Source: Bacteroidota bacterium
GTDB lineage: Bacteria; Bacteroidota; Bacteroidia; Palsa-965
Assembly: GCA_006218065.1 (NCBI GenBank)
Contig: VBWE01000012.1
Location: 11,616 to 75,615 of the forward strand
Length of the DNA stretch: 64,000 nucleotides
Direction: 5' to 3'
Position numbers and translations under genes: made by a program. Position 1 is the first letter of the stretch; every line of letters starts with the position of its first letter. The notes beneath the pieces are model-generated. The model made no database searches and was not told the DNA's origin. It worked only from the letters and a program-made list of their open reading frames with translations. This document shows, one piece after another, positions 1 to 64,000 of the stretch.

Positions 1-2
1 GT

Positions 3-3000
3 TCGGTGCAATCCCTGCACATCACACTCACGCCATCTTTTACCGTGGCAGTTCCTTCCGCCCTTCCCGGCGGCAGCGGCAATACTCCGCAGGTAGAAGC
101 AGTGATGGCGCTGTTTGCAGAAAACACCATTCCCACGGATGCTTCCGACAGCGGTGCAATCCGGCAATTGTCGCTCGCCCACAGCGCACGGGTAAGCGAT
201 CCCGCGCAGTCGCCGTTCAACATGCTGGTGCAGGCCATGTTCCTGTACACGGTGAACGCACTGCCGCGAACCGATCCGGCCAACATCACTTCGGCCGACC
301 TGGAACTGCTCAATACGCTGCTGGCCGACAGCGCCGCTTACGATACCGGTTTCAGTTACCAGAACCTGGATACCTTCATGACCAGCAATTTTATTTTCCA
401 GGTCAGCGGTATTCCATCCGAAGGCAGCGGCGCCACGCCGGTTCCGCCGTCAACTACCAGCGCCACTGTTTTCCCGATGCCGCCAGTGATGAGCATGCAG
501 CTCAACGGCGGAAGCACCATCCATTTTGCGACGGAACCTTACAGCGTTACCGAAAATTACGAAGACAAAATCACGGAGTACCTCGAACAGCTTTCGGTGA
601 ACGTGATGAACAACGTAGCCGAAGCCGGACCGGTTACACCGGGCAGCGGCGACGACAGCGGCAACAGTAAAAAAGCGGATGACGATGGCGTTTCCGAATC
701 GTTTGCGAAAATGATTTTCCGTGATTATTTCCTGATGATCGCCCGCTCGTCCATCCAGGAAAGCATCAGCCTGCTCAGCAGTTATCCCTGGACGGTTTCA
801 GCCGGCGATTCGCTGTACAGTATCGCCAACAGCCCCGATTTCCCGAAAGTGCAGTTGACGTACGAAGTAAAAGTGGGCGATACCTGGGAATCGGTGGCCA
901 ATATGTTCGGCATGACCGTAGCGGAACTGCAGGAGCTGAACCCGGATGTACCCACCACACCCATCGCCCCGCCGCTCGAACTGCAGGTGCTGAGCGGTGT
1001 AACCGTGCAGGAAGTTGCCGAAGCCAACCAGGACACAACACTCAACACCGCAATTCCTGCACTTACGCTGAACGGCGTATTATACCAGGCGAAAAGCACC
1101 GACCAGCTCAGCAGCATTGCCACCAGTTTCGGAATGGACACAGCGGGACTGGCTGCGCTCAACGCATCCGTCATCGGTTTGCTGGCACAGGGCAGTTCAT
1201 TTTCCATTGCACAGCCGCAAACAGCGGGCGTATCGGCGCGTTTCAGTTATACCACGGTTACCGGCGATTCGCTCAACTTTATTTCTGCCTGGTTCCTGGC
1301 ACGGCTCTATGTTGTTGCCGGCAGCACAACAGGCACCCGGAACAGCTCGGAAGTGGGCGGTATCATTGACGGCGCCATGTTCCTCTGGTACACGCAAACC
1401 ATTTTCACGATGAACAATTTGCCGGCAGTCGACTGGCAAGGTGCATTTACACCCGGCACCGTGCTTACCCTGCCGCAGGCGTACAATGATGTAAGCACAT
1501 CGCCCAACCCGCTGCCGCAATACACCACGCGCGAAGGCGATACGCTGGATCTTGTGTCGGCTTATTTTGCGATGACGCAGAATAGCAATACCTACATGAC
1601 TGATTTTGCCGCTTCGGTTTCCGCCATGAATCCATCAGTGAACTGGAATGCACTGCAGCCGGGAACGGTGGTGGAAATTCCCGGTATGGTGCGTGAAGTA
1701 CAGGGCAACGATACGCTGCAATCGCTTTCGGACCTGTTCAGCATTTCCGTTACCGGCCTGGCAACGGTGAACCAGGGCGTACCGGCTGTTATTGCACCGC
1801 TGGCCGTATTCATTATTCCGCCGGTGACATACAGCATCGTGCCGGGCGATACGCTTGCCGGTATTGCGGCAAAATACAACCTGCCGCTCGACGAACTGGC
1901 GATTGATCTCGAAAACGTAAGCAGTCTTTTCCCCGTTACCGGCAGCGACGGCAACCCGGTGGTACTGCAGATTCCCGTGGTGCCGATGATCAGCGTGAGC
2001 CGCCTGCAGAGCGACCTGGTAACAAAAACACACAGCAACAATATTTCCGCTTCGGTTTCGCGTTTCCTGCTGAACGGTTTGCGCCTGCCGCTGCCCGCCG
2101 ACGTACCGCCGGGTGATACGCCGATCCCGGCAAGCACGCCGATGTACCCGGCTTACGCGCTCTCAGGCCAGCAGTTTACCGCACCGGTGCAGCCGATTAC
2201 TACACCTTATAATGTACTGTTCACCAATTCGGGCGGCGCATCGTGGATCAATTTTGCCGACAGTTACGTGGTGCAGCCCGGCGATACGGAAGCTTCGCTC
2301 GTGGCGCAGTACCCGGATATCGTAACGCTGAACCCGGATACGGACTGGGCCAACCTGCAGCCGGGCTGGGTGCTTCTCACCAGCATTACCACTTCACTTA
2401 CTGTAGCCATCACCGATGCGCTGGCTGCCGCGCAGTACCCGTCCACCAATTTTGCCCCGGTATTTACACAGCCGGAAGTGATGCGGCTTTACGACGACCA
2501 GGAGATCCGTTACACCATGCAGAAACAACTGCACTGGCAAACGCCCGCCGCGCTCAGTTTCCCTTCGGCAGTCACGGTCACCAGCCCGCTGGCCGGTGAA
2601 CCGGGTATCTGGCAATTTCCCAGCCAGCTGATCACGAAACTCAACGCGGGAAAAATTACCGACACCAATTTTTCGCTTTCCTATACGACCGGTCAAAATG
2701 CAACAGCCGATTCCGCACAGGAAGTTTCGGAATATTTCTGGGCCACGCTTATGAATATCCAGGTGCGCAGCGTAGCCAATACGGTGCAGTCCGGGCAGGT
2801 ATTACCGAATACGTATGAGCTCGCTTCGGCCGACGAAACCAACCGCGACCAGTTGCTGCGGGTATGGACTTACCTGCAGGACAACCCCACCGATACCGCC
2901 ACCATTTATATTTTATACCGGCCCAACAGCAGCAGCGCCAATCCGTCGGGACTTATTTCCGCGGCAGCCGATCCGCAGCAGACGTACATGCTGAAAACAA

Positions 3001-5933
3001 ATCTCTCCACCGAAACCACGAGCGGCGGTTTACTGCTGCGCCGTTCAATGACCGCAGCGGGTGATGATGAAGTGGGCACTTACAGCGCGCCGCTGGGCAA
3101 CCCGATGAGTTTCCTGCAGTACACCTGGGAAGGCATCATCATCGGCACGGGCGGTTATTATTTCAATTATTCTTCCGGCGGCAGCGGTTTGCCCGGTTCC
3201 GTTTTCGACCAGTCGGGCAATGCCACGGTGTGGCTGCTGGTTACGCTGGCTTCGCAAACCACGCAGTCGGCCACGGTGCGCAACCTGCAGCCGTTCAACA
3301 ACTGCGCTGTTTCGGGCGATAATATGGATGCGGCGACCATGAACGTATTTGCGGCTTCCACCGGCGCCACCGACCTGCTGCGCACGGCCAACGTGCAGCC
3401 GGGCAATACGGGCTTCGACATGGTGATGCCGAATCCCGATCCCACGCAGGTGGAAACCATCCCACCCATGCTGCGCACGCAACTGCTTTTCAGTTTATTC
3501 GGCTACCAGGTGCAACAGAGTTCGCTGTTCATCACCAGCAACCAGGGTCTGCCGCTCGGTCCACTCGACCCGTCCAAAAACCCGTCGCCGCCCGATGCAC
3601 TGGCTGCATTTGATGAAGACACATCGACCTGGCATTTCCACCAGGTGATCCCGATCGCCACGCTCGCCGCCGCGCACCCGCTCTCCACCTGCCCCGCCCT
3701 GCCCGCAGCCAGCCTCGATCCGTATGCCGGGATCGCCATCGACGGCAGTACCGGTAAACTGGGTAATGCCGGCATCGCGTTTAATTTTTATGATATCTTC
3801 GGTAACTTCACTACTCCTGCAACAGCCATCAATACTGTGGAAGCACCCGTAGGTTATTACGATGATATCATCGGCTTCTCGCAATGGCCGGGACTTTCGC
3901 TCAATTATTATTTCTCGGGCAATGGCGGAGCTGCCGGTACGCCGTATTTCAATCTGCTTTTCGGTTTCCGCATCGAAGATTATATTCCCGGGAACGGTCT
4001 TTCGTACAGCGGCGCCATCAACGCGTCCAAAGCGCACCAGGTACGCTACAAACAAATCTATTACCAGGCGGCGCAGCAGGATGTGGAATTCAGCATGAGT
4101 ACTTCGGTGGTGCAAACCACCAGCCTGCCGGTCGAAAACGAATCATACGACCTGGACACGGGCCAGGTGCTGGCTTACGTAAACAGCGCTTACGTATTTC
4201 TCTCGGCGGCAGAACTGCTGGGTGAAGGACTGGCCGTGATCAGCAGTACCGCCAACTCCACACTGGCAGCAATTACCGCCGCGTACAATTGTTCTTATAA
4301 AGACCTGGCGGCGGTGAACCTCGAACGCAAAGCCATCGATATTTTCGCAGGCACCATCAACATTCCGTATTTCCTTACCACGGTGGCCGGGCAAACGTTC
4401 ACGGATATTACGAATGCTGCAAACAGCATGTCGCCGCCCGCTACGCTGACCATCCAGCAGATTGTGAGCGCGAATATGAACGCGGTACTCACGGCCGGAA
4501 TTGATTTTGCCGTTCCTTCGCGCACGGTAACGGTGAACACCGCCGATGGTTCGGCCGCTACGGCTACGCTGCGCAGCCTTTCGGTACAATTGTATTGCAC
4601 GCCGGCCGGTATCGCTTTTGCCAACAGTGCGCCCGCGGTGAACATCATCAACGAAGGCATCCTGCTTACGCTCGACGGATTACAGTACACCACGGTGGCC
4701 AATGATTCGTTTACGAATATCGCGGCACAGTTCAATGCACAGGGCGCTTCGGTAAGCACCGTCGTTTACACCGTGGGCGATGTGGCCGGGGCCAATGCAG
4801 ATGTGCCGAACCTGGTCGCGGCGAATGCGCAACTGGAGATTGCCGATTACTTCACGCAGGAAAAAGATACTTTCCCTGTGATCGCTGCGCTGTTCCCCGC
4901 CTATACAGCCACCGCCATCCTGGCCATCCCGGCCAACCTGCTCATTAAAAATGTGTACCTCGCGGGCCAGGCGCTCAGCGTATTCTCCAGGACGGAAACG
5001 CCTTTCGACGACGATACGCTGCTGAGCATCGCCAACAGTTACGCCATTACGCCGGAAGATATTTACGATGCGAATACCGCCACGCCGCTGCAAACAGTGA
5101 ATCACGGCACCAGCGCTTATCCCACCAATGCGCTTACCGTTCCGCAGTTGGTGCTCATCAGCACAACCATGCAGCAGGCGGCATACGTGCCTTATACCAT
5201 GAAAACGGCCGATACGCTGAACGCCATTGCCACTGCGTTTTACGGTAACAGTTCATACGCGCTGCAACTGGCCACGCTCAACGAAACGGTGACCTGGGTT
5301 ATGGCTCCCGGGCAAACGATCAACCTTGGCGCCGGCACGACAACGGTTGCGGGCGATTCCTTCCAGTCGGTGCTCAACCGCGTGAACGCGGGCGGCGGTA
5401 CCGTGCAATTGTCGCAGCTGGTCAATCTTATCGCCGCCACGCCCGGTTACCTGCAGGCCGCGTCGTTCCTGTCGGCACCGCTGCCTTCCAGCGGAAGCGC
5501 GGCGAACAACCTGGGCGCGCTCGAAACCTCGTTTAATGTTACGGCCGACGAAATTGCGCGCACCAACAGTTCGCTGCAGCATTTCCTGGCGGTCAACAGC
5601 ACGGTTACCATATACCGCACAGTGAACAACCAGCCGGTTGCTTACCCGCTCACTGTTGATCAGTACGACACATTCAACTCGCTGGTGTATCGTTACAAAA
5701 CGGAAGGCATCGAAACCACCGTTTCTGAAATTGCGCTCGCCAACAAAACACAGCCCATCATTGCAGCAAACCAGTATTTCCTGCTGCCGCCGGTGAAGCA
5801 GTTGTTTACGCAAAACCTCGGGTCCGGCTATAGCGAGGCACCGCATTATCCTTCCACCATTTTTGAAGTAACGGTGGACGCGACCATCACGCGTGATAAA
5901 GACGATGCGGGACTGATCAGCCCCGCTGTTTGA
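3..5933 (+). CDS. Giant LysM-motif protein, N-terminal part (5' end cut by window)
   Basis: The frame is open from the window edge, so the true start lies upstream. The first possible in-window start is GTG at 6. The roughly 1,975 visible residues contain many degenerate LysM-type motifs of the form Y-x-V-x-x-G-D-T/S-L-x-x-I-A, for example near residues 258, 285, 360, 420, 505, 560, 615, 760, 1600, 1735 and 1880. These separate long Ser/Thr/Ala-rich, beta-prone stretches. LysM modules usually bind GlcNAc polymers such as peptidoglycan, but many motifs here are poor matches and may only keep the fold. No membrane span is visible. The reading frame stops at 5931-5933, where the following frame continues without a gap, so this and the next entry are probably one polypeptide of more than 2,860 residues. 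Function is unknown; a large surface or toxin-like structural protein is possible. Confidence 0.7.
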   Translation, partial: SVQSLHITLTPSFTVAVPSALPGGSGNTPQVEAVMALFAENTIPTDASDSGAIRQLSLAHSARVSDPAQSPFNMLVQAMFLYTVNALPRTDPANITSADLELLNTLLADSAAYDTGFSYQNLDTFMTSNFIFQVSGIPSEGSGATPVPPSTTSATVFPMPPVMSMQLNGGSTIHFATEPYSVTENYEDKITEYLEQLSVNVMNNVAEAGPVTPGSGDDSGNSKKADDDGVSESFAKMIFRDYFLMIARSSIQESISLLSSYPWTVSAGDSLYSIANSPDFPKVQLTYEVKVGDTWESVANMFGMTVAELQELNPDVPTTPIAPPLELQVLSGVTVQEVAEANQDTTLNTAIPALTLNGVLYQAKSTDQLSSIATSFGMDTAGLAALNASVIGLLAQGSSFSIAQPQTAGVSARFSYTTVTGDSLNFISAWFLARLYVVAGSTTGTRNSSEVGGIIDGAMFLWYTQTIFTMNNLPAVDWQGAFTPGTVLTLPQAYNDVSTSPNPLPQYTTREGDTLDLVSAYFAMTQNSNTYMTDFAASVSAMNPSVNWNALQPGTVVEIPGMVREVQGNDTLQSLSDLFSISVTGLATVNQGVPAVIAPLAVFIIPPVTYSIVPGDTLAGIAAKYNLPLDELAIDLENVSSLFPVTGSDGNPVVLQIPVVPMISVSRLQSDLVTKTHSNNISASVSRFLLNGLRLPLPADVPPGDTPIPASTPMYPAYALSGQQFTAPVQPITTPYNVLFTNSGGASWINFADSYVVQPGDTEASLVAQYPDIVTLNPDTDWANLQPGWVLLTSITTSLTVAITDALAAAQYPSTNFAPVFTQPEVMRLYDDQEIRYTMQKQLHWQTPAALSFPSAVTVTSPLAGEPGIWQFPSQLITKLNAGKITDTNFSLSYTTGQNATADSAQEVSEYFWATLMNIQVRSVANTVQSGQVLPNTYELASADETNRDQLLRVWTYLQDNPTDTATIYILYRPNSSSANPSGLISAAADPQQTYMLKTNLSTETTSGGLLLRRSMTAAGDDEVGTYSAPLGNPMSFLQYTWEGIIIGTGGYYFNYSSGGSGLPGSVFDQSGNATVWLLVTLASQTTQSATVRNLQPFNNCAVSGDNMDAATMNVFAASTGATDLLRTANVQPGNTGFDMVMPNPDPTQVETIPPMLRTQLLFSLFGYQVQQSSLFITSNQGLPLGPLDPSKNPSPPDALAAFDEDTSTWHFHQVIPIATLAAAHPLSTCPALPAASLDPYAGIAIDGSTGKLGNAGIAFNFYDIFGNFTTPATAINTVEAPVGYYDDIIGFSQWPGLSLNYYFSGNGGAAGTPYFNLLFGFRIEDYIPGNGLSYSGAINASKAHQVRYKQIYYQAAQQDVEFSMSTSVVQTTSLPVENESYDLDTGQVLAYVNSAYVFLSAAELLGEGLAVISSTANSTLAAITAAYNCSYKDLAAVNLERKAIDIFAGTINIPYFLTTVAGQTFTDITNAANSMSPPATLTIQQIVSANMNAVLTAGIDFAVPSRTVTVNTADGSAATATLRSLSVQLYCTPAGIAFANSAPAVNIINEGILLTLDGLQYTTVANDSFTNIAAQFNAQGASVSTVVYTVGDVAGANADVPNLVAANAQLEIADYFTQEKDTFPVIAALFPAYTATAILAIPANLLIKNVYLAGQALSVFSRTETPFDDDTLLSIANSYAITPEDIYDANTATPLQTVNHGTSAYPTNALTVPQLVLISTTMQQAAYVPYTMKTADTLNAIATAFYGNSSYALQLATLNETVTWVMAPGQTINLGAGTTTVAGDSFQSVLNRVNAGGGTVQLSQLVNLIAATPGYLQAASFLSAPLPSSGSAANNLGALETSFNVTADEIARTNSSLQHFLAVNSTVTIYRTVNNQPVAYPLTVDQYDTFNSLVYRYKTEGIETTVSEIALANKTQPIIAANQYFLLPPVKQLFTQNLGSGYSEAPHYPSTIFEVTVDATITRDKDDAGLISPAV

Positions 5934-8599
5934 AAGTGGCGCTCGGCCGTTCCGTTGATGCTTCCGATACGAAAAGCGGGCTGCGTCCCGTATGGGCGGT
6001 TTATTTCGGCGCTACCGGCATCAGCAATTTTACCATCAACACGGTTTCGCCTTCGTACTACGCTTTGCGCCCACTGTCGAACACGCTGGTCAGCAAAAAC
6101 AATGTCTTCATCCAGGACTACCAGGCCGGTGTGCTCACCGGAGGCAAAAACAACAATTACCAGGCGGTGGATATGGAAACCTGGGTACTCACCTTCCTTT
6201 CGGCGGTTGACCTGTTCCTGGGCCCGGCATATGCGGCGCCTGCGAGTACATTGGCCGGAAGCAACAATGCTTATAACCGTATCGTAAGCGCCAAGAAAAC
6301 GCTGGCTGATAAAATTTCAACCGGTCTCGATTACGTACTCGACGTTACGCCCGATACTGCCAAACTGGGCAAAGCGCGCGAAGCGATCAAGGACCAGTTG
6401 CTCATTAATCTTACCAAGGCATACAACAGCGATGCCCTGCTGCAGTATGATATTGCCATAGGATCACCGTTCAGCGGCGGCCAGTCGCCCCGGCTTTCGG
6501 GCGCGCCGGTAAGTAAACTTTACCGCACAGGCATTGCCGATTCGGTAAGTACTGTCGCCACGTTCATGCACGTATCGGTGGATTATCTCACCGAACAGAT
6601 TGACCAGTTCACCGGTATCCTGGATGTGGGATTGGTGGTGACGTATCCCGGCGGCGGTGATTATACGATTACGAATACGGATACGATCGCAACCGTAGCG
6701 CAGCATTATAATGTTACCAGCCAGGCATTGGTAGCCGGTCTCAGCTGGCCCGATCCGCAAACGCAGGGACTTTTCCTGGCGCGCACCATCATCACCATTA
6801 CCGGGCTGAGCCAGGTTAGCGGCACACAAACCATTGAACAAATCGCTGAATTCTTCGCTGCGCCGATCGTTGACTGGGCCTATGCCAACGAAGACAATAC
6901 CGGTATTTTCATCGAAGGCGTTACCATTTCGGTTCCGGGTTATTCGTCCGTGCTGGTTACCGCTTCCAATAATTCGCTTGACCTGGTGGCCGCCGAAATG
7001 ACCGGCTCACCGCAGATGACGGCCACGGAACTCGCACTTCAGCTGCGCAGCACCACGGGTATACTGGCGCCGGCATTTACAAGTTACATGGTGCTCAGCA
7101 ATTTCAGTTTCTCCGCATCCACGTCTAAAATTTCGCTCGCCACCGGAACCAACCAGGTGAACTTCCTGCTTGATGTCAGTTCCGAAGCCGAATACCGGAA
7201 AGCATTGCTGGGACTGAATTACGCGGTTGACGAACTGGAATTCAATATCCGGGATATCGCGGGCGCCGACGGTTACCAGGCATCTTCCTGGCTCAGTTTT
7301 GTTATTCCTATCGGTTCATCCACCAACTTCGACGGCGTTATAAATACCAACCTGGGCCAGCCGGATATCCCGCTGCCGCTTCGCTCCTATCCTGTTGCGC
7401 CCATCATCACCGCGCAGGATGCCGAAGCCACGTACACCGATGCGCAGCTCCCCTCCACGTACCCGCAGAATGTGGAAGAAGCGAGCGAATGGAATTTCTC
7501 CTTCACCTACCTGCACCAGGAAGCCGCCCAGGATACGAATTATATCATGGCCACTTTCAACCTGGCTACCGAAGCGCATTCGGATTATATGCAGGCTGCA
7601 GTGCCGGATGATTTCTTCACCGCTTTCGCACAATTTATCAGCGTATGGCCTGCGCTGAAAAAAGACCTCGACGCGCTGGCTGTTCCGGGCACACCGCCTC
7701 CCACGCTGGGCAGTACACTCGATACGCTGGCCACCCTGGTGGAAAATATTGCGGATACCTGGGTCTTTACATCCACGCACCTCAGCATGACCGCGGTGCC
7801 CGCGCAGCAGTTTTACGAATACAGCATCGTTTCGGAAAACGAACATCATGATGATGCCGACTGGAAAGCAACCATGACGCTCACACCGCTCACAGCGGGC
7901 AATACGGGGCCGGGCGACAATTATCCCAACATTTACTACATCGATACTTCTGTATCGCCGCCGGTGGAACATGAACTGACCAAAACGCCCGGCAACACCG
8001 ACTGTGTTTATACCTACCCGCCATACACCGTGCCGGCCATCAGGCAACTGGAACACCGCGTGGAATTTATCCAGCTCGATGTGATGAATTATCAGAATGC
8101 ACTGGGTGGATCTTTTGCGGCAAGAAACATGATACTTACCGCCACGCCCACCAACGAAAATTTTGTTTTCCAGACACCGGAAGTTTTGTATTCGCACAGC
8201 ATCATCCCGTATATCACCCGCGGCGTTGCGCTGGAATTCGGCAGCGGCAACCCGGCTACACAGCTCGAACCTGCGCTCACCGCGCTGTTCAGCAACCTGT
8301 TCGGCACCGATACGCCGCTGGTCAAGATCTCCGCGCTTTACGGGTATGAACTGGCTACCGGCGCCGGCAGCACGGCTATTGTGAGCCGCCTGCCCATCGT
8401 CTTCCTGCCGATGATGGTTTACGATACCGGCATCCCGGCTAACCTGGCGCAGGCGGTGAACAACTGGCTCGGCGCAAACCCCGTTGCTACCACAGGCGGT
8501 GAATTGCTGTTTGACCTGAGCGTGTTCTCCGGAACAGACGAAAGCAATTCGAAACCGCTGCTGCGGCTGAGCAATCTTATATATTCGCTTTCGGGCTAA
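5930..8599 (+). CDS. Giant LysM-motif protein, C-terminal part in shifted frame
   Basis: This 889-residue frame starts with TTG overlapping the TGA stop of the upstream frame (TTGA) and lies in the -1 frame. It is open from 5900, so a slip or single-base indel anywhere in 5900-5930 would join the two. The only early starts are TTG at 5930 and GTG at 5936, neither with a ribosome-binding site, which favours a frameshift over a separate gene. Near residue 245 a LysM-like motif (Y-T-I-T-N-T-D-T-I) continues the style of the upstream part. The C-terminal half is beta-rich with acidic patches and a His-rich stretch near residue 640. No enzymatic motif was recognised. It could be a broken gene, a coupled second cistron, or the result of an assembly error. 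Confidence 0.6.
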   Translation: MKVALGRSVDASDTKSGLRPVWAVYFGATGISNFTINTVSPSYYALRPLSNTLVSKNNVFIQDYQAGVLTGGKNNNYQAVDMETWVLTFLSAVDLFLGPAYAAPASTLAGSNNAYNRIVSAKKTLADKISTGLDYVLDVTPDTAKLGKAREAIKDQLLINLTKAYNSDALLQYDIAIGSPFSGGQSPRLSGAPVSKLYRTGIADSVSTVATFMHVSVDYLTEQIDQFTGILDVGLVVTYPGGGDYTITNTDTIATVAQHYNVTSQALVAGLSWPDPQTQGLFLARTIITITGLSQVSGTQTIEQIAEFFAAPIVDWAYANEDNTGIFIEGVTISVPGYSSVLVTASNNSLDLVAAEMTGSPQMTATELALQLRSTTGILAPAFTSYMVLSNFSFSASTSKISLATGTNQVNFLLDVSSEAEYRKALLGLNYAVDELEFNIRDIAGADGYQASSWLSFVIPIGSSTNFDGVINTNLGQPDIPLPLRSYPVAPIITAQDAEATYTDAQLPSTYPQNVEEASEWNFSFTYLHQEAAQDTNYIMATFNLATEAHSDYMQAAVPDDFFTAFAQFISVWPALKKDLDALAVPGTPPPTLGSTLDTLATLVENIADTWVFTSTHLSMTAVPAQQFYEYSIVSENEHHDDADWKATMTLTPLTAGNTGPGDNYPNIYYIDTSVSPPVEHELTKTPGNTDCVYTYPPYTVPAIRQLEHRVEFIQLDVMNYQNALGGSFAARNMILTATPTNENFVFQTPEVLYSHSIIPYITRGVALEFGSGNPATQLEPALTALFSNLFGTDTPLVKISALYGYELATGAGSTAIVSRLPIVFLPMMVYDTGIPANLAQAVNNWLGANPVATTGGELLFDLSVFSGTDESNSKPLLRLSNLIYSLSG

Positions 8600-8949
8600 G
8601 AGGCTGTCAGGAAATTATCTTTCCGGTTTTTTAGGAGCCTTTTTTGCTCACTCTTCGTTGCTTTTTTCGTCTGTAGTATCCAACTACTTACTCAAAAAGC
8701 GCCCCTGCCTCCGCCGTAGCGGCTACGCGGGCTTTCAGTGTGTCTTTTTTGCTCACGCTCTGCGTGCCTTTGCCCTCGAAGAAGAAAAAGGCGTTCGGTG
8801 TGCGCTGCGGTTGGATGTACGTCCCCGCCCAGGCTGCCCTCCTGCTTCATCGTATACAGGTAGCCCGTTTTAACCGGCTTTGGCTTATATTTATGGCGGC
8901 AAAACAGTTCTGCACAAACCAACAAACCCGTATCTAAAAAACAATCCTC
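8600..8949. other. Intergenic gap without a gene
   Basis: About 350 bp separate the LysM frames from the next gene. Short reading frames here lack family features and are judged spurious. A near-repeat (TTTTTTGCTCAC followed by a similar T/G/C-rich tail) occurs at about 8640 and 8745. A small hairpin with GTAGC/GGCTAC arms lies near 8715. This looks like decayed non-coding sequence. Confidence 0.4.
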
Positions 8950-11796
8950 ATGAAAATGTGTACGCGATTATTTTTCCTGCTTGTATTGTCCGGACTTGCC
9001 GGTAATGCTTTCGGACAGTGCCTTTCTTCCTGGGCATATCTTATGCCGGTTACGATCAACAATCCGAACGTGTCTGTGCTGACGAATTTCCAGGTGCGGC
9101 TTACGGTGAACACGGCAACGCCCATCGGCGCAGGACAGATGCTGGCCAGCGGGGACGATATCCGTTTTACAGACGGCAGCTGCAACAATATCCAGTACTG
9201 GATTGAAAGCGGGCTGAATACGGCCACTACGTATATCTGGGTGAAAGTGCCCAGCCTGGCCGCGAGCGGAAATACCGTCATCAATATGTACTACGGCAAC
9301 GTGTCCGCCCCGGCAGCATCCAGCGGCGACAGCACGTTCCTGTTCTTCGACGATTTCAACGACAATGTTTTCAATACCACGAAATGGACTACGCGCGGAA
9401 CGCCTTCGACATTGTCGGAAAGCGGCGGCATACTTACCGTTGTCGGGAACAGCAACTGGGAATACATCCGCAGCAACACGACCTGGAACAGCGCCGTAGT
9501 CATTGAAAGCCGCGAACGGGCCACCGGTCCTTCAGCCGCCATGGTCCTGGGTTATGCCGGAACCGACAGCCGGTATACTTTTCGTCTTGATAATACAACA
9601 AAAGGCACTACACAGGATCCCGACGTTTCCGGCGGCAATGCCTGGTTCAGTAATGCCTACCCGAACGTTCCGCATCCCAACTCGGGCATCTTTAATGACT
9701 TTCAGCTGCAAACCGATTTCAGCGGCAATACGATCGTAGTAAACAGTTTCTGCAACCAGACCACTTCCAACTGCAACACGACGCCGACTTTACTCAACTC
9801 CTATACCGGCACAGGATATTATGTCGGTTTTTCCACGTACAGCACCGGTTACATAGAAGAAGTGGACTGGATCCGCGTGCGCAGTTTCGCTGCACAATCA
9901 CCGGTAAGCACAAACGGTTCGCAGCAGCTGAACCAGGCTATCCTGACCGGCACGCTTTCGGCCGCCTATTGCGCAGGCGACATGACCACGCTGAATTTCA
10001 CTGCCGGCGGTTCGTACGTTTCCGGTAACGTTTATACCGCTGAACTTTCCGATGCTTCCGGAAGTTTCGCCGTTCCCGTTTCCATCGGTACGCTCAACAG
10101 CAATTCCACCGGCGCATTGTCCATGTCCATTCCGTTCCCGCCGGCAACGCCTGCCGGTGCGGGGTACCGCGTGCGCGTGGTTTCATCAACACCCGTAACC
10201 ACGGGCGCGGATAACGGAACAAACATCGCGATCAACATATTGCCTGTTGTTACCATCACGGCTTCTGCAAGCATCTGCATGGGCGGAAGTGATACGCTGA
10301 ACGCTTCGGGAGCAAGTACGTATTCCTGGAGTTCGGGCGGAACAGCTGCTGTTGAAATCGTTTCACCGGTCAGCAACAGCACGTACACCATAACCGGTAT
10401 TGATGCCAACGGATGTTCCGGCACGGCAACGGTTTCTGTTACAGTGAATAATTTACCGAACGTAACGGCTTCTTCGGTATCCGGAACGACCTGCGACGGA
10501 GAAAGCGATACGCTGAATGCATCCGGCGCACTTGCCTATGCGTGGAGCAGCGGCGGAAGCAGCGCTACCGAAATCGTTTCGCCTTCGGCAACTACAACAT
10601 ACACCGTAACCGGCACCGACAGCAACGGATGCACGAATACGGCAACAATAAACGTGAACGTGAACGCGCTGCCGAATGTAAATGCCGCCGCTTCTTCCGG
10701 AAACATCTGCGCCGGCGAAAACGATACGCTGAATGCTTCGGGCGCGCTCACCTATTCGTGGAGCAGCGGCGGAAGCAATGCGATGGAAATCGTTTCACCT
10801 TCGGCAAGTACAACATATACCGTAACCGGTACCGACAGTAACGGCTGCATGAACACCGCAACGGTGAGCGTGAATGTGAACGCATTACCAAACGTAAATG
10901 CGGTCGCTTCTTCCGGAACAGTCTGCGCAGGATCGACGGATACGCTGAATGCATCCGGCGCGCTCACCTATTCGTGGAGCAGCGGCGGAAGCAACGCTAC
11001 GGAAACCGTTTCGCCGGCAGTAACAACAACCTATACGGTTACCGGCACCGATGCGAACAACTGTATGAACAGCGATACCGTTACAGTTACGGTGAATGCG
11101 CTTCCCGGTGCAGCGCTCGGTAATGATGTAGAACAGTGCGGCGGCAGCGTTCTGCTCGATGCAGGCAGCGGCGCGGCTTCGTACCTCTGGAACGACAGCA
11201 GCACGGGGCAGACATTAACGGCAACAAGTACCGGCAACTATTCCGTAACCACTACCGGTTCGAACGGCTGCACCAACAGCGATACGATTTCTGTAACTAT
11301 CAATACCCCGCCCACAGCATCCGGTTCAGCATCGTCGGCAACAGTATGCCTGAACGATGCCGCAGTATCGCTGACCGGCACGCCCGCAGGCGGAACCTGG
11401 TCGGGACCGGGCGTAACGGGCAGCACGTTTAACCCGCTGACCGCCGGGAACGGTGCGCAAACGGCAACTTATATTTATACCGACGGAAACGGCTGTTCCG
11501 ATACAGCTACGGTAATCATCACGGTAAATCCGTGCACCGGTCTCGCCGAACAAAACGCAGCAAACGTATTCCAGCTTTACCCGAACCCGAATAACGGAAC
11601 ATTCACAGTCGCCCTGAACAGCGCATCCTCCGTCGAGCTTACGATTTACGATGCACAGGGTAAACTCGTTCTTACCCGCCCCGTGCAGGCGCACGCCCGC
11701 GAATCGGTCACACTGGCCGAAGCGGGGCTTTATACGATCAGTATTATTACGGAGAGTGGAGCGCGTATGATGCAGCGGGTGGTGGTGAGCAGGTAA
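8950..11796 (+). CDS. T9SS-secreted surface protein with DUF2341 and Ig-like repeats
   Basis: The 948-residue protein starts with a clear signal peptide ending at about residue 23 (cleavage after F-G-Q). Residues 25-320 look like a DUF2341 region, with the W-x-Y motif near the start followed by a concanavalin/lectin-like beta segment. Residues 425-720 hold consecutive Ig/PKD-like repeats, three of them nearly identical at 72 residues each, with a conserved C-x-G-x-x-D-T-L-N-A-S-G core. The last 80 residues form a type A T9SS sorting domain (Y-P-N-P-N-N-G start, V-V-V-S-R end). It should be exported by Sec, passed through the type IX system, and anchored or released at the surface. Adhesion or glycan binding is likely, but the ligand is unknown. 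Confidence 0.85.
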   Translation: MKMCTRLFFLLVLSGLAGNAFGQCLSSWAYLMPVTINNPNVSVLTNFQVRLTVNTATPIGAGQMLASGDDIRFTDGSCNNIQYWIESGLNTATTYIWVKVPSLAASGNTVINMYYGNVSAPAASSGDSTFLFFDDFNDNVFNTTKWTTRGTPSTLSESGGILTVVGNSNWEYIRSNTTWNSAVVIESRERATGPSAAMVLGYAGTDSRYTFRLDNTTKGTTQDPDVSGGNAWFSNAYPNVPHPNSGIFNDFQLQTDFSGNTIVVNSFCNQTTSNCNTTPTLLNSYTGTGYYVGFSTYSTGYIEEVDWIRVRSFAAQSPVSTNGSQQLNQAILTGTLSAAYCAGDMTTLNFTAGGSYVSGNVYTAELSDASGSFAVPVSIGTLNSNSTGALSMSIPFPPATPAGAGYRVRVVSSTPVTTGADNGTNIAINILPVVTITASASICMGGSDTLNASGASTYSWSSGGTAAVEIVSPVSNSTYTITGIDANGCSGTATVSVTVNNLPNVTASSVSGTTCDGESDTLNASGALAYAWSSGGSSATEIVSPSATTTYTVTGTDSNGCTNTATINVNVNALPNVNAAASSGNICAGENDTLNASGALTYSWSSGGSNAMEIVSPSASTTYTVTGTDSNGCMNTATVSVNVNALPNVNAVASSGTVCAGSTDTLNASGALTYSWSSGGSNATETVSPAVTTTYTVTGTDANNCMNSDTVTVTVNALPGAALGNDVEQCGGSVLLDAGSGAASYLWNDSSTGQTLTATSTGNYSVTTTGSNGCTNSDTISVTINTPPTASGSASSATVCLNDAAVSLTGTPAGGTWSGPGVTGSTFNPLTAGNGAQTATYIYTDGNGCSDTATVIITVNPCTGLAEQNAANVFQLYPNPNNGTFTVALNSASSVELTIYDAQGKLVLTRPVQAHARESVTLAEAGLYTISIITESGARMMQRVVVSR
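10450..11097 (+). repeat. Three 216-bp tandem repeats coding Ig-like modules
   Basis: The coding sequence repeats with a 216-bp period (matching points at 10675 and 10891), each unit coding 72 residues. The second and third units are the most similar. This points to recent unequal exchange and possible length variation. Confidence 0.75.
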
Positions 11797-11815
11797 GCCA
11801 TTCGACCAATAAATA

Positions 11816-11862
11816 AAAACACCGCTTTTGCACAATGCAGGAGCGGCGTTTTTTTGGTGTTA
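11816..11862. terminator. Bidirectional terminator between convergent genes
   Basis: A hairpin with arms AACACCGC and GCGGCGTT is flanked by an A-run on the left and a T-run on the right, so it can work in both directions. It lies between the ends of the T9SS protein gene and the convergent membrane protein gene. Confidence 0.7.
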
Positions 11863-11863
11863 T

Positions 11864-13033
11864 TTATTTAATCAGGTGCAGACTATCCGGCAGGAAACTC
11901 GTCATCAGCGGTGCGAGTACGGTAAAAGCGATTTTAATTGAATCGAAAACGGTGCCGTCCGCTTTTATTTTATCGACCAGCGAACCGATTACTTTTTCAG
12001 CGCTCTCAGAAGGCGGTCCCTGGACTTCCACAAGTTTATCGCGCAGCTTCGCATATTGCCGTTTCAGGTAAAGGAACGTAGGAACATAAAGGATGCACAG
12101 GAAGAGTGAAAAATACAATCCATAAACATAACTTACTTCTTTGGGGAACAGGTCATATCCTTCTTTCACGCTGATGGTTGATTTGATCGACTCGCGCAGG
12201 GCGCTTGAGGTGAGTACGGTAAAAACCACGATCACCGCCAGCAATTGCAGTACTGATTTCAGAACGGTACCCAGGTGGTCCAGCCTCGTTACCGCTTCAT
12301 CGGCATTCTTATCCGTTATTTCCTGCTCAAATATTTTATCCGAACTGCGTGCGACAAGAAAAGCCACCGTAAAAGCGGGAATGCAAAGTATGATGGTGAT
12401 GACGACAAAGATGGTGATCAGGTAGCTGTCCGTCAGCAGGATGTGAAAAGTATCCATCAGGTCTTCGGGATACGTGTAGCCATCGAGCGAGGCATTGGTT
12501 ACCGCCAGGAATGCCGCCAGTCCTACCCCGTAGAAGATACTCACCCCTATTCTGCGCGGGCTCAGCGAGAACGTGGATTTAAGCTCACGCACCAGTCCCG
12601 CAAAAACCGGGAATGAACCGGCTGCAATGGACACCATCATGCAAAAAAGCATAAGCCATACCAGAAAGGAAGGGTTCTCATGATAAAGCAGATCGAAAGT
12701 GGTTATACCGACCGTGGGCCGGTCGGCCTGAGTCGCCGTATCCACAGGAATTTTCGATTCGAGCGGGAGCCGGAATACTTTATCAACCGGGTGCCCGGGA
12801 TCGGCGTAATCTTTTACCACGACGCTGAGCGAATAAGGTACCGTCGAATACTGAATGATATGTTTATTGAGGACTTTATACGTCACAAAAAAAGCCGTCA
12901 TAGCAAACACCATCACCAGCAAAACACCCCACGAGGGCGGCGGCGGCCACTGGAATAATGAGCGGGAGCCGGTGTCATCCTTTTGGTTCCCGGAAGCAGC
13001 GTTTGTATCGTGTGAGTTATTATTATCAGACAT
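11864..13033 (-). CDS. Six-span membrane protein of unknown function
   Basis: The 389-residue protein has a polar, Asn/Asp-rich N-terminus and then about six hydrophobic spans near residues 34-55, 122-147, 160-180, 203-228, 260-283 and 305-328. A periplasmic or cytoplasmic loop of about 65 residues separates spans 1 and 2. A charged helical tail of about 60 residues ends in another mildly hydrophobic stretch. The start is the ATG at 13031-13033, followed at once by polar residues. I recognise no transporter signature. It is convergent with the T9SS gene and divergent from the PAD-like locus, so no operon partner suggests a role. Confidence 0.75.
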   Translation of the reverse strand: MSDNNNSHDTNAASGNQKDDTGSRSLFQWPPPPSWGVLLVMVFAMTAFFVTYKVLNKHIIQYSTVPYSLSVVVKDYADPGHPVDKVFRLPLESKIPVDTATQADRPTVGITTFDLLYHENPSFLVWLMLFCMMVSIAAGSFPVFAGLVRELKSTFSLSPRRIGVSIFYGVGLAAFLAVTNASLDGYTYPEDLMDTFHILLTDSYLITIFVVITIILCIPAFTVAFLVARSSDKIFEQEITDKNADEAVTRLDHLGTVLKSVLQLLAVIVVFTVLTSSALRESIKSTISVKEGYDLFPKEVSYVYGLYFSLFLCILYVPTFLYLKRQYAKLRDKLVEVQGPPSESAEKVIGSLVDKIKADGTVFDSIKIAFTVLAPLMTSFLPDSLHLIK

Positions 13034-13481
13034 AAATAGCAGCTTTATGATTCGGCGGTTTTATTTCTTTGATTTTCCCGAAAACTAAAAAACATTTTAA
13101 TGCATACCCGTTTTTTTAATACAATTTCTGCAAACAGGCATTGGGGTTTGTAAGACTTTTGCGAAACAGGCCGGCAACTTTCCAAGTTTTTGGCCGGATT
13201 GCAAGGGGAGACAACTGCGAAGTTTATATTGCTTATATGACAGATGAAATGATTTCGTAGGGGAATTTTCGATGTGCTTCTATCCTGCTCTGGTTTGCGT
13301 TTTTAGAGGTTTTGAACAGGCCCCTGCTCTCGCACTAACAAGACGAGATTATTCAAATACGATATAATGTTTATCGAGTTTCTTTTAGATAAATATTATT
13401 CTTTTAAGTCATATTCTACCCGACATGTAAATTAAATTATAATATTTACCAATATTATTACCAATAAACAAAAAACATCCA
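13034..13481. other. A+T-rich intergenic gap, likely promoter region
   Basis: About 450 bp with no plausible gene lie between divergent genes. The right half (from about 13330) is very A+T-rich with TAAATTA/ATATTA runs just before the small-protein gene. It marks the start of the A+T-rich accessory block and probably holds promoters for both directions. No specific box could be assigned with confidence. Confidence 0.4.
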
Positions 13482-13940
13482 ATGCTACTAATTGATCGGG
13501 AGAAAATGACTATCTCGTTTTTCAACAAATTCAGACAACTGGCCATTTTTGATAATTCGGCCAGTGCACCTGCACTTCATCGCTATTTTGCGCTTCGCCG
13601 TGATGATGAAAGCCAACGATGGGTAATGTTTTCAAGGCAAGCCGGTGAAATAGTAATCAGAATTGAATGTTCAGCTAACGCCCCAGCCGATACTATCCCG
13701 TTTGTCGATTACGATTTTTCGGGTGATGACGGAGATGTCTGGTTTCATAAGGGAGATGCTGATTCGCCATCTATAGTAATAGGCATGGGTGATATTCGGG
13801 GAGGAATTGCTGCCATAGACCAATACAAAATCCAGGAAGATGAAATGCTCATCGTTACCTGCACAGGTGATTTTAGTATTCGTGTGTATTCTTCATCTGT
13901 CCCGAAAGCAAATGACGTAACGGGCACTGACGGGTGTTGA
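13482..13940 (+). CDS. Small beta-rich partner protein 1, next to PAD-like enzyme
   Basis: The 152-residue protein has no signal peptide and no membrane span. Its second half carries the segment V-I-G-M-G-D-I-R-G-G (residues 104-113), which is identical in the paralogue at 16919-17338. The N-termini also match (F-F-N-K-F-R-Q-L-A-I against F-F-N-Q-F-Q-T-I-G-I). Homology starts at the internal Met at residue 9, so that Met (13506) may be the real start. The stop lies 18 bp before the PAD-like gene, suggesting one transcript. Alternating hydrophobic residues suggest a small beta-sandwich. It could be a regulator, chaperone, substrate or detached N-terminal domain of the enzyme; which one is unknown. 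Confidence 0.75.
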   Translation: MLLIDREKMTISFFNKFRQLAIFDNSASAPALHRYFALRRDDESQRWVMFSRQAGEIVIRIECSANAPADTIPFVDYDFSGDDGDVWFHKGDADSPSIVIGMGDIRGGIAAIDQYKIQEDEMLIVTCTGDFSIRVYSSSVPKANDVTGTDGC

Positions 13941-13958
13941 TTCAATTAAAAATTTGAC

Positions 13959-15290
13959 ATGATAACCACTTTTTTAAAACCTGCCCCGTCTATCCATGAC
14001 CACCAGGGACGAATCAGCAAATTCCTCATTTTCGAAACCAGCAATCATCTACTGCCTTATGATAATGACGAAAAAATCGTTTTCGCTGCATTGCGGGAGA
14101 AGTATCGTCCTTTGATTAAAGGCTTTCATGATGTTGATCCCAATAAAGAATTTGTTATTTTTTTCTCCTGCAGCAAGCATGGTAATTACCCTCAACCCTG
14201 GCATGATAGTAAACGAAAAACATGGTTCTTTCCTATTGTTACGAGCAAACGTAGTCCAGCGTTGCCATCGCGATGGGTCCAGGATATCATCGTTTTCGCC
14301 GGCAGTGGACTATTAGGTTTTAACTCTTCTCTTGTTAGCCGGGACCTGGCGTCTGTTCTCGCGGAAAAACTACGCTTGCCGGATTACGATTTCCTACCCG
14401 GGTACATGCAGGGCGGTAATATACTGACCGGTACTTTCGGCGAAAAGCGTTTTTTGCTCATCGGAAAAACAACGACTGAACAGCAGGAACATGCTGATAT
14501 GAGAAGGATTCTCCGTCAGAAGTATTTGTTAAATTGTTACGACAAAGCGACGATGGGGAAGCTTCAAAAAATCTTCTTCCACCTTGATTATTACACAGCA
14601 TTGGTAGGAGGCATTAGTGGTAATGAATGCAATGTTTATCTTCTACAGATTTTTTTTGATCCTGGCAAATCCCTTAATTCGATCCGACCTGAAGGCGATA
14701 TCGTCAAATTACCACAGCAGGCAGGCACAAATCCTGACCCCAAACTGAATTTTGTCGCGATAAAGGTTCCTATTGTCATTTTCCGGAGACCTGCAGCAGT
14801 GAAGAAAGATAAAAACTGGGAACAAGGGATTTCGGATAACGATATTGATTTGGTATTGAGTTATGCCAACTGCCATGTAGAAAACTACATGGATGGGAAA
14901 AAAAATATCATCCGCATTTTCATGCCCGATTTTTCCGATGCAGTTATTCGTTTTTATGAATCCAGGCTGAAATGGGACGAATACCAGGAAGCTTTTGCCG
15001 ACGGACTTGAAATGCTGGAGCATAATTTCAGCCTGTGGAAAAAATCGGGTCCCTCCTCTCCCCGGAGCAGGAAATTTTTCGGTAAACAAGAAGTATACGA
15101 TGTGAATTTTATCCGTGATTTGTTCACAGACATCCAGGAATATACACGTGAGTATATCAAGAAAGAACTCGGGGATAAAACCTTTAACAGAAAAGTATCC
15201 GTCATCTTTATCCCCCACGCGTTCTATGAACTGGCACGCCGCAGCGGCTCCCTGCATTGCATGAGCAAAGTGCTGGAAAGAGACATTTAA
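13959..15290 (+). CDS. Peptidylarginine-deiminase-like enzyme 1 (GME superfamily)
   Basis: The 443-residue protein carries in order the motifs expected of a PAD catalytic domain: R-W-V-Q-D (Asp109), G-G-N (152-154), F-H-L-D (His208, Asp210) and S-L-H-C (Cys434, ten residues from the end). In animal PADs the matching Asp, His, Asp and Cys hydrolyse the guanidinium group of arginine in proteins to give citrulline. Agmatine and free-arginine deiminases share the fold, so the substrate is open, though W-x-Q-D is closest to PADs. There is no signal peptide, so a cytoplasmic location is likely. It follows partner protein 1 by 18 bp, and its stop overlaps the stop of the convergent helical-repeat gene by a few bases. 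A second copy of the pair lies at 16919-18633. Confidence 0.75.
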   Translation: MITTFLKPAPSIHDHQGRISKFLIFETSNHLLPYDNDEKIVFAALREKYRPLIKGFHDVDPNKEFVIFFSCSKHGNYPQPWHDSKRKTWFFPIVTSKRSPALPSRWVQDIIVFAGSGLLGFNSSLVSRDLASVLAEKLRLPDYDFLPGYMQGGNILTGTFGEKRFLLIGKTTTEQQEHADMRRILRQKYLLNCYDKATMGKLQKIFFHLDYYTALVGGISGNECNVYLLQIFFDPGKSLNSIRPEGDIVKLPQQAGTNPDPKLNFVAIKVPIVIFRRPAAVKKDKNWEQGISDNDIDLVLSYANCHVENYMDGKKNIIRIFMPDFSDAVIRFYESRLKWDEYQEAFADGLEMLEHNFSLWKKSGPSSPRSRKFFGKQEVYDVNFIRDLFTDIQEYTREYIKKELGDKTFNRKVSVIFIPHAFYELARRSGSLHCMSKVLERDI

Positions 15291-16783
15291 ACATTTTTTT
15301 CATCTTCTTCCCGAAGCAACCGGCGCATAGTGGTACCTGTGATATGGTAATTTGCCCAGAGCTGCATTTCCGTTCCCGCCGGCAAAGGTGATTCACGACC
15401 GGCACCAAATTCCGTCATTTGTTCAATAAACTTCGCAAATACAGGAATTCGTTCGTCTTCATCCTTTGCAATGAGTTTTTTCAGCAGGCGGGCTACAGCC
15501 GCTTCATACGCGTACCAGATTTTCCGCTGCCGCAGGTACCGTTCCACGTTGATGAGTTCGTACTCCAGCAAGTCGAAGTAAGACAGCTCGAAATACAGTA
15601 CCAGCCGCAGCAGGCGGGCCAGGGCCTGCACATCGGCCCGATGGTCGTTTTTTTCGGAATTGATGATTTTATTGATCCAATCCAGCGCTGTTTTCCAGTC
15701 GTGCAGGCAAAAATAGGTCACGAAAAAATTGTAATAGAACATCAGTTCACGCGCCTTGTTGATCTTGCTCTTGTATTTCTTCAGTCCGCCGACAATTGTT
15801 TTCTCCAGGGCTGGCAATTTTTCAAAAGCATCGGTATTGATCAGGTGTAACAATTCGATGAAATAGATATTCTGGAATTGTTCCGCTTCTTCTTCAGCCG
15901 AATTGCAGGGAATGGATTTTATTTTCTCCAGCAGCGGCGGAATAACGGCAATATCGCCAATGGCGTGACAGGTGGAAAGAAAATTCGACAGCATTTTCTT
16001 GTAGGTAATTGCATCGGCCGAAATCCAGTCCGGGTGCTGCTCCCAGTGATTTACCAGGTCGCTGTAATGTTTCGAAGCTTCTTTCCAGTTGCTTTTATAC
16101 AAGGCATGCAGACTCTTCGTATGCAGCAGGTGATGCCTGCTCATAAAATCCTGTACTTCATCTTCGCGTTCAAGAGCTATTTGCATCAAGGCTTCTGCCC
16201 GCTTCAGTTTTTCTTCATCACGGCTGTTGAACATATTCCGCAGCATATAAAAAAGCTCCTGCCTGTTCTGTCCAAGTTGCGTATGCAGTCCGATTTGTGA
16301 CAAGGCTGCTAAAATTTCCTTATTGCTTTGCACGAAGAGTTCCTTCATGTTTTTCGGATTCTTCTCCAGCAATATCGCCTGCTCCAGTTCCAGCGCCGAA
16401 AGTAATATGGGATAACGGTTGTATTTCAACGCCGATTTCTTCAACCGCTCCAGTTCCGATAAACTCTGATCATACAGGCGCCTGTTGAACAGGAATTCCA
16501 CGTTCATCTGCAGGGAATACAATTCGAGGTTGACCGAAGTTCCTTCGTGATACGACCGTAACGCACGCAGAATGGCCTGGTAGAGATAGAACAATCTTTT
16601 CTCGTCGGATGAAGCGGATTTACCTGTTTTCGTTTTCGCACCGTTTTTGCCTGCAACTGTATTCAATAAATCCAGCAATGCTTTCCCGTCTTCATTTTCT
16701 TTCCCGAGCCAGATACTGATATATCGCTTTTCCTGGGTAGATAATGCCTGGTAAAGCGCATTTACTTTATCCTTGACTGCCAT
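15287..16783 (-). CDS. Helical-repeat protein 1, Bacteroidota family
   Basis: The 498-residue all-helical protein resembles TPR/alpha-solenoid proteins without clean TPR consensus. It starts with the family's typical L-S-T-Q-E-K-R-Y segment (residues 14-21). Conserved blocks shared with the paralogue at 21150-22676 include I-P-C-x-x-x-E-E-E-A-E-Q-F-Q-N and A-R-L-L-R-L-V-L near residue 400. No enzymatic motif or signal peptide is seen. The gene is convergent with PAD-like gene 1 (their stops overlap in TTAA) and divergent from partner protein 2. This family occurs in many Bacteroidota as a hypothetical protein. A scaffolding or regulatory role is inference only. Confidence 0.75.
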   Translation of the reverse strand: MAVKDKVNALYQALSTQEKRYISIWLGKENEDGKALLDLLNTVAGKNGAKTKTGKSASSDEKRLFYLYQAILRALRSYHEGTSVNLELYSLQMNVEFLFNRRLYDQSLSELERLKKSALKYNRYPILLSALELEQAILLEKNPKNMKELFVQSNKEILAALSQIGLHTQLGQNRQELFYMLRNMFNSRDEEKLKRAEALMQIALEREDEVQDFMSRHHLLHTKSLHALYKSNWKEASKHYSDLVNHWEQHPDWISADAITYKKMLSNFLSTCHAIGDIAVIPPLLEKIKSIPCNSAEEEAEQFQNIYFIELLHLINTDAFEKLPALEKTIVGGLKKYKSKINKARELMFYYNFFVTYFCLHDWKTALDWINKIINSEKNDHRADVQALARLLRLVLYFELSYFDLLEYELINVERYLRQRKIWYAYEAAVARLLKKLIAKDEDERIPVFAKFIEQMTEFGAGRESPLPAGTEMQLWANYHITGTTMRRLLREEDEKNV

Positions 16784-16918
16784 AGGTTTATTTACTGTTT
16801 TTCAATTAGTTACTAAAATATACATATAAAACGGACGAATGAAATTACAGGAATAAATGACTTGGTTCGTGGGATTAAATGGTGATTTCTTTGCTGCAAA
16901 CTAAAAAACAAAAACAAT

Positions 16919-17338
16919 ATGGACTATACAATCACATTTTCCTCCGACCTTGGATTGTTCTTTTTTAATCAATTCCAAACGATCGGAATTTACAGTTTTT
17001 CAGAAAAAAAATTTAAACATTGGCACAAACTCTATGATATTGCATCTGAAGTGCCGGTATGCGAAAGAATAAAAATCAGCGGTGATGTACTTTCAATATC
17101 TGCCGTTACAGCGCCCCAGGATCCATCTGATCCTTCCTCGGATTGGATTCCTTATTTCTTTGGTCAGCTTGCTGATGCAGGTGATTGCTGGCTGGAAGGA
17201 GCTGAAATTGTAATCGGCATGGGAGACATCCGTGGTGGTGTTACAAATATTACGATTGACAGATACGCACTGAACAGTGCGAAAACAGTTTATATGACAA
17301 GTAGTGGGCCTTATTGCATAAAGATTCTCGAAGTATAA
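16919..17338 (+). CDS. Small beta-rich partner protein 2, next to PAD-like enzyme
   Basis: The 139-residue paralogue of the protein at 13482-13940 shares the N-terminal F-F-N-x-F segment and the identical V-I-G-M-G-D-I-R-G-G stretch near residues 98-107. The middle parts have diverged strongly, so this is an old duplication or a separate gain. It has no signal peptide. The stop is 23 bp before the second PAD-like gene, repeating the order seen in module 1. Codon use and base composition are more A+T-rich than in module 1. Confidence 0.75.
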   Translation: MDYTITFSSDLGLFFFNQFQTIGIYSFSEKKFKHWHKLYDIASEVPVCERIKISGDVLSISAVTAPQDPSDPSSDWIPYFFGQLADAGDCWLEGAEIVIGMGDIRGGVTNITIDRYALNSAKTVYMTSSGPYCIKILEV

Positions 17339-17361
17339 CTAATTACTCAAACACCTTCTGT

Positions 17362-18633
17362 ATGAATAGTCAACTTGCTTCCCAGGGGCAGATCAGTAGA
17401 ATATTGATTGCTGATTGTTTAGGGCAGGAAAACCCTGATACGGTTTATGATGAACTTTTAAATACGTACCGGGATTTTTTAGCAGAGTTCGGAAATTTTC
17501 ACCCGGTAGACATATTTGTTCTTTTTGATCTGCAGGGAAGCAAGACTATTTCTCTGGAGAAGGTAAAATGTCTTGATAAACTGGGAAACGGTTCATCTCT
17601 CTTCGCAATATGCGTAAATTATGATGATCCCGGATGTACACTGAACACGTTATGGATACAAGACGTTTTACTTACAATACGGGATAATACTTGTCTTTTT
17701 GACCCAAGTCAGTCCATTCCAGATGGTCAAGTCGGAACATTTGGACTGGGAGAAAAACAGGCCCAATCAATTATGAGTTCAATACCTGGATTTACTATAA
17801 CTACAGGTAAATTGCCCTGTGCTGGTGGCAACCTCTTACTCGGGCGAGTTAATGAAATAAATTATGGCTTTACGGGTGCCAATGATCCCACTACACTCAA
17901 AAATATATGCAGCCAATTTGACATTGCCCCGGAATACTTGTTTTCACCAATGTCAGTAATTATTCGAAATGATCCGCACCTCTTTCATGTTGATCGTTTT
18001 ATTACTATCGTTGGTTCTACTTTAAAAGAAAAAAATAAACACCTTTTATTGTTTGCACAACCGGAACTAGCAGACCCTCAAAATGCAATACCCAATGAAA
18101 CAATTACAATTCTAAATGCTATCGAGCAAGAATTACTTGGCTTTATAAAAACTACGGGCTTACCGCTTATAGTTGAAAAAATCCCTCTTCTTTTCACAAA
18201 TTTTGCATCAAGAACAATATCGTTGTCATTTAACAACAGTGTTGTTGAAAACAACTTTCTACCCGAAGCACCATCTCCAGTAATTTATTTCCCAAAGTAT
18301 AACCGAACCGCTTATTCACATGTAAACAAAAAAAGCGACTCTGAATTAATTCAGTTCTACGGCGACGAAAAAATAATTAACGATGCATCCGGAGAGGATG
18401 AATTTAATGACCATCCTGTTTTCAAAAGGAACGAGTTTCTCAATAAAATAAGGCTAGAGCTTTGCATTGAGGCAGATGCTGCTATAGCAAATGCTGTCAA
18501 AAAAATTATGGCGACTCTTTCAAAGTATAAAATTCCTAAGGATCATATACGTTTTATTGATTACAATTTCCGAAAGCCGTCCAGTCGCGGAGGTGCTTTA
18601 CATTGTCTGACCAAAGTAATTAAACGCAATTAA
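17362..18633 (+). CDS. Peptidylarginine-deiminase-like enzyme 2 (GME superfamily)
   Basis: The chosen ATG at 17362 gives 423 residues. The longer frame needs a TTG inside the upstream gene, and the ATG start lines up with enzyme 1 (Q-G-Q-I-S-R against Q-G-R-I-S-K). Catalytic motifs are all present: W-I-Q-D (Asp101), G-G-N (155-157), F-H-V-D (His209, Asp211) and G-G-A-L-H-C (Cys415, eight residues from the end). The spacing matches enzyme 1 and the PAD catalytic domain, but the N-terminal Ig-like domains of animal PADs are missing. Arginine deimination is therefore the expected chemistry; the substrate is unknown. It is preceded by its small partner and followed after 88 bp by a membrane protein on the same strand. 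Confidence 0.75.
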   Translation: MNSQLASQGQISRILIADCLGQENPDTVYDELLNTYRDFLAEFGNFHPVDIFVLFDLQGSKTISLEKVKCLDKLGNGSSLFAICVNYDDPGCTLNTLWIQDVLLTIRDNTCLFDPSQSIPDGQVGTFGLGEKQAQSIMSSIPGFTITTGKLPCAGGNLLLGRVNEINYGFTGANDPTTLKNICSQFDIAPEYLFSPMSVIIRNDPHLFHVDRFITIVGSTLKEKNKHLLLFAQPELADPQNAIPNETITILNAIEQELLGFIKTTGLPLIVEKIPLLFTNFASRTISLSFNNSVVENNFLPEAPSPVIYFPKYNRTAYSHVNKKSDSELIQFYGDEKIINDASGEDEFNDHPVFKRNEFLNKIRLELCIEADAAIANAVKKIMATLSKYKIPKDHIRFIDYNFRKPSSRGGALHCLTKVIKRN

Positions 18634-18721
18634 CGAAACACCTTTTATTCGTTGAAGTTTAACAACGTAAGGTTTCACCATTTACAATGGTCCGGCGGAG
18701 CTTTGCTAAAAACCAACAACC

Positions 18722-19318
18722 ATGATCAGCTACTGGATTTTTTTCTGCCTCTTTATTGCACTGCTGCTTTTTCTCGAAAAAAGCGGAGGAATATTCCGTG
18801 ATTCGAGCAACTTACTTCCGACCGGTGGAAAGAAGCCGTTCAGTTTATCCAGGATATTGCTCGCCTGGTGGGTGCTGATCATTCTGCCTGGGTTTACAGC
18901 CATTTTGATCGGTACAGGTTTTATTCCTGTGCTCAGCAGTCAAATGCTCGTATTGCTCGGTGTAAGCGGCGGCACTACCCTCATATCCCGGGTGGTTGAT
19001 GCAGTCGACCTCCAAACCGCACAGGCCGCAGGTGCCAATCCACGAAGCATCGACAATCCTTCGGCCGGTTTCTGGAAAGATATTCTTTCCGATAACGGCG
19101 GCATAAATATTCACCGAGTTCTCTCGGTGCTGACTAACCTCATCGTCGGGAGCTGGATGATTGTGACTTTCTGTATTAACCTGCAGCATATACCCGAAAC
19201 GCCTATGCAGGCCGATGCGAATAACCTTCTTCCGCAAATAGAAACCGCAACGCTGGTCCTGTTGGGAATAAGTGCAGGGATTTACACGACTGTCAAGGCG
19301 ACGGAAAACCGGGCCTGA
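18722..19318 (+). CDS. Small multi-span membrane protein
   Basis: The 198-residue protein has hydrophobic segments near residues 2-20, 43-70, 75-90, 134-155 and 176-192. The last one reads L-V-L-L-G-I-S-A-G-I-Y, and a similar L-V-L-L-G-V-S-G-G-T-T segment lies near residue 78, so the protein may contain two related halves. No catalytic motif is visible. It is on the same strand as PAD-like enzyme 2 and may be co-transcribed with it and with the following two genes. Function is unknown. Confidence 0.7.
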   Translation: MISYWIFFCLFIALLLFLEKSGGIFRDSSNLLPTGGKKPFSLSRILLAWWVLIILPGFTAILIGTGFIPVLSSQMLVLLGVSGGTTLISRVVDAVDLQTAQAAGANPRSIDNPSAGFWKDILSDNGGINIHRVLSVLTNLIVGSWMIVTFCINLQHIPETPMQADANNLLPQIETATLVLLGISAGIYTTVKATENRA

Positions 19319-19460
19319 CCAGATAATATCTCAAAGCGGAGAAGCCGAAAACAGAAGAGATAGTTATTCTAATCGGCCTAGTACACATGCAAGGAAATAA
19401 GGACACATAGTAATACATGCATTGATCATAACAATTATATCTCACCTAAAAACAAATCAC

Positions 19461-19811
19461 ATGCCTATCGAACGAGTAAACAAAACAGAACAATATGAAC
19501 TCGGCACCGGATCGCTTCAACTCCGCGCCTGGGTCGGGTACAACCAATTTGGAACCATCAGCGCGTGGCTGAACCAGCAGCCACTTGGCACTGCAAACAG
19601 TCTTGACAAAACAATTGGACCGGTTAAACAACTTTCCGGGAAGCGGCTTGTGGTAATCAGTACTGTTCAAGACATTATGGCCAGTACCAACACGACCAGT
19701 ATAACCATTGAATTGAGCGACGGTACAAACTCCAAAACCTACACCTATACACAAGCCGTTTCTGTCAATGGTGGCGCCGTTATCTACAGTATTATCATAA
19801 ACCTTATCTGA
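19461..19811 (+). CDS. Small beta-rich protein of unknown function
   Basis: The ATG at 19461 gives 116 residues. A start 13 codons upstream would add a segment with no sign of conservation. The sequence is rich in Thr, Ser, Asn and alternating hydrophobics, without a signal peptide. Its segment L-S-G-K-R-L-V-V-I-S-T-V-Q-D is loosely reminiscent of small beta proteins that accompany surface or tail-like structures, but I cannot assign a family. Its stop codon is one base before the start of the outer-membrane protein gene, so the two are tightly coupled. Confidence 0.6.
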   Translation: MPIERVNKTEQYELGTGSLQLRAWVGYNQFGTISAWLNQQPLGTANSLDKTIGPVKQLSGKRLVVISTVQDIMASTNTTSITIELSDGTNSKTYTYTQAVSVNGGAVIYSIIINLI

Positions 19812-19812
19812 C

Positions 19813-21054
19813 ATGAAAAATTTCTTCTTCTGTATCCTGTGTACGTGTATTGTTCGAAACAGCCATGCACAAATAAACATAACCGGCACATCGAGCCAGG
19901 CTTTACCGGCTTTTTTCATCATCGATAAAGAACCTAAATCGGTAGCGACACCGAGCAATCCTCGGAAACTCGCTGCCAGTATTTTGAATGCATTTGATCA
20001 AGAAGGAGGATTTAACCCTGATGTTGGTATTGAATTTGCTCCTTATTGGCTGAGAGATAGCAGCAGGATTTCATTACCCACTCCCAACCCAGGACAACAG
20101 TATATACCAGCAGCCTTCCAGAGTCTTGCATTTTCCATTGCCTCTGCGGAAGAAAAGAAAATCAACTCGGATATTTCCGGGCGAGTAATTGGTTTGGGAT
20201 TTCGGATACATCCAGCATTACGGATCAATGTTTCAACCGCTCAAAATGTACGTAATATGACTAGAAATGGTACCTTAATAAATATCATCCAATTTGTCTC
20301 TTTACAAGCGGCATTCAACAATATGTTAAACCAAAATGCAATTGTTACTCAGATCAGGGATCAAATAAATATTCAGTACGCAACTGACCTTGATGCCCGG
20401 GTTTTGTATAACACTTATCTTGATCGTATGGTTCAAAAAACACCAATGACTGCAAACGAAAACGCTACAGCGTACATTCAACGTTTACAGGATGCAATGG
20501 TAATGAACGTAAACATTTCTCAAGAAAAATTATATGACAATAATAGCAATAGACGTAAATTCAACTGGGAAGTAGCGGGCGCAACCGGTATGCGCTTTCC
20601 CACGAATGAAATCGGCTTTAGTTACCTGTCCCGAGTTGGCATTTGGACAAGTGTCTCTTATAGCATAGGAGGAAACAACAATCGTCGGGTTTGCTCTTTC
20701 AACGGAATGGCCCGCATCCTCTCCTCCTTTACAGATTCAATTACGACAAACTATGATGCCGGCATAAGCTTTACCGGCAAATGGTGGCCCAGCCTGCCAT
20801 TTTCGCTCGAATTTGTCGGGCGGCGTTATGTCTATGAATATGATGATATCAACCAGGCCGGCGATACCATTAACCGTATTGACCGCAAGAATACTTACCG
20901 TCTTGCACTTACTGCCGACTTTGCTATTGACGAAGACCTTTCATTGAATTTCACATTCGGAAGAGACTATGACAAGCCTTTCCAAACTTCTGGCAATCTT
21001 CTCGGTATCATCGGATTGAACTATACGTTTGGAACGAGGAATAAGTTGAGATAG
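19813..21054 (+). CDS. Putative outer-membrane beta-barrel protein
   Basis: The 413-residue protein starts with a signal peptide (Phe/Cys-rich core, cleavage after S-H-A at about residue 19). The first half is soluble-looking. The second half (from about residue 245) has alternating strands with Gly/aromatic residues. The end, G-I-I-G-L-N-Y-T-F-G followed by T-R-N-K-L-R, resembles barrel C-terminal strands. The protein follows the small beta-rich protein gene by one base, so they are probably translated together. A hairpin terminator sits 20 bp after its stop. It may be the surface component of the accessory locus, but the ligand or cargo is unknown. Confidence 0.65.
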   Translation: MKNFFFCILCTCIVRNSHAQINITGTSSQALPAFFIIDKEPKSVATPSNPRKLAASILNAFDQEGGFNPDVGIEFAPYWLRDSSRISLPTPNPGQQYIPAAFQSLAFSIASAEEKKINSDISGRVIGLGFRIHPALRINVSTAQNVRNMTRNGTLINIIQFVSLQAAFNNMLNQNAIVTQIRDQINIQYATDLDARVLYNTYLDRMVQKTPMTANENATAYIQRLQDAMVMNVNISQEKLYDNNSNRRKFNWEVAGATGMRFPTNEIGFSYLSRVGIWTSVSYSIGGNNNRRVCSFNGMARILSSFTDSITTNYDAGISFTGKWWPSLPFSLEFVGRRYVYEYDDINQAGDTINRIDRKNTYRLALTADFAIDEDLSLNFTFGRDYDKPFQTSGNLLGIIGLNYTFGTRNKLR

Positions 21055-21074
21055 TTTTTTCGGAGGTTCAACAC

Positions 21075-21112
21075 AAACACCGCAACTCAGTATCCCCTTG
21101 GTTGCGGTGTTT
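21075..21112 (+). terminator. Hairpin terminator after outer-membrane protein gene
   Basis: Perfect 12-bp arms, AAACACCGCAAC and GTTGCGGTGTTT, enclose a 14-base loop. It ends the run of co-directional genes from 16919 to 21054 and precedes helical-repeat gene 2. Confidence 0.7.
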
Positions 21113-21149
21113 ATCCATAAACTGCATTGACATTTCAAGACCCGTTGCC

Positions 21150-22676
21150 ATGTCCAAAACCGATACGCTCTTCGAATTAGTAAGCTCTTTGTCCACTGCC
21201 GAAAAACGCTACATAGGTGTATTTTCGAAAAAGCACCAGGTAAATGATTACCTCAATCTGTTTGGAAAGGTGTCAACTCAAGCGAAAAAAATCAAGAAGA
21301 ATACCGGAGAAAATTCCAAAAATCTAAAGCGGTTAAAGATAAACTCCTCCGAGAAAAACTACATCTACTCCTTCATCCTGAAAGCCCTCCGTTCTTTCCA
21401 CGAATCACGAAACGTGGATATCGCCATCCGCGAAATGCTGATCAACGCCGGGCTGCTGCTGGAGAAACGCTTGTTTAAGCAAAGTCTGAAAATGTTGCAG
21501 CGGGCAAAGAAACAGGTCATGGGTTTTGACCGTCACCTGCTACTGGCTGAGATAATCCAGATGGAAATCCAGGTGATCGTGGAAATCTCCGGCAAAGATG
21601 CGCTCCTGCATTTCGATTCACTGACCGAAGCATTCGGTTCTGTAATCGGTTTATACCCGAATGAGCTGGCCGCAGCTTCGCTCCAGCAACGTATCCGGCT
21701 CCTGCAGCGCAGGCACGAAAGGCTGCCGCAATCCAAACAATGGAAATACAGTGAACAATTGGATTCGTTGCTGGCGCTTGCCAAAAGCACGCGCAATTTT
21801 TCTTTGCTGCATAACAGCCTTTTTGCCCGGGCCATGTTCAACCATTCGCTTGGCCGTTTTGCAGGTTCCGCCGCAGTGTATGAAGAACTGATTGCTTTGT
21901 GGGAAACACGTCCCGACCGTATCCGGGGTGAAAACATGCTGTTCAAAAAAATCATTTTCAATTACCTGATTGCCTGTCACCGCCTCGAACGTTTCGATGT
22001 TTACCCGCCTATGATCGGCCGCATCCGGGCTATTCCCTGCACCAACACGGAAGAAGAAGCCGAACAATTCCAGAACCTGCAGATGATGGAACTGCTTTTA
22101 CTTATGAACACCGACGGCTATGATCAACTTCCGCGCATAGAAGCGGAAATAAGTGCAGGGTTGAGGCAATACAGGAACAAGATCAACAAAGCGCATGAAC
22201 TGGCATTTTATCACAATATCGCGATGGCGCATTTTCTCTGCGAAGACTGGAAATCGTCGATGGGGTGGATTGAAAAAATCATGCTGGAAAAAAAATCACA
22301 GCAGCGTATCGACCTGCAGTGCTTCGCCCGCTTGCTGCGTCTTGTACTCTGGTACGAAACCGGGAAATATGATCTCCTGGAATATGAAACCATCAATGCG
22401 CAACGCTACCTGCGCAAAAATGGCGGCTGGACTGTGTTCGAATCCACTGTAACCAAACTCGTAGCCAGGTTACCGGCAATTCCGGCTGAGGAAAAGCCGG
22501 TACTGTTCCGCAAAGCTTTCCACCAGCTTCAGAAAATAAAAGAAAACACGGAAACGGCAGGTGTGCCGGGACTTGATGAACTGATCTGCTGGATGCAAAG
22601 TCATCTGGAGGGAATCACCATACGGGAAGTAATGAAGATTGAGAACAACAAATCAGTTCCCGGTTCTAAAAAATAA
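21150..22676 (+). CDS. Helical-repeat protein 2, paralogue of 15287-16783
   Basis: The ATG at 21150 gives 508 residues and lines up with the start of the paralogue (L-S-T-A-E-K-R-Y at residues 14-21). A longer frame runs back into the terminator hairpin and is rejected. The protein is helical throughout, with the shared blocks I-P-C-T-N-T-E-E-E-A-E-Q-F-Q-N, K-I-N-K-A-H-E-L, and A-R-L-L-R-L-V-L followed by D-L-L-E-Y-E. No enzymatic motif or membrane span is present. It has its own leader after a terminator and its own terminator behind it, so it is a separate transcription unit. Having two copies around the PAD-like modules suggests a linked role, but the family is also common elsewhere in the phylum. 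Confidence 0.75.
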   Translation: MSKTDTLFELVSSLSTAEKRYIGVFSKKHQVNDYLNLFGKVSTQAKKIKKNTGENSKNLKRLKINSSEKNYIYSFILKALRSFHESRNVDIAIREMLINAGLLLEKRLFKQSLKMLQRAKKQVMGFDRHLLLAEIIQMEIQVIVEISGKDALLHFDSLTEAFGSVIGLYPNELAAASLQQRIRLLQRRHERLPQSKQWKYSEQLDSLLALAKSTRNFSLLHNSLFARAMFNHSLGRFAGSAAVYEELIALWETRPDRIRGENMLFKKIIFNYLIACHRLERFDVYPPMIGRIRAIPCTNTEEEAEQFQNLQMMELLLLMNTDGYDQLPRIEAEISAGLRQYRNKINKAHELAFYHNIAMAHFLCEDWKSSMGWIEKIMLEKKSQQRIDLQCFARLLRLVLWYETGKYDLLEYETINAQRYLRKNGGWTVFESTVTKLVARLPAIPAEEKPVLFRKAFHQLQKIKENTETAGVPGLDELICWMQSHLEGITIREVMKIENNKSVPGSKK

Positions 22677-22705
22677 CGGCTCCCTTTTTAGAGGAAGCCG
22701 TTATT
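22672..22705. terminator. Hairpin terminator between convergent genes
   Basis: Arms AATAACGGCT and AGCCGTTATT lie between the stop of helical-repeat gene 2 and the end of the gene on the opposite strand. An A-run precedes the left arm and a T-rich stretch follows the right arm, so it can work both ways. Confidence 0.65.
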
Positions 22706-22728
22706 CATTTCACTCCAAAGCGCATCCA

Positions 22729-23259
22729 TCACGAAGCCCGCAACACATTAATCGACAGCACGCTTGAGAATGCCCCCACCTCATCGTCGCCGATCAGGTA
22801 GCGCACTTTGTAATCCCAGCTTGCCGTGAACGTATTGGGCGGCAGCGGCTGCGTGTCGATGTACGCGGTTTTCACCGTGCGCACCAGCAGCACAAAACCG
22901 TTTCCGTCGCGGCGGTCCACATACAGGTGCACGCCGTCCGATTCGCCTTTTTTCCACTCCAGCAGCGGGAAACCCGCTTCGAGGCGCAAGGTAAGCGCAG
23001 GCTGCATCGCATTCGGATCGAAATTCTGCACGGGCGGAATCACACCGAGATCCTGCCCCATCGCCGCGGTATAGGCCACCGACTGCTTGATGCGGATGAC
23101 GAGCAGCACCAGTCGGTTGAAAATACCGCTGCTTACCGCAGACGGCGGCGTTCCGATGGAAGGCATCGCGGGCAGCGCCGTAATGGGCACCTGCTGCGAA
23201 GAACTGCGCAACTGCCGCTTTACGTTGGAAATCGCCTGTGCGACGGGGTCATTCCACAC
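22729..23259 (-). CDS. Hypothetical protein with C-terminal beta domain, possibly 5'-truncated
   Basis: The 176-residue frame starts with GTG at 23259, only a few codons after an in-frame TAG, and no ATG or ribosome-binding site is near. Residues 85-176 look like a fibronectin-type or Ig-like fold (W-K-K-G-E-S-D-G-V-H-L-Y-V-D-R-R-D-G, then Y-K-V-R-Y-L-I-G-D-D). The N-terminal part is low in features. The gene ends next to the repeat-rich tRNA-Glu region, so its 5' part may have been lost in the rearrangements seen there. Function is unknown. Confidence 0.55.
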   Translation of the reverse strand: MWNDPVAQAISNVKRQLRSSSQQVPITALPAMPSIGTPPSAVSSGIFNRLVLLVIRIKQSVAYTAAMGQDLGVIPPVQNFDPNAMQPALTLRLEAGFPLLEWKKGESDGVHLYVDRRDGNGFVLLVRTVKTAYIDTQPLPPNTFTASWDYKVRYLIGDDEVGAFSSVLSINVLRAS

Positions 23260-23362
23260 GAAGTAAAACTAAAATAGCCTTGATTAACATTGCTTATAAC
23301 TCTAGCAGAATTGAGAGTTAAAAAAGCCTAACCTGTCCGCCGTAATGCAATGAAGGAGGATG

Positions 23363-23610
23363 TTTTTTTAGCTTCAGGCCAGCCCGCAGCGCAAGACGAT
23401 TTCCCTACGCAGTAAATACAAAACGCCATCCGCTTAAAAGCGAATGGCGTTGATCTCGTAGCCCGTAGGAGGACGAAGCGTTAAGAAAAAGCCCAGTGGG
23501 CTTTTTTAGCTTCGGTCCAGCCTGCAGCGCAAGGCGATTCCCCTACGCAGTAAATACAAAACGCCATCCGCTGAAAAGCGAATGGCGTTGATTTAGTAGC
23601 CCGTAGGGGA
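23363..23610. repeat. 138-bp direct repeat including the tRNA-Glu 3' end and its terminator
   Basis: Two copies, at 23363-23472 and 23501-23610, are offset by exactly 138 bp and differ at a few positions. Each holds the terminator hairpin (arms starting AACGCCAT and ending ATGGCGTT) and the last 13-15 bases of the tRNA-Glu gene. Only the right copy is attached to a whole tRNA. Between them lies a small AGCCCA/TGGGCT hairpin with flanking A and T runs (about 23485-23508). Confidence 0.8.
23560..23589 (-). terminator. Terminator of tRNA-Glu
   Basis: On the minus strand the hairpin (arms AACGCCATTCGC and GCGGATGGCGTT) is followed by TTTGT and lies just after the tRNA 3' end. A second copy at 23422-23451 belongs to the 138-bp repeat. 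Confidence 0.75.
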
Positions 23611-23668
23611 ATCGAACCCCTGTTACCAGAATGAAAATCTGATGTCCTAACCCCTAGACGAACGGGCC
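23597..23668 (-). tRNA. tRNA-Glu (anticodon UUC)
   Basis: The minus-strand sequence starts GGCCCGT and ends ACGGGCT plus discriminator A, giving a 7-bp acceptor stem with one G-U pair. The anticodon stem encloses the loop TTTTCAT, with anticodon TTC at positions 34-36. The T-arm contains GGTTCGATTCC. No CCA is encoded. Its 3' end faces the accessory region at 13-23 kb. Confidence 0.95.
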
Positions 23669-23823
23669 ATAATATATAAGAACGCTATTCAATCACTTCG
23701 AACCTGTCCGCCGAAGCCGCCTCGGGCGGAGCAGGTGGACGGGCCATAATATATAAGAACGTTATTCAATCACTTCGAACCTGTCCGCCGAAGCCGCCTG
23801 AAGCGGAGTAAGTGGACGGGCCA
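23664..23823. repeat. 77-bp tandem repeat on the 5' side of tRNA-Glu
   Basis: The segment starting GGGCCATAATATATAAG recurs at 23664, 23741 and 23818, a period of 77 bp; the last copy is short. Each unit contains the first bases of the tRNA gene and an imperfect hairpin with CCTGTCCGCC and GGCGGA arms. A related AACCTGTCCGCCG word also occurs at about 23325. Confidence 0.8.
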
Positions 23824-24062
23824 TAAAATCGAAGAACAAAGTCCCGAAATTCCGGCCTGAACCGTTGTTTCGGGCTGCAAAAATAGAAAGGAATTTGATT
23901 CCTGCAAAATCTGGCTGAAAATATCCGGTTGTTTCAAAATCCGCCCAATCCGTTCGACGGCATAAAGTGACGCGATGCCGCAAAAAATATATTGCCCGCA
24001 ACGCAGCAATATCAGGCGAATCGCACCGTTAGTTTTGGGTATGTATACCATCAGGACACATT

Positions 24063-24146
24063 AACGCTCAATGTCAAACGCACAATTATCAAGGATCATC
24101 GGACAGATTCATTGGTAATTGAGCGTTGAGCGTTTGGCATTGTGCC
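24063..24146. repeat. 84-bp heptad palindrome, copy 1
   Basis: Twelve consecutive 7-bp words, the left ones mostly starting AA (AACGCTC, AATGTCA) and the right ones TT (TTGAGCG, TTTGGCA), form a palindrome around a centre with ATCGGAC. Copies of the same element lie at 25282, 39986 and 45264. This copy lies 86 bp before the thioredoxin-like gene. Confidence 0.8.
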
Positions 24147-24232
24147 TTCTGTTCAAGGTAAATAAACACTATATTTTTATCACAAGGCCCATCCCGCGGC
24201 GCCCGGCAGGCGCTCACCAAACATCCACGCTT

Positions 24233-25174
24233 ATGAAAACGCATGCTCCCTGCGTGAAAACGCTCCCATTACCCGGTTATTCCCGGGTTATTCCCGCTTT
24301 GTTCCTGCTGGCCGGTTTGCTTTCCGTGTTTGCCCTACGCGGACAAACAACTGCCCCGGCGCAGGCCGATAAAGGAATCGTTTTTTTTGAAGGCGACTGG
24401 AATGCCGTGAAAGCCGAAGCCGCCCGGACCGGCAAGCCCATTTTCGTGGACGCTTATGCCACCTGGTGCGGCCCCTGCAAAATGCTCGCGAAGAATGTGT
24501 TCACTGTTCCCGAAGTGGGCAGCCTTTTCAACGGCAGTTTTATCAACTGGCATATCGACATGGAAACGCCTGAGGGCGAAGCTTTCGGAGCCGCGTTCCC
24601 GGTGGAGGCCTACCCTACCCTGTTCTTCTTCGACAAAGAGGGAAACCAACTGAAGAAAAAAACCGGGTACCGCGATGCGAAAGAATTAATGACTCTCGCC
24701 GGTTTCGTGCTGCATCCGGAAAGCGATACCCTGCTTCGCTCCTGGAACAACCGGTTTAATAAAGGTGAACGGAGCCGCTCCTTCCTGTACGCGTATATGT
24801 ACACGCTGGCTAAAAACGACGAGCCTTATAATGACGTGCTTGCCCTGATCGGCAACAGCCTGACGGAAAAAGAACTGGAAAACGATACGGCTTTCCTCGT
24901 TTTTTGTATGCACGATATCGCATTCGATTCCGAGTTGGGAAAATATTTTTGCGATCATTACGCACAGTTCGAAAAGCGGGACGCCGAGATGAGCCAGGAA
25001 AAAGCCAAAAAATTCCTGAACACGGGCTTCAACGAAATCCTGGAAAAGAAAGACAAAAAACGCCTGGACGAACTGAAAAAATTCGCCGGGGCGATCTGGA
25101 AAGACCAGGAACTGGCCGATCTGCTGAAAGCGATGGATGAAGAATATGAAAAGTCGGTGAAGAACGGCTCGTAA
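24233..25174 (+). CDS. Thioredoxin-family protein, exported
   Basis: The ATG at 24233 gives 313 residues. A longer frame begins inside the upstream palindrome and is rejected. Residues 20-37 form a signal sequence core (A-L-F-L-L-A-G-L-L-S-V-F-A-L). A thioredoxin fold follows, with W-C-G-P-C-K at residues 78-83 and the cis-proline region V-E-A-Y-P-T-L at about 126. Residues 180-313 are a helical, Lys/Glu-rich tail of a type common in Bacteroidota thioredoxin-like proteins. It should act in the periplasm as a thiol oxidoreductase; the partner is unknown. A heptad palindrome lies on each side of the gene. Confidence 0.85.
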   Translation: MKTHAPCVKTLPLPGYSRVIPALFLLAGLLSVFALRGQTTAPAQADKGIVFFEGDWNAVKAEAARTGKPIFVDAYATWCGPCKMLAKNVFTVPEVGSLFNGSFINWHIDMETPEGEAFGAAFPVEAYPTLFFFDKEGNQLKKKTGYRDAKELMTLAGFVLHPESDTLLRSWNNRFNKGERSRSFLYAYMYTLAKNDEPYNDVLALIGNSLTEKELENDTAFLVFCMHDIAFDSELGKYFCDHYAQFEKRDAEMSQEKAKKFLNTGFNEILEKKDKKRLDELKKFAGAIWKDQELADLLKAMDEEYEKSVKNGS

Positions 25175-25281
25175 CCCGCTGCATCACTCGAAATGATCCG
25201 TATCCGCCCGGTGCGCTTTATAAAACAGGTTCCACCGGTGCTTCTAAAAATTTTTAAGGTAAGCATCCCTTCTGAACAAGG

Positions 25282-25365
25282 AACGCCCAATATCAAACGC
25301 TCAATGAACAATGAATTTGTCCGATGTTCATTGGTAATTGGGCGTTTGGCGTTGAGCGTTTTTAT
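25282..25365. repeat. 84-bp heptad palindrome, copy 2
   Basis: Twelve 7-bp words again (AACGCCC and AATATCA on the left, TTGGGCG and TTGAGCG on the right), with the CCGAT centre. It sits between the convergent ends of the thioredoxin-like gene and the 565-residue gene. It overlaps the stop codon of the latter and runs into T-rich sequence, so it could serve as a terminator. Confidence 0.8.
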
Positions 25366-27059
25366 TTTACTGTTCTGACGGGATCGACACCTTTTTTAAT
25401 ATCCCGGAAAATGCGGATGATCTCCAGGGCCAGCTTAAACCAGCCCGCCGGGCCAGCCAGCAGGAGCAGGAAATGGATCACTTTCCCGATAAAAACGAGA
25501 ACGGTTTCCAGGCTGCGTGAACTGCGCAGGCAATGTTTCATGTGCTCGCTGAGCACTTCGGGCGAAAGACCTGCCTGCACAGTAGTCACCGCATCAAAAG
25601 TCATCGTGAAATCCGTAATCACCAGCGGCGCTTTCGTTTCGCTGTCCTTCGTATAAATTTTGCGGTCGCTGAACAGGAAGCGCAGGCCTTCGCCTAGTAC
25701 ACGCAGGGCATCGCCTGCCTTCCGGAAAATAAGCTGCACGAAGTTCAACACGTTCCTGTCTTTCATCTCACCGATAAATTCGGCCAGTTTATTGAAGATG
25801 CGTTTGAAGAAACGTCCCACCAGGCGGAAAAAACGTTTTAAGCCTTTGAAAAAACGGCTGCTGCGGAAACTGTCCGCAAAACCCATGAAGTGTACTTCCT
25901 CTTTCCCGGCCAGTTTTTTCGCCACGTTCAGGATACCCGCCTGCACCTTGTCCGCTTTTTCCTTGTCTTTCTGCTGCAGCTTACCGAACTCTTCGGAAAA
26001 ACGTTTGTAAAAAGACATTTCTTCATCTTCCGGTTCAGAAGAAACAACACCGGCTTTCAGTTTAAACAGGTCGGCATCCGTTTCCGGTTTATTCAGCCGG
26101 GCCGCCGCTTCAAAAAAGAACGCCTGGTTGAAAGCCCAGTAGCCCTGGCCCAGGTAAGCGATGTATTCACGCAGATCGGGGTCATCATCGTCATCATCCG
26201 CTTTGTCCAGCAGGTAAACCGCGTCGATCAGCGCATCATAGGTAACCGGTCCCAGGTCTTCGTCGATCTCTTCGGTGTAGGCGCCGCAGGATTGCAGCAT
26301 GAGTTGTATAAAACGGATCATGCGGCTGTTGTCGGGGCGCGCGATCTGGCTTTGCAGGAATTTCGTATCGGGATCGCCGTCGTTGCGGTCGAGGACTGCT
26401 TTCTTATAGGCTTTCCAGGTTTTACTGTCTTCACCGATACTTTTCCAGAGCGCACGCGAAAAATGTTTTCCCTGTTCCAGTTCATCGATGGGTTGAACGG
26501 TCGGAATAAGTTTGAAATACACGATATCCTGCCGGTACAATTCTTCCCAGGCCCGCTGTACAAAATCGCCGGTATCGCCCATCGCGTTAAGTACTTCGAT
26601 GCGCGTGCTGAATTTCTTCTTGGAAAACCAGTTCCCGGCATCATCCAGTGCTTTGATATCCGCGAAAGAAAAAGGAAGATCATTGGCCCCGCTTCCGAAT
26701 CCCAGCAGGTCGAGCCGCATTTTGGCGATGCGGGAAAACAGCGATGTCCTGCCTGTTTCCGGCAGTTTTTCAAAATTAAACTGGCCTTCTATCCCGGCAA
26801 GTTTCCGCAGGAAATGGGCTTCTCCTTCGCTCAGCTGGTGATTAAGCCCGAAGGGAAGCCCGATATGGTGCAACTTAAAGCCCGCTTCGTGATACTCTTT
26901 TCGAAAATCATGCAGCGCTTTTACGCGATCTTCTTCCCTGGAAAAATTTTCTTTCGCGAGGTATCCCAGGTCGAGCATGAACTGCCATTGGTTTTCAGCG
27001 CTGATCTGCACCGCGTAATCCAATGCTTCAGCGGGAAAAAGCGCTTCGAGCTCTTCCAT
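25362..27059 (-). CDS. 565-residue protein with peptidoglycan-binding-like motif and hydrophobic C-terminus
   Basis: The N-terminal 230 residues are helical and polar. Around residues 248-285 the segment R-F-I-Q-L-M-L-Q-S-C-G-A-Y through D-L-G-P-V-T-Y-D-A-L looks like a PG_binding_1 motif. A run of Asp follows near residue 292. From about residue 400 the chain alternates amphipathic Phe/Arg/Lys-rich helices (S-R-F-F-K-G-L-K-R-F-F-R) and ends with a hydrophobic segment near 525-550. There is no signal peptide. It is the last gene of a minus-strand run with the 112- and 230-residue proteins. Membrane insertion or pore formation by the C-terminal half is a guess from composition. Confidence 0.65.
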   Translation of the reverse strand: MEELEALFPAEALDYAVQISAENQWQFMLDLGYLAKENFSREEDRVKALHDFRKEYHEAGFKLHHIGLPFGLNHQLSEGEAHFLRKLAGIEGQFNFEKLPETGRTSLFSRIAKMRLDLLGFGSGANDLPFSFADIKALDDAGNWFSKKKFSTRIEVLNAMGDTGDFVQRAWEELYRQDIVYFKLIPTVQPIDELEQGKHFSRALWKSIGEDSKTWKAYKKAVLDRNDGDPDTKFLQSQIARPDNSRMIRFIQLMLQSCGAYTEEIDEDLGPVTYDALIDAVYLLDKADDDDDDPDLREYIAYLGQGYWAFNQAFFFEAAARLNKPETDADLFKLKAGVVSSEPEDEEMSFYKRFSEEFGKLQQKDKEKADKVQAGILNVAKKLAGKEEVHFMGFADSFRSSRFFKGLKRFFRLVGRFFKRIFNKLAEFIGEMKDRNVLNFVQLIFRKAGDALRVLGEGLRFLFSDRKIYTKDSETKAPLVITDFTMTFDAVTTVQAGLSPEVLSEHMKHCLRSSRSLETVLVFIGKVIHFLLLLAGPAGWFKLALEIIRIFRDIKKGVDPVRTVK

Positions 27060-27087
27060 GATGCGAATTTCAGTATAGTGAACCGGA

Positions 27088-27426
27088 TCAGGTGACGATC
27101 TCTGCGATCATCTTCACAAAAGCATGACGCGCCTCGATAGCAGCTTTGGCAGCTGCATTGTGCACATCAAGAATTCCTTTTTCTGATTCAGACAAAGGAG
27201 ATTTGATGAACAGGAGCGTGTCCTGGTCGATTTCGATATGCGTATGAGCAAGCAAAGTTGCTTTCTGTATGCTATCCTTGGTAATCGAAAAGCGTAAGGT
27301 CGTTTCATCGAAGGTTATAACGCCTTTCAGATCATCACCTGTTAAAGTAGTGACGTCAAGTGTAACAGCATCTTTAATGCCTTCGTTCACTTTCTGAAGC
27401 CATTCTTTGATTTTTTCATTAGCCAT
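27088..27426 (-). CDS. Small helical protein of unknown function
   Basis: The 112-residue soluble protein has no signal peptide. It has a short helical start, a beta-rich middle and a helical end (A-A-A-K-A-A-I-E-A-R-H-A). The stop is 28 bp before the start of the 565-residue gene on the same strand, so the two are probably co-transcribed. A small partner or inhibitor of the larger protein is possible but not shown. Confidence 0.6.
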   Translation of the reverse strand: MANEKIKEWLQKVNEGIKDAVTLDVTTLTGDDLKGVITFDETTLRFSITKDSIQKATLLAHTHIEIDQDTLLFIKSPLSESEKGILDVHNAAAKAAIEARHAFVKMIAEIVT

Positions 27427-27536
27427 AATCTTATTGTTTTAGAGGTTGTATTATAATGGAGAATTGGCGCTAATCTAATAGAAAATCAGTTTAGCGGGTA
27501 AAACAATTTCATGGAAAACAGGGATGAGCGAAATAC

Positions 27537-28229
27537 TCACTCAAAATGATCCGTATCCGCCTGGAAACGGAATCCTAACCGCTTGGCCGTTTTCAGTTGC
27601 AGGCTCATGGTCGCTTCCATGATCTGCGATACGCTCACTTCTTTCACCTCGTCAAAAGGCGGCGTGAACAGATCAAAATCAAGCGCGTAAAGTATCATCG
27701 ATTCCACCATCCGGTGAAGCGCATCCTTATCAATTACATTGTGCATGAAATCATTGTACAGGAAACCGAGCTGGCGTTTTCCGTCCACGAAATAATGCTT
27801 ATCTACGTTCAGGAAAATACGCGCGATGAGGTAACCCAGGTCGTTCACGCGGTTGTACTTGAATGAATCCGCCAAAAAATTGTACACGTGGATCTGCCCG
27901 CAATACGAAAACTGCGGATTATCCCGGACATACGAAGTTTTCCAGACCGGGTGCGTTTTATCGAATTCAAATACGTTCGTGTGCATGTAAAAAATCAGCA
28001 CATCGCCGGCCACGCGCAGTTCCAGTTCAAACTCGCTTTTTTCTTTATACTCGATGGTCAGCCGTTTGTCGATGGCCGCCGCTTTGGGCTTGAGGTCGGC
28101 AGATACTTCTTTCAGTACCCGCTTCAGTTCGGCAAAAACGGAAAGCGTCTGGTGATAAACCTCCTGCTTCAAAGAAGATTTTTCTTTGAGCAATTCGAGG
28201 ATCAATTCATTTGCGCTGGGTTTCGACAT
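27537..28229 (-). CDS. Conserved Bacteroidota hypothetical protein
   Basis: The 230-residue soluble protein starts with a helical segment rich in Leu/Glu/Lys. A beta-rich core with conserved-looking aromatic segments follows (F-S-Y-C-G-Q-I-H-V-Y-N-F and L-N-V-D-K-H-Y-F-V-D-G-K-R-Q-L-G-F-L). There is no signal peptide, membrane span or known catalytic motif. It lies 110 bp upstream of the small helical protein gene on the same strand and after the proS gene. I recall similar proteins only as uncharacterised entries. Confidence 0.7.
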   Translation of the reverse strand: MSKPSANELILELLKEKSSLKQEVYHQTLSVFAELKRVLKEVSADLKPKAAAIDKRLTIEYKEKSEFELELRVAGDVLIFYMHTNVFEFDKTHPVWKTSYVRDNPQFSYCGQIHVYNFLADSFKYNRVNDLGYLIARIFLNVDKHYFVDGKRQLGFLYNDFMHNVIDKDALHRMVESMILYALDFDLFTPPFDEVKEVSVSQIMEATMSLQLKTAKRLGFRFQADTDHFE

Positions 28230-28261
28230 GACCAGTGAATTAGCATTACAAATTAAGCATT

Positions 28262-28421
28262 GTTTTCCGGATATGAGACCTGAGATTTGAGATATGAGAT
28301 TTGAGATATGAGACTTGAGACTTTCCCGCTTACTTGTCAGGTCGAGCCCAGTCGCCCTTACTTGTCAGGTCGAGCGGCAGCCGAGACCTGCTATACTCTC
28401 AAATCTCATATCTGGAAAACA
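28262..28421. repeat. Heptad array and palindrome with TGAGAYN words
   Basis: Seven consecutive 7-bp words of the form TGAGANN run from 28274 to 28322. About three inverted words occur at 28398-28416, so the ends can pair (GTTTTCCGGATATGAG with CTCATATCTGGAAAAC). Between them a direct repeat, TTACTTGTCAGGTCGAGC, occurs twice, 27 bp apart. The whole fills the gap between proS and the next gene. Confidence 0.75.
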
Positions 28422-28442
28422 GACTCCCGTTTAAACGTACCT

Positions 28443-29918
28443 TTAATAAGCACGCGCAAACAATACCCGCTGCTTCGACGGGTTGCCGGTCAGGATACAC
28501 TTCCCTTCTTCCATCACATTGTTCAGCGGGATACAGCGGATCGTCGCTTTCGTTTTGTTCTTGATCGCTTCTTCCGTTTCGGCGGTTCCGTCCCAGTGCG
28601 CCATAATAAAACCGCCTTTATCGAGCGCCGCTTCGAAATCGGTCCAGTTGTCCACGCGGTGCGTACTTTCTTCCCGGTGCTTCAGCGCGCGGTTGTACAG
28701 GCTCTGCTGGATATCGTCGAGCATTTTTACGATATGCGCATCCAGGCCGCTCACGGGCAGCGACTGCTTTTCCAGCGTATCGCGGCGGGCCAGTTCAACC
28801 GTACCGCTGTCCAGGTCCTTCGGACCGATAGCGATACGAACGGGAACGCCGCGCATTTCATGTTCCGCGAATTTCCAGCCGGGACGCTGCGTGTCGCGGT
28901 TGTCGTACTTCACGCGGACGCCCGATGCTTCCAGCGTTTTTTTGATCTCGTTCGCTTTTTCGGAAACGCGTGCAAATTCTTCTTCCGATTTATAAATAGG
29001 TACGATGACCACCTGGAAAGGCGCGAGCCGCGGCGGGAGCACAAGGCCGTTGTCGTCGCTGTGCGTCATGATCAGCGCGCCCATCAGCCGCGTGGAAACG
29101 CCCCAGGAAGTGGCCCATACGTAATCGAGCTTTCCTTCTTTGTTCGAGAATTTCACGTCGAACGCCTTGGCGAAATTCTGCCCGAGGAAATGCGAAGTTC
29201 CCGCCTGCAGCGCCTTGCCATCCTGCATCAGCGCTTCGATACAGTAGGTTTCTTCGGCGCCGGCAAAACGTTCGCTCGCGGTTTTGATGCCGCGGATCAC
29301 GGGCATAGCCAGCCAGTTTTCGGCAAAATCGGCATACACGCCCAGCATGCGTTCGGTTTCTTCGATCGCTTCTTCCTTGGTAGCATGGGCGGTATGGCCT
29401 TCCTGCCAGAGGAATTCGGCCGTGCGCAGGAACAGGCGCGTACGCATCTCCCAGCGCACCACGTTGGCCCACTGGTTGATCAGCAGCGGCAGATCGCGAT
29501 AACTCTGGATCCAGCCTTTATAGGTATTCCAGATGATCGCTTCCGAAGTCGGGCGGATAATCAGCTCTTCATCCAGCTTCGAAGCCGGGTCAACCATCAG
29601 CGATCCTTTCTTGTCCGGGTTCGCTTTCAGGCGGTAATGCGTAACTACGGCACACTCTTTGGCAAAGCCTTCGGCATGTCCTTCTTCCTTCTCGAGGAAG
29701 CTTTTGGGCACAAACAGCGGGAAATAGGCGTTCACATGACCAGTGTCCTTGAACATCTTGTCGAGTGCAGCCTGCATTTTTTCCCAGATCGAGTATCCGT
29801 AGGGCTTGATAACCATACAGCCCCGTACGGCGGAATGATCGGCCAGGTCGGCTTTGATAACCAGGTCGTTGTACCATTTTGAATAATCTTCGGCACGGGT
29901 TGCGAAATCCTTGGCCAT
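28443..29918 (-). CDS. proS: Proline--tRNA ligase, archaeal/eukaryote type
   Basis: The 491-residue cytoplasmic enzyme charges tRNA-Pro with proline. The start fits the family ([13 protein letters not shown]). Class II motif 2 is visible as the segment around [12 protein letters not shown][11 protein letters not shown]. Motif 3 lies near [12 protein letters not shown]. The anticodon-binding domain follows from [10 protein letters not shown]. The editing insertion of the long bacterial form is absent, and the C-terminal zinc-like extension ends in R-A-Y. This short type is usual in Bacteroidota. Confidence 0.95.
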
Positions 29919-30051
29919 AAATTGCTTTTTGGTATAATATTTGTACTTTTATGTTGGTAGAATTGAGCAAAATTAGGAAAATATCATCCCCTCCACACGC
30001 ATGCTTGATTCTGCTGAACGGATGTCTAACCTAACCTTAAAATGCGTTAAG

Positions 30052-31497
30052 ATGAAACGAATTGCAACTCTCTCTATCGCGGCAATCACCGTCGTTGCAT
30101 TCAGTTCGTGCAAAACCACGGGAGGGCTTTCCTCTTCTGGTGAGCGGGATGAAGTGTATTTTTCCTCGGCAGATGCCAAAACCGAATGGGCCGGTGAGCG
30201 CGCCCGCAAAGAAGCAGCGCGCAAACAAGCCGAAGCTGATGCAGCTGCGGAAGTCCAGGCCGGTAAAGTAAAAGAAGCCAATGAACGAAGCGCGGGCAGC
30301 GACTATTACGACCGCGACTTCAATTACGACGATTACTACGATTACGAATACGCGACGCGCCTGCGCCGTTTCTACAATCCGAATTACAGTTACGGATATT
30401 ACGACAACTACTACACCAACTCCTATTGGTACACCGGCAACCCCTACAACTGGGGAACCAGCATTTATTACGGTTACAACTGGTGGGGGCCTTCGTATTA
30501 TTCCTATAACTACTTCCCGAGCAGTTACTGGTACTGGAACTCCGGCTGGGGCTGGGGAACCGGCTGGGGCTGTTACAACAACTGGGGCTACTGGAATGAT
30601 CCCTGGGGTTACAACGGCTGGGGTTACGGCGGATACTATGGCGGATATTACGGCTACAACCCCTACTGGTCCGGTTACTGGAACGGTTATAACAACGGGT
30701 ACGCTAACGGTTATTACGACAATTATTACTACAACGATTACGACGATAACAGCAATTACTACGGTCCCCGCCGTGCTCCTTCGGGAGGCCCGCGCGGAGA
30801 CGGACTGGTTTCGCAGAACGGAACTTTCGGCGAGCGTTATGTTACAGCCATAGCTTCTGAAAATGGCGGCGTTTTCCCTGCCCGCGACGAGTACGAAAAG
30901 ATCATTACCACGGTTTCCTCTACTCCTTCTTCCAGTGCATCCAGTGGCCGCGGCGATTTCACACCAAGTGAATTCAAACCGGTTTCAGGACAGGGAAGCT
31001 CAGGCGGAAGTACGGTTTCAGGCGACAGCCGCCCGGTTTACCGCACCGACCCGCCTGTGAGCAGCAACTCAGGTTCTACTACTTCACGTGATAACGGCAG
31101 CAGTTCTTCCTCCGGAAGCGGCTACACTACGCCCCGCGACAACAGCAGCAGCGGATCGTCTTCACGCGATAACGGTTATACTACGCCCCGGGATAACAGC
31201 AGCAGCGGTTCTTCTTCCCGCGACAACGGAAGCAGCAGTCGCCCGCGTTACGAAAGCTCCGGCAGCGGAAGCAGTTCTTCCCGCGACAACAGTGGCAGCA
31301 GCAGCCGTCCGCGTTACGAAAGCTCAAGCAGCTCCGGCAGCAGCAGCAGCGGCCGTTCCTCCGGATCGTCTTATTCCGGCTCATCCGGCAGCAGCAGCCG
31401 CTCATCCGGTTCGTCTTCTTCAGGTTCGTCCGGAAGCAGCCGCAGCAGTTCATCAGGGTCATCTTCCTCTTCATCAGGTGGAAAACGTCCCCGCTAA
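30052..31497 (+). CDS. Lipoprotein with Tyr/Gly/Trp-rich and Ser/Arg-rich regions
   Basis: The ATG at 30052 gives 481 residues with a lipoprotein signal (lipobox F-S-S-C, Cys at about residue 19). Residues 40-80 are charged and helical. Residues 85-240 are extremely rich in Tyr, Asn, Trp and Gly (repeats such as Y-G-G-Y-Y-G and W-G-W-G-T-G-W-G). The last 150 residues are a Ser/Gly/Arg repeat (S-S-S-G-S-S-S-R-D-N). The composition suggests an extended, possibly self-associating surface or periplasmic protein. It precedes the FadL-type barrel gene by 18 bp, so both are probably in one operon. Function is unknown. Confidence 0.8.
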   Translation: MKRIATLSIAAITVVAFSSCKTTGGLSSSGERDEVYFSSADAKTEWAGERARKEAARKQAEADAAAEVQAGKVKEANERSAGSDYYDRDFNYDDYYDYEYATRLRRFYNPNYSYGYYDNYYTNSYWYTGNPYNWGTSIYYGYNWWGPSYYSYNYFPSSYWYWNSGWGWGTGWGCYNNWGYWNDPWGYNGWGYGGYYGGYYGYNPYWSGYWNGYNNGYANGYYDNYYYNDYDDNSNYYGPRRAPSGGPRGDGLVSQNGTFGERYVTAIASENGGVFPARDEYEKIITTVSSTPSSSASSGRGDFTPSEFKPVSGQGSSGGSTVSGDSRPVYRTDPPVSSNSGSTTSRDNGSSSSSGSGYTTPRDNSSSGSSSRDNGYTTPRDNSSSGSSSRDNGSSSRPRYESSGSGSSSSRDNSGSSSRPRYESSSSSGSSSSGRSSGSSYSGSSGSSSRSSGSSSSGSSGSSRSSSSGSSSSSSGGKRPR

Positions 31498-31515
31498 TTA
31501 TCAAAAAGCCATCTT

Positions 31516-32961
31516 ATGAAAAGCATGATATATGCCACCGGTCTTGCGGGACTGCTGTGGAGCGGGTCTTTACAGGCTCAGAATGAAATAGACGCCCTGC
31601 GTTATACGCAGATCGGCTTCGGAGGAACAGCCCGGTATTGCGCCATGGGCGGGGCTTTCGGGGCAATCGGTGCCGACATGTCGGTACTGGCTGTTAACCC
31701 GGCAGGACTTGGTATGTACCGCCGGAGCGAATTCAATTTCACACCGAATTTCTTTTCGCGAACTACCAGCTCAACTTATAACGGTACACTTTCCGATGAC
31801 AGCCGCTACGGCATGAACTTCAACAGTTTCGGCTTCGTGTTTGCGGGGAAAACGGACAACGCCACCGAGGACGGCTGGCAGACTGCGGGATTCGGCATTG
31901 CGTACAACCGCCAGCAGAATTTCCAGTCGAACATGGCCATGCGCGGCGAAAGCAATACCTCGATGATGGATTCGTGGAAAGTTTCGGCAGGCGGCAGCAG
32001 CCCCTCGCAGCTCGACGGGTTCAACGAAGGCATGGCTTACCAGGTGTGGCTGCTCAACCCGATCCCGGGCGATTCGCTGCACTATTCCGACACGATTCCC
32101 GACGGCGACCTGCTGCTCCAGAAAAAAAGCGTGGAAACCCGCGGCGGCATGGGCGAATGGGATTTCAGCTTCGGCGGAAACTATGCGAACAAACTGTATC
32201 TCGGCGGTACTATCGGTGTTCCCCAGGTTCGTTACGAAGAAACGACGACCTATTCGGAACAGGAAGTAAACGATACAACGTCCACCTTCGATTATCTCGA
32301 ACACCGCACGTCGCTCGAAACGCGCGGCTCCGGCGTGAATTTCAAATTCGGTTTCATTTTCCGCCCGGTCGATTGGGTGCGCGTGGGCGGCGCATTCCAC
32401 TCACCTACCATCATCCGTTTGTCCGATGCATACAACGCCACGATGATCTCGCAGATCGGCGGCGTGGTCCGTGAAAACAGTTCACCCTCGGGCAGTTTCA
32501 ACTACAGCGTGGTAACGCCTATGCGCGCCATCGGCAGCATCGCGTTCATCATCGGCAAGCAAGGCGTAGTCAGTGCGGATTATGAATTCGTGGATTATTC
32601 CGACGCCCGCCTCCGCGCACGCCCGCAGGTTTTCTTCGATCAGAACGATGCCATCCGGTTGAAATACACCGCGGCAGGCAACCTGCGCATCGGCGCGGAA
32701 TACCGCCTGCAGCCCGTGAGCCTTCGTGCCGGTTTCGCACTTTACGGAAACCCTTACGCCGCCGGGATCACCAACGAAGACACGCGCATGAGTTTCAGCG
32801 GCGGAATCGGTTACCGCGACCCGGACGATCGTTTTTACGTGGACGGCGCTTTCGTGCGCACCATGTGGAAAGAAAATTATTATTTCTACGATGACGCGAA
32901 TGCCGTGAACAACGAAAGCGGCGTTACGAATATCATGGTCACAGTAGGGTTCCGTTATTGA
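31516..32961 (+). CDS. OmpP1/FadL-family outer-membrane protein
   Basis: The 481-residue protein has a signal peptide (cleavage after L-Q-A near residue 20). The typical Bacteroidota OmpP1/FadL start follows: A-L-R-Y-T-Q-I-G-F-G-G-T-A-R-Y, then M-G-G-A-F-G-A-I-G-A-D and N-P-A-G-L-G-M-Y-R. The remainder alternates beta strands and ends V-T-V-G-F-R-Y, a good barrel C-terminus. Members move hydrophobic compounds across the outer membrane; the substrate here is unknown. It follows the lipoprotein gene by 18 bp. Confidence 0.85.
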   Translation: MKSMIYATGLAGLLWSGSLQAQNEIDALRYTQIGFGGTARYCAMGGAFGAIGADMSVLAVNPAGLGMYRRSEFNFTPNFFSRTTSSTYNGTLSDDSRYGMNFNSFGFVFAGKTDNATEDGWQTAGFGIAYNRQQNFQSNMAMRGESNTSMMDSWKVSAGGSSPSQLDGFNEGMAYQVWLLNPIPGDSLHYSDTIPDGDLLLQKKSVETRGGMGEWDFSFGGNYANKLYLGGTIGVPQVRYEETTTYSEQEVNDTTSTFDYLEHRTSLETRGSGVNFKFGFIFRPVDWVRVGGAFHSPTIIRLSDAYNATMISQIGGVVRENSSPSGSFNYSVVTPMRAIGSIAFIIGKQGVVSADYEFVDYSDARLRARPQVFFDQNDAIRLKYTAAGNLRIGAEYRLQPVSLRAGFALYGNPYAAGITNEDTRMSFSGGIGYRDPDDRFYVDGAFVRTMWKENYYFYDDANAVNNESGVTNIMVTVGFRY

Positions 32962-32984
32962 TCCTGGCCGTCGGTAGGTAGAAA

Positions 32985-33060
32985 ATCCGATAACATATAA
33001 AAATTACGTAGGGGCGATTCTGGAGAATCGCCCCTACTGTTTTCGGATGTGTTATCGGAT
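32985..33060. terminator. Nested palindrome between convergent genes
   Basis: Outer arms ATCCGATAACAT and GTGTTATCGGAT enclose an inner hairpin (TAGGGGCGATTC against GAATCGCCCCTA, 33009-33036). It lies between the FadL-type gene and the convergent LOG gene, and its right arm overlaps the LOG stop codon. It may terminate both transcripts. Confidence 0.65.
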
Positions 33061-33600
33061 ATGTTTTGGGTTCAAAACGGCCAGGATTTCTTCCGCGTTA
33101 CCGGAAACATGCAGCAGTCCGCGCGTTTGTTTTTTCACGAATCCTTCCGCCTGCATGTGGTCCAGCAGTGTGAGGAGGTGATCGAAGTAACCGTTCACAT
33201 TCAGCAGTCCGACCGGTTTTTGGTGCAGGCCCAGCTGCGACCAGGTCAGCATTTCAAAAAGTTCGTCGAGTGTGCCGAAACCGCCGGGCAGCGCCACCAC
33301 GGCATCGCTGAGTTGTTCCATCAGCGCTTTCCGTTCGTGCATCGATTTTACGATATGCATTTGCGTAAGCCGGGTATGGCCTACTTCGAGCGTGTTCAGG
33401 AAATCGGGGATCACGCCGGTCACTTCTCCGCCGTTTTCCAGCACGGCGTCGGCCAGTACGCCCATCAGGCCGATACTTCCCCCGCCGTAAACGAGCCGTA
33501 TTTTCTTTTCCGCGAGCAGGCGGCCGAAATCATGCGCAAGTTCCGTGTACAGTTTGTTATGGCCTGTGGATGCGCCGCAATAAACAAGCAGGGATTTCAT
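33052..33600 (-). CDS. LOG-family nucleotide phosphoribohydrolase
   Basis: The 182-residue Rossmann-fold enzyme carries the LOG signature P-G-G-F-G-T-L-D-E (residues 105-113) and the M-H-E-R-K segment (87-91) with the active-site Arg. Members release a base from nucleoside 5'-monophosphates, including cytokinin ribotides, and many bacterial copies act in general nucleotide turnover. A start seven codons upstream is possible. I prefer the ATG at 33600 because the family starts M-K-S-L-x-V-Y-C-G-A-S and because the extra codons lie in the arm of a long palindrome. Confidence 0.85.
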   Translation of the reverse strand: MKSLLVYCGASTGHNKLYTELAHDFGRLLAEKKIRLVYGGGSIGLMGVLADAVLENGGEVTGVIPDFLNTLEVGHTRLTQMHIVKSMHERKALMEQLSDAVVALPGGFGTLDELFEMLTWSQLGLHQKPVGLLNVNGYFDHLLTLLDHMQAEGFVKKQTRGLLHVSGNAEEILAVLNPKHIR

Positions 33601-33602
33601 CG

Positions 33603-33765
33603 GAAGCTGTTTAAATTTCATTTCTTTGGAGTGTTATGATGCATTTTTGAGTCAGGCGAGGCATGTTTTGAAGGCCATAGCGGAGCTGCTACGGTCAAAA
33701 AACATAACGAAGTATGACTCAAAAAGGCGCATAACAAACATTTGAAATGAATTTTAAACAGCTTC
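33603..33765. repeat. Nested long palindrome between panB and LOG gene
   Basis: The outer arms (GAAGCTGTTTAAATTTCATTTC at one end and its near-complement at the other, 33603-33624 and 33743-33765) enclose a second pair (33632-33653 with 33715-33736). A third pair lies around 33662-33681 and 33687-33704. The structure fills the whole gap from the panB stop to the LOG start. Confidence 0.75.
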
Positions 33766-34584
33766 TCAGTATTGCTCCGAAGAATTCGGAAAGTCGCGCG
33801 ATTTTACGTCTTTGATATAATGCTCCACGCCGCCTTTGATCTCATCGAAGAGGTTGAGGTAGCGGCGCAAAAAACGCGGGCTGAATTCTTTCGTCAGTCC
33901 CACCATGTCGTGATATACGAGTACCTGCCCGTCCACACCACCGCCCGCACCGATACCGATGATCGGAATCTCCACGGATTTCGCGACCTGTTCGGCGAGC
34001 GCTGCCGGCACTTTTTCGATCACGATGGCAAAGCAGCCTGACTTTTCCAGTATCTGCGCATCTTCCACCAGGCGCTGCGCTTCTTCTTCTTCGCGTGCGC
34101 GGACAGTGTATGTGCCGAACTTATAAATGGATTGCGGCGTGAGCCCGAGGTGGCCCATCACCGGGATACCTGCGGTAAGTATCCGCTCGATCGATTCTTT
34201 CACTTCGCGGCCGCCTTCAAGTTTCACGGCATGCGCGCCGGATTCTTTCATGATGCGGATGGCGGAATTCAGCGCTTCTTTGGAATTACCCTGGTACGAG
34301 CCGAAAGGCAGATCGACCACGATCAGCGCACGGTCGACGCCGCGGACCACGGACTGGGCATGGTAAATCATCTGGTCGAGCGTAACCGGCAGCGTGGTTT
34401 CGTGTCCCGCCATCACGTTGGATGCGGAATCACCGACCAGGATCACATCGATACCGGCGGCATCTACAATCCGTGCAGTGGTATAATCGTAGGCAGTGAG
34501 CATGGCGATCTTCTCGCCTTTGCGCTTCATTTCCTGCAGAACGTGCGTGGTTACTTTCCTGACTTCTTTCTGGTGAACAGACAT
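33766..34584 (-). CDS. panB: 3-methyl-2-oxobutanoate hydroxymethyltransferase
   Basis: The 272-residue enzyme makes ketopantoate from 2-oxoisovalerate and methylene-tetrahydrofolate, the first step of pantothenate and CoA synthesis. Family segments are present: [39 protein letters not shown], and G-I-G-A-G-G near residue 205. The ATG at 34584 fits the usual M-S-V-H start; an ATG seven codons earlier is less likely. The Rieske gene lies upstream across a palindrome-filled gap. Confidence 0.95.
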
Positions 34585-34616
34585 GTGTTTCGGATTGGAG
34601 TACAAAATTAGGTATT

Positions 34617-34712
34617 TCAGTTGGCAGTTTGCGGTTTTGAGTAAACGGGATCTTCGTTAGTCGAAGTCTCAGACTTCGACTAGCAGAGTCGTTCTGCATA
34701 CTGCCAACTGAA
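34617..34712. repeat. Nested palindrome upstream of panB
   Basis: Outer arms TTCAGTTGGCAGT and ACTGCCAACTGAA surround an inner perfect hairpin (TAGTCGAAGTCT against AGACTTCGACTA, 34658-34682). The left arm shows a weak 7-bp rhythm (GGCAGTT, TGCGGTT). It fills most of the gap between the Rieske gene and panB. Confidence 0.7.
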
Positions 34713-34721
34713 GTCAGTATT

Positions 34722-35093
34722 TCACGAAAACCATTTGAGTACCGATTTTTCGATGCCGAGATACAAACCGTCGGCGCGTTCTTCGAGGGGATAAACCAGG
34801 CAGGCACCGGCAAAACCGCTGCGCGCGCGGCCATGCTCAAATTCGAAAGCGTACCGGTGCAAAGGACAAACCATGCCTTTGCCGTCTTCGGTGCACCAGC
34901 CTTTGCTCAGGGAAAAACCGTTGTGCGGGCAGCGGTCGCTTATGGCTTTCAGTCCGTGCGATGTATGCGCGATGCAAACGGTATGACCGGCTACGGTGAT
35001 CTGCATGCCTTTGTTCAGGGGAATACGCCGTTTCGGTTCTTCCGCGCTGCGGAATATTTTATGCCAGTAGATGACCGTTTTGAACATGCTCAT
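34722..35093 (-). CDS. Rieske [2Fe-2S] protein, soluble
   Basis: The 123-residue protein has the Rieske cluster ligands as C-P-H (Cys55, His57) and C-P-L-H (Cys76, His79). It belongs to the small ferredoxin-like type related to nitrite reductase small subunits. No signal peptide or anchor is seen, so it is cytoplasmic. The start overlaps the stop of the bestrophin-like gene (35090-35093), so they form an operon. An electron-transfer role is expected, but no oxygenase partner is nearby. Confidence 0.85.
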   Translation of the reverse strand: MSMFKTVIYWHKIFRSAEEPKRRIPLNKGMQITVAGHTVCIAHTSHGLKAISDRCPHNGFSLSKGWCTEDGKGMVCPLHRYAFEFEHGRARSGFAGACLVYPLEERADGLYLGIEKSVLKWFS

Positions 35094-35962
35094 TCCCCGA
35101 TGATTTCTTTCAGGTTCTCGCGGATCTTTTTCGCAAGATCATCGGTAGGCAAATCGTTGGCATCGGTTCCGAAAGGATCTTCGATTTCTTCGGCGAGCAG
35201 CTCCAGGCTGGCGAAAGCGTAGAAGATGAACATCGAGCATAAAACGGACCAGTAACCGAAATCCGTGAGCAATCCGAAGGGCAATGTGATGCTGTAAATG
35301 AAAATTACTTTTTTCAGGAACATGTTATAGGAATACGGGATGGGCGTGTTCCGTATTCTTTCGCAGGCGCCCATATTGTCGGTGATGTTGCGCAGTTCTT
35401 CGGTGAGTACCAGCAGTTGCGGATCGGTTAAATGTCCCCTGCGGTACTGCTCGTTTATTTCGATCATGAGCTGTGCGGCGAAAGCATTCGGCGTATGGAC
35501 TTTCGTGGCGAATTCTTCCGCGTCGAAACCTTCGTATGTGTCCCATTCATCCTCGTTGGTCTGGTTGCGCAGGTGCGATTTCGCCGCGAAAAAATAATTG
35601 CTCAGCAGCACGCGCATTTTCCGGCGCAGGGCGGAATCATCCACGGGCAGGAAAGCATTCAGTTTGATGCAGAGGTTCCGGCTGCTGTTCACAAATCCGC
35701 CCCAGAGTTTTCGGCCTTCCCACCAGCGGTCGTAGCCGGTATTGGTGCGGAACACGAGCAGGAGCGAAATGACGAAACCGAGCAGCGAATGCACGATCGG
35801 GCTCGACTTATAATCCACTTCAAAAACATCTTTGATCAGGAATTCTGCAAGTCCCGTGAAAGCGCCCAGCACCAGCATCGCCGGCAGGAGCATGCGCATG
35901 GTATCGTTCTTGTGAAACTGGAGAATCAGTTTTACCCAGTCCTTGGGATTGTAATTGACCAT
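35090..35962 (-). CDS. Bestrophin-like membrane protein
   Basis: The 290-residue protein matches the bacterial bestrophin family (UPF0187). The core motif F-R-T-N-T-G-Y-D-R-W-W-E-G-R lies near residues 71-84, after two hydrophobic spans. Two more spans occur near residues 215-255, and the acidic tail E-E-I-E-D-P-F-G-x-D-A-N-D-L-P follows. Bacterial members form pentameric ion channels in the inner membrane. The gene overlaps the Rieske gene by four bases. Confidence 0.9.
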   Translation of the reverse strand: MVNYNPKDWVKLILQFHKNDTMRMLLPAMLVLGAFTGLAEFLIKDVFEVDYKSSPIVHSLLGFVISLLLVFRTNTGYDRWWEGRKLWGGFVNSSRNLCIKLNAFLPVDDSALRRKMRVLLSNYFFAAKSHLRNQTNEDEWDTYEGFDAEEFATKVHTPNAFAAQLMIEINEQYRRGHLTDPQLLVLTEELRNITDNMGACERIRNTPIPYSYNMFLKKVIFIYSITLPFGLLTDFGYWSVLCSMFIFYAFASLELLAEEIEDPFGTDANDLPTDDLAKKIRENLKEIIGE

Positions 35963-36049
35963 ACGCGAAAATATAGTTCAATGGCTCAATTACCAAATGC
36001 TGATCTTGAAATGGTAAAAACAAGTTTCGAATGCCAATATTGCAATTGT

Positions 36050-36183
36050 GGCTAACGGTTTGCAGCTACAAGAAGGGCGGGACTTTTACCACAAAACTTG
36101 ATTTGAAAAACTAATATTTGATTAACCACAAAACTTTCATTGGAACACGAAACCCCGCCTTTTTGGCAGATGCTGTTATAGCC
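36050..36183 (-). repeat. attC-like imperfect palindrome (integron cassette site candidate)
   Basis: Read on the minus strand, this 134-bp element starts GGCTATAAC and ends GTTAGCC. The ends pair, and about 30-bp imperfect arms (15 of 20 matches in the inner part, closing with GGCGGG/CCCGCC) surround an A+T-rich middle. The end core fits the GTTRRRY-like site only loosely. It lies directly downstream of the two nuclease-like genes in their own orientation, where an attC site would sit. The middle holds ACCACAAAACTT twice. Confidence 0.5.
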
Positions 36184-36379
36184 AGTGGTTCTTGTCGACC
36201 GTGTTTCAAACTATTGTCAGTATTGAGTTTTTGTGTCATTGTCGTGTCGGCTGTTAGTTGCGTTTTTTATTTTTTGAAACGTTAGAAATTATTTAAAACA
36301 ATTTTTCTTTTGGGTTGGCTTTGCAAGCTCTATTAAAAACTTTCTCTCTTATCCTACAAATCTTCAGCTAACTTGATTT

Positions 36380-37882
36380 TCATTGTTTTTTCTTGTGTGC
36401 ATAAAACTCTACTCCTTCCAAGAGGAAATGATTTTTTATATTTCCGGAATAGTCATGAAATTCAGCTACTCTGGTTTCCCGGTCAAAATTGAATACACGA
36501 TAGAGATGATAATTTTCCGGATTCATTTCAGAAAAAGCAACCTCATTCAATGTTATCACCATTGGCGAGGAAGCTCCAGATGTCGTGGTCTTGACCTCGA
36601 TATATTTCACTCTGCCGTCAGGATACCTGGATTCAATATCATAGCCTTTTCCATCCTTTACCTTTTGTACTTCACTTATCAAATCATCACGTTCTGCTTC
36701 CTGCAGCATTTTCTTCTCATATTCCATTACAAGTTCCTCTCCTAATGCACCAAGCTCGCTGTTTTCCTTGTTCCTTTTTTCCCAATCAGTGTGATGACCT
36801 GTGAAGGAAAATGTTCTCTCCGGTACAGTGTTTACACCCTCTTGTGGCACATCTCTTTTTATAAGCCGATTTTTCAGCTTTCCGACTTTCACTTCTCCAC
36901 TCCACACGGATTGTATTATCTCGTCATACAAGTTTTCATTTTCCCTGATGAATTTCTCTGTCTCATCAAGAAGTCTTTGCCAAGAATAGCCTGTAATCTC
37001 CGTATATGGCACCTCAAGCCAACTGACTTCATTCGGTATCAGTTGCTCACATAGCAATTGCTGAGCTTTTGTCAATTCAGAATTCTTCTCAAAATAGTAG
37101 TCAAGTTTATAGACGAGGCATCGTTTCCTTCCATCAGCTCCAACAGTGAAGAAAATATCTTTGTACGCATCCTCTGTTCTATAAATCCGTGCCCAGGTAT
37201 ACGGTTTGAATCTCGCCACTCTTTTTTTGCCTTCAGGAGTTTCTTCCCATCCTTTCTGACTCCACATTCTCCAATTAAAGGTTTCAAACCCCGGAAGTCT
37301 TTCAATCAATTTTTCAGACCAGTATACGGTTTTGGAACCTAACGATTCCATTATATAATCTTTTGCTTCCCTGTGCTCCGTATTGTGTTTTTCATAGGTT
37401 CGTCCTGCCCATTCACTCAGGAAATCCAGTTCTTCCAAGGTGAAAAATTCAGGCTCTTCATTCTGCTCTTCTCCCTGCATGGCAGGAGGAGTAGGTGTCT
37501 CATGGACTTCCGATTCAGAAGCGTCATTTCTGAAGCGTTGATAATTCTCTGCATTACGCCAGAAGTTAATGCATTCTGTCTGCATTTGATTACCAAAACG
37601 CTGTGATTTCAGCTGAGCTGCGTTTCCAAACCCGAGTTCTTCCGCAAGCTCAAAAAAACCGTTTCCAAATCCTCTGCCATCTAAATACACGGCCATAGAA
37701 CTCAGCATTGGTCTTCCTTTCCTTCTTTCGAACCTGGATATTTCTGCAAGTTCTGAACTGAGAAGATTCCTGTGCTCCGGAATTTCGTGATTGAGTTCAA
37801 GCTGCTGCATTATTGTACTGTATGCAGCAGGGGCCTTGAGCCTGGCTCTTTCGACAAGGTAATTTCTTAATTCAATATTCAT
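36380..37882 (-). CDS. DUF3883-domain protein, candidate defence component
   Basis: The 500-residue protein ends with a DUF3883 domain (about residues 375-490) containing G-Y-D-I-E-S and Y-I-E-V-K-T-T, the layout of a PD-(D/E)xK nuclease-like fold. The N-terminal 110 residues (S-R-F-E-R-R-K-G-R-P-M-L-S-S and G-F-F-E-L-A-E-E-L-G-F) resemble a module found in restriction-linked proteins. The middle part is unassigned. The ATG abuts the stop of the upstream gene (TAAATG), so the two form one operon. DUF3883 is often found near restriction or anti-phage genes. Both genes are A+T-rich compared with their flanks. Confidence 0.75.
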   Translation of the reverse strand: MNIELRNYLVERARLKAPAAYSTIMQQLELNHEIPEHRNLLSSELAEISRFERRKGRPMLSSMAVYLDGRGFGNGFFELAEELGFGNAAQLKSQRFGNQMQTECINFWRNAENYQRFRNDASESEVHETPTPPAMQGEEQNEEPEFFTLEELDFLSEWAGRTYEKHNTEHREAKDYIMESLGSKTVYWSEKLIERLPGFETFNWRMWSQKGWEETPEGKKRVARFKPYTWARIYRTEDAYKDIFFTVGADGRKRCLVYKLDYYFEKNSELTKAQQLLCEQLIPNEVSWLEVPYTEITGYSWQRLLDETEKFIRENENLYDEIIQSVWSGEVKVGKLKNRLIKRDVPQEGVNTVPERTFSFTGHHTDWEKRNKENSELGALGEELVMEYEKKMLQEAERDDLISEVQKVKDGKGYDIESRYPDGRVKYIEVKTTTSGASSPMVITLNEVAFSEMNPENYHLYRVFNFDRETRVAEFHDYSGNIKNHFLLEGVEFYAHKKKQ

Positions 37883-38800
37883 TTATAGTTTCGCTTTAAA
37901 ATCAGGATTCAGCTTACGAAACTCATCAAGAATCTCACGTCTCTTGCCATCCATTATTCTGCATGCTTCAGGGGAAAGCATAAAGGTTGGACAGTCATCA
38001 TTGCCGCATCCACATGGACGGATTTCTTTCTTTTTCTTCAATGAAACAAAAGTATCTCTCAATTGAACAACAAGGTTGGTAATATGCGACAGCTTTTTCT
38101 TCATATTCTTATCAGCTATTCTGTGTCTCGAAGGAATTGTTCTGATAACTTCACCACTCCTCAGACGGTGAACCCCGGTGTTCAATACCTCAATAATGTC
38201 TTCGAGCCCTTTCTGAAAATTGGGAAGAGAGCTCTCCATTTCGAGGCGTGTTGTCATAGCCGGTCTGTCAATACACTCTCCAAGGAGTTCGAGAATATCC
38301 TGATCACTCTTATTTGCTGTATCCTTGGCCGCCTTTATTAAGTCCACAGGAGAATCGGGAAATGGTTCTCCTTCTACAAAACGTTTGATAAGTTCAGGAG
38401 TTTCCTTCCGAAGTTTTTCTTCAAACTCCACTCCGGACCACACCTCTACTGTCTTTGCCCCTGCATCCTTACCATAATCCTGAACTTTTTTCCTAAGATT
38501 AGCCGATACGGTACCGCCACATACAACAACAAGATTATTTGGAACTGTCTTTTTCTTCGCAAGCGTGTCAATATCGCCCTTTGCTTTATTGATGGTTAAC
38601 TGTGAATGGTTAGCGCATAAGTAACAGGTACTTTCGTTTTTGTATTCTCCCCATACGTCCCTGCCACCATCATGTCCGACCTGACCAAGCCACTCAATTT
38701 TATCCCAGTCCTTCTGCCGGGAAGCATAGGCGAAAGTCAAACGTTCGAATTCCACTCCGGGACGGTCTGAAAAGTGAATTCTCATTACTGTTTTTTCCAT
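37883..38800 (-). CDS. Restriction-endonuclease-like protein, candidate defence component
   Basis: The 305-residue protein has an N-terminal region like Mrr-type or PD-(D/E)xK nucleases, with G-H-D-G-G-R-D-V-W-G at residues 42-51 followed by C-Y-L-C-A-N. The strand L-V-V-V-C-G-G and then V-W-S-G-V-E-F-E-E-K-L-R follow. The usual Q-x-K after the Asp is replaced by C-A-N, so activity is uncertain. The C-terminal region holds C-G-C-G-N-D-D-C, which could bind metal. It is the first gene of the pair and its stop abuts the start of the DUF3883 gene. Confidence 0.7.
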   Translation of the reverse strand: MEKTVMRIHFSDRPGVEFERLTFAYASRQKDWDKIEWLGQVGHDGGRDVWGEYKNESTCYLCANHSQLTINKAKGDIDTLAKKKTVPNNLVVVCGGTVSANLRKKVQDYGKDAGAKTVEVWSGVEFEEKLRKETPELIKRFVEGEPFPDSPVDLIKAAKDTANKSDQDILELLGECIDRPAMTTRLEMESSLPNFQKGLEDIIEVLNTGVHRLRSGEVIRTIPSRHRIADKNMKKKLSHITNLVVQLRDTFVSLKKKKEIRPCGCGNDDCPTFMLSPEACRIMDGKRREILDEFRKLNPDFKAKL

Positions 38801-39294
38801 TCTGTATTTTATTTTTTCCTCCTATTTATCAATAAACCGAGTTATGGCTAATAAAGAACATGCAAAAATCATTGCTCTTCTTGAGCGGATAATGTCAGAG
38901 ACTATTCAAATCTATTACATTTTAATCAAATTTTCTTCCCAACCAACATCCATTTTAAAACAATAACAAACAAATCGCGACAAAACTCCACCACCCCGAG
39001 CGCAGCCGAAGGGCGTGTACGGAAACCCTGTATATAAAAGTCACAGGTACACGCCCCTCGTCTGCGCTCGGGGTGACATCGTTATATTTTTAGTTATTGG
39101 AAGAGTATGGACGCAGTCCAGGTACATGTCCCCGGAACTTTTGCGCCCGGGGTGACATCGTTATATTTTAATTATTGGAATAGTTTGAACGTTGGGGTTG
39201 AATATTGGTGCTTGGAAAATTGGTTTTTGTCTAAAGGACTCCTTCGGAGAAAATTGGTATTTGGAAGTTTGTTTTTGGTAATTTTAGCTCGTCA
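38801..39294. other. Repeat-rich intergenic gap
   Basis: No plausible gene lies here. The left 180 bp are A+T-rich and probably carry the promoter of the nuclease-like pair. At 38990-39078 a palindrome pairs CACCCCGAGCGCAG with its inverted copy (CTGCGCTCGGGGTG). A direct repeat, GGGGTGACATCGTTATATTTT, occurs at about 39071 and 39150. The last 90 bp repeat T/G-rich words (TTGGTGCTTGG, TTGGTATTTGG). Confidence 0.6.
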
Positions 39295-39666
39295 ATGAGC
39301 GAGTCCAAACGTATCGACAAATGGCTCTGGTCTGTCCGCATCTTCAAAACGCGTTCGCTGGCTACGGAAGCCTGCAAAGGCGGGAAAGTAAAGCTTAACG
39401 GCGACCCGGTTAAACCGGCGCGCGAACTGAAAGCCGGCGATGAAATCAGCTTTAAGCAGAGTATCATTACGCGCACGGTGAAAGTGCTTGCCTTTCCGCC
39501 TTCACGCGTGGCGGCTAAACTGGTGGCGGGTTTTATGGACGACCTGACGCCTGCCGAAGAATACCAGCGCCTGAAAGATATGCGCGAACTGGGTCCGTCC
39601 GTTTTTCATACCGGCAAAGGCCGACCGACCAAACGCAACCGGCGCAAGCTCGATAATCTCTTTTAA
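39295..39666 (+). CDS. S4-domain RNA-binding protein, Hsp15-like
   Basis: The 123-residue protein carries an N-terminal S4 domain (R-I-D-K-W-L-W, then K-T-R-S-L-A-T-E-A-C through G-K-V-K-L-N-G near residue 35) and a basic tail (G-R-P-T-K-R-N-R-R-K). This matches the Hsp15/HslR group, which binds stalled 50S subunits carrying nascent chains in E. coli. It is followed after 5 bp by the DUF493 gene on the same strand. Confidence 0.85.
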   Translation: MSESKRIDKWLWSVRIFKTRSLATEACKGGKVKLNGDPVKPARELKAGDEISFKQSIITRTVKVLAFPPSRVAAKLVAGFMDDLTPAEEYQRLKDMRELGPSVFHTGKGRPTKRNRRKLDNLF

Positions 39667-39671
39667 ACAGC

Positions 39672-39944
39672 ATGGCAGAACCTGACTTCGAAGCATTGCG
39701 CAAAAAACTGGAAGAATCGGGCAGCTGGCCGATGGTATATATGTTTAAATTCATCGTGCCTTCCGACAACCAGAAAATCGCCCTGGTCGAAAGTCTTTTC
39801 GGCGACGACAGCCAGGTAAGCCTGCGCAGTTCAAGTAATGATAAGTACACCAGCATCACCGCACGCGAAGTCATGCTTTCACCCGAAATGGTTATCGCCG
39901 TTTACCGTAAAGCCGCTTCGATCGAAGGCGTCATCGCACTTTAA
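39672..39944 (+). CDS. DUF493 (YbeD-like) small protein
   Basis: The 90-residue cytoplasmic protein fits the DUF493 family, with W-P-M-V-Y-M-F-K-F-I-V-P at residues 19-30, Y-T-S-I-T-A-R-E-V-M and the end I-A-V-Y-R-K. The fold is a small ferredoxin-like ACT-type domain. Its role is not established. It probably forms an operon with the S4-domain gene just upstream. Confidence 0.85.
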   Translation: MAEPDFEALRKKLEESGSWPMVYMFKFIVPSDNQKIALVESLFGDDSQVSLRSSSNDKYTSITAREVMLSPEMVIAVYRKAASIEGVIAL

Positions 39945-39985
39945 TGATTCGCTCAAAATTTGGTATCTATACCCTCCGGACAGTT

Positions 39986-40072
39986 AACGCTCAATGTCAA
40001 ATGCACAATGCACAATTATCAATTAATCCGATGAAAATTGATAATTGGGAGTTTGGCGTTGGGCGTTTTGTT
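39986..40072. repeat. Heptad palindrome, copy 3
   Basis: Six left words (AACGCTC, AATGTCA, AATGCAC and so on) and five right words (TTGGGAG, TTTGGCG, TTGGGCG) flank a 10-base centre with CCGATGA. It belongs to the same family as the copies at 24063, 25282 and 45264. It lies between the DUF493 gene and the peptidase gene. Confidence 0.8.
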
Positions 40073-40139
40073 CCAACTATCCCGAAGGGATGAACACCTA
40101 AAATTATGATCAGGCAAACTATTCAATGATCCAGCAACT

Positions 40140-42347
40140 ATGAAAATAAAATTTATCCTTCCGCTTCTCCTGCTTTGTACTGCCTCGTTCGCGCAAAATA
40201 AAATGCTGACGGTCGAGGACGCCGTGATGAAACAGAAAAACGTACTGGCTCCGAAAAAGCTCGGGCAACTGGACTGGATCCCGAACAGCACGCTGTATTA
40301 TTATATCGACACGGATTCGACCGACCACCGGCTGATGCTCGGTTCGCCGGGCACGGCACGCAAAGTCCTGCTGAAACTTTCTGAGCTCCGGGATGCCTTA
40401 AAAACTGCCGGTACGCCGAAACCTGTTGTGCCGGATGCTTTTCCGAAAATACGATTCACCGGCCCGAATACGATCGCTTTTACAGCCGAAGAATTCGATT
40501 TTACGTATTCGCTCAACGATAAAAAAATCAGCTTCCGTGAATCGGTAAAAGGCATGGCGCACGCCGATACCGCATCCGGCACGGGCTACGTGGCATACAC
40601 GCTGGACAATAACCTGTATGTTTCGAAAAACGATGTCCCGGTTACGGTGACAAAAGATTCCGATCCCAATATCGTGAACGGGCAAAGCGTTCACCGTGAT
40701 GAATTCGGTATTACAAAAGGTACGTTCTGGTCGCCGTCGGGAAAACTGCTCGCGTTTTACCGGATGGACCAGCGCATGGTAACGGATTACCCGGTCATGG
40801 AGCTCGGCAAACAGCCTGCCGCCGTGCGCATGATCAAATACCCGATGGCCGGCGGACTAAGCCACGAAGTAACGATCGGCATTTACAATACCGGGACCGG
40901 GAACACTGTTTTTCTCAAAACGGGTGAACCGAAAGACCAGTACCTCACGAATATCAGCTGGAGTCCCGACGAGCAAAAAATTTACGTCGTGATCGTCAAC
41001 CGCGAACAGAATACGGCGACACTTAAATGTTATAATGCTTCTACCGGCGATTTCGAAAAAAAGCTGATCGAAGAATACGACGAACAATACGTTCACCCGG
41101 AGCACCCGCTGGTTTTTGTTCCGGGTTCTCCCGGTCTTTTCATCTGGCGCAGCGAGCGTGAATGCCCGGGAAATACATACGGGCGCGACGCGCTTTACCT
41201 CTACCGCACCGACGGAACCATGGTTCGCCAGCTGACCCCGACGCGCGATGAATGTCCCACCTGCCCTGCCCCGGTTACGCTGACGAACTTCTACGGTTTC
41301 GGCAGCGACGGGAAAACGATTTACATGCAGGCCACAACCGACGGCACCGACTGGCACGTGTATGCGATGGATATCAACGCCGATCCCACGAAAGAGAATT
41401 TCAGAAAACTGACCAGCGGCGAAGGAACGCATACCGCGATTTTCAACAGCAGTTGCAGTCATTTCATTGACAATTATTCCTCGACCACAGTACCGCGCAC
41501 GGTGCAACTGGTTTCGGCCGACGGGCAAAACCGCGAGACCCTGCTGAATGCAGCCAACCCGCTGAAAGATTACAAAGCCTGTGCGATAAAACTGTTCACC
41601 ATCAAAGCGGCGGATAACCAGACTCCGCTCTGGTGTCGTATGATACAGCCTCCCGGGTTCAATCCTGCGATGAAATACCCGGCGCTGGTTTATGTTTACA
41701 ACGGTCCCAACGTGCAGCTGGTTACCAATTCCTGGCTGGGCGGCGCGGATATGTTCCTGTATTACATGGCTCAGCAGGGTTACGTGGTTTTCACCGTCGA
41801 CGGAAGAGGATCGGCCAACCGGAGCCTGGTTTTCGAGCAGGCTATTTTCCGCCAGCTGGGTACAGTGGAAATGCAGGACCAGGAAAAAGGCGTGGAATAC
41901 CTGAAAGCGCAGCCGTACATCGATAAGAAGCGCATGGCTGTTTTCGGCTGGAGCTACGGCGGATTCATGACCACTTCGCTGATGACACGCAAACCCGGTT
42001 TATTCAAAGCGGGTGTGGCTGGCGGGCCGGTGATCGACTGGAGTTACTATGAAATCATGTACACCGAACGCTATATGGATACGCCGAAAACCAACAAAGA
42101 AGGTTTCGATACAGCCAACCTGCTGAATCATGTTGACAAACTCCAGGGAAAACTGCTGCTCATTCACGGTACTTCCGACGATGTGGTGGTGTGGCAGCAC
42201 AGCCTGCTATATCTGAAAACGGCCGTGGAAAAAGGCGCCCAGCCCGACTATTTCGTTTACCCGGGACACCTGCACAATGTATACGGCAAGGACCGCGTGC
42301 ACCTGATGCAGAAGATCGCGGATTATATCAAGGTGAATACGAAGTAA
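40140..42347 (+). CDS. Dipeptidyl-peptidase IV-type serine peptidase (S9B)
   Basis: The 735-residue protein has a signal peptide ending after S-F-A near residue 18. An N-terminal beta-propeller (DPPIV_N, to about residue 470) carries the segments T-K-G-T-F-W-S-P-S-G and R-M-D-Q-R-M-V. The C-terminal alpha/beta-hydrolase has Ser605 in G-W-S-Y-G-G, an Asp at 680-681 in H-G-T-S-D-D and His712 in P-G-H-L-H-N. It should release dipeptides, usually X-Pro, from peptides in the periplasm. Flanking palindromes suggest it is transcribed alone. Confidence 0.95.
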   Translation: MKIKFILPLLLLCTASFAQNKMLTVEDAVMKQKNVLAPKKLGQLDWIPNSTLYYYIDTDSTDHRLMLGSPGTARKVLLKLSELRDALKTAGTPKPVVPDAFPKIRFTGPNTIAFTAEEFDFTYSLNDKKISFRESVKGMAHADTASGTGYVAYTLDNNLYVSKNDVPVTVTKDSDPNIVNGQSVHRDEFGITKGTFWSPSGKLLAFYRMDQRMVTDYPVMELGKQPAAVRMIKYPMAGGLSHEVTIGIYNTGTGNTVFLKTGEPKDQYLTNISWSPDEQKIYVVIVNREQNTATLKCYNASTGDFEKKLIEEYDEQYVHPEHPLVFVPGSPGLFIWRSERECPGNTYGRDALYLYRTDGTMVRQLTPTRDECPTCPAPVTLTNFYGFGSDGKTIYMQATTDGTDWHVYAMDINADPTKENFRKLTSGEGTHTAIFNSSCSHFIDNYSSTTVPRTVQLVSADGQNRETLLNAANPLKDYKACAIKLFTIKAADNQTPLWCRMIQPPGFNPAMKYPALVYVYNGPNVQLVTNSWLGGADMFLYYMAQQGYVVFTVDGRGSANRSLVFEQAIFRQLGTVEMQDQEKGVEYLKAQPYIDKKRMAVFGWSYGGFMTTSLMTRKPGLFKAGVAGGPVIDWSYYEIMYTERYMDTPKTNKEGFDTANLLNHVDKLQGKLLLIHGTSDDVVVWQHSLLYLKTAVEKGAQPDYFVYPGHLHNVYGKDRVHLMQKIADYIKVNTK

Positions 42348-42349
42348 CC

Positions 42350-42438
42350 AGCCGCAGATTTCGCAGCCCGCAGTTATCCGTAGTCAACGACTATGAATAT
42401 CCGTATATAATCTGCGGTAATCTGCGAAATCTGCGGCT
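42350..42438. terminator. Long hairpin between convergent genes
   Basis: Arms AGCCGCAGATTTCGCA and TGCGAAATCTGCGGCT pair perfectly over 16 bp, with further inner pairing (CCGCAGTTAT with ATAATCTGCGG). TGTTTTT follows on the right. It lies between the peptidase gene and the kinase-like gene and can serve both. Confidence 0.75.
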
Positions 42439-42449
42439 TGTTTTTCCTG

Positions 42450-43296
42450 TTACTCCCCGAAATGATACAGGGCCAGGCCGGCGATCGGCGTTTCGGTGAT
42501 CGTGCCGATGGGCATTCCTTTTTCTTCGGCTACGCGGCGAAGCAGGTTGCTGAAATAAAAACCGATGGAACCCGTGCAATTGAACGCATATTCGTTACAG
42601 CGGTCGTAGCGGCAGATATGCACATCGAAAAAAGCGCGGAAACTGTCTGTAATTAATTTGTTCAGGAAAACATCTTCCTGGTTCTGGTAAATAAATTTCG
42701 CGAAGCCGGCGAGGAAACGGTTGGGCAGCGCCTGGCGGTAGAGTTTTTCGAGAACGGCCGTTTTATCCAGCCCGAAGCGTTCCGAAAACCGCTTCGCGAG
42801 GTAAATCGCCGTACAGAAAAGCACGTACCAGTTGTTTGCCCAGGTGCGCGCCGCTTCCTTCATCGCCCAGCACATAACCCAGCGAGGGCCGCGCGGAAAC
42901 TATTTGATTCCCGTCGTAAAAACAGGAATTCGACCCCGTTCCGAGAATGGCGGCTATTCCCGCTCTCCTGCCGCACAAGGCCCGCGCCGCGCCGAGCATA
43001 TCGCTGTGCACTTCGACCAGGTCCGGCCGGAAAACGGAACGGATGGCGGCGGAAACGGTTTTGCATTTTTCTTCATTCGCGCAACCTGCCCCGTAAAAAA
43101 AAACCTGCTGCACCGTATTGACACCGAGACTCATCAGCTGCGGCTGGAGATGCTTGCGCAAACCGGCGGCCATGTCATCCTCCGAAATATAATACGGGTT
43201 ATAACCTTCGGTTTGTGCCTGGTGCAGCTGACCGCCAGGTCCGGCCAGGCGCCAGTCGGTTTTGGTGGAGCCGCTATCGGCGATGAGTGTATACAT
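42450..43296 (-). pseudogene. GlcNAc-kinase-like BadF/BadG ATPase, frameshifted
   Basis: The first frame (from 43296) gives D-S-G-S-T-K-T-D-W, G-T-G-S-N-S and L-G-D-E-G-S-G-A-H-L-G-K, the sugar-kinase/hsp70-like ATPase motifs. It runs off into an early stop at 42763. The next frame, open from 42875, carries on with S-E-R-F-G-L-D-K-T-A-V and R-F-L-A-G-F-A-K-F-I to the end at 42450. The frames join in the stretch 42783-42800 (minus strand GCGGTTTTCGG), where one base too many in the T4 or GG run would explain the break. Repaired, the protein has about 281 residues, a normal length. A sequencing error cannot be excluded. Confidence 0.8.
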
Positions 43297-43329
43297 CGCG
43301 GTAAAAATACGGGAAAGTATTTGCCTGCG

Positions 43330-43743
43330 TCAGGAAATGCGTATCGCAATTTTTCCGTTTGCGCTGCTCACCGGGAATTTTCGTAAAGGCTCGGTCGCGG
43401 GACCTTTTTTCACTTTCCCGTCAAAACCGAATTCCGCTCCGTGTGAATTGCAGATGATATTGGTTTTAGTAGCCATCACGGCATTCTGGTTGTGCGTGCA
43501 TTGCAGGTAAAGCGCGGTGTACGTATCGTTTTTCCGGACGAGGAGAATATCGTATTCGAGCGGGCTGGCCCTGACCAGGAAAACGTCGTTACCCGGGAGC
43601 AGTTCCTTTTCATCTATTTCAAAAACACCTTTGTTGTTGCTCGCCTTTATTACCTGCATCGGTTTGCAGGCAGGAAGCGAAACGCCCGCCCCGATAGCGA
43701 GGCAGGCGAAACACGTATTTTTCAGGAACTGTCTTCGATCCAT
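43330..43743 (-). CDS. Rieske [2Fe-2S] protein with Tat-like signal
   Basis: The chosen ATG at 43743 gives 137 residues. A start four codons upstream is possible but overlaps the porin stop. The N-terminus M-D-R-R-Q-F-L-K-N looks like a Tat signal, followed by a hydrophobic core and L-P-A-C, which could be a lipobox. Cluster ligands are C-T-H (Cys82, His84) and C-N-S-H (Cys98, His101). It should be an exported electron-transfer protein. Its start lies 2 bp after the end of the porin gene, so they form an operon. Confidence 0.85.
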   Translation of the reverse strand: MDRRQFLKNTCFACLAIGAGVSLPACKPMQVIKASNNKGVFEIDEKELLPGNDVFLVRASPLEYDILLVRKNDTYTALYLQCTHNQNAVMATKTNIICNSHGAEFGFDGKVKKGPATEPLRKFPVSSANGKIAIRIS

Positions 43744-43745
43744 CA

Positions 43746-44960
43746 TCAGAACCACACACCTACGCCGAGGTTGATAAAATGTTTCGGCACATCGTTATCG
43801 GCAGCTGTTTTGGTATACTGGTAATCCGCTTTGAACACCGCGCCCTGCGCGGGCCAGAAACCGATGCCGGTAATCAGTTCGGAACGGTGATAGGCTTTGT
43901 TGCGCGTGATTTCCGAGGTAACGGCGGCATGCGTATCGTAATCTTCATAGCGCGCGAAAAGAACCAAACGTTTTTCGGTTTCAAGCGGCTGCAGGAAATT
44001 GTACCCGGCTTCCACGTAAAACCCGTTCATTTTTGCACCGAGATCCTTGCCGGTGAATTTATTGTACGCACCGGTATTGCTGAGATTCGACAGGTTGTAC
44101 TGTGCGCGGGCTTCGATGCCTTTGAACTGGTACCGCACATCGACGCCGAGCATGCTGATGCCTACCATGGATGAATCGAGCCTGGCCTGCGTTGTGCCGG
44201 TGCTGTCGTCGATGAGCAAACCGTCTTTCAGTTTCGATTCGCTTTCGCCGAAATAACCGGACAGGCCGATCTTCAGGCCGGGCACGGCGTAATAATCGAG
44301 CTTGGCCGAATAATCGGGCGCGGTAATGAACGACTTGATCGCTTTCTGTCTTCCGCCGCGCAAACCATCCGCGCCGCCGAGTTTTCCGCCGCCATTATAA
44401 CCGCTGAACCCGTTTACAGTGTAAAGCTGGTAACGCAGCGAGTACTGGCTGAAACTCCCGGTAATCCCCGCGCCCATTTCACGCCAGGTAGCCGGGACAA
44501 TGCTCTTGTCGAGGTTAGGCCGCGACGATCCGTTGAAAGTCGTAGGCTCATGATATTCGTTGATAATGCCCATCGGGATCAGGAGCAAACCGGCGCGCAC
44601 GCTCATCCAGGGCAGTACACGGTAATTCACGAAAGCCTGCTCCACCGCCGCTTCATTCACGTGCTCGAATTCTACTTCGGTTACAAAGTCCGTCCGGTCG
44701 TTGAATTTGTAGCCGAAAAAAGTCACCAGCCGGTGCACGTCGAGCAAACCGTTGTGCCGTACGCTGTCGTTGAACTGCTGGTTGAATTCCATCTGGCCGT
44801 AGCAGCCGAAGGTCACTTTACGAGACGACTGCTGCGCCACGATAGAACTTGCCGTATTGAGCGGCTGATTTCCTTTTACCGAATCGGGAAGCTGGACCTG
44901 CGCATCGGCGGTGAACGAAGCCGCAAGAAGTCCGGCAGCGAGTATGAGCGATTTTTTCAT
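43746..44960 (-). CDS. Outer-membrane porin, phosphate-selective porin-like
   Basis: The ATG at 44960 gives 404 residues with a signal peptide (cleavage after A-D-A near residue 20). Barrel strands follow, with segments typical of OprO/OprP-like porins: F-F-G-Y-K-F-N-D-R-T-D-F-V-T-E-V-E-F-E, V-R-A-G-L-L-L-I-P-M-G-I-I-N-E-Y-H-E-P, and the end I-N-L-G-V-G-V-W-F. The ion selectivity cannot be read from sequence. It leads a two-gene operon with the Rieske protein. Confidence 0.85.
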   Translation of the reverse strand: MKKSLILAAGLLAASFTADAQVQLPDSVKGNQPLNTASSIVAQQSSRKVTFGCYGQMEFNQQFNDSVRHNGLLDVHRLVTFFGYKFNDRTDFVTEVEFEHVNEAAVEQAFVNYRVLPWMSVRAGLLLIPMGIINEYHEPTTFNGSSRPNLDKSIVPATWREMGAGITGSFSQYSLRYQLYTVNGFSGYNGGGKLGGADGLRGGRQKAIKSFITAPDYSAKLDYYAVPGLKIGLSGYFGESESKLKDGLLIDDSTGTTQARLDSSMVGISMLGVDVRYQFKGIEARAQYNLSNLSNTGAYNKFTGKDLGAKMNGFYVEAGYNFLQPLETEKRLVLFARYEDYDTHAAVTSEITRNKAYHRSELITGIGFWPAQGAVFKADYQYTKTAADNDVPKHFINLGVGVWF

Positions 44961-45174
44961 AGAGGTTATTCTGAATTTTTCTTTTGCAAAGCTATCCCCG
45001 GCTATGGTTTCAGCCAATACCTAAAAGCGGGTAAATGCATGTACCTTAAAAAGGGGATGACAGGGATTGGAAAAGTAAAAAGACTGCTGCCGGGTAAAAC
45101 GGAATTTACCGGTGGTTATTGCAGGAAACCCGGAAAATCAATTGGTGTTTGTCTTGTCAGAAGCGTGGAATAAA

Positions 45175-45237
45175 AACGCACAATGCCAAACGCCCAATTA
45201 GCAAGGCTCATCGGGGAAATTCCTTGATAATTGATCA
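45175..45237. repeat. Heptad palindrome, incomplete copy
   Basis: Nine of the twelve 7-bp words are present (AACGCAC to TTGATCA), and the last three right-hand words are missing. From the second word on it is nearly identical to the complete copy at 45264, so this is a local duplication. Confidence 0.8.
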
Positions 45238-45263
45238 GTGTGCATCCCTCATCCAGGTATTTC

Positions 45264-45347
45264 AATGATCAATGCCAAACGCCCAATTAGCAAGGCTCAT
45301 CGGAGAAATTCCTTGATAATTGATCATTGGGCGTTTGACATTGTGCG
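45264..45347. repeat. 84-bp heptad palindrome, copy 4
   Basis: Twelve 7-bp words (AATGATC, AATGCCA, AACGCCC on the left; TTGGGCG, TTTGACA, TTGTGCG on the right) flank an ATCGGAG centre. It lies between the end of the response regulator gene and the porin gene. Confidence 0.8.
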
Positions 45348-45377
45348 TTCCTTGCCCGCAAGGAATACTTACCAAAA

Positions 45378-46058
45378 TCAGTTGGTATTGAACAGGTATT
45401 TGTTCGGCGAAATGATATTGTTCCTCATGGCGAAGAGTACGAGCCCGGCGGTATTGTTGACGGACAGCTTGCTCATGATGTTTTTCCTGTGCGTGGTTAC
45501 CGTGTGCGTGCTCAGGCAAAGCTTATCGGCGATCTCTTTATTTGTAAGTCCTTCGGCAACCAGGCGGATGATTTCCACTTCACGCGAAGATATTTTTACG
45601 CCGTCGCAGGAGATGGATCCGTTTTCCGCAATGGCTTCGTCGGGCGTGACCATGATTTCGCTGATGATCCTGCCGCAGAAAAACTGGTCGCCGGCAGCCG
45701 TTGCCGCCAGGGCATCCAGCACTTCTTCGCGGCCGCATTCCTTGAGCAGGCAACTGATAATGCCGGCCTGCAATGCTTCCGAAACCTGGTTTTTATGCTT
45801 TACGTCGGAAATCGAAAGAATATGGATGCCGGGGAAATAGCGTACGATTTTACGAACAAGCTCCAGGCCGAAGGTTTCTGCAACCGGGTCGATAACCAGC
45901 ACATCCGGTTTGCTTTCCAGTATCTTCTCGAAAAGGTCGATACCCGACTCGGTTTCATCGGCAAGTTCAAAATCCTTTGAAGACCCTATCAATGCTTTGA
46001 TTCCTTCCCTGAAAAGGAAGTTTCGCTCTGCAACCAGTACCCGAACGGGAGCTTTCAT
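45378..46058 (-). CDS. LuxR/NarL-type response regulator
   Basis: The 226-residue protein has an N-terminal receiver domain with the phospho-acceptor at Asp57 (V-L-V-I-D-P) and a C-terminal LuxR helix-turn-helix (residues 155-215, S-S-R-E-V-E-I-I-R-L-V-A-E-G-L-T-N-K-E-I-A-D and the T-V-T-T-H-R recognition helix). The usual N-terminal acidic pair is reduced to a single Glu11, so phosphorylation may differ from the norm. No sensor kinase is adjacent. Targets are unknown. Confidence 0.9.
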   Translation of the reverse strand: MKAPVRVLVAERNFLFREGIKALIGSSKDFELADETESGIDLFEKILESKPDVLVIDPVAETFGLELVRKIVRYFPGIHILSISDVKHKNQVSEALQAGIISCLLKECGREEVLDALAATAAGDQFFCGRIISEIMVTPDEAIAENGSISCDGVKISSREVEIIRLVAEGLTNKEIADKLCLSTHTVTTHRKNIMSKLSVNNTAGLVLFAMRNNIISPNKYLFNTN

Positions 46059-46123
46059 TTATTTAGACTAATTTTAAATAACATGACAAAAGTATGTTCG
46101 GGAAGGCATCCCGCCAAATTTTT

Positions 46124-47071
46124 CTACTCCTTTTTTTGAACTATAAGCTGTTCATCAATGGAATAGGTTTTTCCTTCCTCGGCCGCAACCGTTTCCGGGA
46201 ATTCGGACAGGGCTTCCTGCAACAAGATCCCGGTATCATGATAACGTGCCGAGAAATGGCCGATGATCAGTTTACCGGCTTCCGCCTGCCGGGCAACCTG
46301 GCCTGCCTCCCGGGCGGTGGAATGAAAAGTTGTTTTTGCCCGTTCCATCATATCATCTGCAAAAGTAGCTTCATGATAAAGCAAATCAGAATTCTTAATA
46401 TACTGAATAACAGATAAATCAAAAATAGTATCGGAACAAAAGGAATAAGACCTCGGTTTTGTCCTTCCGCAGGTAAGTTCGGCATTCGGCACGATGGTAC
46501 CGTCGGCCAGGGTAACATCCTCGCCCCGCTTCAAAGCGCCCATCTGGGAAACCGGTACGCGCAGGCTCGTCACTTTTTCTTTATTGATCAGGAATGGCCG
46601 GGGCTTTTCGCGGAAGACAAAACCACAGCAGGGAATGCGGTGATTCAGCGGGAAGGAATGCACCTCCATGACTTTATCTTCAAAAAGCAGTTTGGGCTGT
46701 TCCAGGTCGTGTACGTGGTACTCGATCGGGAATTTGAGCGCCGTGCAGGAATAGCGCATCTGGATATCGATGATTTCTTTCAGTCCCGGCGGATGGTAGA
46801 GATGCAGCGTTTGAACCCTGCCGAGCAGGTGCATGCTGGAAAGCAGGCCCACCAGTCCGAAGAAATGATCGCCGTGCAGGTGACTGATCAGGATATGGTT
46901 GATCCGCTGCATGCGGAAATGGTATCGCCGCAGCTGGATCTGCGTTCCTTCTCCGCAATCCACCAAAAAATACCGCTCAGCGACGTTAATCAACTGAGCG
47001 GTAGGATGTCTTTGTGATGTGGGGAGTGCAGAACTGCTGCCCAGGATACTGACTTCGAAGGTTTGCGCCAT
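46124..47071 (-). CDS. rnz: Ribonuclease Z
   Basis: The 315-residue metallo-beta-lactamase-fold nuclease trims the 3' ends of tRNA precursors. The zinc motif H-L-H-G-D-H lies near residues 64-69, after the family start (L-G-S-S-S-A-L-P-T-S-x-R-H-P-T-A). Later ligands include C-S-D-T and the region around H-E-A-T-F and G-H-F-S-A-R-Y. The start codon overlaps the stop of the upstream T9SS gene by one base (TGATG). Confidence 0.95.
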   Translation of the reverse strand: MAQTFEVSILGSSSALPTSQRHPTAQLINVAERYFLVDCGEGTQIQLRRYHFRMQRINHILISHLHGDHFFGLVGLLSSMHLLGRVQTLHLYHPPGLKEIIDIQMRYSCTALKFPIEYHVHDLEQPKLLFEDKVMEVHSFPLNHRIPCCGFVFREKPRPFLINKEKVTSLRVPVSQMGALKRGEDVTLADGTIVPNAELTCGRTKPRSYSFCSDTIFDLSVIQYIKNSDLLYHEATFADDMMERAKTTFHSTAREAGQVARQAEAGKLIIGHFSARYHDTGILLQEALSEFPETVAAEEGKTYSIDEQLIVQKKE

Positions 47072-47883
47072 CAGTGCGTAACGGTCATGCGGCGGGTAAG
47101 CATTTTATCTCCGTCGCGCATCGAATACACGTACATACCTGCGGGAAGCGTGGAAACATCGAGCTGGTAAGTATTTATTCCTTTTTCCGACTTGATCTTA
47201 TCCTGTTTGATCACGCTACCGAGTACATTGTACAGGGTAAAATCAACCTGCCCGGCGTGCGTGGTATTGAACTGTATGCTGGTTTTTGCCACAGCCGGGT
47301 TGGGTACCGGGACGGAAAGCGCGAAACGGCTGAGTTCTTCTTCTTTAAAGCCGTTTGCAGGCATAATGTGTACGAAATACCCGGTTTCGGTGGCAGGCAC
47401 CTGCGTGGGGACGGAAAGCACGATGGCTGTCCCGGTATAATGCACCACGATGGGATAAATACCGTTATTGGTGGGTCCGCCCGTTTCCTGGCCCGCGGTG
47501 GGGTTGCCGGTGAGCTGCACGCAGCCGAAGCCGGTTCCCGGGGGTGTTGCGGATGTAGTTGTAATTGTAGCGCTTACCGGGTTTGCGGTGTACGTAAATC
47601 CTGCCGGAAGTCCGACCACACTGTCGATATGCACCTGCGTGATATCCACGTTGATGTTTCCGAAAGGCGGTTGGTTAACCACGGTATCGGGATCGATATT
47701 GAACTGGATATCGGTTGAGTATGGTGTTCCGACATAAGCCAGCGGCAGGTTGGTAATCGTATCGGGAATGATACCGTAATCGGTCGGACTCAGGAAAACG
47801 CTCGGATTAATGACGCACTGTGCTTCTGCTGCTGTTGCAGTTATTCCGATCAGTGCGACTGAAAAGAGTAGTTTTTTTATCAT
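47071..47883 (-). CDS. T9SS-sorted secreted protein
   Basis: The 270-residue protein has a signal peptide (cleavage after A-E-A near residue 21). A beta-rich region of about 160 residues resembles a cadherin/Ig-like module. A type A T9SS sorting domain covers the last 80 residues (V-P-N-P-A-V-A, then G-S-V-I-K-Q-D, Y-V-Y-S-M-R-D-G-D-K and R-R-M-T-V). The ligand or activity is unknown. The gene directly precedes rnz with a TGATG overlap, which is an unusual pairing and probably only reflects close packing. Confidence 0.85.
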   Translation of the reverse strand: MIKKLLFSVALIGITATAAEAQCVINPSVFLSPTDYGIIPDTITNLPLAYVGTPYSTDIQFNIDPDTVVNQPPFGNINVDITQVHIDSVVGLPAGFTYTANPVSATITTTSATPPGTGFGCVQLTGNPTAGQETGGPTNNGIYPIVVHYTGTAIVLSVPTQVPATETGYFVHIMPANGFKEEELSRFALSVPVPNPAVAKTSIQFNTTHAGQVDFTLYNVLGSVIKQDKIKSEKGINTYQLDVSTLPAGMYVYSMRDGDKMLTRRMTVTH

Positions 47884-47942
47884 CGGGGACTAGTTGTGTG
47901 GTATTTCCGGTGAGGCCGGAGAGACTATTGAACTGTTGATTT

Positions 47943-48317
47943 TTACTCGCTGTTTCCGCGTTCCACTTCTTCTTCAACCACGGTATCAATTGCTGCCGTA
48001 AGGTCGGTGGAAATATTCAGGATGCTGTCGAGCTGTGAAATGGAAATAAGCTTGCGAACCGCGTCCTGCAGGCCGGTAATGACAAAAGTTCCGTTTGCAT
48101 TTTTGCAAAGCCGGTTGGCTACAAGAATGGCGCTCAGGCCTGAAGAATCGCAATAGCGGCTGTCAGTAAGATCGATAATGATATTTCTTACTCCATCGGC
48201 ATTCATCACAACCAGCTCCGACTTCAATGCAGGAGATATGCTGCTGTCGAGCTTTTCGGCACGAATGCGGATCAAAGTGTAGCGGTCGTTGCGTTCAACG
48301 TTAAATGGTTCATTCAT
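47943..48317 (-). CDS. STAS-domain protein (anti-sigma-factor antagonist type)
   Basis: The ATG at 48317 gives 124 residues. An upstream start would add a poorly matching segment. The STAS domain shows the phosphorylatable D-S-S-G motif at residues 57-60, after I-I-I-D-L-T-D. The C-terminal tail is acidic and helical. Members bind anti-sigma factors or act in signalling; no kinase or sigma factor gene is nearby. It is not obviously co-transcribed with its neighbours. Confidence 0.85.
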   Translation of the reverse strand: MNEPFNVERNDRYTLIRIRAEKLDSSISPALKSELVVMNADGVRNIIIDLTDSRYCDSSGLSAILVANRLCKNANGTFVITGLQDAVRKLISISQLDSILNISTDLTAAIDTVVEEEVERGNSE

Positions 48318-48370
48318 ACGAAACAAAGATAGGATTTTTCTTTCTTCCAAAGAAGCAGGGACTTCGTTTA

Positions 48371-48456
48371 ATCCCGATAGCTATCGGGATCCTTCGGAAT
48401 AGTACTTGCTCTGTTGGCTGCATACTTGCTGTCCGAAGCTGGCAGCTTCGGACAGC
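48371..48456. repeat. Two palindromes between STAS gene and pyrB
   Basis: A perfect 20-bp palindrome (ATCCCGATAGCTATCGGGAT) lies at 48371-48390. A hairpin with arms GCTGTCCGAAGCT and AGCTTCGGACAGC lies at 48428-48456. The core CCGAAGCTGGCAGCTTCGG recurs at 55513-55531. Confidence 0.8.
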
Positions 48457-48476
48457 AACTTATTCCGACGTATGGG

Positions 48477-49409
48477 TTATTCGTCCGTTCTTCCGGCCAG
48501 CAGGTAAAGCACGGCCATGCGCACGGCCACGCCGTTTTCCACCTGGCCGAGGATAATGGCCTGGTCGCTGTCGGCCACGTCGCTGGTTATTTCCACGCCC
48601 CGGTTGATCGGTCCCGGGTGCATGATGGTGATTTCCCGGCCCAGCGAGTCGAGCATTTGTTTGTTCACCCCGTATTGCATGGTGTATTCGCGCAGCGACG
48701 GAAAGTAGCGGATGTCCTGGCGCTCGAGCTGGATGCGGAGCATATTGGCCACTTCGCACCATTCGAGGGCCTTGCGCAGGTTGTACTCCACTTTCACGCC
48801 CAGCGATCCGATGTACCGGGGAACCAGCGTTTGCGGTCCGCAGACCATCACTTCGGCGCCGAGTTTCTGGAGGCAGTAGATATTGGAAAGCGCTACGCGC
48901 GAGTGCAGGATATCGCCGATGATGGCTACTCTTTTCCCTTTCACGCTGCCGAGCCTTTCCCGGATCGAGTACGCGTCGAGCAGGGCCTGCGTGGGATGTT
49001 CGTGCGCGCCGTCGCCGGCGTTGATGATTTTCGAATCCACGTGCCTGCTCAGGAAAACGCAGGCGCCCGGGTTGGGATGACGCATCACGACCATGTCCAC
49101 TTTCATGGCCAGGATATTGTTCACCGTGTCGATGAGCGTTTCGCCTTTTTTGACGGACGAGGAAGAGGCCGAAAAATTGACGATATCGGCCGAAAGCCGG
49201 CGCTCGGCCAGTTCGAAGGAAACGCGCGTCCGGGTGGAATTTTCGAAGAAGAGGTTGGCAATCGTAATGTCGCGGAGCGAAGGCACTTTTTTAATGGTGC
49301 GGTTCAGCACTTCCTTGAACTGGTCGGCCGTGGTGAGAATCAAATCGATATCTTCAGCCGTAAGCTGTTTGATACCGAGCAGGTGTTTCACACTGAGCCG
49401 TTTGTTCAT
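48477..49409 (-). CDS. pyrB: Aspartate carbamoyltransferase catalytic subunit
   Basis: The 310-residue enzyme joins carbamoyl phosphate and aspartate in pyrimidine synthesis. The carbamoyl-phosphate loop F-F-E-N-S-T-R-T-R lies at residues 54-62. Other family parts are S-S-S-S-V-K-K-G-E-T, H-P-T-Q-A-L-L-D (near 139), and H-P-G-P-I-N-R-G-V-E-I. The pyrR gene ends 2 bp upstream on the same strand. No pyrI gene is present here. Confidence 0.95.
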   Translation of the reverse strand: MNKRLSVKHLLGIKQLTAEDIDLILTTADQFKEVLNRTIKKVPSLRDITIANLFFENSTRTRVSFELAERRLSADIVNFSASSSSVKKGETLIDTVNNILAMKVDMVVMRHPNPGACVFLSRHVDSKIINAGDGAHEHPTQALLDAYSIRERLGSVKGKRVAIIGDILHSRVALSNIYCLQKLGAEVMVCGPQTLVPRYIGSLGVKVEYNLRKALEWCEVANMLRIQLERQDIRYFPSLREYTMQYGVNKQMLDSLGREITIMHPGPINRGVEITSDVADSDQAIILGQVENGVAVRMAVLYLLAGRTDE

Positions 49410-49411
49410 AG

Positions 49412-49948
49412 TTATTCCTGGGTAATAAGCCAGACATGGTCTTCACCGCCGGCTTCTTTCCATTCTACTTTTACTTTTTCGGATGCTATAGTATCCACTG
49501 TCCGGCCGATGTACTTGGCCTGGATGGGCAGGTTGCGGCTGAATCGACGGTCGATGAGCACGACCAGTTCAACGTCCTTGGGTCGCCCGAAAGCCTGCAT
49601 GGCGTCGAGCCCGGCGCGGATGGTGCGGCCGGTGAACAGGACATCATCCACCAGGATCACGTTCTTGTTCTCGATCACGAAGTCGATATGCGTGCGGTTG
49701 GGGACGAGGTCCTTGCGGCGGAAATCGTCGCGGTAAAAAGTAACGTCGAGCTCGCCGCAGGGAATGCCGTTTTTGTTCAGTATTTTTTCCAGCGTTTTCT
49801 GGATGCGGCGCGCGAGGAAAACCCCTCTGGGCTGGAGGCCGATGATAACGGATTCTGAAAAATCGTCGTGTACTTCAATCAGCTGGTGACAGAGGCGATT
49901 GATCGTGATATCGAAGAGTTGTGGACTGAGGATGAGCCTGGGCGTCAT
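49412..49948 (-). CDS. pyrR: PyrR regulator / uracil phosphoribosyltransferase
   Basis: The ATG at 49948 gives 178 residues; a TTG four codons upstream is less likely. The PRPP-binding loop V-I-L-V-D-D-V-L-F-T-G-R-T-I-R-A lies near residues 98-113, with the PyrR segments G-L-Q-P-R-G-V and D-R-R-F-S-R-N-L-P-I. Family members bind pyr mRNA for attenuation in Gram-positive bacteria and have weak uracil phosphoribosyltransferase activity. I saw no PyrR-binding RNA loop upstream. It is co-transcribed with pyrB. Confidence 0.9.
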   Translation of the reverse strand: MTPRLILSPQLFDITINRLCHQLIEVHDDFSESVIIGLQPRGVFLARRIQKTLEKILNKNGIPCGELDVTFYRDDFRRKDLVPNRTHIDFVIENKNVILVDDVLFTGRTIRAGLDAMQAFGRPKDVELVVLIDRRFSRNLPIQAKYIGRTVDTIASEKVKVEWKEAGGEDHVWLITQE

Positions 49949-50127
49949 TTCAGGAGGCAAAGATAAAATAAAACGGGGAAGTCGGGCGAATTATATTTTA
50001 CGTTTGCCGGCAATCCGTGGATTTTGTATTGAAAACCGGGGAACGGCAATCCGGTTTATCCGGTCACAATCACCCGGCCATACCTTTAAGTTGGTGTTGA
50101 GCGCCGCTAAATACTGAAGAGAAAAAC

Positions 50128-50841
50128 TTACTTAACCTGCCTGCCCGTTCTTACGCTCACTTTCAGGCTGTCCGGGAATCTCCGCGCTTTTGTTTTTGAT
50201 TCCACGAAAACCACCGCACTGTCATACACGCGCGGGCGTTCGAATTTGTAAAAAGCCATGGTGTATTTACTGAAAAGCGTATCGCATTTCCAGTTCGTAT
50301 TCCCGTTCGACAGGTCGATACTGCTGATGATGCCCGCGGCAGTAACATAAACTGTGCGGTTATCGATCACAGGCGGACCGATATTCGGAACTTTGTACGT
50401 AACCTTCCATTCGGGCTTTTCCGAATCCCGTTTAAAACAGCCGGCATAACTTTTTACCCCGAGGTGATCCGTTTCCTGCCAGAATACGAAGTAAACACTG
50501 TCGTACGGAAGCAGGAAAATCTTATCGACCAGGAATTCCGCTTTTATATCGAAAAGCACGGCCCGGTTGGCCCCGGTGGTATCGGCCATGCTTACTTTTC
50601 CACGGTAGCCGCAGTAGTATAAATGATTTTCCCAGCGGGCAACGGCGTCTTCAAAAGGCGTTTTGTTATTCTTGATGATTTCGAAAGGATAACGAAGTCC
50701 CGGCTTTAAATTCGTTTTCACCGGCGGCGGTACAACGGCAGTATCTTTCACGGGCGTATCGGCAATATTCTTTTTCACCTGCTCGCCCGAACAGGCTGCA
50801 AGAAAAACAAACGCAGAACAGGTCAGTATTTTTTGAAACAT
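50128..50841 (-). CDS. Lipoprotein with PQQ-like propeller blades
   Basis: The ATG at 50841 gives 237 residues with a lipoprotein signal (L-A-A-C, Cys at about 17). The segments W-K-V-T-Y-K-V, V-Y-V-T-A-A-G-I-I-S-S-I-D-L-S-N-G-N-T-N-W-K-C look like blades of a PQQ/WD40-like propeller, though only about three are visible. It should sit at the outer or inner membrane facing the periplasm. Its role is unknown. Its upstream region holds a 7-bp tandem array. Confidence 0.65.
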   Translation of the reverse strand: MFQKILTCSAFVFLAACSGEQVKKNIADTPVKDTAVVPPPVKTNLKPGLRYPFEIIKNNKTPFEDAVARWENHLYYCGYRGKVSMADTTGANRAVLFDIKAEFLVDKIFLLPYDSVYFVFWQETDHLGVKSYAGCFKRDSEKPEWKVTYKVPNIGPPVIDNRTVYVTAAGIISSIDLSNGNTNWKCDTLFSKYTMAFYKFERPRVYDSAVVFVESKTKARRFPDSLKVSVRTGRQVK

Positions 50842-50886
50842 CGCTTTACTGTATTCTTCTCCGGCCAAAGGTAAAGGGAAAAGTTT

Positions 50887-51087
50887 GTTTACCGTTTACT
50901 GTTTTCGGTTTACCGTTTACCGTTTACCGTTTCCAGTTTACCGTTTCCGGTTTAGCGTTTTCTGTTTACTGTTTCCCCTTTACTATATCGGCATTACAGG
51001 CATGTCCGTCAAAAATCTGCATACTCTTGTTTTAAACAGTCTAAAACTGAAAACGGTAAACGGTAAACCGGAAAACGGTAAACGGTA
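50887..51087. repeat. GTTTACC-type heptanucleotide array with inverted arm
   Basis: Fourteen consecutive 7-bp words of GTTTNNN type (mostly GTTTACC, GTTTACT, GTTTCCG) run from 50887 to 50984. At 51046-51087 about six words of the opposite strand form (AAACGGT) follow; one has 8 bases. The two parts can fold back on each other. The array fills most of the gap between the lipoprotein gene start and the end of the gene upstream of it. Confidence 0.9.
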
Positions 51088-51831
51088 TTAATGCTGCGAA
51101 CGGCGGTGAATCCGTTCCACTTCCCGGAAACGGATATAACGCGCCTTGATCGCCATAGCCAGGTCGTAATCGCCGGCTGTCCGGATGAATTCCTCGGGCA
51201 GGTTGAGGTAAACGATAAACTTCTCGAATTCATCTTCCGACAATTCGATGATATCCGCTTTTACATAAAGCCGGAAAAGATCTTTGAGCACGTCGCGGCG
51301 GCGGTCTTCATTCTCCAGTTCGGCGACGAGTTTTTTCGAGCGTTCTTTTTTACTGAAACGCTCGTACAATGCGGTGATCGGGCTGGCCACCATTTCCATC
51401 GGCTTATCCACCTGGTAATGGTATTTGACGCCCAGCTGTTCGCGTTCCTTTTTGATCTGTTCGAGCTCTTTTGCAGGATAGATGGCAACGGCAGGCAGTT
51501 TCTGCACTTTCATCCGGAGACCGATACGGATTTTATATTCCGATTTCAGTACCGTGGAATCTTTCAGGTTCACCGTCACCGCGCTGTATCCGCCCGCGGT
51601 AATCGCAATCGTATCCGTTTTGTTGATCCGTATTTTGAAAGGCAGTCCCGCCGAACCCATCAGTCCTTTCCCGGTCGATTTGTTGATCACCATCGGCGCA
51701 ATCACGGCTGTGCTGTCGTCGATATCGTACACGGTAAAACTGACCAGCACCGAACCCGACGGCGGTGCGATAACCTGGGCATCGGCCGTGGCGAATACGA
51801 AGAGCGGGACAAGGAGAAAAAGATACTTCAT
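51088..51831 (-). CDS. Exported Bacteroidota protein with regulatory-domain-like fold
   Basis: The ATG at 51831 gives 247 residues with a signal peptide (cleavage after A-D-A near residue 18). Residues 25-105 are beta-rich and resemble a carboxypeptidase-regulatory-like domain. The C-terminal half is helical, with a Lys/Glu-rich part and the segment L-S-E-D-E-F-E-K-F-I-V-Y-L-N-L-P. A periplasmic location is likely; function is unknown. It is divergent from the MoxR gene. Confidence 0.7.
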   Translation of the reverse strand: MKYLFLLVPLFVFATADAQVIAPPSGSVLVSFTVYDIDDSTAVIAPMVINKSTGKGLMGSAGLPFKIRINKTDTIAITAGGYSAVTVNLKDSTVLKSEYKIRIGLRMKVQKLPAVAIYPAKELEQIKKEREQLGVKYHYQVDKPMEMVASPITALYERFSKKERSKKLVAELENEDRRRDVLKDLFRLYVKADIIELSEDEFEKFIVYLNLPEEFIRTAGDYDLAMAIKARYIRFREVERIHRRSQH

Positions 51832-51944
51832 GAAATACTGTCGGGTAAAATTACCACAATCCTGCCGGAGGTCGCCCGTTTTTGGTTTTTTAACATATAG
51901 AATTCTCAACTTGGACTACATTTACCCGAACAAGTTTAACACGT

Positions 51945-52877
51945 ATGTCATTCCACATTTACTCCTCCGTCGATTACGGCGCATTGCCCGAATACAGGGA
52001 AGACGGCTTCCTGAACGATCCGTTGCTTTACCGTCCGTCCGTTCCGTTACAGCATGCGGTGAACGTGGCGCTGAATCTCGGGAAACCCCTGCTGCTCACC
52101 GGCGAACCGGGAACAGGAAAAACACAGCTGGCCTGGAGCATCGCCCGCCGGCTCAACCTGGGCGATCCGCTCGTATTCAATACGCGAACGACGTCTGCCG
52201 CAGGCGATCTTTTTTACCGGTACAACGCCATCGGCCATTTCCAGTCGGCCCAGCAGAAACAAGGCCAGCTCAGCGACGACGAAGTGGAACGGCTTTTTAT
52301 CCGTTACCAGGCTTTGGGACAAGCCATCCGGAGCAATGCGCGGAAAGTGGTGCTGATCGACGAAATCGATAAAGCACCGCGCGACCTGTCGAACGATATC
52401 CTGAACGTACTCGAAGAAATGAGTTTCGAAGTTCCGGAGATCGGGAAAACCTACCGCTCTTCGCAGGAACTGCGGCCGGTGCTGGTGCTGACGAGTAATT
52501 CGGAAAAAAACCTCCCGGACGCTTTCCTGCGGCGCTGCGTGTACTTTCACATTCCGTTTCCCGGCGAAGAAGAACTCGAAGCCATCCTCACGGCCAAGAT
52601 CAAAGACCCGCTTTACACGCCCGATGTGATCCGCACCGCTGTCGTGCCGCATTTCATGAGCCTGCGCAAACTGCTGCAGCGGAAAAAACCCGGCACAGCC
52701 GAACTGCTGCACTGGATTGCCGTGCTCACCAAGCTCCGCCTCGACCCGATGGTGATCCGCAATCACACGCACCTGCACCCCGGCGACCGCGACATGCTGA
52801 TGATGACGTACCACGTGCTGGCGAAAAACGAACAGGACCTGGGACTGCTGCGCATGCAGCTCGGGTATCCTTTCTGA
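51945..52877 (+). CDS. MoxR/CoxD-like AAA+ ATPase
   Basis: The 310-residue protein has Walker A G-E-P-G-T-G-K-T at residues 53-60, Walker B V-V-L-I-D-E-I-D at 135-142, sensor-like S-N-S-E-K-N-L-P-D-A-F-L-R-R-C and the F-H-I-P-F-P end of the core. It lacks a membrane span. MoxR-type ATPases usually remodel protein complexes together with vWA-domain partners. The next gene, 37 bp downstream on the same strand, codes a membrane protein with a CoxE-like start, so they form a likely pair. Confidence 0.85.
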   Translation: MSFHIYSSVDYGALPEYREDGFLNDPLLYRPSVPLQHAVNVALNLGKPLLLTGEPGTGKTQLAWSIARRLNLGDPLVFNTRTTSAAGDLFYRYNAIGHFQSAQQKQGQLSDDEVERLFIRYQALGQAIRSNARKVVLIDEIDKAPRDLSNDILNVLEEMSFEVPEIGKTYRSSQELRPVLVLTSNSEKNLPDAFLRRCVYFHIPFPGEEELEAILTAKIKDPLYTPDVIRTAVVPHFMSLRKLLQRKKPGTAELLHWIAVLTKLRLDPMVIRNHTHLHPGDRDMLMMTYHVLAKNEQDLGLLRMQLGYPF

Positions 52878-52913
52878 TCAACTCATTCCTGATTTTTTCG
52901 CAGGGCATTTTCC

Positions 52914-55502
52914 ATGGATTTCAGCCAACATCCTGTTTATATCCCGCTCTCATCGCTGACCGAAGACCTGAAGGAAAACGGTTTCGTAATCGGCGTCGAT
53001 ACCTGGGAGAATGTATACAGGCTGTTGCGCAGCGCACCTTTTACCGCGCAGAAAACCGATACGGGAATTTTAAAAGCGAGCCTCTGCCCGCTCTTCGCGG
53101 TGAATGAAGAGCAGCAGGCGATCTTCTACCGGCTTTTCGACAAACACTTCGGCGTGTACGATCCGCGTTCGCCGCATTACGATGCGCAGCAAACCATGCC
53201 GGCTCCGCGGATGAGAAAAAACATCAGTAGGGAAGAACGTCGTCTCATCATCAACTATTCTTCGCTGGGCGTGGCGCTGCTTACGATTTTCTGGTTTGCA
53301 ATACGGCTCTGGTTTTACCATCACCCGATTTACCAGCCGGTTCGTTTTAATCCGCCCCGTATTCCTTCACTTCCGCAGGCGATGACGCCGGACCCGCCCG
53401 ACACCGCGCGCACCTTGCCCGTCATCCCGCAGGAACCGCCGCGTGAAAAACGGAAACTGAATTACTTATCCGTTTTTGATCCCGATCCTTCCTATTTTGA
53501 AATGAAGGACTTCTGGAAATACCGTTTCCGCATCCTGTTCGTGGAAGGCGGCCTGTGGATCGTGCTCGGCGGCTGTTCGGTGTGGATGATTGTATTACTC
53601 TACCGCCGCAAACGCCAGCGGCTGATCAAAGACCGGCAGGATAACCGCGACCCGCTTTCGTACTGGCCCATCCGTACGGAAGAACGGATACACGTGCAAC
53701 TGCCGCACGAATTTTTCCAGGCGGCGAACAGTTTGCGCCGTCGCCTGCATTTCAGTTCGCCGCAGCTGGACATGGAATCGACGGTGCTTGCCACGATCAT
53801 AGCCGGCGGAAGGCCGAGCCCGCGTTTCAGGCAGCGTTCGCGCCCGGCCGAGTACCTCGTCCTGCTTCCCGACGACAGCGCGTATTCCATGTTTACACAG
53901 TATTGTGAATTCGTTTTCGGCATGCTCGGGAAAACGGATATCGTGCTGCACCGGTATTTCTATTCGGGTCCGCCGGAATTGTTTTACGCGAACAAAGGCG
54001 AGAAACCGGTTACCGCGCAGACCCTGCTCTATCATCACGGCAATGCGCGCCTGCTGCTCGTGATGCATCCCGTGCAGGCGGAAATTTCCGCGGAAAATAT
54101 CTGCATGCAGTTCCGTCACTGGGACGACCGGGCGCTTTTATTTTCCACACCGGCGCAGCGGGGAACTCCGCAGGACAATATGCTGCGCGAAGATTTCCTG
54201 GTCTTTCCCGCTTCCGTGCAAAGTCTCGCCGCACTGGTCGATCAATGGGAACAGGGACTGGAGCAGGAAAATGAAACGCCCGAACCGCCGCAGCCTTTTA
54301 TCAGCCGTTTCTTTGAGCTGAAAAAACAACTGCACGATTATTTTGCGGCCTGCAATACCGGTTCGTCGCCCGATGATCTTTTGCAGTGGCTGGCGGCCTG
54401 CTGCCTTTATCCTGAACTGCACTGGGATCTCGTGCTGTTTACCGGGAAGCAGATCAAAACCACGGGCGCGCCGCTTTTGCGGCTGGAAAACCTGGAAGCG
54501 CTTTGCCGGATCAATTGGTTTGCTTCGGGAACTATTCCCGCCGAAGTGCGCGACAAATTAATTCACGACGAGTCGATTCTTCCCGCCGCAAAAAAAGATG
54601 AGATACTGAAAGCGATCACGGAACTGGTGGAGCAGAATATGCCGCAGGAGGAAACTTCGCTGGTTTACGATCGCCGCAAACTGCACCTGGCCCTGCTGGA
54701 TGCGCTGCTGGACGAATCGGAGAAAAGCCGCCGCAAACGCATGCGCGACCTGGTCCGCGCCGAAGAACAATCAGGCGAAGACGATGCGATGTCCATGCTC
54801 CTGCTCGAAAGACACATCTCCTCCCCGCTCGGCCGCGTGCTGGGCGAAAAGGCGCGGCAGAACCTGTACCGCGACGGAAAACCCTACAAAGGCTGGAAAA
54901 CAGTTTGGACGACGATGCTCATTGCCGTCGTCGCCACGGGTATTTTACTGCTGATCGATACTACCCCGGTAACCGGGAACCTCGAAGCGTACAACGGCAA
55001 AGCGTATTTTATCGACAATGCGGAAAAGCAGGCGACCTGGCAGAATCACAAGGCTTCGTTTTTTTACAACCCGTATTATCCCGGCGCCGGTTCGCATGCC
55101 GAGCCTTCGAGCTTAGAGCATAAACAGGCTTCCGCGCTGATCGACTCTTCGCTGGCGGCATCGCCCGGGCATCCTGTTGCGCGGTTCAACCGCTTCATCC
55201 GCGATTTCAATTACGAACTGATGCGGATCAACGATCTTGATTTTATTTCCGCCGGGAAAGGATTGAAAAACAAAGAAGCCGAACTGGAAACCATCGGGAA
55301 CCTGCTGCAGGCAGATTCCATCCGGGGCCGCGACAGTTTGATGCGTTATTACACGGAAGTAAAATCACATTACTGGTTTGCGCGCTGGATGATCGAATCC
55401 GCTGCGGGAAATACTGTTCCGGCGGAAGATGCGCTTAAAAAAACGGATACGGGGTTGCTGGATGAGGTAGAGAAATATTTATTGGAAAACCTTACCAGGT
55501 AG
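52914..55502 (+). CDS. CoxE-like membrane protein partner of the MoxR ATPase
   Basis: The 862-residue protein starts with about 80 residues that resemble the helical N-terminus of CoxE/vWA partners (G-F-V-I-G-V-D-T-W, then E-E-Q-Q-A-I-F-Y-R-L-F-D-K-H-F). Membrane spans lie near residues 115-137, 207-230 and 661-683. Between them is a domain with L-L-P-D-D-S-A-Y-S (about 317-325), possibly a decayed vWA metal site (D-x-S-x-S with the last Ser changed). The last 180 residues are periplasmic-looking helices. Function is unknown, but the pairing suggests an ATP-driven complex at the inner membrane. Confidence 0.7.
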   Translation: MDFSQHPVYIPLSSLTEDLKENGFVIGVDTWENVYRLLRSAPFTAQKTDTGILKASLCPLFAVNEEQQAIFYRLFDKHFGVYDPRSPHYDAQQTMPAPRMRKNISREERRLIINYSSLGVALLTIFWFAIRLWFYHHPIYQPVRFNPPRIPSLPQAMTPDPPDTARTLPVIPQEPPREKRKLNYLSVFDPDPSYFEMKDFWKYRFRILFVEGGLWIVLGGCSVWMIVLLYRRKRQRLIKDRQDNRDPLSYWPIRTEERIHVQLPHEFFQAANSLRRRLHFSSPQLDMESTVLATIIAGGRPSPRFRQRSRPAEYLVLLPDDSAYSMFTQYCEFVFGMLGKTDIVLHRYFYSGPPELFYANKGEKPVTAQTLLYHHGNARLLLVMHPVQAEISAENICMQFRHWDDRALLFSTPAQRGTPQDNMLREDFLVFPASVQSLAALVDQWEQGLEQENETPEPPQPFISRFFELKKQLHDYFAACNTGSSPDDLLQWLAACCLYPELHWDLVLFTGKQIKTTGAPLLRLENLEALCRINWFASGTIPAEVRDKLIHDESILPAAKKDEILKAITELVEQNMPQEETSLVYDRRKLHLALLDALLDESEKSRRKRMRDLVRAEEQSGEDDAMSMLLLERHISSPLGRVLGEKARQNLYRDGKPYKGWKTVWTTMLIAVVATGILLLIDTTPVTGNLEAYNGKAYFIDNAEKQATWQNHKASFFYNPYYPGAGSHAEPSSLEHKQASALIDSSLAASPGHPVARFNRFIRDFNYELMRINDLDFISAGKGLKNKEAELETIGNLLQADSIRGRDSLMRYYTEVKSHYWFARWMIESAAGNTVPAEDALKKTDTGLLDEVEKYLLENLTR

Positions 55503-55509
55503 TCGGTTT

Positions 55510-55536
55510 CTATCCGAAGCTGGCAGCTTCGGATAG
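55510..55536. terminator. Palindromic terminator between convergent genes
   Basis: Arms CTATCCGAAGCT and AGCTTCGGATAG pair perfectly and are followed by AAAAA. It shares its core with the hairpin at 48428-48456 and serves the ends of the CoxE-like and macro-domain genes. Confidence 0.7.
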
Positions 55537-55541
55537 AAAAA

Positions 55542-56060
55542 CTATAAACAAAATTCCCGGTAAATGCGTTTGTAATTTTCCATATCGGAATCGCTGAACT
55601 GCACGAGGTAAATTTTTTCCGGCAGTTTATTTACGGCGATGAACCTGCTGATTTCTTCCAGCGCAATTTTCGCGGCTTTTTCAAAAGGGAAACGGTACGC
55701 GCCGGTGCTGATGGCCGGGAAAGCGACCGACCGGCAATTATTTTCCGCAGCCAGTGCAAGACTCGCGCGGTAGCAGGAAGCAAGCTGCTCCGCTTCATTT
55801 TTACCGCCGCCGTACCAAACCGGTCCGACCGCGTGGATCACGAACTTCGCGGGCAATTTAAAACCCGGGGTGATTTTGGCCGAACCCGTTTCACATCCGC
55901 GCAGCGGGCGGCAGGCTTCTTTCAGTTCCGGGCCGGCAGCGCGGTGAATTGCACCGTCCACACCACCGCCGCCCATCAGCGAATTGTTCGCGGCGTTCAC
56001 GATGGCGTCCACGTTCAGCGTCGTGATGTCTGCTTTTACGAGTTCGATGCGCGGGTTCAT
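55542..56060 (-). CDS. Macro-domain O-acetyl-ADP-ribose deacetylase-like protein
   Basis: The 172-residue protein is a single macro domain of MacroD/YmdB type. The ADP-ribose-binding parts [21 protein letters not shown] (residues 20-40) and the G-P-V-W and [13 protein letters not shown] loops are intact. It should remove acetyl from O-acetyl-ADP-ribose or ADP-ribose from proteins in the cytoplasm. It overlaps the YdeI-like gene by four bases (ATGA), so they form an operon. Confidence 0.9.
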
Positions 56061-56635
56061 TTCTTGTTATTTGTCAATGGTCCGATCCGTTTTCCATTTG
56101 CCGAATCGTTCAGCAATGTTTCCAGGCGTGATTTTTGAGTTTCTTCTCTTTTCGCGCTCACCACCCAGAAAATCGCACTACGCTGGTACCACGGCGCCTG
56201 TTTCGAAAAAAATGCCCAGGCTTTTTTATTCGCTTTTAATTTTTTCTCATACGCGGGCGGCAAAGTTGCGGGGTGGTTTTCGAAGGAATAGATGCCTGAT
56301 TTTTCGGGGTTCCGTTCTTCGTACACTTTCAAACCGGCGGGCGCCATTTTCCCGGCTTTTTTCAGTACTTCCACTTTCGCGATATTCACGTTACTCCAGA
56401 TGCTGTTTTTTCTTCGCGGTGTAAAACGGATGCAGTAACTTGTTTCATCCACGTTCCTGCGTATGCCGTCAATCCAGCCGAAACAGAGCGCTTCATCCAG
56501 CGCTTCGGGATATGTAATGCTTTTGATCCCGGAATCTTTTTTGTAAAAACCGACGATCAGTTCCGGTGCCTTGCCGTGATTTTTGGACAGCCAGCGGTGA
56601 AACGCATCCTGTGTTTTGAAAAACGTGATTTCCAT
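56057..56635 (-). CDS. YdeI/OmpD-associated-family protein
   Basis: The ATG at 56635 gives 192 residues. The family segments [28 protein letters not shown] and [16 protein letters not shown] are present. Members are small soluble proteins with no agreed biochemical function. It lies just before the macro-domain gene, with an ATGA overlap. Confidence 0.9.
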
Positions 56636-56787
56636 AGTCCCGCAAAGATACAGTGCTATCATTTCATTTATGATTCCGGGTGGATACATTTGGTGTCACT
56701 TTGTGCCTTGGCGTCTTGGTGGCAGGAGTTGTACAAGTCGCCACGAAGGCACGAAGAATCACAAAGAGTACTGTTGAACTGGTACTA

Positions 56788-57996
56788 TTATTTCTGCGGA
56801 TGCGTCGCTTTCTTATATCGGATACTGCTTTCCTTTTCCTTGTACACGCCTTTCTCATACGCATACGTGCATACGAGCGTAAAGCTGAACAGTTCTTCTT
56901 TCGCGGCAATTTTCCGCAGTTTCGGGTGAAACGTTTTCAGTTCTTCTTCTTCAAAATTATGCCGCCCGAAATCACCTTTCATCGTTGCAGTCAGTTTTCC
57001 AAAACCTTCGGGCGAGCATTGCGTGGTATCAAAACGGAATTCCGTATCCCATTCCGAAAAATCGACATTTCCGAAATCAGTGTCCGTTTTCAACAGCAGT
57101 TTGCAGCCGGATGAATCGACCGAGTAAAAGTGCACAGTGCCCCAGCTCGGTCCGCCCGCGCCGCTCAGCCAGTCGCGCATTTTCAAAAGCGTTTTTCCCG
57201 GGCCCGCCTGTACCAGTTCGGGCGACCGGAACCAGCCGAACTGCCCGAAACAACCGAGCAGGTGGTTGAAATGCAGCAAACGCCAGTTTTCGGATCCTTC
57301 CGCGAAAATAAAAACGCCGAGTATGCCGCAATGAAACCGCCCCGTGCGTATGAAAGTCATATCCGAAGAGGAAGAATTGATCGTCATCAAAAGCATCCGC
57401 CGGCCCGATGCGTCCCTGAAATACAGCGTATCGTCGAGGATGGATTCCACGCATTCTTTGTACGGAAGACTTGCAAATTCATCGTCAAACTTTCCCGGCA
57501 CACTGTCGCGCCGGAAATTATTGCTGGTCCATAAACTGCGCACGCTGATAGTTTTCCCCTTCTCTTTCTCCACGTAAATTCTCCCGCCGAGCAGCCTGCG
57601 CATGGCATACAGCGGATCGAAGGGCTTGGGGATCGTGAAGTTTTTGGCGGGTTTTCTTTTCAGCGGAAGAGGAAGCGCAGTGATATCGAGCCCGTCCTCA
57701 AACTCATAATAGGAAACAGTATCGTCGAGCAGTTTCTGCCATTCGCGTTCCGTTTCTTCCCGCCGCAGGGCCCGGGCTGTACTGTCGGCTTTGGATTTTG
57801 CCGCTGCGGCACGTTCCACCGCGGCAGTCAGCGAATCATAATAGCGATGCTTCGCAGCGACGGAATCTTCTTTTCGCTTCTTCGCCTCCTGCATTTTCTG
57901 CTCCCGGTAATAGCAGGAGTCGGAGCAGATCAGCGCGAAACCGAAGAAGAGGCATACAGCCAGCGTTGCATAAATTGGTCGTCTGCGGTCAGGCAT
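56788..57996 (-). CDS. Exported or membrane-anchored hypothetical protein
   Basis: The 402-residue protein has a signal or membrane anchor at residues 9-25. A Lys/Glu/Ala-rich coiled stretch follows at 33-90, then beta-rich segments (R-I-Y-V-E-K-E-K-G, G-I-L-G-V-F-I-F-A-E-G). No family was recognised. Its start lies within the end of the upstream peptidase-like gene, an overlap of 67 bp, so they are translated together. It probably acts in the periplasm. Confidence 0.7.
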   Translation of the reverse strand: MPDRRRPIYATLAVCLFFGFALICSDSCYYREQKMQEAKKRKEDSVAAKHRYYDSLTAAVERAAAAKSKADSTARALRREETEREWQKLLDDTVSYYEFEDGLDITALPLPLKRKPAKNFTIPKPFDPLYAMRRLLGGRIYVEKEKGKTISVRSLWTSNNFRRDSVPGKFDDEFASLPYKECVESILDDTLYFRDASGRRMLLMTINSSSSDMTFIRTGRFHCGILGVFIFAEGSENWRLLHFNHLLGCFGQFGWFRSPELVQAGPGKTLLKMRDWLSGAGGPSWGTVHFYSVDSSGCKLLLKTDTDFGNVDFSEWDTEFRFDTTQCSPEGFGKLTATMKGDFGRHNFEEEELKTFHPKLRKIAAKEELFSFTLVCTYAYEKGVYKEKESSIRYKKATHPQK

Positions 57997-58643
57997 CCTG
58001 CGACACGGTATTTGGATTTGGAAAGTACGATCGATTTGCGCGCGTTCTCCTTCACCACCGCCCAGGGCCAGCGCCCGCTCGAATGAATAAAGTAAACCTG
58101 CTTGTTTTCGCAGACCAGGAAACCGACATGGTTATCGAGACCGAGTACATACACCTGGTCTCCTTTTTTCTCAATCGCTTTTACAAAATCAGCCAGCGGA
58201 ATATTGCTGAACCGGCTGATGTTTTTCTCCGCGACCAGTTTTTTGATCATTTTCTCCGAAGCCATCTTCGCATAATTCACGCGCTGCACCGGAACGCCCA
58301 TATCGCGCAGCATGGTGGTTACAAAATAGCCGCAGGCGATGCTTCCTTTGCCGGGCGTTTGCGTGGTGCCGTTGAAATTCCAGCGCGTACCTTCCCAGTA
58401 ATTGAACAGGTTTTCCTGCACGCCTTTGCGCATGAGGGTGGCGGCTCTTTTTTCATCGCCTTTCATCGAACAGCTGTCCAGCGCTTTCCTGAATTCCAGG
58501 CAGGCCGCAGGATACTTCGAAGCAGGATAACACACCGTATGATAACCGGGCAGCGCAGCTTTCCAGGGAGAAAAAAGCAGGCTTACATACACAACGGACA
58601 GGATCAAAACGCAGCAGGCACAAAAACGAAGAAACCGTTTCAT
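57930..58643 (-). CDS. Putative exported cysteine peptidase-like protein
   Basis: The ATG at 58643 gives 237 residues with an N-terminal membrane anchor or signal (residues 7-24). A segment S-I-A-C-G-Y-F-V-T-T-M-L-R (Cys104) followed by D-N-H-V-G-F-L-V (His172) and F-I-H-S-S-G has the layout of an NlpC/P60 or papain-like Cys-His pair. The fold call rests on these motifs only. It overlaps the following 402-residue gene by 67 bp. A role in the envelope is likely, but the substrate is unknown. Confidence 0.65.
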   Translation of the reverse strand: MKRFLRFCACCVLILSVVYVSLLFSPWKAALPGYHTVCYPASKYPAACLEFRKALDSCSMKGDEKRAATLMRKGVQENLFNYWEGTRWNFNGTTQTPGKGSIACGYFVTTMLRDMGVPVQRVNYAKMASEKMIKKLVAEKNISRFSNIPLADFVKAIEKKGDQVYVLGLDNHVGFLVCENKQVYFIHSSGRWPWAVVKENARKSIVLSKSKYRVAGCLTADDQFMQRWLYASSSVSR

Positions 58644-58718
58644 ATACCGAAGATGGTTCCCCGGGAGCAATTTCCGCAGGGGCCTGTGATAAGTGTAGCG
58701 GGGAATTGAATAAGTGTT

Positions 58719-60827
58719 TTAATACTCCAGCACCAGCGCGCCTTGTTCCCGGATATTATGGAAGGGTATGTGACGTTCGCGGCAAAGCAGTTCCCAGTCC
58801 TGCGTTTTCTTTTTGCCGTTGCTTCCGTCGGCAGCCACCTGTTTCGGCTGGTAGATCCGGAGCAGCGAGTCGAGCGGGATGCGCGTGTTTTCCGTGAGCA
58901 GGAGCAGATCCACAGGCGAAATTTCCCCGGCGAGCAGCGATCTTTCTTTTCCCGCGATGTACAGCAAATGCCCGCGGAAGGAAAACAGCCCGGACTTTCG
59001 CGCAACGAAGGGTTCCGTAAATGCCGTATCCGATTCGAGGATATGCTGCGTCGTGTTTTTGATGCTGCACTGCGACTGGTACGGCTGAATATGATACGAC
59101 AAACCGTTTTCCTGCTGCAGGAAACTGCTGTCGGCGATTAAAACCTGCTGCCTGCCGCTGATAAAACCGAGTGCGGTGGATTTCTGCAGCGAATACACCA
59201 CCAACTGTTCGCGGCCGTTGTGCGAAAACGATTCCACGATGCCGAGCAGCAGGAATAAAATGGTGGCGGAAAGAATCAGCTGCAGGTGCAGTTTCTTTTT
59301 CTGCAGGAAGAAAAGCACGGTGAACAGGATCAGGATATAAAACAGCAGCAACTGCCAGCCGTTCCAGTTCCCGCTGCTCACCACCGCGCCGGGCAACTGT
59401 TCCGTAAACTGCACCGAACCGTTGAGCAGGCGGATCGATCCGTTCAGTATCCAGCCTATGGCGGTTGACAGGTAGGGAATGGCGGAAACCAAAAGCAAGC
59501 CCACGCCGGCATAAATCACCAGGGTGGAAAGCGGGATCACGAAAAGATTCGCGAGCAGGAAATACGTCGGGAACTGGTGAAAGTAATACAGGCCCATCGG
59601 GAAAGTGGCCAGCTGCGCGGCGATGGAAACGGACGTGATCGTCCACACCTGTTTCATCAGCCAGTTTTTTGGTTCGTACCAGTTGCTGATGAGCGGCTGC
59701 AGTCCCACGATCCCGGCAACAGCGACATACGACAATTGAAAACCGACATCGAAAACGAGGTACGGATCGATGAGCAGCAAAAGGAAAGCCGATGTCGCCA
59801 GCGTATTGAAAATATCCTGCCGCCGCTGCATGCTTTGCCCCACGATCACAAAACTGAACATGGTGGCCGAACGCAAAACTGAAGGCGAAAATCCCGTGAG
59901 CGCCGCATAACCCCAAAGCAGCAGTAAAAGCAAAATCGCTTTGATGATTCCGCCGCGCGGGAAACGGTCGAGGAATTTCAGCAGCAGGTTAAACACTACG
60001 TAAATAATCGCCACGTGCAAACCGGAAACCGAAAGTACGTGCAGCGCGCCGGATGCGGAATACGCGCGGATCAGTCCCGGGTCGATGCGGTCGTCGTCGC
60101 CGAGGATCAGCGCGGAAGCTACCGCAAGTTCCTGTCCGGCGATCCCGTGCGCTTCGAAAATACGAACGAGTTTTTGCCGGGTATCCAGCGCAGCCGCTTT
60201 CACCGGGTTCCCGCTCCCGGCTCCTGCCCGCTTCCACGCTGCGCTGTCGGCATAGCCCTGGTGATAAATACCGTGCATGGAGAGGTAATGCCGGTAATCG
60301 AACTCACCGGGATTTTTCGGCGCTTTTACAGGCTCCGGTTTTACGCGAAGAAAAATCACATCACCGTATTTCAGCTGCGCAGCCGCAGCATTTTTCTGCA
60401 CATAACAAAGCAGTTTTCCCGAAACGGGCTGCCAGGCGGAACTGTCGCGCAGCGTGACCGGTTCCAGAATAAGTTTTACGGACTTCTCTTTCAGGGCGGG
60501 CGCTTCCGAAACTTTCGCGAGAATCGTCACTTCCCGGTTTTCATATTTCCCGAAATAATTTTCGCTGAGATCGGGCGTGTGCAAACCTGCCATACAGAAT
60601 CCGCCGGCCAGCAGCGCCAGATGAATCAGCCAGCCGTCGAGCCCCGGCCTTTTGAGCAGGAACATGGGCTTCCGCAGGAAATAAATCAATCCCGCGCAGC
60701 ATAAAGCGACGAGGAACAAGGCGGGGATCAGCGGCAGGCGAACATGCAAAAGGATTGCCGCTACAATTCCCGCGACAAAAGGAATCAATAAACGCACCAC
60801 CGGGGCGCGGGCAAAAAAATTTTTCAT
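58719..60827 (-). CDS. ComEC/Rec2-family DNA-uptake channel protein
   Basis: The ATG at 60827 gives 702 residues. Two spans at the start, then a DUF4131-like beta domain (about residues 95-230), and the Competence domain with the usual segment Y-S-A-S-G-A-L-H-V-L-S-V-S-G-L-H-V-A (about 268-285) and about eight spans follow. The C-terminal part has no H-x-H-x-D-H zinc site, so the metallo-beta-lactamase-like domain seen in many ComEC proteins is missing or decayed. It should form the inner-membrane DNA channel for transformation. Confidence 0.9.
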   Translation of the reverse strand: MKNFFARAPVVRLLIPFVAGIVAAILLHVRLPLIPALFLVALCCAGLIYFLRKPMFLLKRPGLDGWLIHLALLAGGFCMAGLHTPDLSENYFGKYENREVTILAKVSEAPALKEKSVKLILEPVTLRDSSAWQPVSGKLLCYVQKNAAAAQLKYGDVIFLRVKPEPVKAPKNPGEFDYRHYLSMHGIYHQGYADSAAWKRAGAGSGNPVKAAALDTRQKLVRIFEAHGIAGQELAVASALILGDDDRIDPGLIRAYSASGALHVLSVSGLHVAIIYVVFNLLLKFLDRFPRGGIIKAILLLLLLWGYAALTGFSPSVLRSATMFSFVIVGQSMQRRQDIFNTLATSAFLLLLIDPYLVFDVGFQLSYVAVAGIVGLQPLISNWYEPKNWLMKQVWTITSVSIAAQLATFPMGLYYFHQFPTYFLLANLFVIPLSTLVIYAGVGLLLVSAIPYLSTAIGWILNGSIRLLNGSVQFTEQLPGAVVSSGNWNGWQLLLFYILILFTVLFFLQKKKLHLQLILSATILFLLLGIVESFSHNGREQLVVYSLQKSTALGFISGRQQVLIADSSFLQQENGLSYHIQPYQSQCSIKNTTQHILESDTAFTEPFVARKSGLFSFRGHLLYIAGKERSLLAGEISPVDLLLLTENTRIPLDSLLRIYQPKQVAADGSNGKKKTQDWELLCRERHIPFHNIREQGALVLEY

Positions 60828-60916
60828 CGCACTAAGAAGCAGCGCCAAAACTAACAGGCGAATGTCGTATTAGCCGGTAGCAAACGTTTGTTGTCGGGTA
60901 AAATGTGGTCCGGGGG

Positions 60917-61147
60917 ACTCACCCCCTGTCACCGGCTCTCCGGCTTTGTTGTTTGGATAAACGAAAGCCGGCTTTGCGACAAAGCCGCAAAGAGGGGGCA
61001 TGGAAACTGTTTGTTCGCGTCAAAGACGCGAACAAACAGAAGCCTGCCAACTTTTTATTTCCCCCTCTTTGCGGGCAGGTGATGCAAAAACAATATTTTG
61101 GAAATCCGGTGAAACCTGCCCGGAGAGAGGGGGCCAGGGGGTGAGTC
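60917..61147. repeat. Multi-hairpin intergenic block upstream of comEC
   Basis: Outer arms GACTCACCCCCTG (60917-60929) and CAGGGGGTGAGTC (61135-61147) enclose further pairs: CCGCAAAGAGGGGG with CCCCCTCTTTGCGG (about 60985 and 61061), and GTTTGTTCGCGTC with GACGCGAACAAAC (61009-61021 and 61025-61037). It fills nearly the whole gap between the comEC start and the folD end. Confidence 0.75.
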
Positions 61148-61164
61148 AAGGACCTGCGACTTTT

Positions 61165-62046
61165 TCAGGAATATATCTCCCCCTTCGCCGCCAGCAAAGT
61201 ATTCTGCAAAAGTCCGGCAATGGTCATCGGTCCAACGCCGCCGGGGACCGGCGTGATATAACTGCATTTCGGCGCGACTTCATCGTATTTCACGTCGCCG
61301 AGCAAACGCCAGCCCAGTTTCGTTCCGGGCGCATCCACGCGCGTGGTACCTACGTCGATCACCACCGCGCCTTCTTTCACCATGTCCGCAGTAAGGAAAT
61401 GCGGTTTACCGATGGCGGCCACGATAATGTCGGCCTGCAAACAGATTTCTTCCAGGTTTTTCGTACGGCTGTGGCAGAGCGTTACCGTACAGTTGCCGGG
61501 ATTTGCATTCCGCGCCAGCAGCACACTCACCGGCGCACCTACAATATTGCTGCGCCCGATCACCACGGCGTGTTTTCCGGAAGTTTCAATATTGTAGCGG
61601 CGCAGCAGTTCGATTATGCCCGAAGGCGTGGCGGATAAATAACAGGGCAGGTTGAGCGCCATGCGGCCCACGTTCACGGGATGAAAACCGTCCACGTCTT
61701 TTTTCGGGTCGACGGCTTCCACAATTTTTTGTTCGCTGATGTGTTTCGGAAGCGGCAACTGCACGATGAACCCGTCGATGGCGGGATCGTTATTCAGTTT
61801 GTGCACGACTTCAAGCAATTCCGCTTCGGTAGTCTGCTCGCCGAGATGGATAAGCGTGGAACCGTACCCGATTTTTTCGCAGGCTTTTACTTTTGCGCCC
61901 ACGTACGTGAGACTTCCGCCGTCGTTCCCCACCAGCACCGCCGCGAGATGCGGGGCCCGGCGGCCTTCCGCTTTCATGCGCGTAACTTCAGCCGCCAGTT
62001 CGTCCTGTATCTGTAAAGAGATTTTTTTTCCGTCGATGACCTGCAT
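61165..62046 (-). CDS. folD: Methylenetetrahydrofolate dehydrogenase/cyclohydrolase
   Basis: The 293-residue enzyme interconverts methylene-, methenyl- and formyl-tetrahydrofolate with NADP. Family motifs present: [13 protein letters not shown] near 52-64, Q-L-P-L-P-K-H near 98, [11 protein letters not shown] (near 118), [12 protein letters not shown] (near 162) and the end [10 protein letters not shown]. It lies downstream of ffh, with the gap filled by a heptad palindrome. Confidence 0.95.
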
Positions 62047-62049
62047 GGT

Positions 62050-62127
62050 ATTGTCGATTTGCGATTGCCGATTTGCGATTTACCCACAAGCCCAATCGGC
62101 AATCGGCAATCGAAAATCGGAATTGAT
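62050..62127. repeat. ATTTGCG-type heptad palindrome filling the ffh-folD gap
   Basis: Five left words of 7 bp (ATTGTCG, ATTTGCG, ATTGCCG) and five right words (CAATCGG, CAATCGA, AAATCGG) flank a short centre. The array covers 78 of the 83 bp between the ffh stop and the folD start, so the gap consists of little else. Confidence 0.85.
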
Positions 62128-62129
62128 TT

Positions 62130-63464
62130 TTACCTCCCCATCTTCGGCATACTCTTCATCAGCTTCTGCATCTGCCCTTTGTCGTTCATCACCTTCATCA
62201 TCTTGCGCATGTCTTCGAACTGCTTGAGCAAACGGTTCACTTCCTGGATCGACGTGCCGCTGCCTTTGGCGATACGGTCGCGGCGGTTTCCGTTCATCAG
62301 GTCGGGATTTTCGCGTTCCGCTTTCGTCATCGACTGGATGATCGCCTCGATGCTCTTGAACGAATTGTCGTCGATGTCGATATCCTTGATGGCCTTGCCG
62401 ACGCCCGGGATCATGCCCATGAGGTCTTTCAGGTTGCCCATCTTTTTGATCTGCTGCAGCTGGTTCAGGAAATCGTTGAAATCGAATTTGTCCTTGCGGA
62501 TCTTATCGCGCAGTTTCTTCGATTCTTCTTCGTTGAATTGCTCCTGCGCGCGTTCCACGAGTGTTACCACGTCGCCCATGCCCAGGATACGATCCGCCAT
62601 ACGTTCGGGATAGAATACGTCGATCGCGTCCATCTTCTCGCCCGTTCCCACAAATTTGATCGGCTTGTTCACCACCGAGCGGATCGAAAGCGCAGCGCCG
62701 CCGCGGGTATCGCCGTCGAGCTTGGTCAGGATCACGCCGTCGAAATCGAGACGTTCGTTGAACGCTTTCGCGGTATTTACCGCATCCTGTCCCGTCATCG
62801 AATCGACCACGAAAAGGATCTCGTGCGGGTTCACGGCGGCTTTCACGGCGGCGATTTCTTTCATCATCACCTCGTCGATGGCCAGGCGGCCGGCGGTATC
62901 GATGATCACTACGGAATGCCCGTCCTGCTTCGCTTTGGCGATCGCTTTTTTCGCGATATCCACGGGATTTTTATTCTCGGGTTCGGCATATACTTCCACG
63001 CCGATCTGCTCGCCGAGCACTTTCAGCTGGTCGATGGCCGCGGGACGGTACACGTCGCCGGCCACGAGCAGCGGGTTCTTGCCTTTCTTGGTTTTCAGGT
63101 AATTCGCGAGCTTGCCGGAGAAGGTCGTTTTACCGGAACCCTGCAGGCCGCTCATCAGGATCACCGTCGGGTTTCCGCCGAGCTTGATATCGATCTTCTC
63201 GCCGCCCATCAGGTTCACCAGCTCATCGTGCGTGATTTTAACCATCAGCTGCGAAGGCGAAATGGCCGTGAGTACGTTCTGCCCGAGGGCTTTCGTCTTC
63301 ACGGTATCAGTGAATTCTTTCGCGGTTTTAAAATTGACGTCGGCGTCGAGCAGCGCTTTGCGTACTTCTTTCAGTGTTTCGGCCACGTTGATTTCCGTGA
63401 TCTTGCCGTGTCCTTTCAGGACTTTAAACGCCCGTTCGAGCTTGTCGCTTAGATTTTCAAACAT
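62130..63464 (-). CDS. ffh: Signal recognition particle protein Ffh
   Basis: The 444-residue GTPase binds signal sequences and 4.5S RNA to bring membrane and exported proteins to FtsY. The N domain is residues 1-90. The P-loop G-L-Q-G-S-G-K-T-T is at residues 106-114, D-T-A-G-R-L near 187 and T-K-L-D-G-D-T-R-G-G near 246. The Met-rich M domain with R-x-x-R-I-A-x-G-S-G lies near 385-400, and the chain ends M-K-S-M-P-K-M-G-R. The start is the ATG at 63464. Confidence 0.97.
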   Translation of the reverse strand: MFENLSDKLERAFKVLKGHGKITEINVAETLKEVRKALLDADVNFKTAKEFTDTVKTKALGQNVLTAISPSQLMVKITHDELVNLMGGEKIDIKLGGNPTVILMSGLQGSGKTTFSGKLANYLKTKKGKNPLLVAGDVYRPAAIDQLKVLGEQIGVEVYAEPENKNPVDIAKKAIAKAKQDGHSVVIIDTAGRLAIDEVMMKEIAAVKAAVNPHEILFVVDSMTGQDAVNTAKAFNERLDFDGVILTKLDGDTRGGAALSIRSVVNKPIKFVGTGEKMDAIDVFYPERMADRILGMGDVVTLVERAQEQFNEEESKKLRDKIRKDKFDFNDFLNQLQQIKKMGNLKDLMGMIPGVGKAIKDIDIDDNSFKSIEAIIQSMTKAERENPDLMNGNRRDRIAKGSGTSIQEVNRLLKQFEDMRKMMKVMNDKGQMQKLMKSMPKMGR

Positions 63465-63534
63465 GGTAAAATGGATGCTTTTTTAAGGAGAACAAAGGTA
63501 AGAAATTGCGGACTGTAACAGGCGAAGCTATTTT

Positions 63535-63585
63535 AAGAACCAAAAACTAACCCGTCACCCCGAGCGGAGACGAGGGGCGGGTGCA
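63535..63585. repeat. CACCCCGAGCG-type palindrome upstream of ffh
   Basis: The arms ACCCGTCACCCC and GGGGCGGGT pair with a few mismatches around GAGCGGAGACGA. It shares the CACCCCGAGCG word with the palindrome at 38990-39078, so it may belong to the same family. Confidence 0.55.
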
Positions 63586-63670
63586 AAACAAACTATATTC
63601 CCCAATATTTCCGTAATTTTATCAGTACAAAATTTTTCCCTGCAAATTCATTTTCCAATTTTCCTCACCC

Positions 63671-64000
63671 ATGCGCAAATACTTACCCCTGCTCGTTTTA
63701 CTGTTTTCCTCACCGGGCATATTATCCGCCCAGTCGCTGTACACAGCTACTATCACCGACCAGGTTCCTTCCAATACATTTGGAGTATGGAAGTCAACGC
63801 CCATGCCCGGCGGCTCCCTGCTGATGTGCGGTACGGTAGGAACAGGGTCCGGATTCCTGCTCGATTACAATCATAGTGCAACGGCCAACTGGTATAAAAC
63901 CTATTCCGGCTTCCGGGATATTTTTGATGCCCGTCGTGCTCCCGATGGTGCTGTTTTCGCAGCCGGAATGACGCCCGCCTATAAGCTGGTTTTCATGAAA
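63671..64000 (+). CDS. Exported beta-propeller-like protein, start only (cut by window)
   Basis: The ATG at 63671 opens a frame of 110 codons running off the window. Residues 1-21 are a signal peptide with cleavage after L-S-A. The following part (G-G-S-L-L-M-C-G-T and D-A-R-R-A-P-D-G-A-V-F-A-A-G) resembles the repeated blades seen in Bacteroidota T9SS proteins, so a C-terminal sorting domain may lie outside the window. Confidence 0.75.
   Translation, partial: MRKYLPLLVLLFSSPGILSAQSLYTATITDQVPSNTFGVWKSTPMPGGSLLMCGTVGTGSGFLLDYNHSATANWYKTYSGFRDIFDARRAPDGAVFAAGMTPAYKLVFMK

Follow-up and report, generated by a model that had tools for sequence, protein, structure and literature searches.

The window analysed, a stretch of 64,000 nucleotides from a Bacteroidota bacterium, carried two modules, each made up of a small open reading frame (ORF) followed by a gene for a predicted GME hydrolase. 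The small proteins are called P1 and P2, and the enzymes E1 and E2. The features of the locus were as follows:

13482-13940, plus strand: P1, small ORF of 152 aa with the motif GMGDIRGG, partner of module 1
13959-15290, plus strand: E1, GME hydrolase of 443 aa, identity by sequence
15287-16783, minus strand: BT2802-type TPR protein of 498 aa (NF058569 at 1.8e-35, below the curated cut-off)
16919-17338, plus strand: P2, small ORF of 139 aa with the motif GMGDIRGG, partner of module 2
17362-18633, plus strand: E2, GME hydrolase of 423 aa from the first ATG, identity by sequence
18722-19318, plus strand: 198-aa protein with hydrophobic segments, 3' of E2, no family match in Pfam or NCBIfam; at most a possible member of the module
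19422-19811, plus strand: small protein of 129 aa, similarity to P1/P2 not detected
19813-21054, plus strand: protein of 413 aa, apparently with a signal peptide and perhaps forming an outer-membrane barrel; at most a possible member of the module
21102-22676, plus strand: second BT2802-type TPR protein, 524 aa (NF058569 at 1.3e-33), orientation opposite to that of the first

The original prediction of two enzymes of 443 and 423 residues, each directly 3' of a small paralogous protein, was borne out by intact ORFs at these places. The spacing was 18 bases from P1 to E1 and 23 bases from P2 to E2, and an alternative TTG start of E2 at 17314 would overlap P2. The modules had also been described as tandem. 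Two modules were indeed present, but they were not adjacent, because the reverse-strand TPR gene at 15287-16783 lay between them. This gene was convergent with E1, whose end it overlapped by 4 bases, and divergent from P2, with 135 bases between its start and P2. The G+C content from about 12.5 to 21.5 kb was 38-47%, against mostly 49-57% in the flanks on both sides, and this stretch therefore looks like an accessory block. In addition, a 121-nt inverted repeat (70%) was observed between the two TPR genes flanking module 2 (15663-15783 and 22162-22282). At the tRNA-Glu gene adjoining the low-GC block (23364-23815), there were tandem duplications (a 106-nt pair and a 77-nt pair, 92% identity). 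No matching repeat indicating integration at tRNA-Glu was found across the block. The 129-aa ORF at 19422 was rejected as a third partner, its similarity to P1/P2 being undetectable. An outer-membrane gene common to the regions downstream of module 2 and of a sister-genome copy (G002:C24) was also rejected, as the downstream genes were not similar.

The PAD-type motifs W-[VI]-Q-D, GGN, FHxD and LHC had been reported in this order for both enzymes, and all were found. They were located in E1 at 106-109 (WVQD), 152-154 (GGN), 207-210 (FHLD) and 432-434 (LHC), and in E2 at 98-101 (WIQD), 155-157 (GGN), 208-211 (FHVD) and 413-415 (LHC). The active site was aligned over 15 rows, consisting of 12 clade members (E1 and E2 included) and three canonical PPAD-like proteins. 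The catalytic residues by alignment were D109, H208, D210, N304 and C434 in E1, and D101, H209, D211, N292 and C415 in E2. The equivalents of PPAD D130, H236, D238, N297 and C351, which are all essential in PPAD mutants (PMC4487231), were invariant in 15 of 15 rows. Cys434 and Cys415 aligned with the invariant C351 position, so their proposal as the catalytic cysteines was right. As judged from sequence, E1 and E2 are GME-superfamily hydrolases with a complete catalytic set. Both guanidine-binding Asp residues (of WxQD and HxD) were kept in the two enzymes, whereas CtlX, a putative citrullinase (NF046062) that is likewise a GME-type hydrolase, has Asn at both positions (PMC9007349). Given this difference, a guanidine is a better guess for the substrate of E1 and E2 than a ureido compound. 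AlphaFold2 models of E2 and P1, from shallow alignments of only three sequences, had a mean pLDDT of 36-38, too low to be of use; the model consulted for the five-bladed alpha/beta propeller fold of the GME superfamily had 36.5.

No Pfam or NCBIfam model matched E1 or E2 above its cut-off, and no PDB relative was found by sequence or profile search. A comparison of the enzymes with PF03068, the family of the vertebrate-type PADs, had been proposed, and membership of this family was not borne out. The PF03068 profile did not match E1 or E2 at E<=1 or any protein of the genome at E<=0.01, and the PAD N-terminal and middle domains were not found by Pfam scan in these proteins of 423-443 aa. PF03068 enzymes (vertebrate and cyanobacterial type) have equivalent residues at the superfamily level, namely D350, H471, D473, N588 and C645 in PAD4 (PMC4487231), but no partner gene is described for them in the cited literature. 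The distant hits of the clade were to PF04371 (PAD_porph), the agmatine deiminase/PPAD family. Against its cut-off of 25 bits, E1 and E2 gave no match, a paralogue in the same genome (G000:C12) reached 17.7 bits, and the Vibrio relative passed with 39.5 bits. For the arginine deiminase family PF02274 (cut-off 22.8 bits), E1 scored 12.8 bits and E2 had no match.

The first enzyme alignment comprised the G000:C12 copy, G002:C24 and the C12 orthologues in G004 and G002. Starting from a distant standalone relative in G041, tblastn then picked up relatives on plasmids of Paenibacillus polymyxa, Vibrio maritimus, Aureispira, Rhizobium daejeonense and Neorhizobium. Furthermore, E2 had a tblastn match (8e-5) to a Rhizobium protein annotated as 'agmatine deiminase family protein'. 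In profile-profile comparison, the window-type enzymes matched the wider clade at E=6.8e-33, the wider clade matched the canonical PPAD-like proteins of the lineage itself at 2.3e-9, and the window-type enzymes matched these directly at 1.8e-4; a DDAH/CtlX-type control gave 0.53. HMMs built on the other members recovered E1 (4.5e-31), E2 (7.7e-33), P1 (2.7e-14) and P2 (2.7e-13). Over all members, such leave-one-out profiles recovered every partner at <=1.7e-8 and every enzyme at <=4.5e-31. The resemblance is therefore not due to chance. With these profile matches of the relatives and the lack of a PF03068 match in the genome, the clade is placed as a divergent one, next to PF04371 but below its cut-off, and apart from the vertebrate-type PADs. 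In a published phylogeny, pPAD and PADI were phyletically distinct (PMC8826395).

E1 and E2 share with PF04371 enzymes the D/H/D/N/C set and the GGN, SYxN and G[AS][LI]HC motifs, and the relationship by profile comparison is that of distant homologues. Unlike PPAD, they lack a signal peptide, an Ig-like domain and a T9SS tail, and they are co-encoded with a small partner. No hydrophobic stretch or signal peptide was seen at their N-termini, and no T9SS sorting domain was matched in the Pfam and NCBIfam scans. Moreover, the carboxylate clamp of PPAD (R152/R154, in YNRPRP), which grips the main chain of peptidyl-arginine, was replaced by a gap in E1, and no Arg was present there in E2. A PPAD-like grip on peptides is thereby made less likely. 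The lineage also has a PPAD-like protein with a T9SS sorting tail, which scored about 150 bits for PF04371 in sister genomes (L034, L035, L036). Its best PDB match was PPAD 4yt9 (1.4e-39) and its YNRPRP clamp was kept, so that a secreted enzyme of the PPAD type occurs outside Porphyromonas. The G000 version of this protein was apparently split over two contig ends (G000:C20:240506-241102 and G000:C22:66-341; L037, L039).

The lack of the peptide clamp in E1 and E2 would fit an enzyme acting on a small molecule (free arginine, agmatine or another guanidine), with the partner as a stabilising or regulatory subunit and a specialised metabolic role. The nearest curated family also includes agmatine deiminases, and one clade member adjoins the citrullinase gene ctlX. 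However, the agmatine deiminase (AguA) model TIGR03380, with an equivalog cut-off of 381.8 bits, did not match E1 or E2. In addition, rapid divergence, a low-GC accessory location and multiple copies would be unusual for housekeeping metabolism. This explanation is a serious possibility, though short of an even chance.

P1 and P2 were true paralogues, with 26% identity and a BLASTP E-value of 1e-11. The partner family was detected in 3 of 395 genomes of the class, which were exactly the genomes with window-type enzymes (the searches combined a loose prefilter with phylum samples, and such counts are lower bounds). All six partner copies were directly 5' of an enzyme gene. The module of a small partner and then an enzyme thus occurred at six loci in three genomes, three of them in this genome and three in two sister genomes. 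Within the genomes searched, the partner was exclusively linked to the window-type enzyme, and the genes for partner and enzyme together form a rare, reusable unit. Two scans of a genome contigs collection gave no match in the first and only the sister genome itself in the second. The C12 module and its orthologues shared one genomic position in three genomes, which suggests that one copy has been vertically kept. Nearby are a glycogen-synthase-like gene and panC, as named from our reading of the translations. Beyond the C12 module, the window copies and G002:C24 were extra.

The strict one-to-one linkage might also mean that the partner is the dedicated protein substrate of the enzyme, the arginine of its GDxRGG loop being deiminated in a self-contained protein-citrullination unit. 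This arginine was kept in five of the six partners. It was replaced in the G000:C12 partner, yet the C12 enzyme was intact, and no arginine was common to all six partners, which weakens this explanation. The absence of R152/R154 from E1 and E2 also counts against it, as do the enzymes of G041, Vibrio and Paenibacillus, for which no partner homologue was detected. A clade member in a YcaO-TfuA operon (see below) is in its favour. On balance, the partner is rather unlikely to be the substrate in this way.

The locus had been regarded as duplicated. E1 and E2 were distant homologues (21% identity, E=3e-6), and each scored higher against G002:C24 than against the other. A recent tandem duplication was therefore not supported. 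In the enzyme tree, branches were very long and E1 and E2 were not resolved as sisters, while the tree of the small partners left P1 and P2 together. By identity and score, the E1/E2 pair reflects an old divergence or separate acquisition.

At all modules but one (module 1 of the window), so at five of six, the partner had a BT2802-type TPR gene as its divergent neighbour, and the same TPR layout was found at the Aureispira locus. There were about 35 BT2802-type TPR genes in this genome of 5.26 Mb, among about 4,400 genes in all. Chance alone would accordingly put such a neighbour beside roughly one percent of genes. Judging from position, the protein encoded by the divergent TPR gene is a candidate for regulating the unit. 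The TPR genes were scattered (L040-L069), many adjoined genes for secreted proteins, and several of the latter had T9SS-like tails. The set seems to be an expanded family of companions or regulators, each specific to its position.

Outside the module, relatives of E1 and E2 were found in several gene contexts. Members of the clade are annotated as 'agmatine deiminase family protein' or 'hypothetical protein' (WP_234497993.1, WP_163897480.1 and WP_014600260.1). They belong to the same clade as E1 and E2 by profile but differ in their contexts (YcaO-TfuA, nuclease, TIR/CRISPR) and in the absence of a detected partner homologue. On plasmids of Rhizobium and Neorhizobium, the operon order was small ORF, YcaO, TfuA and GME (L032 975-4508; L033 3219-6723). 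The Rhizobium YcaO and TfuA proteins matched the families of McrA thioglycine thioamidation, below the cut-offs of those families. YcaO-TfuA pairs thioamidate ribosomal peptides (PMC13174530), and this neighbourhood points to a peptide substrate there. No homology was detected between the rhizobial small ORFs and the P1/P2 partner family, so the analogy with peptide modification may not carry over to the modules. The plasmid operon is itself a possible uncharacterised peptide-modification cluster, in which no typical precursor was seen. In G041, the clade member was 43 bp upstream of ctlX (NF046062, 426 bits) on the same strand (L017 3809-6281), as would be expected if citrulline were the product. 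Two GME-type enzymes were apparently in one operon in this case.

The Aureispira relative was located on a plasmid between CRISPR III-B and TIR genes, the Vibrio relative had a pyocin-domain gene nearby, and the Paenibacillus relative had a trypsin-endonuclease fusion downstream. The score of the upstream small neighbour in Aureispira against the partner (5.1) was reached by 6 of 946 shuffles, and that of the downstream one by 85 of 887. Neither was counted as a partner homologue, the upstream protein being suggestive at best. The Aureispira and Vibrio surroundings, together with the small-plus-large two-gene form, the rarity and the strong divergence, could fit a conflict module (toxin-antitoxin or anti-phage), with an enzyme that would deplete arginine or modify it and a partner that would keep this enzyme in check. 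No match was found in viral contigs, phages, PADLOC or PHROGs, and no relative was phage-encoded. The shared position of the C12 copy in three genomes suggests instead that its role has been maintained by vertical descent, and a conflict module is improbable. No single gene context explains the whole clade.

Compared with these explanations, each module probably encodes a thiol hydrolase of the GME superfamily that acts in the cytoplasm on a guanidinium group (of the arginine to citrulline type), together with a dedicated small partner. The placement in the cytoplasm is suggested because a signal peptide was not seen. We infer this activity, and a guanidine substrate, for both E1 and E2. In such a hydrolase, the guanidinium would be held between the two aspartates of the enzyme, and the C-terminal cysteine, aided by the histidine and the asparagine, would attack it. 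Ammonia would leave, and, if the analogy with PPAD applies, a covalent intermediate of the thiouronium type would form. Water would then release the ureido product, so that an arginine-type compound would become a citrulline-type one. The partner may be a dedicated substrate, a presenter or a regulator. The substrate may be a peptide or protein, perhaps the partner, or else a small guanidine in free form. The YcaO-TfuA operons speak for peptides, and the proximity to ctlX speaks for citrulline as the product. If the substrate were a peptide, the closest functional analogue would be the PAD of the lasso peptide citrulassin in Streptomyces, likened here by function. The gene for that PAD lies outside the peptide cluster (PMC12971885), whereas the window-type partner was always adjacent to its enzyme. 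A previously undescribed, self-contained module of bacterial protein citrullination, in which the cytoplasmic enzyme modifies or is delivered by the small partner and the clade has also been recruited into YcaO-TfuA operons, is an unlikely form of this proposal.

Protein or peptide citrullination in bacteria is known experimentally from few cases, such as PPAD and the citrulassin PAD. With its catalytic set, its linked partner, and its peptide-operon and citrullinase contexts, the clade offers a system in which dedicated deimination of arginine inside the cell can be tested directly. It is also a named annotation target to replace 'hypothetical protein'. The module could be a previously undescribed bacterial way of modifying arginine.

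What the first reader, a model, noticed from the sequence alone, without database searches (positions are those of the whole stretch)
36380..38800. Candidate two-gene defence system: REase-like plus DUF3883
The stop of the first gene abuts the start of the second. The first has a G-H-D-G-G-R-D-V-W-G nuclease-like core with a changed catalytic end and a Cys cluster. The second carries a DUF3883 nuclease-like fold and a restriction-linked N-terminus. The pair is A+T-rich and flanked by a mobile-looking element.
Basis: inference. Interest (0 to 1): 0.6.

Follow-up and report, generated by a model that had tools for sequence, protein, structure and literature searches.

The report
Inserted two-gene restriction-like defence cassette
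A bacterium carries a small foreign insert of just two genes, one encoding a DNA-cutting protein with a domain that may read DNA and one encoding a nuclease-shaped protein whose usual cutting residue is gone, and relatives of both sit beside anti-virus genes, so the pair is probably a small phage-defence module that nobody has tested.

Summary
Two minus-strand genes (38800-37883, 305 aa; 37882-36380, 500 aa) abut exactly, TAA then ATG. They are the only sizeable genes in a 3,332-bp, 41% GC insert. In three same-family relatives the two flanking housekeeping genes lie 66-74 bp apart, so the insert is an acquired cassette.

Gene 1 has a predicted PD-(D/E)XK-type core. Asp48 is invariant, but the motif-III lysine is absent in 44 of 44 family members; an invariant Lys72 on the next helix may replace it. 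No Pfam model hits it. Its relatives lie next to defence genes: directly upstream of PD-Lambda-3 A/B in 8 of 53 loci, and in or beside BREX in 2 of 53. Gene 2 has an intact NOV_C/DUF3883 nuclease, a middle domain with a DUF1054-like predicted fold (weakly like the McrB reader), and a small N-terminal domain.

Against a conserved two-gene system: 0 of 53 gene-1 loci carry a gene-2 relative nearby.

Best reading: a restriction-like, possibly modification-dependent (type IV-like) nuclease cassette with an atypical nuclease-fold partner. The defence role is likely but inferred; the mechanism is less certain. New variant of a known kind.

The parts
35963..39294 (.). Inserted segment of 3,332 bp between a bestrophin-like gene (35090-35962 -) and an S4-domain gene (39295-39666 +); 40.7% GC
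   Evidence: The two flanking genes lie 66-74 bp apart in three same-family relatives; composition
37883..38800 (-). Gene 1 (P0001, 305 aa): atypical PD-(D/E)XK-type core plus helical C-terminal domain with Cys cluster
   Evidence: ORF; alignment A5 of 44 sequences; AlphaFold2 model pLDDT 85.6, pTM 0.55
38351..38800 (-). Gene 1 residues 1-150: nuclease-fold domain; E19, D44, D48, C62, N64, K72 invariant in 44 of 44; motif-III Lys absent
37991..38014 (-). Gene 1 C263-x-C265-x4-C270 cluster
   Evidence: Conserved in 37 of 38 rows that reach it
36380..37882 (-). Gene 2 (P0002, 500 aa): N-terminal domain, middle DUF1054-like domain, C-terminal NOV_C nuclease
37508..37882 (-). Gene 2 residues 1-125: domain also found as a stand-alone gene of about 120 aa
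   Evidence: its model is of low confidence
36890..37453 (-). Gene 2 residues 144-331: predicted DUF1054/YktB-like fold, candidate DNA reader; shared with other nuclease-like proteins in restriction contexts
36467..36742 (-). Gene 2 residues 381-472: NOV_C (DUF3883) nuclease with GEE 381-383, D415 and E429-V430-K431 present
38992..39075 (.). Palindrome with 29-nt arms, dispersed in this genome (REP-like)
   Evidence: 14 half-sites in the genome, the reversed control pattern gave 0

Best explanation
A horizontally acquired two-gene nuclease cassette that most likely restricts invading DNA. Gene 2 is the cutter: its middle domain recognises a feature of foreign DNA, plausibly a modified base as in McrB-type readers, and its C-terminal NOV_C domain cleaves. 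Gene 1 is an atypical PD-(D/E)XK-fold partner that binds DNA or gates gene 2, and may itself cut with a relocated lysine (K72). Shown by computation: gene structure, insertion, NOV_C and its catalytic residues, lost lysine, defence company of relatives of gene 1. Predicted: the fold of gene 1 and the fold of the middle domain. Inferred: anti-phage function, physical partnership, recognition of modified DNA, role of K72.
For: Empty site of 66-74 bp in three relatives against 3,332 bp here. Abutting genes with no obvious ribosome-binding site before gene 2, which suggests translational coupling. NOV_C at 73 bits with D415 and E-V-K intact. PADLOC PDC-S36 E 1e-40 over residues 303-496, PD-T4-1 E 2e-12. 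Gene-1 core: EcoT38I at Foldseek probability 0.98; Avs4 N-terminal nuclease region Z 9.7, MspJI Z 8.5, EcoT38I Z 8.3. Relatives of gene 1: typically 6 nt upstream of PD-Lambda-3_A, which is present in 8 of 53 loci; between PglX and BrxH in one BREX operon and beside BrxL/PglZ in another; beside Qat in E. coli KFu022. PADLOC models hit at least 9 of 86 neighbours against at most 3 of 86 control genes. Middle domain: DUF1054-type proteins Z 11.7 and 9.6, McrB DNA-binding domain Z 5.5; it also heads a nuclease-like gene lying between a type I R-subunit-like gene and an Mrr_N gene. MrcB_N fused to NOV_C exists on two lactobacillus plasmids. No third gene large enough for a methyltransferase is in the insert.
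Against: The pairing is not conserved: 0 of 53 gene-1 loci have a gene-2 relative in their flanks. Foldseek gave no PDB match at E <= 0.001 for either model. The link from the middle domain to McrB is weak: Z 5.5 only, and a profile comparison with MrcB_N found nothing. Gene 1 lacks the motif-III Lys, and this copy also lacks the near-invariant Gln61 (L61), so it may be inactive. The PD-Lambda-3 neighbours are 84-100% alike, so they are not eight independent events. No phenotype data exist.
Confidence: 0.5

Rival explanations
1. Two independent defence genes that happen to be adjacent: gene 1 is a portable accessory of several systems, gene 2 a self-sufficient restriction enzyme. They came in on one piece of DNA but do not work together.
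For: 0 of 53 gene-1 loci have gene 2. Gene-1 relatives keep quite different company: PD-Lambda-3, BREX, and a fusion into a 1,152-aa protein. Proteins with NOV_C of about 280 aa are common elsewhere.
Against: Exact stop-start abutment, and they form the whole sizeable coding content of the insert.
Confidence: 0.27
2. Abortive-infection module: gene 1 senses infection through its nuclease-like fold and releases gene 2 as a non-specific nuclease that destroys the cell's own DNA.
For: PD-Lambda-3, the commonest defence neighbour of gene-1 relatives here, is described as an abortive-infection system in PMC13190303 (passages). The best fold match of gene 1 is the N-terminal region of Avs4.
Against: No ATPase or other recognisable sensor is encoded in the insert. 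Gene 2 carries its own candidate reader domain.
Confidence: 0.15
3. Restriction half of a type II-like restriction-modification system whose methyltransferase lies elsewhere in the genome.
For: PMC10609329 groups DUF3883 presumptively with type II restriction enzymes (passage).
Against: No methyltransferase-sized third gene in the insert. A cassette without its methylase would harm a new host on arrival unless it were modification-dependent (inference).
Confidence: 0.05
4. A degenerate or non-defence insert (for example repair or regulation) with decayed nuclease domains.
For: Gene 1 has lost the motif-III Lys and, in this copy, Gln61. Flanks are housekeeping genes.
Against: Both frames are open and full length. 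The lost Lys is a family-wide state with other invariant residues around it, not decay of this copy. NOV_C residues are intact.
Confidence: 0.03

Closest known systems
NOV_C / DUF3883 nucleases, including PADLOC candidates PDC-S36 and PD-T4-1
   Same: Gene 2 residues 303-496 match PDC-S36 (E 1e-40) and residues 326-469 the PD-T4-1 model (E 2e-12). PMC3710099 calls DUF3883 a novel REase domain (passage).
   Different: Gene 2 adds an N-terminal and a middle domain not covered by those matches, and sits in an operon with gene 1.
MrcB_N (DUF3578)-NOV_C proteins of lactobacillus plasmids
   Same: Same plan of a reader-like domain followed by NOV_C. In Loigolactobacillus the gene follows a 'restriction endonuclease' and a 'subunit S' gene.
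   Different: The gene-2 middle domain is not MrcB_N by Pfam or by profile comparison; its predicted fold is closest to DUF1054.
McrBC and other type IV restriction
   Same: Candidate reader plus nuclease, no methyltransferase-sized third gene in the insert. The McrB DNA-binding domain is a weak fold match (Z 5.5).
   Different: No AAA+ GTPase and no McrC found by Pfam in either protein.
PD-Lambda-3 loci (TIGR02391 gene plus a small gene)
   Same: A gene-1 relative lies directly upstream of PD-Lambda-3 A/B in several islands, also in E. coli.
   Different: Neither PD-Lambda-3 gene is in this window's insert.
Mrr-like nuclease domain of Avs4; EcoT38I; MspJI
   Same: Predicted core topology and best structural matches of gene 1.
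   Different: No motif-III Lys in gene 1; no NTPase domain; different C-terminal domain.

Membership tests
NOV_C (PF13020 / DUF3883) | Score above Pfam's gathering threshold | tested here: met
   73 bits against 22.1, E 2.2e-20, residues 381-472
NOV_C (PF13020 / DUF3883) | D and E-x-K nuclease residues present | tested here: met
   D415, E429-V430-K431; aligned with relatives
[quoted passage not shown]
   Predicted only: H15-29, E34-38, E48-53, E56-62, H70-82, E89-93
Catalytically canonical PD-(D/E)XK / Mrr nuclease (gene 1) | Motif II Asp | tested here: met
   D48 in 44 of 44
Catalytically canonical PD-(D/E)XK / Mrr nuclease (gene 1) | Motif III (D/E/Q)xK with Lys | tested here: not met
   Position 63 is A 26, V 17, T 1; position 61 is Q in 40 of 44 but L in this copy
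Catalytically canonical PD-(D/E)XK / Mrr nuclease (gene 1) | Lys moved to the helix after strand 3, as PMC1913061 describes for other families | tested here: inconclusive
   K72 invariant, 44 of 44, on helix 70-82; geometry not measured
McrBC | AAA+ GTPase (McrB) and McrC nuclease | tested here: not met
   Pfam at E <= 10 finds only NOV_C in the two proteins
McrBC | MrcB_N / DUF3578 methylcytosine-binding domain | tested here: not met
   No Pfam hit; hhalign against two MrcB_N members, probability 0.4%. Fold match to the McrB domain weak, Z 5.5
Type IV restriction in the broad sense | No cognate methyltransferase in the operon | tested here: met
   Only two long genes in the insert, neither with a methyltransferase domain by Pfam
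Type IV restriction in the broad sense | Cuts only modified DNA | not testable with these tools
   Needs biochemistry or phage assays
PD-Lambda-3 | Both PD-Lambda-3_A and _B proteins | tested here: not met
   Neither model appears among the hits of the two window proteins at E <= 10
Conserved two-gene system (gene 1 + gene 2) | Pair recurs in other genomes | tested here: not met
   0 of 53 loci (blastp). Of six gene-1 genomes searched whole, one has only a partial NOV_C hit, on another contig

The most novel reading that the evidence does not exclude
Gene 1 founds a so far unnamed family of portable defence subunits: a nuclease-fold domain that has given up the standard catalytic lysine, used as a DNA or infection sensor that plugs into unrelated effectors (PD-Lambda-3 systems, BREX, a fusion into a large P-loop-like protein, and here a NOV_C nuclease). 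In this window it pairs with a nuclease whose reader has a DUF1054-like fold, a reader type that, to my knowledge, has not been assigned to restriction.
Probability: 0.25. Interest if true: 0.65.

Novelty: new variant of a known kind. Interest (0 to 1): 0.45.

Why it matters
If right, it gives a minimal, cloneable two-gene nuclease cassette and points to an uncurated family (gene 1) that keeps company with several defence systems, including PD-Lambda-3 loci in E. coli, where it can be deleted or added in laboratory strains. It also offers a testable function for the DUF1054-like fold: reading DNA in restriction.

Tried and rejected
Rejected: gene 1 as a plain Mrr nuclease (motif-III Lys absent); gene 2 as McrB (no AAA+ domain; profile comparison with MrcB_N negative); a transposon as carrier (only a dispersed palindrome and no transposase-sized gene in the insert).

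Led nowhere: scans of viral contigs with gene 1, gene 2 and their alignments, five scans, no relatives; the phage collection with gene 1 and with the gene-2 N-terminal 365 residues, no match; the plasmid collection with the gene-2 N-terminal 365 residues, no match; PDB sequence searches, nothing credible; PHROGs, one weak hit to gene 1 (E 0.0064) and none to gene 2; a first single-sequence scan of genome contigs, none. The vinculin-like matches of gene 1's helical C-terminal part (Z 6.5-8.1) are treated as a common helix arrangement. A paper search for the names LPO_1073, Vpar_1526, PDC-M58, PDC-S36 and YktB listed papers only for YktB. A first alignment of gene 2 with all its partial relatives was misaligned outside NOV_C, so only residues 1-335 were folded, with N-terminal rows cut short.

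Limits: the PADLOC neighbour count used 86 of the 88 neighbours at 22 of the 52 loci for which neighbours were listed (197 in all); two neighbours, at L017 and L026, were left out. Loci were chosen for contigs long enough for a control, and the control covers 20 of those 22 contigs, so two loci (L027, L038) have no control. The tool gives counts per model, so the number of neighbours with any hit is only a lower bound: 6 PD-Lambda-3_B plus 3 PD-Lambda-3_A. The 96 models include overlapping ones. The PD-Lambda-3-bearing islands are related to each other and are not independent. Genes in the loci were called by a simple longest-frame rule, so some listed neighbours may be spurious.

Full report
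What is there. On the minus strand, gene 1 (38800-37883, 305 aa) ends in TAA and gene 2 (37882-36380, 500 aa) begins with ATG on the very next base. A Shine-Dalgarno-like AGGAGG precedes gene 1; nothing of the kind precedes gene 2, which suggests translational coupling (reading of the sequence). A 500-codon frame does not arise by chance: the maximum in 300 single-base shuffles of the insert was 184 codons.

It is an insert. The flanking bestrophin-like gene and S4-domain gene (names by eye) are divergent neighbours 66-74 bp apart in three same-family relatives (L131, L133, L134), in the same gene order as here. In the window 3,332 bp lie between their start codons, at 40.7% GC against 50.8% for the window. 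In a fourth relative (L132) the S4 gene was not found beside the bestrophin-like gene; its S4 gene is on another contig. Gene 1 was found in 1 of 12 genomes of the order, its own, and in 2 of 395 genomes of the phylum sample, its own and a remote match at E 2.9e-5. The 'mobile-looking element' is an inverted repeat at 38992-39075. Its half-site occurs 14 times in the genome with up to two mismatches, eight of them in four close pairs; the reversed control pattern gave 0. It is a REP-like dispersed palindrome, not a transposase gene.

Gene 1. Pfam finds nothing at E <= 10. PADLOC gives only PDC-M58A at E 0.0035 and NCBIfam only a hit below its cut-off. A profile scan of genome contigs returned 53 related loci, from Bacteroidota, Pseudomonadota, Acidobacteriota, Synergistota and Myxococcota by their record titles. 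In an alignment of 44 sequences, E19, D44, D48, C62, N64 and K72 are invariant; Q61 is kept in 40 of 44 (L in this copy and in L016, A in two others); residue 63, where the motif-III lysine would stand, is A 26, V 17, T 1. The remote relative L007 was left out of that alignment (it is in A3, where the column pattern differs). [quoted passage not shown] Foldseek has no PDB match at E <= 0.001; EcoT38I comes at E 0.008 with probability 0.98. The second look gives Avs4 Z 9.7 over 131 residues, AF1548 8.7, MspJI 8.5, EcoT38I 8.3. One relative, P0003, passes Pfam's Mrr_cat cut-off, 22.6 bits against 21. Migration of the lysine to the helix after strand 3 is described for other families in PMC1913061 (passages); K72 sits on that helix, but its geometry was not measured.

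Company of gene-1 relatives. PD-Lambda-3_A is found in 8 of 53 loci and PD-Lambda-3_B in 9 of 53, at 84-100% identity to the query copies, the A gene typically starting 6 nt after the gene-1 relative. In E. coli KFu022 the same three genes lie beside Qat A-D; 8 of 5,426 E. coli genomes hold at least 80% of that 3-kb stretch. In L013 the relative sits between PglX and BrxH, with BrxC and PglZ outside them, and in L021 it is next to BrxL and PglZ. At E <= 1e-8, PADLOC models hit at least 9 of 86 neighbours (6 PD-Lambda-3_B and 3 PD-Lambda-3_A; also IetA/IetS, DRT, Avs3a and AbiEi models) against at most 3 of 86 control genes about 50-160 kb away on the same contigs, where the only three models hit are ZorB/MotB. 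In Bacteroidota the core is also fused behind other modules, and in Acidisarcina it heads a 1,152-aa protein.

Gene 2. NOV_C is solid and its D415 and E429-V430-K431 are present. Residues 303-496 match PADLOC's PDC-S36 at E 1e-40. Residues 144-331 recur as the N-terminal domain of proteins of about 540 aa: in L091 between a gene with a type I restriction R-subunit domain and an Mrr_N gene, in L092 beside a DUF4365/dynamin-like gene, and in L093. A two-sequence profile found the domain in 6 of 295 genomes of the class, the window's own included. Its model is confident (block pLDDT 80-98 over 141-330) and resembles DUF1054-type proteins (Z 11.7 and 9.6), then PsiB (6.3) and the McrB DNA-binding domain (5.5) (that 2a8e is a YktB/DUF1054 protein is recalled, 3mqz is so titled). 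Foldseek itself found nothing at E <= 0.001. The McrB N-terminal domain binds methylcytosine (PMC11090510, passage). MrcB_N fused to NOV_C exists on two plasmids, but a direct profile comparison of MrcB_N with the gene-2 middle domain is negative. Residues 1-125 match stand-alone genes of about 120 aa next to a proline dehydrogenase-like gene in three genomes, which does not speak for restriction; that part of the model is poor.

Do the two belong together? For: exact abutment, and joint presence as the whole sizeable coding content of a small insert. Against: BLASTP of gene 2 against all ORFs of the 53 loci gives no hit, and the full three-domain gene 2 was not met elsewhere: in 395 genomes of the phylum searched with its first 365 residues only parts were found (5 of 395 with a match, its own included), and of 398 genomes in the phylum of a Lysobacter relative searched with the whole protein, 23 have a match at E <= 1e-10, none beginning before residue 302. 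The pairing is therefore rare or recent.

Verdict. A real, acquired two-gene cassette with nuclease-type folds; a defence role is likely (about 0.75, inferred from domains and company of relatives); the specific model of a reader-nuclease with an atypical nuclease-fold partner stands at 0.5. Papers seen: passages of PMC3710099, PMC10609329, PMC13190303, PMC1913061, PMC11090510 and PMC9519451, and section 7 of PMC9519451; other papers only as search listings. Paper searches for DUF3883, for the PD-systems, for type IV/MrcB terms and for the model names listed no description of this pair in their titles or abstract openings; that is limited to the held library.

Noticed in passing
L009, L010, L044, L046, L048: In several Bacteroidota the gene-1 core is fused behind an uncharacterised N-terminal module that begins MGLYV or MGLWV; in L048 the fusion sits between a SIR2-like and a P-loop NTPase-like gene (recognised by eye).
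   Followed up: partly
L116:7359-8792: In E. coli ECCWS199 the PD-Lambda-3 genes are followed by an annotated restriction endonuclease (477 aa, Mrr_cat at E 2e-12), so PD-Lambda-3 loci may often carry a nuclease as a further gene.
   Followed up: partly
L007:1141-3026: A remote relative of gene 1 (28% identity over query residues 107-249) is followed by a gene with a weak NERD nuclease match.
   Followed up: partly
window 13001-22000: A second A+T-rich stretch (38-47% GC) with two pairs of look-alike unknown genes (443 and 439 aa; 498 and 524 aa).
   Followed up: no
L092 (genome G403, same family as the window's genome): A 533-aa nuclease-like protein that begins with the gene-2 middle domain, beside a DUF4365/dynamin-like gene: another possible defence pair.
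   Followed up: partly
L142:1651-4420: Loigolactobacillus plasmid with a 'restriction endonuclease subunit S' gene, a 'restriction endonuclease' gene and an MrcB_N-NOV_C gene in a row.
   Followed up: partly
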